From: a virus
Strand: one strand, 5' to 3'
IMG/VR virus record: IMGVR_UViG_3300023223_000242
Span: 1-37,851 of that record
Length of the DNA: 37,851 nucleotides
Both the position numbers and the translations under genes were made by a program. Below, one piece after another: positions 1 through 37,851 of this stretch; position 1 is the first letter of the stretch, and each line of letters opens with the position of its first letter. The notes beneath the pieces were generated by a model. It did no database searches. It saw only the letters and a program-made list of their open reading frames with translations, and had not been told where the DNA came from.

Positions 1-366
1 ATTAACAGTTTCCATCTTATCTCTATATCTAGTTACATTTTGAGTGATAAACTTAGCAAAACCACTGTCATAGCCCCTAAGTAATCCATGATATTCTAGG
101 AATTCCTCTTGCATTAGTTGAAGATCTTCTAATATGTAAGAAAACGCGTCATGCGTCTTAGCCCAATCATAAATAGTGGGTCTACATATCTTCAAATGAC
201 GAGCTAACCCTGCGATACTGGGCATTTTATTCGGTGTTTCATAATTAATTACTTGAATCTGATCTTTTACGACAATTTCTTTTGATTTTGTCTCGAAGAG
301 TTCGAAATCTAGGTATTCTTTACATTGTTTGATTATATCTTCATGATATTTTGTTGGTCTCGCCAC
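1..366 (-). CDS. terS: Terminase small subunit, 5' part (gene crosses the circular join)
   Basis: This is the first 122 codons of an open frame that leaves the window at base 1 and continues at 37663 down to a TAA at 37613, giving about 138 residues. The start is taken as GTG at 364-366, with AGGA a few bases upstream. The frame is open to a stop near 421 but holds no upstream ATG. The N-terminus reads VARPTKYHED, typical of small terminases, and the middle (about residues 48-72, PSIAGLARHLKICRPTIYDW) looks like a helix-turn-helix. The family binds phage DNA to start packaging. Position directly before terL, with a 26-base overlap, supports the call. The product name is inferred from the HTH and the neighbour, not from a unique motif. 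Confidence 0.8.
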   Translation of the reverse strand, partial: MARPTKYHEDIIKQCKEYLDFELFETKSKEIVVKDQIQVINYETPNKMPSIAGLARHLKICRPTIYDWAKTHDAFSYILEDLQLMQEEFLEYHGLLRGYDSGFAKFITQNVTRYRDKMETVN

Positions 367-404
367 TTCTGGTCCTTGGTTAAACTTCTTCAACCAGTCC
401 AGAG

Positions 405-436
405 TAATAAAAAAGCCCCTTTATGACAAGAGGCTT
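405..436 (-). terminator. Intrinsic terminator between RHH regulator and terS
   Basis: On the minus strand AAGCCTCTT pairs with AAGGGGCTT (9 bp, one G-U wobble) across a 6-base loop, followed by TTTTATT. It lies just after the ribbon-helix-helix gene and about 40 bases before the terS start, so it separates the early block from the late block. Confidence 0.75.
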
Positions 437-442
437 ACTAAT

Positions 443-586
443 TTACTTAAATATTTTAATTAACTGTCTTACACCCTCACTCACATTCCCTTTACCTATT
501 CTCTTTATATCTCTTATGTCTTCTTTGCTTAGTGTGATTGTTATGGATTTCTTCTTATCCTTTTCATTCATCTTAGGTCGACTCAC
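443..586 (-). CDS. Small ribbon-helix-helix (Arc/CopG-type) DNA-binding regulator
   Basis: A 47-residue protein starting at GTG (584-586), with an excellent ribosome site (AAGGAGG, 6 bases upstream) inside the 3' end of the preceding gene. A second in-frame ATG would give 42 residues. The sequence KKSITITLSKEDIRDIKRIG, followed by a GNVSEGVRQLIK helix, matches the beta strand-helix-helix plan of MetJ/Arc/CopG repressors, which bind DNA as dimers through the strand (here ITITL). It is the last gene before the terminator at 405-436 and so sits at the early/late boundary. A role in controlling that switch is inference. Confidence 0.75.
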   Translation of the reverse strand: MSRPKMNEKDKKKSITITLSKEDIRDIKRIGKGNVSEGVRQLIKIFK

Positions 587-794
587 GTAATACCTCCTTA
601 AGCTGATCTATCATTTCCTTAAACTCTTCAATGCTGACATAAACAGGTGTTACATTCATTCTTATTGTTTCCATCACACTGTCAGATTTACTTAAATCTA
701 GGAATAGCAGTCTCTTCTCTATTTCCTCTTCATAAAACTTTATCAACTCTTTAACGTTAGTTTCAAATTTAATTTGTTCCGTTTGTGTTCCCAT
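573..794 (-). CDS. Hypothetical 73-residue acidic helical protein
   Basis: Starts at an ATG with GGGGGC just upstream. The protein is rich in Glu, Lys and Leu and probably forms two helices (about residues 10-35 and 55-70, FYEEEIEKRLLFL and EFKEMIDQLKEVL). Its stop overlaps the GTG start of the RHH regulator, so the two are translationally coupled. A partner function with the regulator is possible but only inferred. No family recognised. Confidence 0.7.
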   Translation of the reverse strand: MGTQTEQIKFETNVKELIKFYEEEIEKRLLFLDLSKSDSVMETIRMNVTPVYVSIEEFKEMIDQLKEVLREST

Positions 795-802
795 ATTGCC
801 CC

Positions 803-1333
803 CTATAAAGTAAGTGTTTCAGTTCCTAATGATACTGTTCCATCGTCGTGTATATAGATAAATGGTATACTGCTTATTTTCTCAAGGTTACATGACGCTC
901 TATTAAGTTCTACCTCTTGACCAATTTCAAATTCAGGTGTAAATACGCAGGTAATAGCATTGTAGTCACTCTCTTCGTTTTTAGTGTAATGAGTATTTGT
1001 TAAATAATGTCTATTTTTATGTGGTGAATAGCTTAGTTTAACAGTCTCATAACCCGAGCCAGTACATGCATCATTCTCATAGAATATTTCAGATATTGCT
1101 ACATTAGTATCTTCGATAGTTACTGAAAAAGCTCTTGATAGTAGCTCAGAATCTACCAAACATTCAGACCCATACACTCCTTTAATAAAGTGTTGATTGT
1201 TAATAGTTACACTTCCACTAGGTGCTGCACCGATTAGCTCATCTCCACCTGTATTTCTGCTAGCCATTCCTACATTCGGTGGTTCACATGCTACTAAGAA
1301 ATTCATCGCAATCATTAAAATTAGTGTTCTCAT
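803..1333 (-). CDS. Predicted phage-encoded lipoprotein
   Basis: A 176-residue protein with a type II signal peptide: a short basic start (MRT), a hydrophobic stretch LILMIAMNF and lipobox LVAC with the lipidated Cys at position 16. The mature part has further cysteines (for example near residues 59, 89, 128 and 148) and a beta-rich look. It should be exported and anchored in a membrane facing the periplasm. Phage lipoproteins in such positions often block superinfection by acting on receptors or DNA entry; that role is an inference. It precedes the 73-residue gene by 8 bases, and a roughly 136-base gap upstream suggests it may have its own promoter. Confidence 0.75.
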   Translation of the reverse strand: MRTLILMIAMNFLVACEPPNVGMASRNTGGDELIGAAPSGSVTINNQHFIKGVYGSECLVDSELLSRAFSVTIEDTNVAISEIFYENDACTGSGYETVKLSYSPHKNRHYLTNTHYTKNEESDYNAITCVFTPEFEIGQEVELNRASCNLEKISSIPFIYIHDDGTVSLGTETLTL

Positions 1334-1469
1334 ACGTTCTCCTATATTTGTCTCTCATTGTTGCTATGACTCATTGTATCATAAAGACAAGGTTAAAAAA
1401 AGATAAAAAAACGGTTTAATTAGAATTGTGAGTAATTACGAAGGTATAGAACTACTTGTTCTGTTTATC

Positions 1470-1679
1470 TTACTTAAACTCTTCATACTCTATGCCAAGC
1501 TCTTTACATTTTTCTTTGTTGTGATTAATTTCATCTGACGTATCGCAACTTCTATCGTCTATCCATGAAAGTGTTTCTCCACAAGAATCACATGTACTAT
1601 AACCACCTAAGCCATGCAGCCCGATTGTTCGCCTAAACCCATAACCCAATGTCGTCTTTTTATGTTTACACTCACTCAT
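1470..1679 (-). CDS. Small Cys/His-rich putative zinc-binding protein
   Basis: A longer frame opens at 1733, but the better start is the ATG at 1679, where AAAGGA lies upstream. That ATG overlaps the stop of the preceding gene (ATGAGTGA). The 69-residue product begins MSECKHKK and has CDSC at about residues 30-33, so C4, H6, C30 and C33 could bind zinc. No function is recognisable. The downstream region 1334-1469 holds no supported gene. Confidence 0.65.
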   Translation of the reverse strand: MSECKHKKTTLGYGFRRTIGLHGLGGYSTCDSCGETLSWIDDRSCDTSDEINHNKEKCKELGIEYEEFK

Positions 1680-2361
1680 CGAATTCCTTTCTATCAGTAT
1701 AATTAATTCTATTAAATATATGATCTGGACCAAAGTATTCCAGTAGATTTCTCTTAATATCTAGATAGCTATTATCCATTCCTAGGTCATCCAATTGAAG
1801 TGCTAATAAGTTCTTCTCTCCAGCAGTTCCTTTTAAAGTTATGCTATATTGGTAAGCTTTAAAGCAAATATATTGCCATATAGAGCATTTTTTATTCTGC
1901 ATTTTATTGATGTAATACCTATCATGCCACCATAGTTTCATAGCTATTGGGTATGCCTCCCATTGATGTTGTTCCCAAAAGTAGTTTCTATGTTCTTTAC
2001 GAATTCTCCACAGAGTTTTAATAGCTAACCAATAGTCGGGTTTATGGGTTTCTCTATACATTGCCCACCCATAATTCTTTAAAGGATCGAACCCAAGAGA
2101 ATACATTCCTATAATCTCATCCCTACTTATTGGAGGGTATTTCTTCCCCGGCAATCTGTATATACAGTAATCAGAGTCTGTCATTGCTGTTACTACACAT
2201 GATTCATACGCACTTTTTATCTTTTGTCTTTGGCTGTATAGTAATATAAACAGTTTTTTCTTGTAAGCCGTATAAATCCAGCCGTTATTAGAGCGAGGCT
2301 CCATATTATTAACTGGTTTATCATGATATAAGCCATATTTGCACACATAGTTATTCTCCAT
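1672..2361 (-). CDS. Conserved-looking phage protein of unknown function, Trp/Tyr rich
   Basis: A 229-residue protein unusually rich in Trp and Tyr (for example YFWEQHQWEAYPIAMKLWWH near residues 127-146). An early segment reads NGWIYTAYKKKL. The ATG at 2361 lies inside the end of the RusA-like gene, an overlap of about 11 bases, with GGAGC as ribosome site. No catalytic motif or membrane segment is obvious. Its place next to a Holliday-junction resolvase suggests the early replication/recombination group, but no function is assigned. Confidence 0.75.
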   Translation of the reverse strand: MENNYVCKYGLYHDKPVNNMEPRSNNGWIYTAYKKKLFILLYSQRQKIKSAYESCVVTAMTDSDYCIYRLPGKKYPPISRDEIIGMYSLGFDPLKNYGWAMYRETHKPDYWLAIKTLWRIRKEHRNYFWEQHQWEAYPIAMKLWWHDRYYINKMQNKKCSIWQYICFKAYQYSITLKGTAGEKNLLALQLDDLGMDNSYLDIKRNLLEYFGPDHIFNRINYTDRKEFDE

Positions 2362-2818
2362 ATATTAGCTCCGTTAGTTCAGGGTGATCTAAAACCGTTC
2401 TCTTTCTAATAACAAAATTAGCATGCATCTCTAGTACTATTAATGTGAACTCTGTGACACTATGAAAATCGGCTACATCATCTCTTCTGTCAGCATAATC
2501 ATCTACTCCCATCACTTTAAATATTTTATCCTTGAGTACTTTTATATAGTTATCAACATCACCTGATGTCTTAGATAACCGACTGCCATCCTTTATAAAG
2601 AACTTAGGATTGCCAACTCTAATAGTAAGTGAAATGATATCTTTAGACGGGTCAAAAGTTCTACCAAACCTAACAAGTGCATCCGCATGATCTTCGAGTA
2701 ATACACCTAACTCTTCATCAAAGGCTAACCCTTTACCTGTCTTTATCCGCTTTCCTGACTTATTGTTACGGTAGTAACCATTGTAACTAAGTGGTTTAAT
2801 CGGTAGTATTATCTTCAT
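2351..2818 (-). CDS. rusA: RusA-like Holliday junction resolvase
   Basis: A 155-residue protein, a usual size for RusA-type endonucleases, which cut branched DNA during phage recombination, replication and packaging. The family signature is visible around residues 85-107: SGDVDNYIKVLKDKIF with D87, D89 and N90, then a conserved Lys, then GVDD with D106/D107. These acidic residues bind the catalytic metals. The N-terminus (LPIKPLSYNGYYR) matches the beta strand and Asn region of the family. The ATG has GGAAGG upstream, supplied by the end of the 41-residue gene. Confidence 0.85.
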   Translation of the reverse strand: MKIILPIKPLSYNGYYRNNKSGKRIKTGKGLAFDEELGVLLEDHADALVRFGRTFDPSKDIISLTIRVGNPKFFIKDGSRLSKTSGDVDNYIKVLKDKIFKVMGVDDYADRRDDVADFHSVTEFTLIVLEMHANFVIRKRTVLDHPELTELIYGE

Positions 2819-2819
2819 T

Positions 2820-2945
2820 TTATAACCTTCCTAACAATATAAATTCATCAGGATAGTACATACATAAATCAATCCCATTATTAAACCAGAGTGTAGATAT
2901 ATAATCTCCATTGACAATATATATAACTATTATATTTTCATCCAC
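2820..2945 (-). CDS. 41-residue hypothetical protein (GTG start) behind palindromic repeat R1
   Basis: A short frame starting at GTG (2943-2945) with GGAG seven bases upstream; that GGAG directly follows the half-site TTATCGTGCGCA of repeat R1. The product begins VDENIIVIYIVNGDY and is hydrophobic and aromatic. It ends one base before the RusA-like start, and its last codons provide the RusA ribosome site. Repeat then ribosome site then small gene is the same plan as at four other places in this genome. Confidence 0.55.
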   Translation of the reverse strand: MDENIIVIYIVNGDYISTLWFNNGIDLCMYYPDEFILLGRL

Positions 2946-2958
2946 TTACATACTCCTG

Positions 2959-3000
2959 CGCACGATAAGAAACCTTATCGTGAATTATAAATCGTGTGCA
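2959..3000. repeat. Palindromic repeat R1 with an extra half-site
   Basis: CACGATAAG (2961-2969) and CTTATCGTG (2974-2982) form a perfect 9-bp inverted repeat with a 4-base centre. A further half-site, ATCGTGTGCA, lies at 2991-3000 and encodes the Ala-His-Asp near the end of the 74-residue gene. R1 therefore joins the 3' end of one small gene to the ribosome site of the next. Confidence 0.8.
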
Positions 3001-3209
3001 AAATCTGCCATTCTCATCCCGTGGTGAACACCTTCAAGCCTCAAGATTGCATCTTTATATGGGTTAAACAGCAATTCGCTGCCGCCTAACATTTTCAAAA
3101 AATGGATTGTCTCATCCACCCTACCTTGGTTTCTAATATACTTTGTTATTTCAGTTTCTTGTACTGGTTCACTCTCACTTTTACATGGTATATTCATTTC
3201 TTCATCCAT
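2985..3209 (-). CDS. 74-residue hypothetical cassette protein
   Basis: ATG at 3209 with AAAGGG upstream, directly after repeat R2. The product is soluble-looking, with a charged N-terminus (MDEEMNIPCKSESEP) and a helical C-terminal half ending MRMADFAHDL. The last codons GCA CAC GAT TTA TAA lie in the outer half-site of repeat R1. No family recognised. It is flanked on both sides by members of the repeat family. Confidence 0.65.
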   Translation of the reverse strand: MDEEMNIPCKSESEPVQETEITKYIRNQGRVDETIHFLKMLGGSELLFNPYKDAILRLEGVHHGMRMADFAHDL

Positions 3210-3223
3210 TTTATTCCCTTTGT

Positions 3224-3249
3224 TGCACGATAATAACTGTTATAGTGCA
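3224..3249. repeat. Palindromic repeat R2 (most complete copy)
   Basis: A 26-base copy. On the minus strand it reads TGCACTATAACAGTTATT followed by ATCGTGCA, with arms of 10 bases (one mismatch) and a 6-base centre. It lies between the stop of the 75-residue gene and the ribosome site of the 74-residue gene. Confidence 0.85.
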
Positions 3250-3250
3250 T

Positions 3251-3478
3251 TTAATTATTCTCAAAATACCCAGAATCATACAGATTCTTTATGTTACTTT
3301 TACAGTTATCACAAATGAATGGAACCATTGTATTTGGATGAACATGCTCTACATCACATCTTAAACATGTCCATGATGTAAAAGCTTGCCCTGACAAACC
3401 ACTCCTACTGTTCTGATAGGCTATAAGCGGTCTAGTTAAGTTGTTTATTCTTCTCATTAATGTATCTTCTAATTCCAT
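3251..3478 (-). CDS. 75-residue putative zinc-ribbon cassette protein
   Basis: ATG at 3478, with AGAGAGG upstream, directly after repeat R3. Two CxxC pairs (C38-C41, TCLRC, and C56-C59, ICDNC) separated by 14 residues form a classic zinc-ribbon or treble-clef arrangement. Such small proteins usually bind nucleic acid or protein partners. The stop TAA immediately precedes repeat R2. Zinc binding is a reasonable prediction; the function is unknown. Confidence 0.7.
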   Translation of the reverse strand: MELEDTLMRRINNLTRPLIAYQNSRSGLSGQAFTSWTCLRCDVEHVHPNTMVPFICDNCKSNIKNLYDSGYFENN

Positions 3479-3494
3479 GTATTTACCTCTCTAT

Positions 3495-3518
3495 GCACGA
3501 TAAGATAAATTATCGTGC
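3495..3518. repeat. Palindromic repeat R3
   Basis: GCACGATAA (3495-3503) and TTATCGTGC (3510-3518) form a perfect 9-bp inverted repeat with a 6-base centre. One arm encodes the Ala-Arg-stop end of the 66-residue gene. The other lies just before the ribosome site of the 75-residue gene. Confidence 0.85.
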
Positions 3519-3710
3519 GTCTCTAAAATCACACTCTTGTATTATTCCTAAGATAGTTGCTGCCCACATATGAGCTTTATGTGGTCTGCAATATTCTTCT
3601 ATTTCTTTTAGTTTTTCATTGTACTCCTCATCGGGAATATCATCACATGGGTCATAATGCTTATTGTATTCTGACTCACATTTCTCAAAGTTGTCTGGTA
3701 GATCATTCAT
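3510..3710 (-). CDS. 66-residue acidic hypothetical protein ending in repeat R3
   Basis: Starts with ATG at 3710, overlapping the end of the helicase gene. It is strongly acidic and Tyr-rich (for example YDPCDDIPDEEYNEKLKEI). Its last codons GCA CGA TAA are an arm of palindrome R3, so the repeat supplies the stop. No palindrome lies upstream, unlike the five other repeat-flanked genes, so it may mark the boundary of the cassette cluster. Confidence 0.65.
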   Translation of the reverse strand: MNDLPDNFEKCESEYNKHYDPCDDIPDEEYNEKLKEIEEYCRPHKAHMWAATILGIIQECDFRDAR

Positions 3711-4905
3711 ATATTTTCCTTATGTCATTTGACTTACGTTTTATCATATCACTTAGACTCTTATCAACATCGCTTGTAAAAATGTAATAGTAAAAACATG
3801 TTTTAGTTTGACCCATCCTAAGTGTTCTCTTCTTAGCTTGCTCTAACTCAGCAGGAACAAAGGGTAGATCATTAAATATCGTGTAATTTGTACCTGTTAT
3901 GTTAAAACCTGTTGACGCAGATCCGATGGTTGCTACTAAAGCATCACGCTTTCCTTTATTAAAAATATCAATTACATCCTGCCTAACTCTGGGCTTAGTA
4001 TTCCCGTCTATCATAAAACAGTTTAAAGATTCATGTAATTGTTTAGCTGCAGCTCTATGACATGTGAATATCAACGGTCTATGACCTTGTTCAATTAACT
4101 CTTTAGCATGTTTTATAGTGGTTTCTACTTTAGCCAAAGCGTTCATTGATTTTAAACTCATATAAGCAGGATCATTTGCATCCATTTTAAATAAATCAAA
4201 TGCTTCTTTTAATTGTTTGTCGTATTTCTTAGAGTTGCCAACTATTTCAGACTCTACTTCTTTTGGGAGATCCAAGACCTGATCTGCTCTTCTACGAATA
4301 AGTACAGGTCTAATAAGAAGTTTAAGCTCATCAACATTACGAACGCCATCAAACCTAATAATAGGTATGCCGTTAACCTCAAAGGTTCTCTCATTAGAAA
4401 AACGATTGCAAAACTTAAAGTACAAACGATAATAAGGTTTAAATTCGTCATAATTTCCCCCATAATGACATGCTTGTAAAAGAGACCAAAACTCTGAAAC
4501 CCTATTGGATACAGGTGTTCCCGACAGTCCCATAAAATATTTAGGCTTATTGAATATTAATAGATCGTGTAAAGCCTCTGTTCTCTTAGCTTTATAGTTC
4601 TTTAGATAGTGACATTCATCACATACAATTAGATCAAAACCGTCCCATTCTAATTTCTTAAGACTAGCATAACTAACCACCGTGATGTCTAGACCTTCAG
4701 TGAATTTCTCAATCTCATTTAACCAATTTTGTTTTAAAAAAGCGGGGACTACTACAAGTGTTTTAGCCCCGACTTCACAAGCAAAGGCTAGTGCGGTGAC
4801 AGTTTTCCCCAGCCCAGCTTGGAAATTATTGATATGATAAGGATGCTTCAACGCAAATTCCACACCCTCAACTTGAAAATCTTTTAACTCACCTTTAAAC
4901 TTCAC
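3703..4905 (-). CDS. SNF2/SF2-type DNA helicase or translocase
   Basis: A 400-residue protein with two RecA-like lobes. Motif I is QAGLGKT (residues 29-35), motif II DECH (96-99), motif III LSGTP (127-131) and motif VI QAKKRTLRMGQ near residue 365; the QxxxRxxRxGQ form is typical of SNF2-family ATPases. It should use ATP to move on or remodel duplex DNA during phage replication or recombination. The start is GTG at 4905, with AGGG about nine bases upstream. The Cas4-like nuclease lies close upstream and RusA further downstream, consistent with a recombination/replication role. Confidence 0.88.
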   Translation of the reverse strand: MKFKGELKDFQVEGVEFALKHPYHINNFQAGLGKTVTALAFACEVGAKTLVVVPAFLKQNWLNEIEKFTEGLDITVVSYASLKKLEWDGFDLIVCDECHYLKNYKAKRTEALHDLLIFNKPKYFMGLSGTPVSNRVSEFWSLLQACHYGGNYDEFKPYYRLYFKFCNRFSNERTFEVNGIPIIRFDGVRNVDELKLLIRPVLIRRRADQVLDLPKEVESEIVGNSKKYDKQLKEAFDLFKMDANDPAYMSLKSMNALAKVETTIKHAKELIEQGHRPLIFTCHRAAAKQLHESLNCFMIDGNTKPRVRQDVIDIFNKGKRDALVATIGSASTGFNITGTNYTIFNDLPFVPAELEQAKKRTLRMGQTKTCFYYYIFTSDVDKSLSDMIKRKSNDIRKIYE

Positions 4906-4910
4906 TGTAA

Positions 4911-5099
4911 TTAACCCTTTTGATCGTTCTGAAGTAGTAGGATGATTCCCTGGATTGCGTACTGTACGCCAACCTCAACACCATATTCATAAGAATCATC
5001 AAAATTCCAATTGTCCCAATGCTCTATATCAAAGTTAAAATCAGGATCATGTGTTTTCTCTACGTATTCTTTTATTTTTGTTATTAATTCTTTAGTCAT
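4911..5099 (-). CDS. 62-residue acidic hypothetical protein
   Basis: A small protein between the Cas4-like nuclease and the helicase. ATG at 5099 is preceded by GGAGAG. It starts with a Lys/Glu helix, has an aromatic acidic centre (DIEHWDNWNFDDSYEYG) and ends with a hydrophobic helix (VGVQYAIQGIILLLQ). No family recognised; tight spacing on both sides indicates the same operon. Confidence 0.65.
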   Translation of the reverse strand: MTKELITKIKEYVEKTHDPDFNFDIEHWDNWNFDDSYEYGVEVGVQYAIQGIILLLQNDQKG

Positions 5100-5108
5100 T
5101 TCTCTCTC

Positions 5109-5981
5109 CTATTTAATAGCCTTAACAATGATCGTATCCTGTTGTTCAGTATATTCTTTACCGTGGCATCTACTGAACCATTCGCACGGTCTAAAGTACG
5201 CCTGGCAGTAAGTAAAATTCTTAGTTGGAGCTTCACCTTTCCTAAGTTCCATCGATCTTTTATATAGTTCCAAATGTTCATTCACTACCTCTTTCATGCT
5301 AAGTAATTCTTTAGGAATAAAGATTGCATAACTTCTAACTAACTTCTTATCAACCATCCTAAGAACATATTGAGAATACGTTTCTTTCTTCTGTTGTTTA
5401 GCAGCTGATTTAGTAGTCACTAGGTATCTAACACCAATAAATTTATCTGGGTCTAAATCATATTTGATGGCTATCTCGGGGTGAAATGCTGCGTACAAAT
5501 TCAACTGCCGATCACGGGGCAACTCAGCTATTTTATTCTCATAGAATGTCTTAGCAGTTTTTAGATCTGAAATACACCAATCACCATTAGGTCTCTTCTC
5601 AATTAAATCGATATAGCCGACGGTAGAAGCAGCATCTATCTTGTATTCACATGCTACAGCTTCGAAGTCGTCTTCTTTTCGGAGACGCAAGTATTGAAGT
5701 ACGAGTGCATGTACCAAACCTGCATCCTCTTCTCGTAATCCGATTTCTTGTACACAATAATCGAGTTCTTTTGTGATATTTTCTGGTTTCTTATGCATCG
5801 AATGTTCCAGAATATAGTGGAAAGAAGTACCAATATCAAAATGACTATTGTCTCGATTTGCATCTGAGTCCTTTTCAGTCTTAGCGACTTTGTAGTGGTG
5901 GTATTTTTGTTCACAATTACGGAGGAGATTCCCGGATGAATAACTCAGCCGGGTGTCCTCAAACATCTCTGTCTGACTCAT
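5109..5981 (-). CDS. Cas4/RecB-like PD-(D/E)XK nuclease
   Basis: A 290-residue protein with the nuclease core GTSFHYILEH (residues 51-60), E112, D125 in VGYIDLIE, the D139-LK motif (SDLKT) and Q159xxxY163. This is the usual RecB/Cas4 order of catalytic residues. One Cys near the N-terminus (C23) and three near the C-terminus (C259, C266, C272) fit an iron-sulfur cluster as in Cas4 and AddB. The likely role is DNA end processing during phage recombination or replication; no CRISPR array is present here. It overlaps or abuts neighbours within a few bases. Confidence 0.85.
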   Translation of the reverse strand: MSQTEMFEDTRLSYSSGNLLRNCEQKYHHYKVAKTEKDSDANRDNSHFDIGTSFHYILEHSMHKKPENITKELDYCVQEIGLREEDAGLVHALVLQYLRLRKEDDFEAVACEYKIDAASTVGYIDLIEKRPNGDWCISDLKTAKTFYENKIAELPRDRQLNLYAAFHPEIAIKYDLDPDKFIGVRYLVTTKSAAKQQKKETYSQYVLRMVDKKLVRSYAIFIPKELLSMKEVVNEHLELYKRSMELRKGEAPTKNFTYCQAYFRPCEWFSRCHGKEYTEQQDTIIVKAIK

Positions 5982-5983
5982 GA

Positions 5984-6346
5984 CTATTCTAAATCGTTGA
6001 GGTTAGTAGAATTTGGATTTTCTATAGTGACTGGCTTAGCATCCTCAACAAATACGTCGAATTGATTAGCTTCTTTACCAGCCATTTTACCTTTCTCAAG
6101 AGTAATTTTGCCTTTGAAAACAACTTTACAGATTTCGCCTTCCGCAAGTTGATCCATGCAATAGTTAAGTTGTCCTGCACTATTAAGGCATTTTCTTTCA
6201 CCAGTATCTAGGTCTTCAAATAAATGTTTTGGTTGTCCAAATTTTTGATCTATTGTAGTTTCAATATATTTTCCTCTCTCAAAGAAAACAAATCCTGGTT
6301 CACATTCAGAGTACTTGAAATAAGTTGGGGGTGTCATTAAACGCAT
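5984..6346 (-). CDS. Phage early protein, possible OB-fold ssDNA-binding protein
   Basis: A 120-residue protein beginning MRLMTPPTYFKYSECEPGF, with AAGG upstream of the ATG at 6346. Small beta-rich phage proteins of this layout, placed beside Cas4-like nucleases, often bind single-stranded DNA. The acidic C-terminal tail (NPNSTNLNDLE) is compatible with that, but there is no decisive motif. It sits directly upstream of the nuclease gene with two bases between. The functional call is a guess from context; the gene itself is well supported. Confidence 0.6.
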   Translation of the reverse strand: MRLMTPPTYFKYSECEPGFVFFERGKYIETTIDQKFGQPKHLFEDLDTGERKCLNSAGQLNYCMDQLAEGEICKVVFKGKITLEKGKMAGKEANQFDVFVEDAKPVTIENPNSTNLNDLE

Positions 6347-6412
6347 AAAAAATCCTTGTTATATATGATGCCATAATTGGCTTAGTTATTTATTGGATGC
6401 CTGAAACTATAA

Positions 6413-6508
6413 TTATGAAGCCATAACGTCAAGATAAAATCTGATGCCGAAATACCAGAAAGCTATTAATGATCCCATCACTCCCCACCTAAACAATTTA
6501 ATGTCCAC
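6413..6508 (-). CDS. 31-residue single-pass membrane peptide
   Basis: A short frame with GTG at 6508 and GAGAGG six bases upstream, overlapping the end of the 72-residue gene. The product contains a clear membrane helix (about residues 8-28, WGVMGSLIAFWYFGIRFYL). No other gene competes for this space. Function unknown. Confidence 0.5.
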   Translation of the reverse strand: MDIKLFRWGVMGSLIAFWYFGIRFYLDVMAS

Positions 6509-6716
6509 GATTTACCTCTCTCCATTCTTCTCTTAATCTAGCTATCTTTTTAGTGTTCCATACCACTAGAGCGTTTTGTTTTCTCCAGCTGTAGGTACAA
6601 GTTTGTTCACGTTCTAGGTCTTTGAAATATTCTTTACGTTGTTTAAGAGCAATATCTATTTGTTTCTCAATAGCTATTTTCTTCTCTACAATTAAGATAC
6701 TCATACTCTCGTCCAC
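6498..6716 (-). CDS. 72-residue basic coiled-coil protein
   Basis: Opens at a GTG at 6716 inside the end of the metzincin-like gene; an ATG four codons later is an alternative. It is a highly charged helical protein (KKIAIEKQIDIALKQRKEY, then IARLREEWREVNR) that could form a coiled coil. No family recognised. Overlaps on both sides place it in the same transcript as its neighbours. Confidence 0.65.
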   Translation of the reverse strand: MDESMSILIVEKKIAIEKQIDIALKQRKEYFKDLEREQTCTYSWRKQNALVVWNTKKIARLREEWREVNRGH

Positions 6717-7273
6717 TTATATCTTTTTCTACCGTACCAAGATCTACCTATATAGACTTTCTGTAATTCCGTAGTTGATCGTATAGAGTGAGCGTGAATG
6801 TCATTATAGATTTCATTTAATAGATATGGTATTGACCTTGATCTAGCTACAGTACTCCCACCCTCATGTCTAAACCCCATAGTATGTGACCATTCATGTA
6901 CTATTAAAGAACCTAATTTTCTATAACTTAAAAAATCTAGAAATTTAACATTCAAATGGATAGTTCTTTTACCTGGACTCATATATCCATATACTCCAGC
7001 CATTGTGTAATAGTCATCAATGTACAAATCCATTTCATTATCAGCGAAATTAGATGTCTCTTCTTTCCCGGACATAATATGATTATACAATTCAGATTTA
7101 GTGACATCTTTCCATTTAGATAATTCTCCCCACGGTCTCATATCAAATATAGCCGATTTAAAATCACCTGAATTTACAATCAATTCAATTTGTTCACTTA
7201 CTTCAATCAACTTCTTTCTTCTCTCACAGCCATTGATCTTGTCTAGATTCATTTTTACTTTAATCATAACCAT
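6701..7273 (-). CDS. Metzincin-like zinc metallopeptidase
   Basis: A 190-residue protein with the extended zinc motif HEWSHTMGFRH (residues 126-136), which fits HExxHxxGxxH: three His ligands and catalytic E127. This is the metzincin signature, rare in phage early regions. No signal peptide or propeptide is obvious, so it probably acts in the host cytoplasm or on a phage protein. A clear Met-turn is not visible; MxxG near the motif is not in the usual place. The gene overlaps the preceding small gene (ATGGTTATG within its end) and lies between DNA polymerase and nuclease genes. Confidence 0.75.
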   Translation of the reverse strand: MVMIKVKMNLDKINGCERRKKLIEVSEQIELIVNSGDFKSAIFDMRPWGELSKWKDVTKSELYNHIMSGKEETSNFADNEMDLYIDDYYTMAGVYGYMSPGKRTIHLNVKFLDFLSYRKLGSLIVHEWSHTMGFRHEGGSTVARSRSIPYLLNEIYNDIHAHSIRSTTELQKVYIGRSWYGRKRYKWTRV

Positions 7274-7445
7274 TCTCCCTCTTATACTTTAGAAATTTTA
7301 TAAACTGTACCTCATTGTAATATTTGGATTTTATTCTATCTATCTCTTTGTCATATTTTTTCGTAGCCCAATAAATTTCATCTTCTTCTGGTGTTCTTTT
7401 TGGTTCGTCTTTAAAAAAATTTTCCGCCCACTCCATACCTTTCAT
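7260..7445 (-). CDS. 61-residue charged hypothetical protein
   Basis: ATG at 7445, two bases after the polymerase stop. Rich in Lys, Glu, Asp and Tyr with predicted helices (EEDEIYWATKKYDKEIDRIK). No recognised family. Translational coupling with the polymerase and the metzincin-like gene is likely from the spacing. Confidence 0.65.
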   Translation of the reverse strand: MKGMEWAENFFKDEPKRTPEEDEIYWATKKYDKEIDRIKSKYYNEVQFIKFLKYKRENGYD

Positions 7446-7447
7446 AC

Positions 7448-9442
7448 CTACTCCATATACTCTTTGAAATATTCATACTCTTCTTTCGACCTTTCATCTA
7501 CATATATTGTTTGCCTTTTAAACTTATTACCGTCAGGGGTTCTACCTGTTCCATCTTCATAATCAGGACTCCAAATATCAATATCAAAATCAATCAATTT
7601 GTTGGCTTTACTTTGCATCTCTCCCTCAAAATAAAAATAGAAAGCTGTCACCATACACTCTAATAAAACATCAACGGGTCTCAAATCATGACTATCAAAC
7701 TCTATATAAATAGCATCGTGTAGTGGGTAGATAACCGTCAAACCAGCATCTTGTGCTAATTGAATCGCTTTACGTAATATCGCAGATCCCATACCTTGAA
7801 TCGGCATGTTTTTAACTGATTTATCATTTCCATTGTCCCCAAACATTGTCCATCCGTCCTCAAGTTGCCAGAATCTATGCACACCATAGGTATAGTAGGC
7901 AGCATTCTGCCATTTAGTGTATTCAGGATAAGCTTTATTAAAGATTTCTATAAGTCTCTTTGCGTCCTCTGTAGTTTGTACCATTCCAGTGTCAGCTGTG
8001 AGTTTTCTTCCCAATGCTTTTGGTCCCATGAGGTAACTGATTCCAAGTGTCGTAGCTTTGAATAAATCTCTTTCTCTCTTATATTCCTCACGTGTTCCTT
8101 CAGCCGGTACAGCTCCTGCGAGTTTCGCAAAGTATAAATAAACATCACCAGATTCATAAGCGTCAAGCATATTAGAGTCTCCACTAACTAAACCTCCTAG
8201 TAGGAATTCTTGAGATTTGTAATCAATTGCTGCAATAGCTCTACCTTTTTTTGGGCCAATGAGACTTCGCATCCAAGCCGATTTAAGCGGGATAAAACTA
8301 GTGGCTTTAGGTTGATATCTACCCGATTGTGCTCCATAAGGGTTAAGGTAACACCTAACTCTTCCATCATTTCCGAGTGAGTCGAATATAGTTTCTTTGT
8401 TTTTTGTCGTACTTCCTTTAGGTGTAAATCCATTTAAACTCCTATAAGTTTTAAGATATCTTAGATATTGAATAAAAGGACAGTCTCTTGGAAATTTATG
8501 GCTATAGTTAAAATGTTTTTCAAATGACTCTACTCTTAAACTATAGTTTCCTAATTCTGTTTTATCCCATATATCTCTATACTCTGACTCTTCAATTATT
8601 TTCTTCATCATCAAAGTATTTTTACTATATATTTGATTTTTATTGTTCCACTTGAAAAGATCATATTCAAATTGAGAATTTATATCTTCACATAATTTTA
8701 TTAATATCTTTTTTACATTCCCTGCGAAGTTTTTCATCTTTTCAACATCGACCGGATAGCCTTCAGAAATCATCAACGCTGTTCTGGCCATTGTTTCTGA
8801 TCTCCAGTAAAGATGGTCTTCTTTTACTTCATAATCTCCAGGTGCTCTTTTAAAATATTCTTCATACTCAGATCTAATTACTTCCCATATTTCTGGAAGA
8901 TATTTTACATCTGAAGTACAGTATTCTGTAATGTGTTGTTTGAATATTTCTAGTTGTTCCGGTGTACCGTTTATACAAATATCTCTCATTTCATCTTTAT
9001 GATCAGTATCTATTTGTTTACCTAGCAATTTATAAGTACCGGATGCTAGACTAGAAGGGGGTCTATTTCTTTGCTCTCCATATTTTGGAATTCCAAAGTT
9101 GACTATTTTACCTTTAACTAAATGTTTACCTGTAGAATATTTGTGGTAATGGTTCAGCAACATTCTATATTCCACCATTAAATCTATAACTTTAAACTTA
9201 GCAGGATGTAATCCTAGACTGATGAATGACTGTCCCTCGGCTACGTAGTTCCAACATAAAAATATTACACCCTTGTTTCTCATATCTAAAAGTTTTTGCT
9301 TACATTTATATTTCTGTACTTCATCTCTTAACCAATATTCCCAAATAAGACCATCGTATTGAAATGAACAACAAATTAGATCTAGTCTAGCTTCGGCTGT
9401 ACCTTTATATTCGAAGTCAATACTGCAATATGTTCTAGCCAT
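7448..9442 (-). CDS. polA: Family A DNA polymerase with 3'-5' exonuclease
   Basis: A 664-residue replicative polymerase. The N-terminal exonuclease shows D9 and E11 (SIDFEYK) and a late motif near D178 (YCTSDVKYL). Polymerase motif A is AAIDYKSQE (D407), motif B RDLFKATTLGISYLMG (R458, K462, Y470) and motif C PLHDAIYIEF (H575, D576). No 5'-3' exonuclease domain is present, as usual for phage enzymes. At the position equivalent to E. coli F762 the residue is Leu (L466). Motif C reads HDA instead of the common HDE. The ATG overlaps the stop of the SF3 helicase gene (TAATG), so the two are coupled. Confidence 0.95.
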   Translation of the reverse strand: MARTYCSIDFEYKGTAEARLDLICCSFQYDGLIWEYWLRDEVQKYKCKQKLLDMRNKGVIFLCWNYVAEGQSFISLGLHPAKFKVIDLMVEYRMLLNHYHKYSTGKHLVKGKIVNFGIPKYGEQRNRPPSSLASGTYKLLGKQIDTDHKDEMRDICINGTPEQLEIFKQHITEYCTSDVKYLPEIWEVIRSEYEEYFKRAPGDYEVKEDHLYWRSETMARTALMISEGYPVDVEKMKNFAGNVKKILIKLCEDINSQFEYDLFKWNNKNQIYSKNTLMMKKIIEESEYRDIWDKTELGNYSLRVESFEKHFNYSHKFPRDCPFIQYLRYLKTYRSLNGFTPKGSTTKNKETIFDSLGNDGRVRCYLNPYGAQSGRYQPKATSFIPLKSAWMRSLIGPKKGRAIAAIDYKSQEFLLGGLVSGDSNMLDAYESGDVYLYFAKLAGAVPAEGTREEYKRERDLFKATTLGISYLMGPKALGRKLTADTGMVQTTEDAKRLIEIFNKAYPEYTKWQNAAYYTYGVHRFWQLEDGWTMFGDNGNDKSVKNMPIQGMGSAILRKAIQLAQDAGLTVIYPLHDAIYIEFDSHDLRPVDVLLECMVTAFYFYFEGEMQSKANKLIDFDIDIWSPDYEDGTGRTPDGNKFKRQTIYVDERSKEEYEYFKEYME

Positions 9443-10971
9443 TACATGTCCTTCATTTCAGTAGGTTTTTCTTTAGCCCTATATTTATCTAGGGGGATAA
9501 TAAAAGAATTACGTACTGATTTGCCTCGTTCGTACTCTCCTAGTTTCTCACCTCGGTGTCTATAGTTATCAAGGAAGTCTATAACTTTTTTATGGGTAGC
9601 GGGTTGGTACTTGTCATGCTCATCATACAAACTAGATAGTTGAATTTTATCTGTCTCTTCACCATTAATTATTTCATCTACAATCTTCATTTCCCATGGC
9701 TTTAATGATTCATATACTACTTGATAAAATGCTTCAGATTTATAGGGTTTCATTGTGTTGAAATCTTTTGATTTATTTTCTTCTAAATAGTTGAAAAATG
9801 CCTGTGCAAACTCTTCAGTTTCAATCCTTAAAGAGAATTCGGACATCCAACTATCCTCTATTTCCCTTTCAATAGTTGTTTGTTTTGTTAATTCTAATAC
9901 AGAAAATCTTCTCTCATCATATGTGAATTTCCAATCTGAAATATTATTAGTAGCTATCCACATTGATACAAAGTTTGTAACTGATTCAGTTTCTTTTGAT
10001 TTTTCTTCTACATTAAACTCTTTATTGGCATCCGATTTAAGAATATTTATAGCTGCATTTGTATCAGCAACCATCTCATCCATTAGAACTAGACGTTTAT
10101 TTTTCTTATAGCCATTGAATTCTTTCTTAAGTGCGTTTTGGGGAGCCTTACGATAATTAGATTTGCCCACACATCCAATTAGCATTTCTATTAGAGTAGT
10201 TTTACCTGTACCTTTCACCCCATAAAGCATTACATAAGACCACATCTTATCAACCACTGTTGCATAAGATGAATCTATATAATATTGAAGAGATTCTTTA
10301 TCTACAAATGATGTTTCGATAAAGTATTTTTCTTCCATTGCTAATTTTAAACTTAAATCCCTATCGTATCTCCATTTGGGTTGAATACATTCATTTATAC
10401 AAGTTAGATTGCATCCTAAACTTTCAGAATATTCCTTCCAAGATTTGTCATTTAGATCTTCATTTATTAAATACGGATTATACACTCTTTTAGCTAGGGG
10501 GAACTGTGGTTTTATTGATTGATAAGTTTCTTCCCCTATCAAATGTCTGTAGGCTAATATCGAGAACCCTTCCACTTGAGATAGGGTGTCTCTTTCTACT
10601 ATAAATTTATCTTTATCGTGGTATTCACTCTCAGCTTCAATATCTTTGAATACTAGGAATTTCATAGGATCTATTTGATCCATATCCTCATGTAGTAGCT
10701 TTCCAGCTTCATCTCTTTTCACCTCAACTAAAGTATCTTTAATTGTATTTAGAACATCATGATTGAAATCTCTAACAGAAAACCCATTAGATTTAACCAC
10801 CATAAATAGATCTAATTCTATTAATAGAGCATCATCATTTAATATTTCTTTGATCACAGCATAGTTAGCTTTACTGTTACCATTGAACAGAGCTTGACCT
10901 CTTAGATTGTACTTTTGATTTTCTTGTAGATAATTCGATACAATATGTACCGGATCAAGTGCCTTCTCCAT
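9442..10971 (-). CDS. SF3/D5-like replicative helicase
   Basis: A 509-residue protein with a C-terminal helicase: Walker A GVKGTGKTT (residues 251-259), Walker B RLVLMDEM (293-300), the superfamily 3 sensor motif WIATNN (338-343) and an arginine-rich DERRF following it. These match D5/poxvirus-type helicases that act with phage primases at origins. The N-terminal 200 residues show no primase motif I can recognise. It is the first gene of the leftward early block, with TGGAGGG before the ATG, and lies next to the control region at 10972-11269. Confidence 0.88.
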   Translation of the reverse strand: MEKALDPVHIVSNYLQENQKYNLRGQALFNGNSKANYAVIKEILNDDALLIELDLFMVVKSNGFSVRDFNHDVLNTIKDTLVEVKRDEAGKLLHEDMDQIDPMKFLVFKDIEAESEYHDKDKFIVERDTLSQVEGFSILAYRHLIGEETYQSIKPQFPLAKRVYNPYLINEDLNDKSWKEYSESLGCNLTCINECIQPKWRYDRDLSLKLAMEEKYFIETSFVDKESLQYYIDSSYATVVDKMWSYVMLYGVKGTGKTTLIEMLIGCVGKSNYRKAPQNALKKEFNGYKKNKRLVLMDEMVADTNAAINILKSDANKEFNVEEKSKETESVTNFVSMWIATNNISDWKFTYDERRFSVLELTKQTTIEREIEDSWMSEFSLRIETEEFAQAFFNYLEENKSKDFNTMKPYKSEAFYQVVYESLKPWEMKIVDEIINGEETDKIQLSSLYDEHDKYQPATHKKVIDFLDNYRHRGEKLGEYERGKSVRNSFIIPLDKYRAKEKPTEMKDM

Positions 10972-11170
10972 TGCAGTCCCTCCATCAGGATTGTGATAAT
11001 TAATTACTTAATCACCACATTGGTATACCCAGAAGTCCTGCAATGAAAAAGTATAATGAAAATAGGGTAGAGGTATAGGAATGTCAAAGATTAATTATGA
11101 CGCATTGGGTTTCAGAGAAATGCACAAAACATTGTATCTAATCTGAAAACTTTTTTACCTATTTTTTTTC

Positions 11171-11196
11171 GAGCAAGTTTTTTTAAAATTTTGCTC
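11171..11196. repeat. Inverted repeat in control region
   Basis: GAGCAA (11171-11176) and TTGCTC (11191-11196) flank an A/T-only centre after the first G, so the pairing can extend inwards. It follows a T-rich stretch and precedes the candidate plus-strand promoter. It could be an operator or the hairpin of a terminator. Confidence 0.5.
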
Positions 11197-11199
11197 ATT

Positions 11200-11229
11200 T
11201 TGACGGAAACAAAGCGTCAAAGCTATGTT
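11200..11229 (+). promoter_or_regulatory. Candidate sigma70-like promoter for the plus-strand gene
   Basis: TTGACG (11200-11205), an 18-base spacer and TATGTT (11224-11229). The start point would fall near 11236, inside the palindrome at 11221-11240, so a repressor bound there could block it. The -35 box lies in the TTTGACG/CGTCAAA inverted repeat. Confidence 0.5.
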
Positions 11230-11240
11230 ACTACATAGCT
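11221..11240. repeat. Perfect palindrome, candidate operator
   Basis: AGCTATGT and ACATAGCT separated by TACT. It overlaps the -10 box of the candidate plus-strand promoter, a typical operator position. Confidence 0.55.
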
Positions 11241-11281
11241 CATTAGCTTTTTGTGTATGAAATAGAGAGGTGGTTTGTTTC

Positions 11282-11635
11282 ATGAGATTATTCTACCACA
11301 AGAGTACTTGTAATAAAACTGTTTTAGTGAGTTTTTTAGGTAGAAGAATCTTGGTATTATTGGGCATGAAGAAAAAGGAAGTTTCATTCATATTCGGTAA
11401 AACCCTAACAACCCATCTTGCATCAATGCCTACAAATTCTCGCTATCTAACTCTCAGAATTGAGCGTTTTAGTGAGGAGTTTCTTAATGCTGATGTCACT
11501 TTCGAGAATGTAGATACTATGTTAGATGCTATCTACGATTATATGTATCAATGTGAAGAATCATCTGAGTTAGAACACCATCTAATCAATCTAAAACAAT
11601 CCATTTTCTGGTTACGCGCTTATAGTGAGTTGTAA
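11282..11635 (+). CDS. Plus-strand hypothetical protein at the divergent control region
   Basis: A protein of about 117 residues from ATG at 11282, with AGAGAGG 11 bases upstream. A GTG at 11270 and an internal ATG at 11368 are alternatives, the last giving a product starting MKKKEVSFIF. Apart from two tiny cassette genes this is the only gene on the plus strand, and it is expressed away from the early operon. That position suits a regulator, but no helix-turn-helix is evident. The C-terminal half is helical and acidic. Confidence 0.6.
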   Translation: MRLFYHKSTCNKTVLVSFLGRRILVLLGMKKKEVSFIFGKTLTTHLASMPTNSRYLTLRIERFSEEFLNADVTFENVDTMLDAIYDYMYQCEESSELEHHLINLKQSIFWLRAYSEL

Positions 11636-11670
11636 AAAATACCTATGATGTTGTAAAAATATTTATCTGT

Positions 11671-11696
11671 GATAATAATTATATTCTTATCGTGCA
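11671..11696. repeat. Palindromic repeat R4 (5' side of plus-strand cassette)
   Basis: The conserved half-site TTATCGTGCA lies at 11687-11696, immediately before GAGGAG. The left arm is degenerate (GATAATAATTATATTC). GATAATAAT here could also serve as a -10 box, with TTGTAA upstream. Confidence 0.6.
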
Positions 11697-11711
11697 GAGG
11701 AGATATAAGTA

Positions 11712-11816
11712 ATGGGAATTAAAGAATATTTTTTAATACAACTAGTGCTCCAGATGGTGCTGCATGGGATGATTATTTTTATGTACATTCATGACAAAGT
11801 TATGGGGTGGAGATAG
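11712..11816 (+). CDS. 34-residue membrane peptide in a plus-strand cassette
   Basis: ATG at 11712, with GAGGAG nine bases upstream, directly after the half-site TTATCGTGCA. The product begins MGIKEYFLIQLVL and has one hydrophobic segment (about residues 6-27) followed by a charged tail (HDKVMGWR). The stop TAG is followed by half-site R5. It stands in a gap where the surrounding long genes are on the minus strand. A candidate moron gene; function unknown, but small membrane peptides can alter lysis or block superinfection. Confidence 0.55.
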   Translation: MGIKEYFLIQLVLQMVLHGMIIFMYIHDKVMGWR

Positions 11817-11820
11817 TTAA

Positions 11821-11838
11821 TGCACTATAACAGTTATT
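11821..11838. repeat. Palindrome half-site R5 (3' side of plus-strand cassette)
   Basis: TGCACTATAACAGTTATT is identical to the corresponding 18 bases of R2. The ATCGTGCA half is missing; instead the sequence runs into the stop of the metallophosphoesterase gene. Confidence 0.75.
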
Positions 11839-12546
11839 CTAAGGCGCAAATTTCGTCCAGCGACCTTTCTTATTAAGTAACATTGGTAACAACTTAGGTT
11901 GACCTTCATAAATCAATCCATGCCCTACTATAGGACGCTTGGGTGTGTTCTTATTATAAGCGAAGGCGAGAGATTTATCATCAATACTACAACCGACTTG
12001 CATGCCCCAATATAGATTGTTAGGATTAGACCAGTAATCAATCTTAAACTTGGAGTGATAATGCCCTTGAACGATACACATTCCCATGGATTGACTGACT
12101 TTTTGGACGTCAGCTCCTATTCCATGGTTGAAATAACATTCTTGACCATTGCTGAGCTTAATAACAAGATCTCTATGCCAGACCCAGCCCTTTGGAGCAT
12201 CCAACACGTCCCCGTAGGATTTGAGATAAGACAAGGGGATTCCGTTAGTCTTAGCCTTCCTGTAGACCATGCTGCCATGATTACTTTCCATGACATCGAC
12301 GACAGGGAAAAGGTCATAATACTCCTGTAAATCTTTCTTAGCTGCAATAAGCTCATCACCAGCACTGAACAATTCTGAATCTGAATCATGGAAACTTAAT
12401 GCGTGTTTATCACATTCATCTCCAATATGAATGACTCGATCAATAGGATATTCGTTTTTAATGGCTTTTAAAAAGGGGATATTATCAGGGTGACCGTAGG
12501 GTAAATGTGTATCTGAAATTATTAATACGCATCTATTTTTACTCAT
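11839..12546 (-). CDS. Calcineurin-like metallophosphoesterase
   Basis: A 235-residue protein with the metal-binding motifs in order: DTH (residues 12-14), GD (42-43), NHG (89-91, in place of the usual NHE/D), H141 and GHYH (161-164). The family hydrolyses phosphoester bonds using two metal ions; phage members may act on nucleotides, RNA ends or protein phosphates. ATG at 12546 has AAGGATGG upstream. It is the last minus-strand gene before the plus-strand pair, so it probably ends the late transcript. Confidence 0.88.
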   Translation of the reverse strand: MSKNRCVLIISDTHLPYGHPDNIPFLKAIKNEYPIDRVIHIGDECDKHALSFHDSDSELFSAGDELIAAKKDLQEYYDLFPVVDVMESNHGSMVYRKAKTNGIPLSYLKSYGDVLDAPKGWVWHRDLVIKLSNGQECYFNHGIGADVQKVSQSMGMCIVQGHYHSKFKIDYWSNPNNLYWGMQVGCSIDDKSLAFAYNKNTPKRPIVGHGLIYEGQPKLLPMLLNKKGRWTKFAP

Positions 12547-12547
12547 G

Positions 12548-12652
12548 TTATTCCATCCTTGGTTTACATATAGTTAAAATTGTAAAATATTGTAAAATTT
12601 TGTAAAATATTGTAAAGTATAACTTTCCAAAACGCCCATAAGCATCATCCAT
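12548..12652 (-). CDS. Possible 34-residue peptide encoded through the tandem repeat
   Basis: ATG at 12652 opens a 34-codon frame that reads through the 10-bp repeats (giving YFTIFYKILQYFTILTI, hydrophobic) and ends one base before the phosphoesterase ATG. The ribosome site is weak. It may be a real coupled leader or simply an open frame produced by the repeats. Confidence 0.25.
   Translation of the reverse strand: MDDAYGRFGKLYFTIFYKILQYFTILTICKPRME
12581..12620. repeat. Four tandem 10-bp repeats
   Basis: TGTAAAATAT, TGTAAAATTT, TGTAAAATAT and TGTAAAGTAT follow each other exactly. A 10-bp period places the same face of the helix towards one side, as in bent DNA or iterated protein sites. 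On the minus strand each unit gives TTTACA, a -35-like box, upstream of the phosphoesterase gene. Confidence 0.75.
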
Positions 12653-12679
12653 GATTACCATGGACGCCTAGGAGAAACA

Positions 12680-12708
12680 CTATAGGACCTGTTTGCATAA
12701 TCCTATAG
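12680..12708. repeat. 8-bp inverted repeat with 13-base centre
   Basis: CTATAGGA (12680-12687) and TCCTATAG (12701-12708). It lies in the gap after the endolysin gene. No T-tract follows closely on either strand, so an operator or RNA hairpin is more likely than a terminator. A weak half-site, ATTATCGT, lies next to it at 12713-12720. Confidence 0.6.
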
Positions 12709-12727
12709 GAATATTATCGTTCTTAAG

Positions 12728-13114
12728 TTATTTGATGGCAAATACAGAATGTATAGCTAGGTGTAAATGTTCAGCGGTTCCGAAGTGATAATAAGCTAAA
12801 TCTCTTCCACCTGAACGCTTCTCATACCAGTAGTTTTTATACTCTTCTTTACCTTCAATATATTCCATTATATCCATTAAAATAAATAGATCCAAATCCT
12901 TGGTTCTAATATCAATGGCTCTACCCTCTCTGTGAGCTGATGAAGTTCTTCTAAGTAATTTGTCTTGTAATTTAGTTGTAACTGTCTGAGTAACAGTCAA
13001 TTCTACTCCATAATTATCATAGGCGTAGTTGTACATATCCATGAAAATCATTAATAGGACTGGATGGAGGGAACAGAATAACTTACGATCCCTGCTATTT
13101 TTAAATTTAATCAT
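12728..13114 (-). CDS. Endolysin, M15-type peptidase
   Basis: A 128-residue protein with the LAS/M15 zinc-peptidase motifs: SSAHREGRAIDI (H61, D68) and EHLHLAIH (E115, H118). This pattern (SxHxxGxAxD, then ExxHxH-like) is typical of VanY/L-Ala-D-Glu endopeptidases that phages use to cut peptidoglycan cross-links. There is no signal peptide, so it needs a holin to reach the wall. The ATG overlaps the stop of the preceding structural gene (TAATG). It lies about 3.7 kb from the holin/spanin-like cluster. Confidence 0.85.
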   Translation of the reverse strand: MIKFKNSRDRKLFCSLHPVLLMIFMDMYNYAYDNYGVELTVTQTVTTKLQDKLLRRTSSAHREGRAIDIRTKDLDLFILMDIMEYIEGKEEYKNYWYEKRSGGRDLAYYHFGTAEHLHLAIHSVFAIK

Positions 13115-13473
13115 TATGGATTTGCATATTCAAAAGCATAGATTGTTACTGAACTGAAAGCAGCACTGAGGGAGATAATCTCACCGGAACTCATAATAAT
13201 ATCTTCTGTAAAATTACCGACACTAGTGCTCAAATCAACTAAAGCGAATGTTGTGTCTCCTAAAGGTCCAATCAAACCACCACTGACATTAACTGCTGCA
13301 TCCACTTCTATAAATCCAGATGTGCCAAAGGTGATAGATAAAGAGGAACTCGTGTTTAAGGTCATCACTTTAATTCTTGCGAAGTTATCAGCTGGAACTG
13401 TATAAATTGTTCCTGATGTTCCTGTTATTTTTGTAACAGCATTTAATTGTTCACCACCAAAAAAAGTAGCCAT
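13114..13473 (-). CDS. Small beta-rich structural protein
   Basis: A 119-residue protein full of Ser, Thr, Gly and Val (for example TKITGTSGTIYTVPADNF), with no Cys. It looks like a single beta-sandwich domain of the kind used in tail or decoration proteins. It starts at ATG 13473 with a ribosome site just upstream, after the 182-residue protein. Exact role unknown. Confidence 0.65.
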   Translation of the reverse strand: MATFFGGEQLNAVTKITGTSGTIYTVPADNFARIKVMTLNTSSSLSITFGTSGFIEVDAAVNVSGGLIGPLGDTTFALVDLSTSVGNFTEDIIMSSGEIISLSAAFSSVTIYAFEYANP

Positions 13474-13481
13474 ATATTCTC

Positions 13482-14030
13482 CTAATTAATTGGTTTATAA
13501 AAAATTGTTATTCCACAGTTTTGAGCTGATGCCATTGAAGCATTTAGCTTCATAAATACTGACTCTCCCTCTAAGAAACTTGTCTTAGAAAATACTGGTA
13601 ATGTTACCCCAGTAGGAGATATATCTGTGGATGTTGTTAGATTTCTAAATCCAATTGTTTCGTCTGCAGAGGTGCTATCAATTTTAGGTGTTGTACTAAA
13701 GATACTTCCTTGTGTAACACCTGATGTATTCTTCCATTGGATATCAAATTCAGTAATACCACTTGCTCCAGAGATACCATTATAGAAAAAGACACCTACA
13801 ATCTCTGTATTAAAGAAGAATGAAGCTGCACCATCAAAGAATGCAATCCCTGTAGCTACTCTATAAACACCATTTAATTTGAATTCTTTAATATCTGTTT
13901 GAAAATCATTTAAGAAGTTATTTTGAGCTGCTACTTTAGTTAATAGACCTTCGCTGACGGCTCTCTTATAAGCTACATCGCCCTCTAAAAACTCTGATCT
14001 GCTCGATGCTACGGGATCTTGTGCTGCCAT
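13482..14030 (-). CDS. Putative tail-associated structural protein
   Basis: A 182-residue protein with a helical N-terminus (EFLEGDVAYKRAVSEGLLTK, then NNFLNDFQTDIKEF) and a beta-rich C-terminal part containing short Gly/Ser repeats. Short helix then beta sandwich is common in tail-tip or fibre components. A good promoter-like sequence lies upstream at 14064-14092, so it may start its own transcript with the next two genes. No specific family recognised. Confidence 0.65.
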   Translation of the reverse strand: MAAQDPVASSRSEFLEGDVAYKRAVSEGLLTKVAAQNNFLNDFQTDIKEFKLNGVYRVATGIAFFDGAASFFFNTEIVGVFFYNGISGASGITEFDIQWKNTSGVTQGSIFSTTPKIDSTSADETIGFRNLTTSTDISPTGVTLPVFSKTSFLEGESVFMKLNASMASAQNCGITIFYKPIN

Positions 14031-14063
14031 GTTCTATCCTTATAAAGTTTACACTCTTTGCTT

Positions 14064-14092
14064 ATTCTAAATAATTGTGTGCTATATGTAAA
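14064..14092 (-). promoter_or_regulatory. Candidate sigma70-like promoter for genes leftward of 14030
   Basis: On the minus strand TTTACA (14087-14092), a 17-base spacer and TAGAAT (14064-14069): 5 of 6 matches in each box with ideal spacing. On the plus strand the same stretch holds TGCTATATG, an extended -10-like sequence for the cassette gene at 14142. Confidence 0.5.
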
Positions 14093-14094
14093 AT

Positions 14095-14120
14095 ACGATA
14101 AGAATAATTATTATCGTGCA
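14095..14120. repeat. Palindromic repeat R6 (5' side of plus-strand cassette)
   Basis: ACGATAA (14095-14101) and TTATCGT (14111-14117), followed by GCA. The half-site TTATCGTGCA directly precedes the ribosome site GTAGAGG of the 58-residue gene. Confidence 0.8.
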
Positions 14121-14141
14121 GTAGAGGTATAAGGTAGCGAA

Positions 14142-14318
14142 ATGACTGTAGAAGAAAAAGCAGATAAGATAACCGATAAAATGAAATCAATATTAAATGA
14201 CTGTAAAGATTTTATACACGATGAAATCGAGTTTAAAGTTCAATTGTATGTAAATGGTTATTATGATTTAAAAAAAGAACTAGATTTAATGGGGTTTGAG
14301 TTAACAAATGCACCATAA
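14142..14318 (+). CDS. 58-residue acidic helical protein in a plus-strand cassette
   Basis: ATG at 14142 after the half-site TTATCGTGCA and an AGAGG/AAGG ribosome site. The product is charged and helical (MTVEEKADKITDKMKSIL, then YDLKKELDLMGFEL), with one Cys and no membrane segment. Its last codons GCA CCA TAA lie in repeat R7, so the repeat supplies the stop. It is inserted against the direction of all flanking structural genes. No family recognised. Confidence 0.65.
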   Translation: MTVEEKADKITDKMKSILNDCKDFIHDEIEFKVQLYVNGYYDLKKELDLMGFELTNAP

Positions 14319-14332
14319 CAGTTTATTATTGT
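14309..14332. repeat. Palindromic repeat R7 (3' side of plus-strand cassette)
   Basis: TGCACCATAACAGTTTATTA followed by TTGTC is a diverged copy of R2 (one substitution and one insertion in the first 18 bases). It ends at the stop of the tail hub gene, which runs on the opposite strand. Confidence 0.75.
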
Positions 14333-16774
14333 CTAGATAAGCGAATATGGGAAACCACCATCCAAGAAATCACTATACTCTACAATATCACCAACTTGGG
14401 GGGTGAAGTTTAGAGCATTATCTAGTGTCACAACTGGACCTACTATACTCACAACTGTAAAGATTGTTTCCTCTTCAAAACTATCGCTAGTATAGTCAGG
14501 ACTGTGGACATAAATCTCACTGTCAACTGCCAGATCACCCGGATTACTAACTGAGAATGATGTTGCTGTATCTGATACCGATACAATAACTTGAGCATCC
14601 CAGTGAGCGAATCTTATCTTATAGTCATTATCTGTGTCGGCATCTATATCATTATATTCTGGAATCCCTACTTGGTGTGAAGAGCCAGGTACGAAACTAA
14701 GAGCTGGACTAACAAGCATGATGTTGCTATCGCTGGGATCAATACCAGTAAAAACCACAGTTTCATCGTCTGTGTAATCAGTTTTGAAGACTCGCACATT
14801 CTCACCGACGAACTCTTCCCATTTAGCTGCTTCATTTAAAAACTCTCCAGTATCTACAATTGTTACTAAGTTCAATCTAGTTGTTGTACTAGCATCAGAC
14901 AACCCAGATGTAAGGCTGACAACTGCATTTCTAACTCGTATTGAGAAGGATGTAGATAGAAGATCTAGTTTTATCTGTCCAGTTTTTATGTTTAATGATG
15001 TATTTATTACTTCAAATAGCTGCTCATTCACACCACGTGTTCCGGTATTGAGATCAACTATCTTAGAAGCTTGTCCACCGAATGGTAGAATGTCTCCCAC
15101 TTCTAGGTTAAAACCAGCTGCATATTTGACTTCGATTCCTTCAAAGTATGTAGGAGCGAATCTATATCTATCTATAATTCTTTCTGTAATTTGATTAAGT
15201 GCTGATGTGGTTGGTAGACCTTTAACTAAACCATTTGATTCAATTAACATCTGCTTTTTACCACCCTTGATTCTATCCAATGATGTTTGGGATAAAATAA
15301 TATCCTTAGCTAGGAATTTATCCTCTAAGATATCTGGGCTGTAGTCATATCTAATGATGTTATATAGGTATTTATGAAGTGATCTTCTCTGTCTGATATC
15401 ACCGATATTTGTGATGTTGTCGATATCTATAGTTGGAACAATGTCCGAACTAAATGGTGGTGTTACTAATTTACATGATGATCTTGCTTTCCTATTTATT
15501 GTATATAAACCTTGAGGGAAATACACTTCTTGGTCTAGGAATTCTTTCGCGTTATCGATTGTATCCTTGAGCTGGAACGTATAGGACACAAAATTGGTTG
15601 GGAATGAATTCTGTATATCGAGGTGACCTTGAACATCAACATTATTAGGCAACATCCCAAGACCGTCGGGTAATACATTAAATTGACTCCTATACTGAAA
15701 ATCATCGGTAAAATCAGTTTCAGTTATTAAGGTTTCATTAACAACTATAAAAGAGCCATTCTCAAGTGTACCAAAGGTTTTAATGGTGAAATCACCTGCA
15801 TTAACTCCTGTTGTTACTCTAATTGTATCACCCACCACCAATCCTGTCCTCAATTGAATATCAAAATAGTCGAATTGGAATGAATTTAGAATATCCGGCT
15901 CTGAAACAGATACGAAATTTACTGACTTTGGAAGGTCAAAACTATTGAAAAATGTATTACCATCATTTGATAACATCATTTTCAAGGCTAAGGGTATTGG
16001 TTTATCGATTAATTGTTGAAGTGAAAGTATTTCAACATCATCATCGTGAGCAACTGCGGTAGTTCCCTGTTGTCCTCTAAGCACTGTTATCTGTACGCCA
16101 GAATCAATAGAAACTAATTGCATAATCTCATCATCGACTCTGAATAAAGTGGTAGCTGTATCCTGATTAGGGATGATATCTAGGGTACTTGTTACATTAA
16201 ATACTGTTTGAACATCGGTTATAGCACCAGATATATTGGATAAATATTGCTGGAATATGGCTTGTCTTTTAAGGTTTTCAGGATGGGCTACAGTCACCAT
16301 AACTGTACCGTTTTGAGTGTAGAAATCAACTACAACACCCCTATAAATTGCGATAGCATCTTCGGGATATGCTCCCTGTTTGAATCCTATATAATAGTCA
16401 GCTTTACGTCCTAGGATCTCACCTAGATTATCGAATGCCAGAATCTGAGCTACTTCATTGTTTAAATCAACTAGAGCTATGTTTACGGATGGAAGTGAAG
16501 ATGATCCACCTTTATCCGGAAATATTTGCTGCTTAATTGTTTTAGTGGATTGATCCAGGTCTATTACAGATAAACTATCAGGTCTAACCGATAAACCATC
16601 CCATCTAATATCAGGATCATCCCAACTAGTAGTGGAAGAATCCCACTCAGTGAATTCAAATACTGGTTGAGCTCCAAAGATAGTACCCAGACCCTCTATT
16701 TCTAAGAATGATTGAGGGTTAATTCCTATCTGTTGTGAAAGTGCTTTATTGGTGGGGGATAGGTCTTGAGCCAT
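14333..16774 (-). CDS. Tail tip/hub-like protein
   Basis: An 813-residue protein in the position of a central tail-tip or baseplate hub gene, downstream of tape measure, distal tail and fibre genes. The N-terminal third is typical of siphovirus tail proteins (FLEIEGLGTIFGAQPVFEFT, then DLNNEVAQILAFDNLGEILG). The middle has DIIPNQDTATTLFRVDDEIM, a short beta module. The C-terminal 180 residues hold two related beta modules ending in TVVFTGIDPSD and TIFTVVSIVG. There is no peptidase or lysozyme motif I can recognise. ATG at 16774 directly follows the lipoprotein gene stop. Function is inferred from size, order and composition. Confidence 0.7.
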   Translation of the reverse strand: MAQDLSPTNKALSQQIGINPQSFLEIEGLGTIFGAQPVFEFTEWDSSTTSWDDPDIRWDGLSVRPDSLSVIDLDQSTKTIKQQIFPDKGGSSSLPSVNIALVDLNNEVAQILAFDNLGEILGRKADYYIGFKQGAYPEDAIAIYRGVVVDFYTQNGTVMVTVAHPENLKRQAIFQQYLSNISGAITDVQTVFNVTSTLDIIPNQDTATTLFRVDDEIMQLVSIDSGVQITVLRGQQGTTAVAHDDDVEILSLQQLIDKPIPLALKMMLSNDGNTFFNSFDLPKSVNFVSVSEPDILNSFQFDYFDIQLRTGLVVGDTIRVTTGVNAGDFTIKTFGTLENGSFIVVNETLITETDFTDDFQYRSQFNVLPDGLGMLPNNVDVQGHLDIQNSFPTNFVSYTFQLKDTIDNAKEFLDQEVYFPQGLYTINRKARSSCKLVTPPFSSDIVPTIDIDNITNIGDIRQRRSLHKYLYNIIRYDYSPDILEDKFLAKDIILSQTSLDRIKGGKKQMLIESNGLVKGLPTTSALNQITERIIDRYRFAPTYFEGIEVKYAAGFNLEVGDILPFGGQASKIVDLNTGTRGVNEQLFEVINTSLNIKTGQIKLDLLSTSFSIRVRNAVVSLTSGLSDASTTTRLNLVTIVDTGEFLNEAAKWEEFVGENVRVFKTDYTDDETVVFTGIDPSDSNIMLVSPALSFVPGSSHQVGIPEYNDIDADTDNDYKIRFAHWDAQVIVSVSDTATSFSVSNPGDLAVDSEIYVHSPDYTSDSFEEETIFTVVSIVGPVVTLDNALNFTPQVGDIVEYSDFLDGGFPYSLI

Positions 16775-17041
16775 TTATCTAGTCACCTGTAGTTTCATCT
16801 TCATAGTTTTGAGCTTTAACATCATTTCCTTATCGGAAAATGGAATATCAATCCTATTTAGTTTGCATTTAGTGAAAAATACTCTGTAGCTTTTACATGT
16901 TTGATAGTTATAAAAGAAACCGTCTAGGGTTTTATTAATTAGAAGTCTACGATTCGCTAAAGTTGGAAGCTGCTTTAGAGATGATGCACAACTCGTTAAG
17001 GATATTATCCATATAAGCATGATCTTGTTCAGTGTCTTCAT
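16775..17041 (-). CDS. o-spanin-like lipoprotein (Rz1 analogue)
   Basis: An upstream in-frame ATG exists at 17059, but the one at 17041 has GAGGA at proper spacing. The 88-residue product begins MKTLNKIMLIWIISLTSC: basic start, hydrophobic core and lipobox LTSC with Cys18. The gene starts inside the 76-residue gene in another frame, the arrangement of Rz/Rz1 genes. Outer-membrane spanin subunits fuse the envelope at the end of lysis. The mature part is longer and more basic than many Rz1 proteins, so the assignment is by architecture only. Confidence 0.6.
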   Translation of the reverse strand: MKTLNKIMLIWIISLTSCASSLKQLPTLANRRLLINKTLDGFFYNYQTCKSYRVFFTKCKLNRIDIPFSDKEMMLKLKTMKMKLQVTR

Positions 17042-17177
17042 CTTTATTTTCCTCGGCATAGTATTCTTTATTAAGAAAAATTACTCTATCTTTGTATTTT
17101 CGAGCCTCTTTAGTATTCAATCTGGTAAGAAATTTCTCAGTGATTGAAAAAAGGGAGGCTACTAGAGCCCCGCTCAT
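16947..17177 (-). CDS. Rz-like lysis-cluster protein
   Basis: A 76-residue protein with a mildly hydrophobic N-terminus (MSGALVASLFSITEKFL) and a charged helical body (KEARKYKDRVIFLNKEYYAE). It overlaps the out-of-frame lipoprotein gene at its 3' end, as Rz does Rz1, but lacks a strong membrane helix, so the i-spanin assignment is uncertain. ATG overlaps the stop of the 80-residue gene (TAATG). Confidence 0.55.
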   Translation of the reverse strand: MSGALVASLFSITEKFLTRLNTKEARKYKDRVIFLNKEYYAEENKDEDTEQDHAYMDNILNELCIISKAASNFSES

Positions 17178-17419
17178 TATTTAAGCTCGTCGATTAAGAT
17201 TTTAAGCTCAACCCAATCAATATCTCTCATTTCAGCTAGCATTTCTTTACCATCCGACCAAAGTGCAACTAACTCTTTTAGTGGATCAGCAGCTGGACCT
17301 AATTTCATAGCATCAGAGAAATCAATTTTCCCATCTTCCATAACATCTTCACCAACTTTAGCTAAAGCATCTAATGCTCGTACTAATCTTCTTAGTTTAT
17401 CTACATCTTGTTTTGCCAT
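17177..17419 (-). CDS. 80-residue hypothetical protein in the lysis cluster
   Basis: Starts at ATG 17419 with AAGGAG upstream. It is an acidic helical protein with an EF-hand-like loop (DGKIDFSDAMKLGPAADPLK). Spacing to the membrane protein upstream and the Rz-like gene downstream is tight, so it belongs to the same unit. No function recognised. Confidence 0.65.
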   Translation of the reverse strand: MAKQDVDKLRRLVRALDALAKVGEDVMEDGKIDFSDAMKLGPAADPLKELVALWSDGKEMLAEMRDIDWVELKILIDELK

Positions 17420-17422
17420 CTG

Positions 17423-17599
17423 TTACTCCTTAATTAAATAGTTTTTAATATCTTTCACATCAATATGTACATTTTGCATTGTTTTTTCTAATCCGTCTAT
17501 TCTCGAGGAATTAACGAAGGATCTGACTACCGAAGTCCCCGAAACGCCTAAGGCTATTACTGTAAGTGCTGCTCCTAAATGAGCGATAAATTCGGACAT
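17423..17599 (-). CDS. Putative holin: small single-pass membrane protein
   Basis: A 58-residue protein from ATG 17599, with AGGAGA about eight bases upstream. It has one N-terminal membrane helix (HLGAALTVIALGVSGTSVV, about residues 7-25) and a charged C-terminal helix (GLEKTMQNVHIDVKDIKNYL). Its stop is embedded in the AAGGAG ribosome site of the next gene. Size, topology and position beside spanin-like genes suggest a holin or holin partner; the sequence itself does not prove it. Confidence 0.6.
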   Translation of the reverse strand: MSEFIAHLGAALTVIALGVSGTSVVRSFVNSSRIDGLEKTMQNVHIDVKDIKNYLIKE

Positions 17600-17608
17600 C
17601 CGTGTCTC

Positions 17609-20600
17609 CTAGTTAAATTTAGTTGTTTCTTCTGTGCTATTATCTTCACATAGTCTTACCCATGTTTCTTGTATTGTTCCATTTCCTAACCAGCTATTTC
17701 CTGTTTGTGTGGCGTCTAATCTAGTTGGAATTGATGTATCTACTGCTGTAAATGCGCATCTAGTGTAATTAGTGGCTGAACCATTAAGACCTCCTGGCTT
17801 AGATCCAATAAGTTCTCCAACACAGTGAGTTCCTGCTCCTGTTTTAAAAAATATGAGAGGAGTATCTAGCAGTACATTTGTAAACTCATATGCCCCTTGC
17901 ATTTCAACTATATATCTCTTACCGATCTCTACATTGTTGAATGTTAATTCTACTGGACTGGCAGCTACTCCCGTTTGATCTGCTGCTAGAAATTTAGTCT
18001 GACACTCATTTGATAGCTCAGCTATTATTGCAGTTGTGTCAGGCACCTCTAGGATTGACATGTTATGAAAAACACCATCCCCGTCAAAAGTATTTCTTGC
18101 ATTTCCTTGAGTTTGAAATACATTAAATACCATTGTTTGACCGCTATTCATTTGAATTGTTCCGCACCCCCCAACTTGGGGTTGGATTGTTGCTGCTGAT
18201 CCGATAGTGTGTCTATGCAATTTAACAATCTCACCACCACTAACACTCGCCTCTACTTGATAAAAGAAACCAGCGGGGTATAATGCTGCCTCCAGTATTG
18301 ATGTGGCACAAACTTTGTATGTAGTAGTCTTTGGAGATGTAAAAGTGGTTCCATCCCAAGCATTAAAGTTATCTATATTCTCAGTTGGATATGTCATAGC
18401 AGTATTGGAAGAATTAGGTATAGATTGAGCGTCTAATTTTTCAGCCTTAACTTGTACTACATCTTGAGTTTCTAAATCTGCGATTATAATGGCTGCATCA
18501 ACATATTCATCAATCGTTAGCCAGTGACTAAAATTAGAGTTAGTTAAAGTCCCGGTACCTACTTGTAATCTAATCTGGGCTAAATCACCCTTTTCAAGAT
18601 CTACAGTACAATGAAATTTAGTTGTATTATCTGTGGTTAAATTATCTTGGCTACAATTCTGTTTAATAGTAAAACCAGTACCATCATCTACATGTATAGA
18701 GATTAATCTAGTAGCTGAAGTTGACCAATTGCTTAAGCCATTAAATACAAATGCTCCATCTCTGGGAGCGGTAAACTGAGTTCCACTCCAACTTCCATCA
18801 TTCCCTGTATCAATCGTAAAATCAATGGGAGTCACTGCTGTTGTTATTACAGTCCCTACATTGCCCCTACCTCTTGCTGTGGTGAGGGGAACTATGGTAG
18901 TTAAATTAGCTATTACAGATTCAGTGGTTGGTAATTCTGAAATGCTCATGAAGTTACCAGCCACATTGCCAGTTATATTTTGCGTAACTCCAGAATTTTG
19001 AAAATATTTGAATCTTAAAGTTTCACTCGGATCTAATCCTACTGTATAACAATTTCCATCTTCTACGTTTATACTTGTCTGTGCCACGTCAAAAAATGGT
19101 CTAGCAAAAGATAAGTCAGTTCCAATTGATACATCAATTCCTATATCTGCAAGCGTTCCAGCGTTCCAATTTCCACTCTGTGTTATACTTTGAATACATG
19201 CTATATATTGAGTTCTAGATGGTCTAGGATTGGTAAAAATACCTGTAGCTGGAATATAAGCACCATTAGAGTTATCATCAATCAGTGTATCATATGCTAG
19301 GTTTGTTGTTACATTATTTGTTAATGCTGTTACCTCATCTTCAGAATAACGAATCTCTATTAAATCTGTACTATTTATATTCTCAAATGTACCAGCTATT
19401 ACTGCACTGACTGGTTCCGTGGCATTGAAACCTACTATTGGAAGATCAGTAACCGTTAACATTATTAAATCATTAGTTGCCCATGTAAATGGAACTGTAG
19501 CTGTCACTTGGTTCTCATTCATATCTACCAGTTGTAATAAATTACTACCAGGTGTAGGTCTAACTACACCTTGCTCCCTATTAGCACCAGTACTACTATC
19601 TAGATATGTGACGGAGTTATTAGTATGTATTCCACTTAAACTTGGCATCTTAGCTGTATCTAGGACTAAACTATTTGGCATGTTTAGAGATAAACCGCCA
19701 GTTACTGATGTAGTAGATCCAAACGATATATTATAAGTTATAGATATTGAATCTCCGATCCGTCTAAAATAAGCCTCTACCGTACCATTACCTACTGATA
19801 AATTATCGACTACAGGTGTGAATGCTTCCCAATCTGTTGCTACAGGTATTTCTAGTGTAGTATTTTGAACCGCTGCACTCGTACCACTCGACTGTCCAAC
19901 TATTGGAATAGATGCTGCCGTATAAGCTATTCTATCATTAACTGCCCATGTAAAGGGGGTTGTGGAATTTAAAGGTAAACCATTTCCAGTTATGATTTCT
20001 ACCCCTGTAGCTGCTGATATAGTTCTAATATATGCTAGCTCAGAGTTAGTAAAAACACTTGCATCAGTTAACTCTATTGAGTCAATAAATTGAATACCAG
20101 CTATCTTGGTTAAATCTATAACCTTACCTACAGGAATATCAATAATAACAGATCCAGTTAGGACAGATGTGCTACCGAGAGTAAGTTTCATGGATATATC
20201 TATTGAATCACCAATCTCTCTAAAGCGACAAGTTGCAGTTCCATTTCCTAAAGTAAAACCAGTGAAGACACACGGATAAGTTTCCCAATCGGTTACTGGA
20301 TTTAAAAAGCCTGATAATGTATTGGTGTATTTAACACCTAGGACTTCACCGGAATCTGCTACTAAGAACTCTCCATCAACACCCACTGGAATTCTGGCGT
20401 TTACTGTGCTGAACCCTTGGATGTCACCTTTAGTTGTTAGTGTTGTAGAGGTAGGAGCATCTTCCCATGAAGCTGTAGTTCCATCAGATGTTAATAATTG
20501 ATCTACTGTTCCTATTGGAAGTCTAATATCTGAAGCTGCACCACCTCCATCGTTTATAATTAAATCACCTTCAGTAGTTGTTGGTGATGAACTTGGTTGT

Positions 20601-21019
20601 GCTACCCACTCAGGTATTCCACCCGAACTAACAGCTAATATTTGATTTAAAGTTCCTATTGCTAATCTTTGTCTTCCAGAGTCTTCATATAATAAATCCC
20701 CTTGAGTTGTTAGAGGGAGAGTTGGTTCTTTTCCATCTAATTGAGTTTGAATTGGAGATGTTACTAAATTAACAAATGCAATCTCAGCTGCAGTTGTTAC
20801 TGAAGTGATGAGTTCGTCATTAGAACCTGTAATCATAGCTCGATCTGAGATTACATTTGCACTCTCAATTCTGACATCTACAGTAGGTTCTAAGGAGATA
20901 TCATTCCCAGTATTACTTTCGATGATGTCTATTGCTTTACGTGTAAAGCCGCTCAATTGAGCCGCTGCGGTTCCTGCAAACAAAACCAATAAGGTTAAAT
21001 AAATGTGTTTCTTATTCAT
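17609..21019 (-). CDS. Large fibre/adhesin with Sec signal peptide
   Basis: A 1136-residue protein beginning MNKKHIYLTLLVLFAGTAAA, a clear type I signal peptide with cleavage after AAA. The start is firm: GAGGAAC precedes the ATG, which overlaps the stop of the preceding gene. Residues 104-225 hold three copies of a short module (GDLLYEDSGRQRLAIGT, GDLIINDGG, GDIQGFSTVNARIPVG). Residues 245-375 and 396-535 are two copies of a longer domain (VGNGTVEAYFRRIGDSISIT in the second). The C-terminal half contains C1q-like beta domains (FTIDTGNDGSWSGTQFTAPR) and paired cysteines. Likely a receptor-binding or surface adhesin; why it carries an export signal is unclear. Confidence 0.75.
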   Translation of the reverse strand: MNKKHIYLTLLVLFAGTAAAQLSGFTRKAIDIIESNTGNDISLEPTVDVRIESANVISDRAMITGSNDELITSVTTAAEIAFVNLVTSPIQTQLDGKEPTLPLTTQGDLLYEDSGRQRLAIGTLNQILAVSSGGIPEWVAQPSSSPTTTEGDLIINDGGGAASDIRLPIGTVDQLLTSDGTTASWEDAPTSTTLTTKGDIQGFSTVNARIPVGVDGEFLVADSGEVLGVKYTNTLSGFLNPVTDWETYPCVFTGFTLGNGTATCRFREIGDSIDISMKLTLGSTSVLTGSVIIDIPVGKVIDLTKIAGIQFIDSIELTDASVFTNSELAYIRTISAATGVEIITGNGLPLNSTTPFTWAVNDRIAYTAASIPIVGQSSGTSAAVQNTTLEIPVATDWEAFTPVVDNLSVGNGTVEAYFRRIGDSISITYNISFGSTTSVTGGLSLNMPNSLVLDTAKMPSLSGIHTNNSVTYLDSSTGANREQGVVRPTPGSNLLQLVDMNENQVTATVPFTWATNDLIMLTVTDLPIVGFNATEPVSAVIAGTFENINSTDLIEIRYSEDEVTALTNNVTTNLAYDTLIDDNSNGAYIPATGIFTNPRPSRTQYIACIQSITQSGNWNAGTLADIGIDVSIGTDLSFARPFFDVAQTSINVEDGNCYTVGLDPSETLRFKYFQNSGVTQNITGNVAGNFMSISELPTTESVIANLTTIVPLTTARGRGNVGTVITTAVTPIDFTIDTGNDGSWSGTQFTAPRDGAFVFNGLSNWSTSATRLISIHVDDGTGFTIKQNCSQDNLTTDNTTKFHCTVDLEKGDLAQIRLQVGTGTLTNSNFSHWLTIDEYVDAAIIIADLETQDVVQVKAEKLDAQSIPNSSNTAMTYPTENIDNFNAWDGTTFTSPKTTTYKVCATSILEAALYPAGFFYQVEASVSGGEIVKLHRHTIGSAATIQPQVGGCGTIQMNSGQTMVFNVFQTQGNARNTFDGDGVFHNMSILEVPDTTAIIAELSNECQTKFLAADQTGVAASPVELTFNNVEIGKRYIVEMQGAYEFTNVLLDTPLIFFKTGAGTHCVGELIGSKPGGLNGSATNYTRCAFTAVDTSIPTRLDATQTGNSWLGNGTIQETWVRLCEDNSTEETTKFN

Positions 21020-21513
21020 TAGAAGTTCCTCGACTTTTCAATATAAAGTTCTAATTCGTCATTATAAATATATGTAATTGTGTACCCTCGTTGAAGAGTA
21101 GCAAATCCGTTTGATAGAATTCCAAATGGATTTGTGTTGTCTTCTATTGTTACTGGATTTGCATCACTATGTCCGACTATGGTTATTTCAGTCCCATCAT
21201 CAACAACTTTAGCATTTGTAAATGGGAATGTATTTAATGTTACAGGTCCACCTGATCCTGACACTCTGACTTCCTGCCAATGAGATATAGGATCTAATGT
21301 TATTGTAGATGCAGCTGCTTTTACTTGTTCAGCAAATACAATCTTAGTGTTTTGGTTTATTCTAAGTTGAGTATTTACTACTTGTGAGCCTGAATTCCCG
21401 GACAAAACCTCATTTAGGGATAAAATCCCGATGGTTTCATCATTTATAGTTTTATCTAAGAAGGTATCATTAGCTACTTGTGATACTAATTTGGATTTAA
21501 ATTGAATAGGCAT
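21019..21513 (-). CDS. Tail-associated beta-rich protein
   Basis: A 164-residue protein with a Gly/Ser-rich beta composition (VRVSGSGGPVTLNTFPF, then DDGTEITIVGHSDANPVTI). This resembles structural proteins of tail tips or fibre connectors. It overlaps or abuts both neighbours, including the fibre whose ribosome site lies at its 3' end. No specific family identified. Confidence 0.65.
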   Translation of the reverse strand: MPIQFKSKLVSQVANDTFLDKTINDETIGILSLNEVLSGNSGSQVVNTQLRINQNTKIVFAEQVKAAASTITLDPISHWQEVRVSGSGGPVTLNTFPFTNAKVVDDGTEITIVGHSDANPVTIEDNTNPFGILSNGFATLQRGYTITYIYNDELELYIEKSRNF

Positions 21514-22280
21514 TATGTTAGTCCTCTGAAAGTTAATAAGCCTGATTCAAAATAGCCAAACAGTTGCTTTTGAAACATCTCTTTTATTTTAAAATCTACA
21601 CCTTGTTTACTCTCTCTAGTCGATTCTAATAAACACTTCTGAAAGGTTGCTGGAACCGTTACATCTGGAACGAATTCTATAGGTGCTTTTGTTGTACAAT
21701 AGTCTAAAAATACTACAGATTCACTGAGTGCATTGGCATTTGAGGTGATATATAATTGGGGAATGATGTCTGTAATCGGACTGATATTACATTCCATGAA
21801 TTCTACTTTCCCATATGAAACTACTTCAACTTGTCCATTAGCAGTTTGCCTAACTGTAGGGCTGATAGTCTTTACATTTATGTCAAAGTCTACGAATTTC
21901 TGTAATAAGTTTTGTGGTTCATAAAAAGACCCACTAGCATTTTCGCCTTCATATGAATTACTACCAGATCTATCAGCTACAAATCCCATTAACGGATAGG
22001 CTGAAATAGATGAAGTGGTTCCTGTTGTGGGCAATAACTCAAAATTACCTGGAGCTGCTATAGTTATCTTTCTAGTTGATCTGTCTAATGTAGCTGTATA
22101 TTCTTGTCCACCAGCATTGTTAATCGCCACTGCTACTTCATTAACGAAATCCTCTAAGGAGAATGAACCAACCTTAATAACTGCTGTTATTTCAGGTCCG
22201 CCTTCACTAAAATCTATATTTTGATTATCAGTTGTAATCGTGTGACCAAATGTGAATCCTGAAAAGGTTTTAATTCCCAT
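21513..22280 (-). CDS. Distal tail protein-like structural protein
   Basis: A 255-residue protein directly after the tape measure gene, the usual place of the distal tail protein. N-terminal part: FSGFTFGHTITTDNQNIDFS; C-terminal part contains conserved-looking Phe and Cys residues (DYCTTKAPIEFVPDVT). It would close the tail tube and carry the tip. Assignment rests mainly on gene order. Confidence 0.6.
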   Translation of the reverse strand: MGIKTFSGFTFGHTITTDNQNIDFSEGGPEITAVIKVGSFSLEDFVNEVAVAINNAGGQEYTATLDRSTRKITIAAPGNFELLPTTGTTSSISAYPLMGFVADRSGSNSYEGENASGSFYEPQNLLQKFVDFDINVKTISPTVRQTANGQVEVVSYGKVEFMECNISPITDIIPQLYITSNANALSESVVFLDYCTTKAPIEFVPDVTVPATFQKCLLESTRESKQGVDFKIKEMFQKQLFGYFESGLLTFRGLT

Positions 22281-24509
22281 CTATGCTGTCCTCTGATTAA
22301 GTTGTACTAAACCATTCTTTTCGTTGCCTTCATTTATTACATTCGTAAGGAAGTCAGCTAACTCTGATTTATCACCAGATACTATGCCTTGAACTTCTAT
22401 ATTTACTATTGTGGTAGTTTGTCTTTCTTCTATATCTTCGGCAGATATTTCTTCATCCGCTGCGATTGTGCCACCACCTTCACCACCACCTACACTTGTA
22501 GGTGCTGAGCCACCACCAGCTGAATTTTTAAGGATTGTTCCGATTGCTACTAGCCCGGCACCCGCTGCAATAGCTGCGGCACCACTTAGGGATTTTAATG
22601 ATTCAATACCAATACCGGCGAATATTAATGTCTCACCTAATTTAATAGCCATGTCTCCAATAACTTGAAGCATGAATTTACCGAAATTAGCAAATGCGTT
22701 TTCACCTTTCCCGATACTAGTAATTATATTCTGAATACCGCCTGAGATGCTTTGAACTACAGCTTGTTTAAATACTGCACCTAATTGTTTAGCTGTTTTC
22801 TCTATCGCTTTAAAGTTCTCTTTAGTTTTTACTGTTAGATCAGTCAAACCTACTCCAAAACTACTGAATAAATCACTGAAAGAATCAGCTAATGAGAATA
22901 TAGCTGTCTCTACCACTGGTATTTCTTTCATAACTTGAGTGGTTCTCAGTAGTTCAGCATTTAAAGCTGCTATTTGCTCTGTTTTAGAAGTGATATCGCC
23001 TAGTATTTCAAATTGTGATGCCCCTTGGATATCTACAAAGCCACCTTCAACATTTTTAAGTCTTCCTTCCAAGTCAAATAACTCAGCTTTAGCAGTTGTT
23101 AATTGTCCAAAGACAGACTCATCTAATAATTTTTGTTCGCCTATACTTGTAATTTGAGTTTCTAATCCGTTTATTTGATTAGTTAATGATAATACTTTTC
23201 TTTGTGCGAATGTAGATTGTGCAGACCATTCTCTTAAAGCTGGTACACCTTCTCCATTCATTACAGCGGACCATTCCTCTAATTCTACTTTGAGATTACC
23301 AATAGTAGCTTGGAATTTAGATGTCTCTGAAGCTGTATCCCTATTGAGAGTTATAAATCTACTTAATGCTCCAGCCGCTTCACCTAGAGCTGGTATAAAT
23401 TGTGCTACTAATTCTTGTCTTAATATGGAGAAGTTAGCAGTTGCTTGATCTAGTTGGAAATCTAATGATTTCCTAACTTCATTAGCTGCTGTAGTTGTAG
23501 CACCTAAAGAATTTGCTACTTCATCTTGTATTCTTGCAAAGTCTTGAAAGTCACCATTAACAACTTGTAGTATTGGAGTTAATGCTCTTACATTTGGAAA
23601 TAATTTACCTAGCGATACTTCATTTCCTTTAGTAGCAACTTGTAAGTCTTTCATGAACTTTACTAGACCTTTCGATCTTAATGCTGCTGTAGAAAATTCT
23701 AATCCTAATCTCTTAGCTTCATCTGCTGCCTGCGGAGTTACTTTAATTAGAGAGGATAATAATGCTCTTAATCCGGTTACTGCTACATCGGTTTTTACAC
23801 CTGCTTTAGTAATAGCAGCTAGGGCTCCAGCCAACTCTTCGAATTTCAATCCGGCTGCACTCGCTACAGGTGAAACATTACCAAGTGATGCTGCCAATTC
23901 TCCAAAGGTTGTTTGACCTTCCCGAACTGCTGTAAATAAAACATCTGATGCTTTTTCAGCAGTTAAACCCGCTGTAGCATAGGCATTTACAGAAGATACT
24001 AATAGTTTAGCTGATGTATCGATATCAACTAATCCTGCGATAGCCGCTTCATTTGAAACTTGTAATGTTTTTAATTGTTTTGCTGTACCTTTAACACCTG
24101 CTGAAACAATAGTATAAAATGCGTCAGCTTGTTTGGCATTTGAAGTGGCAAATGTTGCTGCAAAATCATTTAAGGCATCTGTAGATTCTTTAGTTAATTT
24201 AGAGTTGGCGGGTAATATTGAGTTTACATTGGCAACGGCTCTACTAAACAGTTTCATTTCACCGACTGCTAGTGATGCATTTCTTGCTACTAATGCAAAT
24301 GATGCTGCTGTAGCCACTAATGCTACATTTAATGGTGTGAAGACCTTACCAAGTGCCTCCATTTTACCGCTAAGTTCTTTACCAAACTTAGAAGAGAAAC
24401 CATCAGCAGCTTTCGTGCCTTCCTTTTTGGCTTTTTTGCCGAATCCTTTTAGTTTACCCTCTGCTAAGAGAGTATCTAAATCTAATTCTACGACTATCGT
24501 ATTTGCCAT
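22281..24509 (-). CDS. Tape measure protein
   Basis: A 742-residue protein with a helical, Ala-rich sequence and the tail minor-protein domain common in tape measures (GLKFEELAGALAAITKAGVK, about residues 218-237). A Gly/Ala-rich hydrophobic segment lies near residues 640-665 (GAAAIAAGAGLVAIGTIL), as usual for membrane-active regions. It follows the two-frame chaperone genes and precedes distal tail genes. Family scaling of about 1.5 A per residue predicts a tail around 110 nm. Confidence 0.92.
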   Translation of the reverse strand: MANTIVVELDLDTLLAEGKLKGFGKKAKKEGTKAADGFSSKFGKELSGKMEALGKVFTPLNVALVATAASFALVARNASLAVGEMKLFSRAVANVNSILPANSKLTKESTDALNDFAATFATSNAKQADAFYTIVSAGVKGTAKQLKTLQVSNEAAIAGLVDIDTSAKLLVSSVNAYATAGLTAEKASDVLFTAVREGQTTFGELAASLGNVSPVASAAGLKFEELAGALAAITKAGVKTDVAVTGLRALLSSLIKVTPQAADEAKRLGLEFSTAALRSKGLVKFMKDLQVATKGNEVSLGKLFPNVRALTPILQVVNGDFQDFARIQDEVANSLGATTTAANEVRKSLDFQLDQATANFSILRQELVAQFIPALGEAAGALSRFITLNRDTASETSKFQATIGNLKVELEEWSAVMNGEGVPALREWSAQSTFAQRKVLSLTNQINGLETQITSIGEQKLLDESVFGQLTTAKAELFDLEGRLKNVEGGFVDIQGASQFEILGDITSKTEQIAALNAELLRTTQVMKEIPVVETAIFSLADSFSDLFSSFGVGLTDLTVKTKENFKAIEKTAKQLGAVFKQAVVQSISGGIQNIITSIGKGENAFANFGKFMLQVIGDMAIKLGETLIFAGIGIESLKSLSGAAAIAAGAGLVAIGTILKNSAGGGSAPTSVGGGEGGGTIAADEEISAEDIEERQTTTIVNIEVQGIVSGDKSELADFLTNVINEGNEKNGLVQLNQRTA

Positions 24510-25071
24510 TATCGATCCTTAATAACGTCTGCAATATTACCTATTGAAATACCTGCTACTTTTAACTGATCCGATGTTACTGCTGATTCAGCTCTCATCT
24601 TTTCAGTGGTTGCTTTCAATGTCATTTTTCTATCTACACTTGTCCTACCGTCTTTATTCAAGTGAGGATAAGCAGTAATTTCTTTCTTTGTTAAATTATC
24701 TTGGGCTTTAGCTAATTCCATTGCACCTATTAAAAAGGAGTAAGTTGGAACATCTAATTTCATCACTTCATCGTATTTATAATGATAGTAATTCATAAAC
24801 CTTGCTAGGACGGCATCTCCACCGTCTACTTCTTTTTTCTAGCAGTCAACTCCGTGATAATTTCTTCGATAAAAGGGATCTCCATTTTACCGCTAACATT
24901 CTTTGGTAGTCCTAATAGAGATAACATTTCTATTACTACATCAGTTTCAACTGCATCTTCTTTATTTAACTTCTTATTATATTCTCTAATATCATCCACT
25001 GTAGGATAATTGAGCATATAAATCTTATCGTTAAATGTTAATTTTAGTTCTCTACTTTTGAATTCTAACAT
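24509..25071 (-). CDS. Tail assembly chaperone fusion (gpGT-like) made by -1 frameshift
   Basis: Two overlapping frames are joined at the slippery heptamer A AAA AAG (24832-24838). The first 80 codons (25071-24832) are read in frame 0; after the slip, reading resumes with GAA at 24832, passes EVDGGDAVLARF and enters the frame beginning MNYYHYKYDE, ending at 24509. The fusion is 187 residues. In siphoviruses this G/GT pair recruits tail tube subunits to the tape measure. Position between tube and tape measure genes fits. A downstream ATG (24796) could allow separate expression of the second part, but has only a weak ribosome site. Confidence 0.85.
24826..25071 (-). CDS. Tail assembly chaperone, unshifted product (gpG-like)
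   Basis: The 81-residue product when the ribosome does not shift, ending TARKKK and TAG. Its C-terminal AAAAAAG codons form the slippery site. An attenuator-like hairpin lies just before its ATG (25080-25104). The unshifted form is usually the more abundant product in this family. Confidence 0.8.
   Translation of the reverse strand: MLEFKSRELKLTFNDKIYMLNYPTVDDIREYNKKLNKEDAVETDVVIEMLSLLGLPKNVSGKMEIPFIEEIITELTARKKK
24832..24838 (-). other. -1 ribosomal frameshift site A AAA AAG
   Basis: Minus strand reads AGA AAA AAG AAG TAG; the heptamer A AAA AAG is in the canonical phase. A stop two codons later in frame 0, and an open -1 frame continuing to 24509, fit programmed frameshifting. Confidence 0.85.
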
Positions 25072-25079
25072 GTTTCTCC

Positions 25080-25104
25080 AAAAAATATGAGGACCGAAGT
25101 CCCC
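25080..25104 (-). terminator. Terminator/attenuator after the tail tube gene
   Basis: On the minus strand GGGGAC pairs with GTCCTC around a TTCG tetraloop, then ATATTTTTT. It separates the tail tube gene from the chaperone genes. Readthrough would reduce downstream expression. Confidence 0.65.
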
Positions 25105-25112
25105 GTTGAATC

Positions 25113-26024
25113 TTATACTAACGAGTGATCGCCTCTTGCGAAAATGTTGATAGCATCTGGTTTGCTTCTGTCTGGAAGTCCCATAAAAGTGAAACTTGCA
25201 GCTTGTGCTTCTTGACCAGTGTAAGTAATGTCTGTCATATTTGGTGTAGTTAAGAACATTGTGATATCTGCACTTCTATCCGAGAATGGAAGTCTAGTTG
25301 GATGTCCTGTTAATTGACCAGCAATTGTGAAAGATGATTGATACAATTTAGATACACCAAAACCTGTTAGGTTTGTAGCAGAAACTGTCTCAGTATCACC
25401 ATAACCGTCACCGATTAATGATTCCCAGTTAGCGGTATTCATTTCTACAAGACTCATATCCAAAGTGATTGTCTCACCTTTTTGAATTAAATCTTGAACA
25501 ATTGAACCTTCAGAATCTTTAGTGATAGTTTCAAGATCTTGCTCAGTAGTTAGTGTTGCACCACCAGCTTGAACTGCTCCTAATTCACCACCAGAACCTA
25601 GAGCTAATACTGCTAGAGTTAAACTAGCTGCATTTGAATAATCTTCAACAGTGATTAATCCTAAAAATGCATTTTCTACTTGAGTAGTTCCTGACACTAA
25701 TTCAACTGCTATTACTTCTACACTATTGGTGATCAATAAAGCTCTATAAAGACCTTCAAGTACAGAGGCACTATCGCCATTGGTGTAAATTAGTTGAAGA
25801 CCAGTTTTACCTGCGATAAGTGGGTCTGTTCCTGTTCCACCGTCTAGCCATACATAATATTGTTTTTCATTGTAATCTTCATCAATTACATTTAAATCGA
25901 AGAACTCGTCTTCTAGTGATCCTGCTACATCGTCTACGAATGTGGTTGATCTACAGTGCCTTTTACCAAAGAAGTACTTCATTGCTTCTAGGACTTGTGA
26001 TGATTGTGATGCTTGTGCTGCCAT
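25113..26024 (-). CDS. Major tail tube protein
   Basis: A 303-residue protein two genes before the tape measure, in the place of the major tail subunit. The sequence is beta-rich with Gly/Thr loops (for example GGTGTDPLIAGKTGLQLIYT) and ends with a possible exposed domain. The terminator right behind it (25080-25104) is consistent with high expression. ATG at 26024 with AGGAAGG upstream. Confidence 0.75.
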   Translation of the reverse strand: MAAQASQSSQVLEAMKYFFGKRHCRSTTFVDDVAGSLEDEFFDLNVIDEDYNEKQYYVWLDGGTGTDPLIAGKTGLQLIYTNGDSASVLEGLYRALLITNSVEVIAVELVSGTTQVENAFLGLITVEDYSNAASLTLAVLALGSGGELGAVQAGGATLTTEQDLETITKDSEGSIVQDLIQKGETITLDMSLVEMNTANWESLIGDGYGDTETVSATNLTGFGVSKLYQSSFTIAGQLTGHPTRLPFSDRSADITMFLTTPNMTDITYTGQEAQAASFTFMGLPDRSKPDAINIFARGDHSLV

Positions 26025-26040
26025 TTTTCCTTCCTTGTTG

Positions 26041-26478
26041 TTAGCTTAGGCTGTAATTTAATCTTACTATAAAATTTAAACTTATTTTCATAGCATTGTC
26101 ATTAGTCGAATCCTCAATGGGACTCATATTTGTACATGTGATGTCATTTAAAATTATGACACCATTATAATTAGGTGGGAATATGATCTCATTTTTAACA
26201 TTAACAGCTTGATCATATGCGTCATCAAATGATGTGATGTAATCACGATCCATCAACGTATATAGGTCAAGTGTTATTGCAAATGTATCCCAAAATGTAT
26301 TGTCTTCTCTTACGGGTGTGTTGTCACCAATTACTAAATTATAGAATTTTTCTGCTTGAGGTTTAGATTCGTCATTGTTTCCGAATACGTCTTCCTCCCA
26401 AGGTAGTATATTAGGGATAATCTCGACAATTTGAGTGTTAAAATATGTCCTAATATCATTTAATGGTCTAATACTCAT
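26041..26478 (-). CDS. Putative tail terminator/head-tail connector protein
   Basis: A 145-residue protein immediately before the tail tube gene, the common location of tail terminator proteins. It reads SIRPLNDIRTYFNTQIVEII, then WDTFAITLDLYTLMD and MKISLNFIVRL, an alternating beta/alpha pattern compatible with that fold. It overlaps the end of the 269-residue gene by four bases. Role inferred from order. Confidence 0.55.
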   Translation of the reverse strand: MSIRPLNDIRTYFNTQIVEIIPNILPWEEDVFGNNDESKPQAEKFYNLVIGDNTPVREDNTFWDTFAITLDLYTLMDRDYITSFDDAYDQAVNVKNEIIFPPNYNGVIILNDITCTNMSPIEDSTNDNAMKISLNFIVRLNYSLS

Positions 26479-27284
26479 CCTAGAATCACCTGTATACCAC
26501 TGTTGAAAACTAGATCGTCTTCTTGTTCGTATTTACCATCATCATTTTGATCTATTTTAAGGATAAACAGGTCAAAAGCATTACCATACATGCCTTGATA
26601 GTCTCTAAACTTTACATAATATTTATCATCATTATTTTTGGATGCATCAAAGAAGATATTAGCTAGGGCTAAATACTTAGCTGCATTTCTAATCTCTCCG
26701 AACTCTAAGATATCCCACTTAGTGATGTCGTCTACTAGTTCATCACCAGTTTCGGCTTCAATTTTAGTCCGTCCCCCGTTTCTTAGTGTTTGAACTATTT
26801 CATCTCTTGCACCTACATGATAAGCAATGAATGAGATGTCATTCTTATCTAGTAATAGATCTAATTGCCTCACTAGTGCTCGCATATCGTTATCATCAGC
26901 AAATACAATATTCAAACCTTGTACTACGGGGGAATTTGTTGATGCATCTTCTACAGTTAAAAAGAAAGCCTCTTGACCGTCAACTGTTTCAGCTACCCAA
27001 TTATCGGGTTTAGTCCATCTAATAAATCCTGATCTGGAATAATTTAATGTGATATCTTCTACTGATATTTCAGTGCCGTTTATCCTAAATGTTAAATCAC
27101 TACCTGTTGATGGCGTTACAAATTCTATATAAATAGTATCGAATGGCTTGTAGAGACCAATATAAGTTGTTCCACTAGTTGTTAATGTAAAAGAATCTCT
27201 TAGATAATCTCTAGCGAATATGGATACATCAGTAAAATCACTAGGAGTTGGTTCATTTATTACTATTAAATCTCGTATTAACAT
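26475..27284 (-). CDS. Structural protein with EF-hand-like loop
   Basis: A 269-residue protein between the LamG adhesin and the tail terminator-like gene. An N-terminal beta-sandwich-like part (DSFTLTTSGTTYIGLYKPF) is followed by a helical part (EIRNAAKYLALANIFFDASK) that resembles head-tail connectors. Near the end, DQNDDGKYEQEDD has the acidic spacing of a calcium-binding EF-hand loop. Calcium binding and connector function are inferences. Confidence 0.6.
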   Translation of the reverse strand: MLIRDLIVINEPTPSDFTDVSIFARDYLRDSFTLTTSGTTYIGLYKPFDTIYIEFVTPSTGSDLTFRINGTEISVEDITLNYSRSGFIRWTKPDNWVAETVDGQEAFFLTVEDASTNSPVVQGLNIVFADDNDMRALVRQLDLLLDKNDISFIAYHVGARDEIVQTLRNGGRTKIEAETGDELVDDITKWDILEFGEIRNAAKYLALANIFFDASKNNDDKYYVKFRDYQGMYGNAFDLFILKIDQNDDGKYEQEDDLVFNSGIQVILG

Positions 27285-27293
27285 ATCTTATCC

Positions 27294-28760
27294 TTAAGGT
27301 GAATCAACTATAATATCTGCTGCTTCAGTATTAAATGGGGTACCATCATTTAAATTTACACTTATATCTTTCATTACACCAGTTCCACCTGTTGCATCAT
27401 CGTCTACATTTCCACCTAATTGATAATAAGCAACCATAGCTGTTGCACTACCAAGAGTTCTACCATCTATGATTTTTCCACTATTAAATAGCTCAGTTAC
27501 TTCAGCAGCACTTAAACCTTTATTGTAATAAGTTACATTGGAAACTTGACCATCGAAGAAAGTAACTGGAGACCCATTACTTTCACGAGCACCTATTAGG
27601 AAATCTCTTGCACTATTGAATACACCACCAACATGGGCTAGAGGTGTGTTGTCTAGTGATCCGTCTAGATACATTCTTAAGTCACCACCAGAATCTAAGA
27701 GACATACTAAATGATGCCAATTTCCTGCTGTTATTGCTGTTGCATTGAATGTATTTGAAAATCCAGCACCATCTGCACTTAATAAGAAATTAAATTGACC
27801 ACCTGCTAATAATCTACAGAAGAATTCATTTTGAGAACTTTGATTATTCCCTTTCCCAAATACAGCTGGGTTTGTGGCTTGTATAGTTGTTGCTTTAACC
27901 CACATAGAAACTGACATTTCAGATCCTACATCATAGGCAGTTATATCTGGAGCAGACACATATTCATTTACACCATCTAATATTAGCGATCTTAATCCCC
28001 AAGTAGGAGGTATGTCGTCTACGATATCTCCAGATACCATATTTATCATTGTTGCATCTATAGCATCATTATTGTCTTTAATTGTTGGGAATGTGTCTCC
28101 ATCTCCCATTCGATACCAGGTAGTTAAATTGGCTGCTCCTGGATGGTCTTTTAAATTGCCAGGTCTTCTTTGACCATATATTTGTGATATATCTGATACA
28201 GATAATTCTTTATCCCAGAATGACCATTCATCTATATTTCCTGGAAATGCCATGCCTGCAGCACTGTTTGATCCTATTAATGCGTCACTTGAAGCATTAA
28301 CAATACTCATTCCAGCCAATCCATCTTCTAATACAGAATCAACCGTTAATAATACATTGTCAGAATACACCTTAATACCAGCGGCTAACCCAGTACCATC
28401 ATATGTCAGGGTTAAATAGTTCCATACATCAAAGGTATCTGCACCTAATACGTATCTAACTCTTATTTGATTTGTATTACTATTATTGAAATTTATAAGT
28501 AATCTGTTGGTAGCGTTGTTATCCTGTTGAACCAATATACCTATTGTATTTGATCCAGTTCCAGTTAATGTGGTAAATATTACTCTTGCGTTACCTACAT
28601 TTGTTTTCTTTTGCCACCAGGAGAATGAGAATGTTTCATCTTGTTCAAACTTAAAGTTATTACCCATATTTAAGTGTTGATTGGCACCTGGAAATAGTAT
28701 CGATTTCTCGTTTATAAATATTTCTTCACCAGTAAATAGAGTAAAAGGGAAAGTTAACAT
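27294..28760 (-). CDS. Protein with two LamG/concanavalin-like domains
   Basis: A 488-residue protein with two jelly-roll modules. The first (about residues 20-200) has SFSWWQKK and FPGNIDEWSFWDKELS. The second (about 255-440) has MSVSMWVKATT, NWHHLVCLLD and GQVSNVTYYNKGLSAAEVTE. These are hallmarks of LamG/laminin-like domains that bind sugars. In a phage this suggests a surface decoration or adsorption protein. It overlaps the preceding 876-residue gene by one base and lies between head and tail genes. Confidence 0.8.
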   Translation of the reverse strand: MLTFPFTLFTGEEIFINEKSILFPGANQHLNMGNNFKFEQDETFSFSWWQKKTNVGNARVIFTTLTGTGSNTIGILVQQDNNATNRLLINFNNSNTNQIRVRYVLGADTFDVWNYLTLTYDGTGLAAGIKVYSDNVLLTVDSVLEDGLAGMSIVNASSDALIGSNSAAGMAFPGNIDEWSFWDKELSVSDISQIYGQRRPGNLKDHPGAANLTTWYRMGDGDTFPTIKDNNDAIDATMINMVSGDIVDDIPPTWGLRSLILDGVNEYVSAPDITAYDVGSEMSVSMWVKATTIQATNPAVFGKGNNQSSQNEFFCRLLAGGQFNFLLSADGAGFSNTFNATAITAGNWHHLVCLLDSGGDLRMYLDGSLDNTPLAHVGGVFNSARDFLIGARESNGSPVTFFDGQVSNVTYYNKGLSAAEVTELFNSGKIIDGRTLGSATAMVAYYQLGGNVDDDATGGTGVMKDISVNLNDGTPFNTEAADIIVDSP

Positions 28761-31390
28761 TATTTAAAATCCAATGCTAGGCTACAGTCAATTATTGTTC
28801 CATCTGAAACGCCTGTTAATATATCTCTTGATGATGGTGCTGTTGAAAGTGTTGGAACTGTCCCACCTGCAAAATTAAATGCTGATCCAAATGCTAGAGT
28901 TCTAGTACCTGTGCCATCTTGATTTAGTCTCCAGATATATGTTGCTCCATCTGCTAAATTAGTTGGGTTATCTAGAGTTCTATTTCCTGCTAATGTTACT
29001 TCGTGTACATTTCCTAATGCACAGTTTGTAGCAATGTTGGCACCATCGGCTAATGTATTTGTTAGTGCAAATGCCTGATGTTCAAATTTAGTTTCAGTCA
29101 GACCCGATGCTACTAATGTTTTAGCAGCCATAGATGATTTTATCTCGAAAAGATCTAAACCTGTTGGGGTGTCAGCATCTTGTAATGTGAACGCCCCCTG
29201 TGTAGCATTGGTTTTAATTTCTGGTTCTATTGAATTAGCATAAGCTTGCTGAAGTGTAGTAGTTGAACTTGTGGCTCCACCTGTTGCACCTTCACCAAAT
29301 TTACCAGCTGCTATAAACTTAGCATCACCTACATCTGACAAGTCTGTCGCATTTCCTTTAACTATCAACCAAGCTCTAATTGGTAATGCTGATAGAGCTG
29401 GATTTTTATTGAAAACTTCTGTTGTTAAAGATGCCTCGGCATCTGCTATAGATGAATAGAGAGCTTGACCATATTGTATTATTACAGCTGTATCCTGAGT
29501 TGGAAATATTCTTTGTATTGTAAATTGGTTAACCCCGACTGAAGCAAGGGTACCAGATCCATCGTCATAGTTGGCTGGATCTATCACTGTAAAAGGTCCA
29601 GTAGCAGTGAACCCCCCCGATCCATCTTGATGATTGTAAAAGAAACTACCTGCTACTGTTGCAGCATTTACAACAGTATTTGGATCTTTCCTATTATTCT
29701 GGGTATTCGACCCCATAGAAAATGATGTTCCGCCCGATTTATTTATACTTAAATTGACACCATTGGGGCTATAGATATTACCACTGATGTTTATTGTCCC
29801 TATTGCGGAGGACAAATCCTGCAGTTGATTAATAGGAGCTGCATCAAAAACTGCTATGGGGACTGTATTAATAATATTTGTCTGAAAGGGGTGTGCTACA
29901 GCACCTAAGGAAATGCTGTCTCTCTCTTGCTCTGGTGTTAATAAGTTTTCTGTTTGGACAACCACACCATCAAACATACCAGTAGATGGGTTAAATGCCC
30001 CTTTTTGAATACTGGTAAATGTTGCTACACCAGTTAATAGAAAATCAGGTGTAATTGCTGTTAACCCAGTCCATGACACTGAGGATATAACCACATTGTC
30101 TGGGTCTGTATATGAGTCTACAACAAGACCGGTACCATCTGATATATCAAATTTTGTATCGTCTACATTTATAGTTATATTTCCACCCGCTTTTAAAGCG
30201 GTTGAACTAGCTAGCCCTATGTCATTTTTTAATTCTGATGTTAATGTTAAATCATCTAAGTGGTGTATTTCTACTAAGATTTGACCAGCTATTCCCCCTG
30301 CTAGAGTTGCACCTGATAATGTGAAGTTTACAGTGGCATTATCAACAACTGACATTGTTATTGCATTACCAGCCGTACCACCAATTGCACCTATAATTGT
30401 TATTACTGCACCTGATACAGAGGTTCTAACTTTCCCCTCTATTAATGCATTTCCTGATGAGCTAATTGCATTACAAATATTAAATGCCGTTTCAGCTATT
30501 GTTGCACCAGCTACCCAATCTGTACCTAATACAAAAGATACACCGTTTATAATTACGTCATCTCCGGCATCAAATGAGTTATTCACTATTGTTATCGTAC
30601 CAGTTGCAAGTGTTCCAGGATTAATTGCCTGCAATGTCATGTAGTTTATAGTCCCATCTGTAATATATTCGCCTCTAATCTTAGCGAATGATGGAAGTGT
30701 TAATGTTTCACCAGCAGCTGAACTGATTTCTAGATATCTAGTATCATTCATCTGATAATTTACGATACTTAGTGTTGTATTTGTCGTTAGTGTTTTAAAT
30801 TTATAAACATCATCTTGATTTTCAAAGAAGTTTACTTCAGTCCCTGTTAATTCAGACCTATTATAACCAACTCTTGATATTAATTGGTGTTTAGCACCTT
30901 GGTGTAGAAAATAACCTCTACCTGTTCTATGTACATGGAAGAATTGACCATGGAAATTGTTTGGATCTATATTATCAAGACCACACTCAGATTGCATGAA
31001 CCCATTTGTGGTTTGTATCCATACACCACCGGTTGATTGCATTTGAAATGGACCATTGTCTATTGCCCTGGCATCTGTATCCCAAGTATAGATAGAGAAT
31101 GGGTTAGCATCCCCTGCTACAATCTGGAATACTAATATGATATCGCCTTGAGTAATACCTATTACTGATTTAATTTCTACTGGGTTATTAAGACTCGCAA
31201 CACTTACTGATTGTAGTGTTGTACCTGCAGGACCAGCCGGACCTGTAGCACCTAGTTCAGTCAATGATCTATATTCTAATTCAGCTACATTGTTTTTAAT
31301 CAAGGCAGTCTCAAGAGCTGCCTCAGTAAATCCTTTAGGGATATGTATCTCAGCATCTACCGTTATTTGTGAGTGAATATCTTCAGCCAT
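28760..31390 (-). CDS. Large virion appendage/decoration protein
   Basis: An 876-residue protein with a short collagen-like start of domain (GATGPAGPAGTTL, about residues 48-60), then a long Gly/Thr/Ser-rich beta region. A duplicated-looking module occurs near residues 260-370 (GTITIVNNSFDAGDDVIING, then GGTAGNAITMSVVDN), known from several phage appendage proteins. The C-terminal part (ATNCALGNVHEVTLAGNRTL) resembles fibre tips. It probably projects from the capsid or neck. No enzyme motif seen. Confidence 0.7.
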   Translation of the reverse strand: MAEDIHSQITVDAEIHIPKGFTEAALETALIKNNVAELEYRSLTELGATGPAGPAGTTLQSVSVASLNNPVEIKSVIGITQGDIILVFQIVAGDANPFSIYTWDTDARAIDNGPFQMQSTGGVWIQTTNGFMQSECGLDNIDPNNFHGQFFHVHRTGRGYFLHQGAKHQLISRVGYNRSELTGTEVNFFENQDDVYKFKTLTTNTTLSIVNYQMNDTRYLEISSAAGETLTLPSFAKIRGEYITDGTINYMTLQAINPGTLATGTITIVNNSFDAGDDVIINGVSFVLGTDWVAGATIAETAFNICNAISSSGNALIEGKVRTSVSGAVITIIGAIGGTAGNAITMSVVDNATVNFTLSGATLAGGIAGQILVEIHHLDDLTLTSELKNDIGLASSTALKAGGNITINVDDTKFDISDGTGLVVDSYTDPDNVVISSVSWTGLTAITPDFLLTGVATFTSIQKGAFNPSTGMFDGVVVQTENLLTPEQERDSISLGAVAHPFQTNIINTVPIAVFDAAPINQLQDLSSAIGTINISGNIYSPNGVNLSINKSGGTSFSMGSNTQNNRKDPNTVVNAATVAGSFFYNHQDGSGGFTATGPFTVIDPANYDDGSGTLASVGVNQFTIQRIFPTQDTAVIIQYGQALYSSIADAEASLTTEVFNKNPALSALPIRAWLIVKGNATDLSDVGDAKFIAAGKFGEGATGGATSSTTTLQQAYANSIEPEIKTNATQGAFTLQDADTPTGLDLFEIKSSMAAKTLVASGLTETKFEHQAFALTNTLADGANIATNCALGNVHEVTLAGNRTLDNPTNLADGATYIWRLNQDGTGTRTLAFGSAFNFAGGTVPTLSTAPSSRDILTGVSDGTIIDCSLALDFK

Positions 31391-31393
31391 TGT

Positions 31394-31606
31394 CTACTCC
31401 GTGAAAATTAGTGTTCCGTCATTTAATGTTATTGATATGTTTCTACTATTAACTAATAGAGGTAGAGTGGTAATATCCACTCCTCTTAATGCTAGTTCAT
31501 CGAATTGTGCTATTTTATGGGAATACGTCTCTAATGCATCTATTCTGACAGCTTTTTGATCATCAATTCTGTCAGTATGCGGTCTTGAATTAGGTGTTAA
31601 TCCCAT
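31394..31606 (-). CDS. 70-residue hypothetical protein of the head region
   Basis: Starts at ATG 31606, overlapping the stop of the 92-residue gene (TAATG). The sequence includes DRIDDQKAVRIDALETYSHK, a helix, then a beta-like C-terminus (ISITLNDGTLIFTE). It may be a small virion or assembly protein. No family recognised. Confidence 0.6.
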   Translation of the reverse strand: MGLTPNSRPHTDRIDDQKAVRIDALETYSHKIAQFDELALRGVDITTLPLLVNSRNISITLNDGTLIFTE

Positions 31607-31884
31607 TAATCACTCCCCAATTTTGCATTAGCTTTTATTAAAGTTTCAACATCCATTTTACTATACTCAGAATCTGTCGATGTGAAAACATCTTCTGTTA
31701 CTCTGACATATCGAGTTATGTCTGCATAAAACCAAACAACCATGTCTCCTGTTTTAGATTCATATGGGGTTTGATAATTAAAGGTTCTTAAATTAGCTAG
31801 ATTATTAGCGTACTGAAGTCGTTCCAACGTCTCTTCGTTTGAAGCTCTGATATGTAAATTGACTAAAGACGGGTTATTTTCCAT
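31606..31884 (-). CDS. 92-residue hypothetical protein after the capsid terminator
   Basis: First gene beyond the terminator at 31899-31926. The product mixes helix (EETLERLQYANNLANLR) and strand (GDMVVWFYADITRYVRVTED), compatible with a small structural protein. ATG at 31884 has only a modest ribosome site. No family recognised. Confidence 0.6.
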   Translation of the reverse strand: MENNPSLVNLHIRASNEETLERLQYANNLANLRTFNYQTPYESKTGDMVVWFYADITRYVRVTEDVFTSTDSEYSKMDVETLIKANAKLGSD

Positions 31885-31898
31885 TTAAGTCCTAATGT

Positions 31899-31926
31899 AA
31901 AAAACCTAGGGACCGAAATCCCTAGG
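31899..31926 (-). terminator. Strong intrinsic terminator after the major capsid gene
   Basis: On the minus strand CCTAGGGA pairs perfectly with TCCCTAGG (8 bp) across a six-base loop and is followed by TTTTTT. It lies directly after the major capsid gene. Downstream virion genes have no other obvious promoter, so partial readthrough is expected. Confidence 0.85.
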
Positions 31927-31946
31927 AGTAATATTTAAAACTTAAA

Positions 31947-32777
31947 TTAAACTAGTGTTACTACAGTGATTCTATCTGAACCAGTATCAGTTAAAACACC
32001 ACCATAAAGGTGAGACATAGAATAGTCATCTTTAATACCAAGAGCTTGTTCTTGTCTTAGTAGTAAGATGTTCATTTGTCTTGCGAAAGCAGTTGAATCC
32101 ATTTGCTCAGCAATGAATCCACCAGCAGGTACTGAAACAGAGCTAGATTCTACAATTGTAAAACCAAATACTCTAGATACGAAACCTGCCATGATTGGGT
32201 TTTCACTACCATACTTATCAACGTTGATTACATTGTTGTTAGCTAATAGAGATGCAACAAATCCTGGGCTTGCAATAATAAATCTTCCATTTCTAGGAAC
32301 ATTAGCAAGATCCATGAACTCTTTTTGACCTGCAATAGCTGCTAAAGTATCACCACTATAAGTAGTAGTTAAAGTGCTAGTTTGACCTGCACCAGTAACC
32401 ATAGCTGCAAAAAGAAAATCATCAATTTCAGCAGCTAATTCTCTAGAACCATTTTTAACAGCTTGAGTAACTGCATTTATTTTAGCTTGAACCATAGCTC
32501 TTTTAGAGATTGCCCATGCTACTGCACGTTGTCTGTCTAGATCTAATTTTGCTGTGTTAACTACAATACTTTCTGGTGTTAAATCAACACCTTCAGTTAC
32601 TGTTAATACTGACATACTATTGAATAGTGGAATGTCTAATCTATCCATTCCATCTGCTACTGGGTATTGTCTTACTACACCTAGAGCTACTGAGTCTTGA
32701 ATTAAAGTTTCAGTTACTATGTCTGAAACCCGTTTCTCAATTACCGATGCTAAATCGGTACTTCCTGTATCTGCCAT
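31947..32777 (-). CDS. Major capsid protein
   Basis: A 276-residue protein immediately after the scaffold gene. It shows features of HK97-fold coat proteins: a helical N-terminal part (VSDIVTETLIQDSVALGVVR), then a P-domain-like centre (NGSRELAAEIDDFLFAAMV) and a beta-rich end (PRNGRFIIASPGFVASLLAN). AGGAAG lies a few bases before the ATG at 32777. The strong terminator behind it supports high expression. It is short for a coat protein but within the known range. Confidence 0.85.
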   Translation of the reverse strand: MADTGSTDLASVIEKRVSDIVTETLIQDSVALGVVRQYPVADGMDRLDIPLFNSMSVLTVTEGVDLTPESIVVNTAKLDLDRQRAVAWAISKRAMVQAKINAVTQAVKNGSRELAAEIDDFLFAAMVTGAGQTSTLTTTYSGDTLAAIAGQKEFMDLANVPRNGRFIIASPGFVASLLANNNVINVDKYGSENPIMAGFVSRVFGFTIVESSSVSVPAGGFIAEQMDSTAFARQMNILLLRQEQALGIKDDYSMSHLYGGVLTDTGSDRITVVTLV

Positions 32778-32802
32778 TTTATACTTCCTTGTTTACGACA
32801 AG

Positions 32803-33381
32803 TCAGAGCACAAAGTCACCTAAGACGTCTGCTAACTTGTCTTCGCTTGATCTTAAATCTGGCTCAGGACTTGTGTCCATTGCCGGTCTTAGCGAAGTTT
32901 GTCCAGATTTCTTCTCAGTGTTAAACATCCATGGTTTATTTGCTCTCACTGCATTCACAGCCTCTTCAATTCCACCAACGGATTGATTGTCAGCATCTAG
33001 GGATAAAAGATCTTGTGGAAGTGCATTGATGATATCGCTAACATCATGTGCATCTTTAGCCAAAGCAGCTACTTGAAAGTTTAAATCCTTTTTAAGGGCT
33101 TTCTTTTCACTAACTTTAAGTCTTTCATTAAGTGAATGAATCTCATTTTTATTGATCTCATCCAATTCTTTCCACTGTTCATTACTAGCGAGTTCTGATT
33201 TCTCTTTATTCTCGTTTTCTGATTTCAGTCCTTGATACTTAGACTTATAACTTTTAGATTCTTCTAACAATCTAGAGTTACTGTCTTCCATCTTCTTAAC
33301 CTGAGCCATGATAGCGTCCAATTCTGCCCGACTAACTGGTTCTTCCTTAACAACTTCTTCATTCCCTATCACTTCTGACAT
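32803..33381 (-). CDS. Capsid scaffolding protein
   Basis: A 192-residue protein dominated by a charged coiled coil (residues 15-105, for example AELDAIMAQVKKMEDSN) and an acidic tail. This composition, and the place immediately before the capsid gene, are typical of scaffolding proteins that guide procapsid assembly and are then released. No protease motif seen. Confidence 0.85.
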   Translation of the reverse strand: MSEVIGNEEVVKEEPVSRAELDAIMAQVKKMEDSNSRLLEESKSYKSKYQGLKSENENKEKSELASNEQWKELDEINKNEIHSLNERLKVSEKKALKKDLNFQVAALAKDAHDVSDIINALPQDLLSLDADNQSVGGIEEAVNAVRANKPWMFNTEKKSGQTSLRPAMDTSPEPDLRSSEDKLADVLGDFVL

Positions 33382-33406
33382 GGTTAACTCCTTGGGCGTT
33401 CGCCTC

Positions 33407-33868
33407 TTACTTTTTGAATATCTGTTTCGCTAATTTGTTTAAGACTTCTCTCATTCTTAGCGTTATTGACCGACTAAATTCCTCACCTTGATTGGTAGGG
33501 AGCATACGTCTAACAACTTTAGATTTTCCTGCACCTCTTCTATTATGTATATCTGCTAAGAAGTTGTCAAAACCTATAAGTACACCTTTTTTTGTGATCT
33601 TAAAGAATATAGATTTTAATAACTCGCCTGTCACTTTTAAGTTAACAGGACGGGCTCTTTTCCCATCAACTCTCCCGGCTCTGATCTCTTTTTGATAGGA
33701 TCTAGAATAGTTTGGAAATCTTATTTTACCTTTAACAGGTGACACACCACGTTCAATAGATTTAACAATCTCTTTCTCTAATGACTTAGCCACTCTACCT
33801 TTAGCTTTAAGCTTAAACTTCTTAATGTCTTCTTTGGCATCTCCAAAGTCTACATTTACTTTAGCCAT
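33407..33868 (-). CDS. Neck/tail-completion protein, HK97 gp10-like (paralogue 1)
   Basis: A 153-residue basic protein with the pattern of head-tail joining proteins: helix 1 (AKSLEKEIVKSIERG), then SPVKGKIRFPNYS, strand segments (LKVTGELLKSIFFKITKKGV) and a C-terminal helix. It aligns by eye with the 192-residue gene at 34222-34800. ATG at 33868 lies within the end of the zinc-ribbon gene. Connector role is inferred from fold-like pattern and context. Confidence 0.6.
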   Translation of the reverse strand: MAKVNVDFGDAKEDIKKFKLKAKGRVAKSLEKEIVKSIERGVSPVKGKIRFPNYSRSYQKEIRAGRVDGKRARPVNLKVTGELLKSIFFKITKKGVLIGFDNFLADIHNRRGAGKSKVVRRMLPTNQGEEFSRSITLRMREVLNKLAKQIFKK

Positions 33869-34013
33869 CTGTAGTTTCTATTCCTCCATCCTTAAACTCA
33901 GGACAATACTCACATACTATTCCATGTATTGGATGTTTATAATAAATACCTTCATCGGGGATTTCCTGATGGCATTTTTTACATTTAGTTACTAATTCAA
34001 CTACATCTCCCAT
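33861..34013 (-). CDS. 50-residue zinc-ribbon protein
   Basis: ATG at 34013 overlaps the stop of the Lys-rich gene (TAATG). Two CxxC pairs, C11-C14 (CKKC) and C34-C37 (CEYC), separated by 19 residues give a zinc-ribbon or rubredoxin-like knuckle. The gene ends inside the start of the gp10-like gene. Function unknown; likely a small structural or nucleic-acid-binding protein. Confidence 0.65.
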   Translation of the reverse strand: MGDVVELVTKCKKCHQEIPDEGIYYKHPIHGIVCEYCPEFKDGGIETTDG

Positions 34014-34114
34014 TACTTTTTCTTTTCACCTTTCTTCTTTACTTTCTTCTTAGCTTTCTTCTTAGCTGCTGCTGCTGCTCTTTTAGCGTCTTCAATTGGA
34101 TTGTGTAATGCCAT
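34013..34114 (-). CDS. 33-residue Lys/Ala-rich basic protein
   Basis: A very short frame with about half its residues Lys or Arg (AKRAAAAAKKKAKKK, then VKKKGEKKK), resembling histone H1 tails. GAGGAG lies six or so bases before the ATG at 34114. Coupled overlaps on the downstream side support translation. It sits among head genes and could bind DNA in the virion, but composition alone cannot prove it. Confidence 0.6.
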   Translation of the reverse strand: MALHNPIEDAKRAAAAAKKKAKKKVKKKGEKKK

Positions 34115-34117
34115 GAT

Positions 34118-34222
34118 TTACTCCTCGAAATCTTCGTCTGTATATGTGTTATCACTATCTAGTTCCCAATCTGGGTCTGGTTTTACCCAGTAGTATTCTG
34201 TATATGCTTCTCTTGCATCCAT
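34118..34222 (-). CDS. 34-residue acidic peptide
   Basis: ATG at 34222 overlaps the stop of the preceding neck gene (TAATG), and the frame ends just before the Lys-rich gene. The product is acidic and aromatic (AREAYTEYYWVKPDPDWELD, then YTDEDFEE). Its charge is opposite to the next protein, so the two could interact; this is speculation. Confidence 0.5.
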   Translation of the reverse strand: MDAREAYTEYYWVKPDPDWELDSDNTYTDEDFEE

Positions 34223-34800
34223 TATATAAATCCCTCACTTTCTAGAAATGATTCTAAACCTTCATCACTAAATAAGTCACCTAATGTTATTGCTGTTACT
34301 TCAGCTGCTTGGACTGTTGTTCCGATTCTAGTAGCAGTTCTAGTGGGTCTAACTCTAAACTCATTAACAATTGCTGTAATTCCTCGCTCAATATCTGCGT
34401 CAAATTTCTCTGACTTATCGGGCACGAATCTTCTAGTTGGTAGTTTAGATTTGCCACTAAAGTTGTTATGCCCATCTGCTTTTGGGACTTCTGATGCTGC
34501 AAAGATTCCAACCTGTACTCCTTTAGTGCTATTTTTAAAAGTTAGCGAGTCTAACATATCTCCATCTAGTTCTAAATTAGGGGTTGTGTTACCACCTTTC
34601 TCAGCATCAGCATAATCTCTATTAAGTCTCTTAAACTTATTTCGTCCTGCTACTGGAGAGTCACCTGCTGATACAGATCTTAGGATCTCTTCAACAACAA
34701 ACTCACCTACTTCTCTTTTAACAGTAGCTCTTTGACTAGGTGGAACATCTTTTAAATCTAATGTGATGTTCTTAGATATTTTGGTTAGGCTGATTGCCAT
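34222..34800 (-). CDS. Neck/tail-completion protein, gp10-like (paralogue 2)
   Basis: A 192-residue protein with SAGDSPVAGRNKFKRLNRDY, DGDMLDSLTFKNSTKGVQVG and GKSKLPTRRFVPDKSEKF in the same order as the related segments of the 153-residue gene (SPVKGKIRFPNYSRSY, TGELLKSIFFKITKKGV, GKSKVVRRMLPTNQGEEF). It is longer at the C-terminus (about 40 extra residues). ATG lies 29 bases inside the portal gene. Probably a connector or adaptor. Confidence 0.65.
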   Translation of the reverse strand: MAISLTKISKNITLDLKDVPPSQRATVKREVGEFVVEEILRSVSAGDSPVAGRNKFKRLNRDYADAEKGGNTTPNLELDGDMLDSLTFKNSTKGVQVGIFAASEVPKADGHNNFSGKSKLPTRRFVPDKSEKFDADIERGITAIVNEFRVRPTRTATRIGTTVQAAEVTAITLGDLFSDEGLESFLESEGFI

Positions 34801-36355
34801 TTAATTGAGCTCCCACTGGACTGCCAAACTGTGGCATTGATGGTGTTAACTTATTTATTCTTTCCGTTTGTGCTTTTTCAGTAGATTGTATTTTTTCTCT
34901 AGCAGCATCTTCAGATAGGTTGGGGTCTAGGATTCTTAATGCCTCCCATCTTTCTATCAAACCATTATCGAGATCGAATTTTATATTTCTTCTAACCTCT
35001 TCATCGCTAATAAGTACTTTAGGTTTCTTAAATACTACATCTAATTGATCATCTTCAGAGAATACAGAGTTACCTCTAAAGTCTTCCCAAGCTTTAATGA
35101 TCTCAAACATTTCTTTTTCAACCATTACATAGAGCTGTTGATTTTCTTCGATAACATCTTGAACACTAGAATTAGCAATAGCCATCTGCAATCCAGAGTT
35201 AAAGTCTTGCCCATCAGACCCAACTGCACTGGTGTTTTTCATTCCATGCTCATTAAGTATTTGTTTTACGTATGTGATAAACCCCTCTTTCATGCCAGAT
35301 AGATCTGAATTGGGATTTATATAGCCAACTTCAGTAGGCTTATCATCCGGATTCTCTGATTGAGGTAGTTTTATAGCATTCAATAGACCTTTAGTGATCT
35401 TAGCGAATTTGTTCTCGTACTTTATAGGATATTTGAAGGTCAATTGACCTGATGATGTATTGGCTGCTGTTAGATATTCAGACAATTGTTGATTAGCTGT
35501 AATAGTCTGAGCTTTTAAAGGAGATAGGGTAGGATAATCGATAGCCATTTCTTGAGATAAGAATACAAATGGTATCTTATGAAGAACATTCTCCATTTGT
35601 GGGTTTTCAGGTTGATCAACAAAGGTGATTGATCTCTCAATTACCTTACCTTTCTGTGTAACAACTGTGGATATCTCTACTTCAATAACTACATAGTTAT
35701 CTTTACTCCACATTGCATAGACTCTTGATTGAGCTGCTGAATCTGCTTGAGCTTCAGCTATTAGATTGTCTAATCCATCACCACCAGCTGCTAACGCTGC
35801 ATTAGCTGATCTGTTGTCGCCTCTTGCATTTTGAGTGATGTCTAAGTTTCCATAGTTAAGTATGACAGCAGTAAGTTCACCTGTCTGTTTGTCTCGCACC
35901 ACCGAGTACTCGTAACCCTGTAAAGCCATGAATTGGTACTCTTCGGATTCATCAAGATTATTAACCCAGAGAAGACTATGCTTATGCAAGTTTGTAATAG
36001 TATCAAAGAAAGGCATTTGCCTGATAGCATCACCCTCTTTATAAATCTCTGTAAGCCTATCATTCTTCACCTCATCTTTGGTATCTTCAATCCGTCGAAG
36101 TGGTTGCTCTTTATATGCTTTTGACTTTGTATCTGTGATTACTTTACTAAATGATATGTCACCAATTGTATAGCCATCATGTGAAGATGGTCTGGTGGTT
36201 ACAATTCTCTCACGTACATACGGATAAACATTACCTGAATAGACTTCCCAACTATCAAAGTTCTCAGTCTTTCTAGCTCTCTCTTCACCACCTTCAATGT
36301 CAGAAATGATCCGAGTGATTATATTAATATCTGTTAGGTCTAGATTTTCAGCCAT
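34772..36355 (-). CDS. Portal protein
   Basis: A 527-residue protein following terL, the usual size and place of a portal. A longer frame opens at 36418, but GGAG lies a few bases before the ATG at 36355 (MAENLDLTDINIITR), which is the better start. Portal-like traits: a Glu/Lys-rich body, PTLSPLKAQTITANQQLSEY (a clip/stem-like helix) and a Gln/Asn-rich C-terminal tail. Twelve copies normally form the ring through which terL pumps DNA. An inverted copy of its first codons appears at 37815-37851. Confidence 0.85.
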   Translation of the reverse strand: MAENLDLTDINIITRIISDIEGGEERARKTENFDSWEVYSGNVYPYVRERIVTTRPSSHDGYTIGDISFSKVITDTKSKAYKEQPLRRIEDTKDEVKNDRLTEIYKEGDAIRQMPFFDTITNLHKHSLLWVNNLDESEEYQFMALQGYEYSVVRDKQTGELTAVILNYGNLDITQNARGDNRSANAALAAGGDGLDNLIAEAQADSAAQSRVYAMWSKDNYVVIEVEISTVVTQKGKVIERSITFVDQPENPQMENVLHKIPFVFLSQEMAIDYPTLSPLKAQTITANQQLSEYLTAANTSSGQLTFKYPIKYENKFAKITKGLLNAIKLPQSENPDDKPTEVGYINPNSDLSGMKEGFITYVKQILNEHGMKNTSAVGSDGQDFNSGLQMAIANSSVQDVIEENQQLYVMVEKEMFEIIKAWEDFRGNSVFSEDDQLDVVFKKPKVLISDEEVRRNIKFDLDNGLIERWEALRILDPNLSEDAAREKIQSTEKAQTERINKLTPSMPQFGSPVGAQLNGNQPNQNI

Positions 36356-36357
36356 GA

Positions 36358-37638
36358 TTACTCCAATATAATTCCATCTGTATCGTAAAATTCTTCGATA
36401 GGATCTAAGAACCAACACCCATAGCCAGCATTATCTGAACAGTGGGTTAGCATTGTGTCTGTCTTCTGATCTAATTTATTATCTTTCCAACACACTTTCT
36501 CAAAGTCTCCAATCAGTTTCTTGCACTTAGGATCTATTATAATCTTGTCGTGTGTGAAAAGTCTATTCATGTTGTTTACTCTGTCAACTACGAATGGATT
36601 ACGCACATGGTCCGGAATCTTAAATCCAGCATCTTCTAATATCTTAAAGTCAGATGCTCCAGATGTCTTTCTGTTCTTACCTGTTGAATCGGGTATTACA
36701 GTTCCATAGTAACCACGTCTTCTAAGTTCAGCTACCATCTTATATGTATCGCTATTCTCTAAATAGATCTCATCTAAGAAATGAAAGATGCCATCATAGT
36801 ATTGCATTATGGATGCAGTCATTGGGTTAACATTGAAATCCATTGTTATGAACAAGGAACCTGGAATCTTTGTGCATGACTGAACATGTCTCTCACGATC
36901 AAAAGCATAATAGGCTTCACCATCTGAGCTATCTGTGAATAGACCTAATAAGAATCTGTTCTTCTGTTCTTCAGATAATCCCTCTAATCGTTTGATATAT
37001 CCTTTAGCTAAGTTATCTAGATTATCAGCAGGATTCATAATCATTGAAGCGTATTCATCTGGATCTGGTAGAGGTGTTGACTCTACTGGATTGAGTAGCT
37101 TAATGAATTGCCAGTAGCTCCAATGTTTCTTAGTAGGAGGGTTCTCATCGAAATAGGCTTTAGGTTCAAGACCACTATTCTCAGCTAATCTGGTTAATGC
37201 CATCTCAACAGATGCATAGGATAATTCACTACATTCATTAAAGAACATAGTTGAATACTCTTTACCTAATATCTTCTCAACTCTCTTATCATCATCTAAT
37301 CCAGCTATCCATATTTCAGAACCATTAGGTAATGTCCATACATAATCAGATTTGTTTCTACCTTGCCAGCTATTAGTTAAATCAGGAAAGCAGATCTCTA
37401 TTACTTTAGGAAGTGTATCCATCCAGATTGATGTCTTAATAGCATTGAATGTTTTCCTAAGCATGACATGCCTAGACTTCTTCTTAGCAGCTCTAATGAT
37501 AATGGCATAACAGATGATAAATGTTTTACCTGATCTGGATCCACCATATAACATTATATAGATAGCAGCTGTGCATAGTAATCTGATTGCTTGAATTTGA
37601 GTTATGGTCTTCTTAAAGAGCTGAGTCGTCACTATCAA
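36358..37638 (-). CDS. terL: Terminase large subunit
   Basis: A 426-residue packaging motor. ATPase: Walker A GGSRSGKT (residues 32-39) and Walker B MFFNE (131-135, Asn before the catalytic Glu as in several phage lineages). Nuclease: D267 in TMDFNVNP, D317 in IPDSTG and D402 in THCSDNAGY, the RNase H-like acidic triad. It starts at TTG 37638, or the GTG two codons on, overlapping terS by 26 bases, so it depends on coupled translation. Confidence 0.92.
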   Translation of the reverse strand: MIVTTQLFKKTITQIQAIRLLCTAAIYIMLYGGSRSGKTFIICYAIIIRAAKKKSRHVMLRKTFNAIKTSIWMDTLPKVIEICFPDLTNSWQGRNKSDYVWTLPNGSEIWIAGLDDDKRVEKILGKEYSTMFFNECSELSYASVEMALTRLAENSGLEPKAYFDENPPTKKHWSYWQFIKLLNPVESTPLPDPDEYASMIMNPADNLDNLAKGYIKRLEGLSEEQKNRFLLGLFTDSSDGEAYYAFDRERHVQSCTKIPGSLFITMDFNVNPMTASIMQYYDGIFHFLDEIYLENSDTYKMVAELRRRGYYGTVIPDSTGKNRKTSGASDFKILEDAGFKIPDHVRNPFVVDRVNNMNRLFTHDKIIIDPKCKKLIGDFEKVCWKDNKLDQKTDTMLTHCSDNAGYGCWFLDPIEEFYDTDGIILE

Positions 37639-37663
37639 TCTTCATAATGATTTCTTTATTAGT
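37613..37663 (-). CDS. terS: Terminase small subunit, 3' part (continues from base 1)
   Basis: Codons 123-138 of terS plus the stop. Reading continues from base 1 without a break into TNKEIIMKIDSDDSAL and TAA at 37613-37615. In the linear window the same codons can also be followed upstream through the repeat 37664-37733, which is identical to 1-70. Confidence 0.8.
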   Translation of the reverse strand, partial: TNKEIIMKIDSDDSAL

Positions 37664-37733
37664 ATTAACAGTTTCCATCTTATCTCTATATCTAGTTACA
37701 TTTTGAGTGATAAACTTAGCAAAACCACTGTCA
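37664..37733. repeat. 70-base direct repeat of the window start
   Basis: Identical to 1-70. It shows that the contig closes on itself (unit length 37,663) or has a short terminal redundancy. It lies inside the terS coding sequence, so an assembly overlap of a circular map is the simpler reading. Confidence 0.9.
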
Positions 37734-37851
37734 GATAATGCTGGCTATGGGTGTTGGTTCTTAGATCCTATCGAAGAATTTTACGATACAGATGGAATTA
37801 TATTGGAGTAATCATGGCTGAAAATCTAGACCTAACAGATATTAATATAAT
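37731..37851. repeat. Inverted copy of 36318-36438 at contig end
   Basis: The last 121 bases are the exact reverse complement of the terL end/portal start. The junction lies at a short shared sequence (CACTGTCA against CACTGTTCA). This looks like a template-switch chimera. It carries 12 complete codons of the portal start on the plus strand, from 37815, as a broken duplicate. Confidence 0.9.

Follow-up and report, generated by a model that had tools for sequence, protein, structure and literature searches.

Copies of a candidate Bacteriovoracaceae dif site flank small genes in a viral genome and suggest their exchange by host Xer recombination

The DNA analysed here, a stretch of 37,851 nucleotides from an IMG/VR virus record (hereafter the window), carries seven copies of a repeat whose arms match the single-copy terminus site of a family of predatory bacteria, the Bacteriovoracaceae. 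Judged by sequence, the repeats are dif-like Xer recombination sites. Because copies of the site of the probable host's dimer-resolution system flank tiny genes that differ between relatives, the virus may swap small genes by means of host Xer. We consider it probable that these sites and genes form 'dif modules' that are exchanged in this way. The gain and loss of the many tiny accessory genes of phages is a long-standing question, and the usual answer is illegitimate recombination. Our proposal is a defined, site-specific route for small-gene turnover, with the chromosome-dimer-resolution system of the host as its engine. If true, it would add tailed phages to the plasmids in which Xer/dif modules occur. 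The comparison also yields a candidate dif of Bacteriovoracaceae, and a phage-borne copy of a host dif could help to link uncultured phages to their hosts.

The repeat is 26 bp long and has the format TGCACNATAA-N6-TTATNGTGCA; three copies are complete and four are decayed (Table 1). Using a criterion of 26 bp with a 6-bp spacer and at most three mismatches, we found three full sites in the window, while 0.05 were expected from dinucleotide shuffles. The half-site TTATCGTGCA, allowing one mismatch, has 11 matches against 2.2 expected; none of the shuffles gave 11, and just one of the 11 falls outside the seven places listed in the initial annotation, all of which are present. That annotation took site 2 as the only full-length copy; site 2 is indeed complete, but so are sites 1 and 3. 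The core, ATAA and TTAT separated by 6 bp, lies between the two arms in sites 1 to 3 and is decayed in sites 4 to 7, which are hybrids of one intact and one decayed arm. Site 5 overlaps into the 3' end of a phosphoesterase gene. Some spacers are matched elsewhere: that of site 1 also occurs in G117, at a secondary host site (L146/L185), and sites 2 and 5 have the same spacer. The three complete sites (2959-3519) appear competent for recombination, and four of the seven sites appear inactive.

Table 1 Dif-like sites and genes at the cassette places of the window.
Feature	Positions	Strand	Description
Site 1, complete	2959-2984	.	CGCACGATAA-GAAACC-TTATCGTGAA; 2 mismatches
Site 2, complete	3224-3249	.	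Minus strand TGCACTATAA-CAGTTA-TTATCGTGCA; 0 mismatches
Site 3, complete	3494-3519	.	TGCACGATAA-GATAAA-TTATCGTGCG; 1 mismatch; gives stop codon of 66-aa gene
Site 4	11671-11696	.	Inner arm TTATCGTGCA intact (11687-11696); outer arm decayed; spacer ~11 bp, decayed arm counted in
Site 5	11821-11846	.	Inner arm TGCACTATAA intact; spacer CAGTTA; outer arm decayed, without TTAT
Site 6	14095-14120	.	Inner arm TTATCGTGCA intact (14111-14120); outer arm partial; spacer ~9 bp, decayed arm counted in
Site 7	14309-14334	.	Inner arm TGCACCATAA intact, gives stop of 58-aa gene; outer arm partial; spacer ~7 bp, decayed arm counted in
155-aa gene	2351-2818	-	3' border of cassette locus; 61-62% identical in L043 and L234
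41-aa ORF	2820-2945	-	Directly 3' of site 1; GTG start; no relative found
74-aa cassette gene	2985-3209	-	Between sites 2 and 1; no relative found
75-aa cassette gene	3251-3478	-	Between sites 3 and 2; cysteine-rich
66-aa gene	3510-3710	-	Sixth small gene; between helicase gene and site 3
SNF2-type helicase gene	3703-4905	-	5' border of cassette locus in all relatives
34-aa cassette gene	11712-11816	+	Between sites 4 and 5; opposite to surrounding genes
58-aa cassette gene	14142-14318	+	Between sites 6 and 7; opposite to surrounding genes

The small genes are arranged in a uniform way. In five of them (41, 74, 75, 34 and 58 aa), an arm is followed by a Shine-Dalgarno-like stretch and then by the start codon, in agreement with the half-site that had been placed just 5' of their ribosome sites. 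The 75-aa and 74-aa genes are bounded by two complete sites, and the 34-aa and 58-aa genes, the two cassettes correctly described as pointing against their surroundings, by two decayed ones. Stop codons supplied by the repeat were recovered as well: the 66-aa gene ends in D-A-R-stop (GAC GCA CGA TAA) inside site 3, and the 58-aa gene likewise terminates within an arm, in GCACCATAA. The strict polarity ascribed to the half-sites is uninformative for genes lying between two full sites, where it is automatic because the site is a palindrome. It is informative at the four decayed sites, in which the intact arm always faces the gene. The 75-aa protein has a weak match to phrog_15241 and is 61% identical over 33 aa to an ORF of L044, an unrelated GC-rich phage without sites that provided its sole relative among viral_contigs; a tblastn search with this protein against named phages gave no match, nor did a megablast search with the first 20 kb of the window.

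A palindrome that is perfect and can fold, and that lies just 5' of ribosome sites, might be a regulatory or RNA element tied to the small genes, either the operator of a dimeric regulator or a hairpin at which RNA is processed. In several other phages, the palindrome is also upstream of terminase or capsid genes. This explanation is nevertheless very unlikely. It does not fit a site that occurs in about one copy per host genome and, in a complete chromosome, at the replication terminus, nor does it fit the conservation of an asymmetric spacer. Moreover, the decayed sites keep the gene-facing arm on both sides of the gene and not on one regulatory side. No terminator-like site occurs at any repeat, so that the initial suggestion of terminators is not supported, and promoter-like matches are no more frequent than in shuffles. 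A cos site or a late operator, suggested by the palindromes near terminase genes, was set aside after a scan of host genomes and the test of terminus position. The initial annotation did not recognise the repeat as a dif-like Xer site; this identity offers a mechanism, recombination by a host enzyme.

Across 84,980 genomes, the exact palindrome was found at 69 loci, about 28 of which are in Bacteriovoracaceae and close kin. The site of this family is CACGATAA-GAAA[GC]A-TTATCGTG and is present in about one copy per genome. In an order-wide search, the inner arm positions CACGATAA and TTATCG were invariant, and the spacer was GAAA[GC]A in 36 of 40 cases. The position relative to the terminus was tested in one complete chromosome (G118), in which the site is at the GC-skew switch and 41 kb from the point opposite dnaA. 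Given this position, the site is very probably the chromosomal dif of Bacteriovoracaceae; single copy and family-wide conservation are further reference features of dif that were found. The host of the phage is likely a member of this family, although phage polymerase homologues in these genomes are few and distant and make a weak host link. A Xer-like gene is linked to dif in only part of the family, and the idea that this adjacent recombinase is the family's single Xer was dropped, since the gene is missing from many site-bearing genomes. A dif role of the same arms in other phyla is not supported by Limnoglobus (9.4 Mb): its site lies ~3 Mb away from the position opposite dnaA, and no clear skew switch is seen there.

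Comparison with related phages shows that the content of the main cassette locus differs among the window, L234, L043 and L255. In L234, two dif-like sites are found at this same locus, between the SNF2 helicase gene and the counterpart of the 155-aa gene, and they enclose a different, non-homologous small gene of 78 aa; one of the two has exactly the host spacer. Several other site-bearing phage contigs (L005, L009, L225, L239 and L246) have genes in common with the window. L043 and L255 have no site there, and the second cassette place, the 13482/14333 junction, is empty and without the 58-aa gene in L043, L234 and L255. Relatives with neither repeat nor cassette were therefore found for both places. 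No relative among those compared keeps the same genes at the same places with freely diverging repeats, the outcome that would speak against cassettes. These gene differences and empty places partly support the exchangeable mini-cassettes proposed initially, with recombination as the probable cause of the turnover. Among the contigs compared, neither a donor cassette nor a circular form was found, and no module had both of its sites in common between two molecules. The window and L234 have no spacer in common, so a direct exchange between them is not reconstructable. An inversion of the replication block through sites 2 and 5, which share a spacer in inverse orientation, would leave the 155-aa gene behind, contrary to observation, and therefore inversion alone does not explain the difference from relatives.

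Turnover at the main locus is also seen without sites, when L043 and L255 are compared with the window; a backbone gene of ~70 aa that is absent from the window is such a case. Ordinary homologous or illegitimate recombination at a tolerant locus, with the repeats as short homology or passengers, could produce this pattern. It is the least probable of the readings weighed here: homologous exchange would have to use short sites of 26 bp, the arms are kept while the spacers differ, and the match to host dif is left unexplained.

The main rival is that the sites are a dif mimic, by which host Xer integrates the phage at chromosomal dif, in lysogeny of the IMEX type, or resolves genome multimers, with the small genes adjacent by chance or through an insertion-tolerant region. 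One spacer of L234 is exactly that of the host, and so is one in L246. Lone sites next to terminase genes are seen in several phage contigs, the window proteins that were scanned include no integrase, and in G138 a ~9-kb tailless-phage-like element lies between two copies of the site. IMEX phages offer precedents (PMC3091885, PMC9765430). We regard this rival as unlikely. A single site would suffice for it, but seven are present in the window, three complete and four decayed; every one of them faces a small gene, and inner arms are retained at the decayed ones. The spacers of the window are unlike the host's. The order-wide search of host genomes showed no integrated tailed phage of this kind and no genome with two sites ~37 kb apart on one contig.

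Under the preferred reading, exchange by host Xer, a dif module would comprise an arm, a ribosome site and a single short ORF whose stop is often within the next arm, and modules would sit between or beside sites. If two site-bearing replicons were present in one cell, either two phages or a phage and the host chromosome, one or more host Xer tyrosine recombinases could bind and join them wherever two sites have compatible 6-bp spacers. Resolution of the joined replicons at another pair of sites would then exchange, add or remove small genes. The cassettes at 11712 and 14142, with intact inner and decayed outer arms, look as if they had been inserted at poor targets, or they may have been fixed later by decay. 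More tentatively, tailed phages of predatory bacteria might exchange single-ORF cassettes in an integron-like manner while lacking a recombinase of their own. With several copies of host dif in their genomes, they would rely on host Xer to recombine them with co-infecting phages and with the chromosome, would in this way capture and shuffle small accessory genes, and might rearrange larger blocks.

Several known systems resemble this arrangement in part. In T4-type phages, the mobile regulatory cassettes called PeSLs are repeated stem-loops between small early genes that have been proposed to drive gene shuffling. Each PeSL contains a promoter and a terminator-like loop, and the shuffling proceeds by homologous recombination, whereas the window repeats have no coinciding terminator and no promoter-like excess, and match host dif. 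Integron cassettes are similar in outline, with short, apparently promoterless ORFs and a recombination site at the 3' end, but the window site is a short, symmetric, double-strand Xer-type site without attC core boxes, and no integron integrase is among the window proteins scanned. IMEX phages, such as the CTX phage and Microviridae proviruses at dif, have no recombinase of their own and mimic host dif (PMC3091885). The window likewise carries mimics of the likely host's dif, and no integrase was found among the proteins scanned; it differs in having multiple sites that enclose small genes. The single-recombinase dif/XerL system of Legionella has perfectly symmetric 10-bp arms that depart from the canonical Xer motif (PMC9765430). 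The Bacteriovoracaceae site, known here from sequence, also has symmetric, non-canonical 10-bp arms; in contrast to Legionella, a linked Xer-like gene is found in only part of the family. In the pdif/dif modules of Acinetobacter plasmids (xrs cassettes), genes are flanked by ATAA-6 bp-TTAT sites like host dif, each module has different spacers at its ends, and the content varies between related replicons (PMC11705084, PMC13141974). Those modules are on Rep_3 plasmids and carry resistance or toxin-antitoxin genes, whereas here a tailed phage has one very small ORF per module, and the window arms have the Bacteriovoracaceae sequence and not TTATGTTAAAT. Acinetobacter modules alternate as C/D with inversely oriented sites, whereas the window arms are symmetric, so that XerC and XerD arms, and C/D orientation, are indistinguishable. 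Common to both are the site core, arms like those of host dif, genes between two sites and variable content.

The initial annotation had reported a palindromic repeat at seven places in the window, and the repeat is present at all of them, far above chance. At one mismatch or fewer, TTATCGTGCA has 11 matches in the window against 2.2 expected; ten of the 11 fall at these places. TGCACTATAACAGTTATT has two exact matches and two with three mismatches. The repeat unit is a 26-bp palindrome, TGCACNATAA-N6-TTATNGTGCA. Complete sites at up to three mismatches number three (0.05 expected): site 1 (2959-2984, two mismatches), site 2 (3224-3249, none) and site 3 (3494-3519, one). Sites 4 to 7 (11671-11696, 11821-11846, 14095-14120 and 14309-14334) each keep one arm, in every case that facing the small gene. 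Five small genes start directly past an arm, with a ribosome-binding stretch ahead of the start, and an arm supplies the stop codon of two genes, of 66 aa (3510-3710) and 58 aa (14142-14318). The cassettes at 11712 and 14142, whose outer arms have decayed, are probably fixed. Short tandem TTGTAAAAT-like repeats are found at 12575-12618, upstream of the phosphoesterase gene (11839-12546).

Xer recombination sites have a core, ATAA-6 bp-TTAT, between two arms (PMC11705084, PMC2731167). The repeat has this core between two arms, which points to a Xer-type recombination site. In 84,980 genomes the exact palindrome occurs at 69 loci, of which Bacteriovoracaceae and their close kin account for about 28. 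Within the order of this family, 46 of 129 genomes have matches at up to two mismatches, mostly single. Among 40 sites, each taken from a different genome of this order, the inner arm positions CACGATAA and TTATCG are invariant, and the spacer is GAAAGA or GAAACA in 36. The site lies directly 3' of one conserved 67-aa gene in many genomes. In the complete Bacteriovoracaceae chromosome G118 (4,153,408 bp), it is located at 2,372,479, with dnaA at 255,073 and the opposite point at 2,331,777, and there the sampled GC skew changes sign, from positive to negative. The site thereby has the properties by which dif is usually recognized in silico. An operator or hairpin role of the palindrome would leave these single-copy terminus sites unexplained, and the terminator proposed earlier as an alternative found no support. 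Secondary dif-like host sites (L185:3854, L186:3918, L187:4366) lie beside HTH, nucleotidyltransferase-like or toxin-antitoxin-like genes, named by eye, and are perhaps host dif modules. The assignment of the phage to a Bacteriovoracaceae-type host is based on the site and on the DNA polymerase, for which the nearest isolate is a Silvanigrella-associated phage, and not on prophage homology; Silvanigrella and Bacteriovoracaceae are both Bdellovibrionota.

The window, a 37.9-kb tailed-phage record, encodes terminase, head proteins, tape measure and DNA polymerase. Its relative L043 (36.6 kb) resembles it in nearly all modules, the shared genes being about 26-72% identical. The SNF2 helicase (62%), the nuclease (64%) and the gene at 2351-2818 (62%) are common to the window and L234 (36.8 kb), whose structural genes are more distant; the L255 helicase is 55% identical. 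The locus between the helicase and 2351 genes differs among these phages (see table; the 56-aa length in L234 is counted from an inner ATG), and the cassette genes compared between phages showed no homology. One of the L234 spacers, TCTTTC, is identical to the common host dif spacer. The second cassette place is the 13482/14333 junction, where the window has sites 6 and 7 and the 58-aa gene, L043 a 9-bp gap, and L234 and L255 a one-base gene overlap. Searched over their whole records, L234 has two sites and L043 has none, and 80 helicase-homologue loci (769 kb) held none at up to three mismatches. Compared with the three relatives, the replication block of the window (primase to 2351 gene; 2351-10971) is inverted relative to the structural block (12728-37638); one inversion junction, at about 11.0-11.84 kb, contains sites 4 and 5, and the other has no site.

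Cassette loci, dif-flanked element and recombinase gene
Feature	Location	Arrangement	Setting
Helicase/2351 locus	Window	66 aa - site - 75 aa - site - 74 aa - site - 41 aa	
Helicase/2351 locus	L234	89 aa - site (CGCACGATAA-TCTTTC-TTATCGTGCA) - 78 aa - site (CGCACGATAA-CGTTTA-TTATCGTGTA) - 56 aa - 70 aa	
Helicase/2351 locus	L043 and L255	~70-aa gene only	No site
~9-kb element	L184:2950-11925 (G138:C6)	Between two dif copies	Halobacteriovoraceae genome
Xer-family tyrosine recombinase gene	L198:8497-9432 (G118:C1:2373499-2374431)		1 kb from candidate dif

Dif-like sites are also found beside terminase genes, at L004:959, L005:7812, L009:8837, L225:5543 (the same phage as L239/L243), L228:2143, L233:2716, L236:1677 and L246:616 and 2159. 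The two L246 sites flank the terminase large-subunit gene, and one of them combines the host dif spacer, GAAAGA, with flanking bases like those of the host. Phage sites might be dif mimics serving lysogeny or multimer resolution, a possibility favored by the several phage contigs in which one site adjoins terminase genes; this role and a cassette role could coexist. In other viral contigs (e.g. L047, L058, L046, L048), same-arm palindromes with 11-bp (41 cases) or 12-bp (14 cases) spacers are common, and these spacers are often conserved. The Verrucomicrobiia MAG G002 has nine copies of the same site type, some with spacer CAGTTA; at two places (L132:2411-4025, L114:2642-4257) the site adjoins a tyrosine recombinase gene, which a ScpB-like gene follows. 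In the Gastranaerophilales MAG G001 (L128, L129, L138-L140 and others), TGCACCATAATATTCATTATGGTGCA is a dispersed repeat, present 14 times with conserved flanks.

The element in G138 carries an ATPase-like and a capsid-like gene, named by eye, and is likely a tailless phage; its position is that expected of an element using Xer at dif. Similar genes also lie to the left of the element, which suggests a second copy in tandem.

The best solved relative of the G118 Xer-family protein is E. coli XerD. Close orthologues share a contig with dif in seven other genomes, 1.5-109 kb away; they are confined to part of the family and absent from many site-bearing genomes. A scan of phage proteins that covered part of the window ORFs detected no recombinase. 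XerC/D and the dif-linked G118-type protein are both candidates for the acting enzyme. The arms of the Bacteriovoracaceae candidate dif are unlike the canonical TTATGTTAAAT and differ from those of the published Bdellovibrio dif (PMC2731167). In being symmetric and 10 bp long, they are reminiscent of the dif/XerL system of Legionellales, which uses a single recombinase (PMC9765430).

The window is best explained as a tailed phage that carries dif modules of the pdif type. The earlier idea of exchangeable mini-cassettes is supported in outline, as the cassette places show different cargo and empty alleles among the relatives; to this we add host Xer as the engine, which we infer would have caused both. 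Xer modules are already known; dif modules in a tailed phage did not turn up in a search of open-access papers. The two ends of most Acinetobacter modules bear different spacers or inverted sites, and these modules are unable to excise alone; movement is thought to proceed by cointegration at one compatible site pair and resolution at another (PMC11705084, PMC13141974). Like these modules, sites 1 to 3 bear three different spacers. Spacer GAAACC is common to site 1 and a host site in genome G117, CAGTTA to sites 2 and 5, and CGTTTA to L234 and L246. With unequal spacers at sites 1 to 3 and spacers matched elsewhere, the window fits the Acinetobacter pattern.
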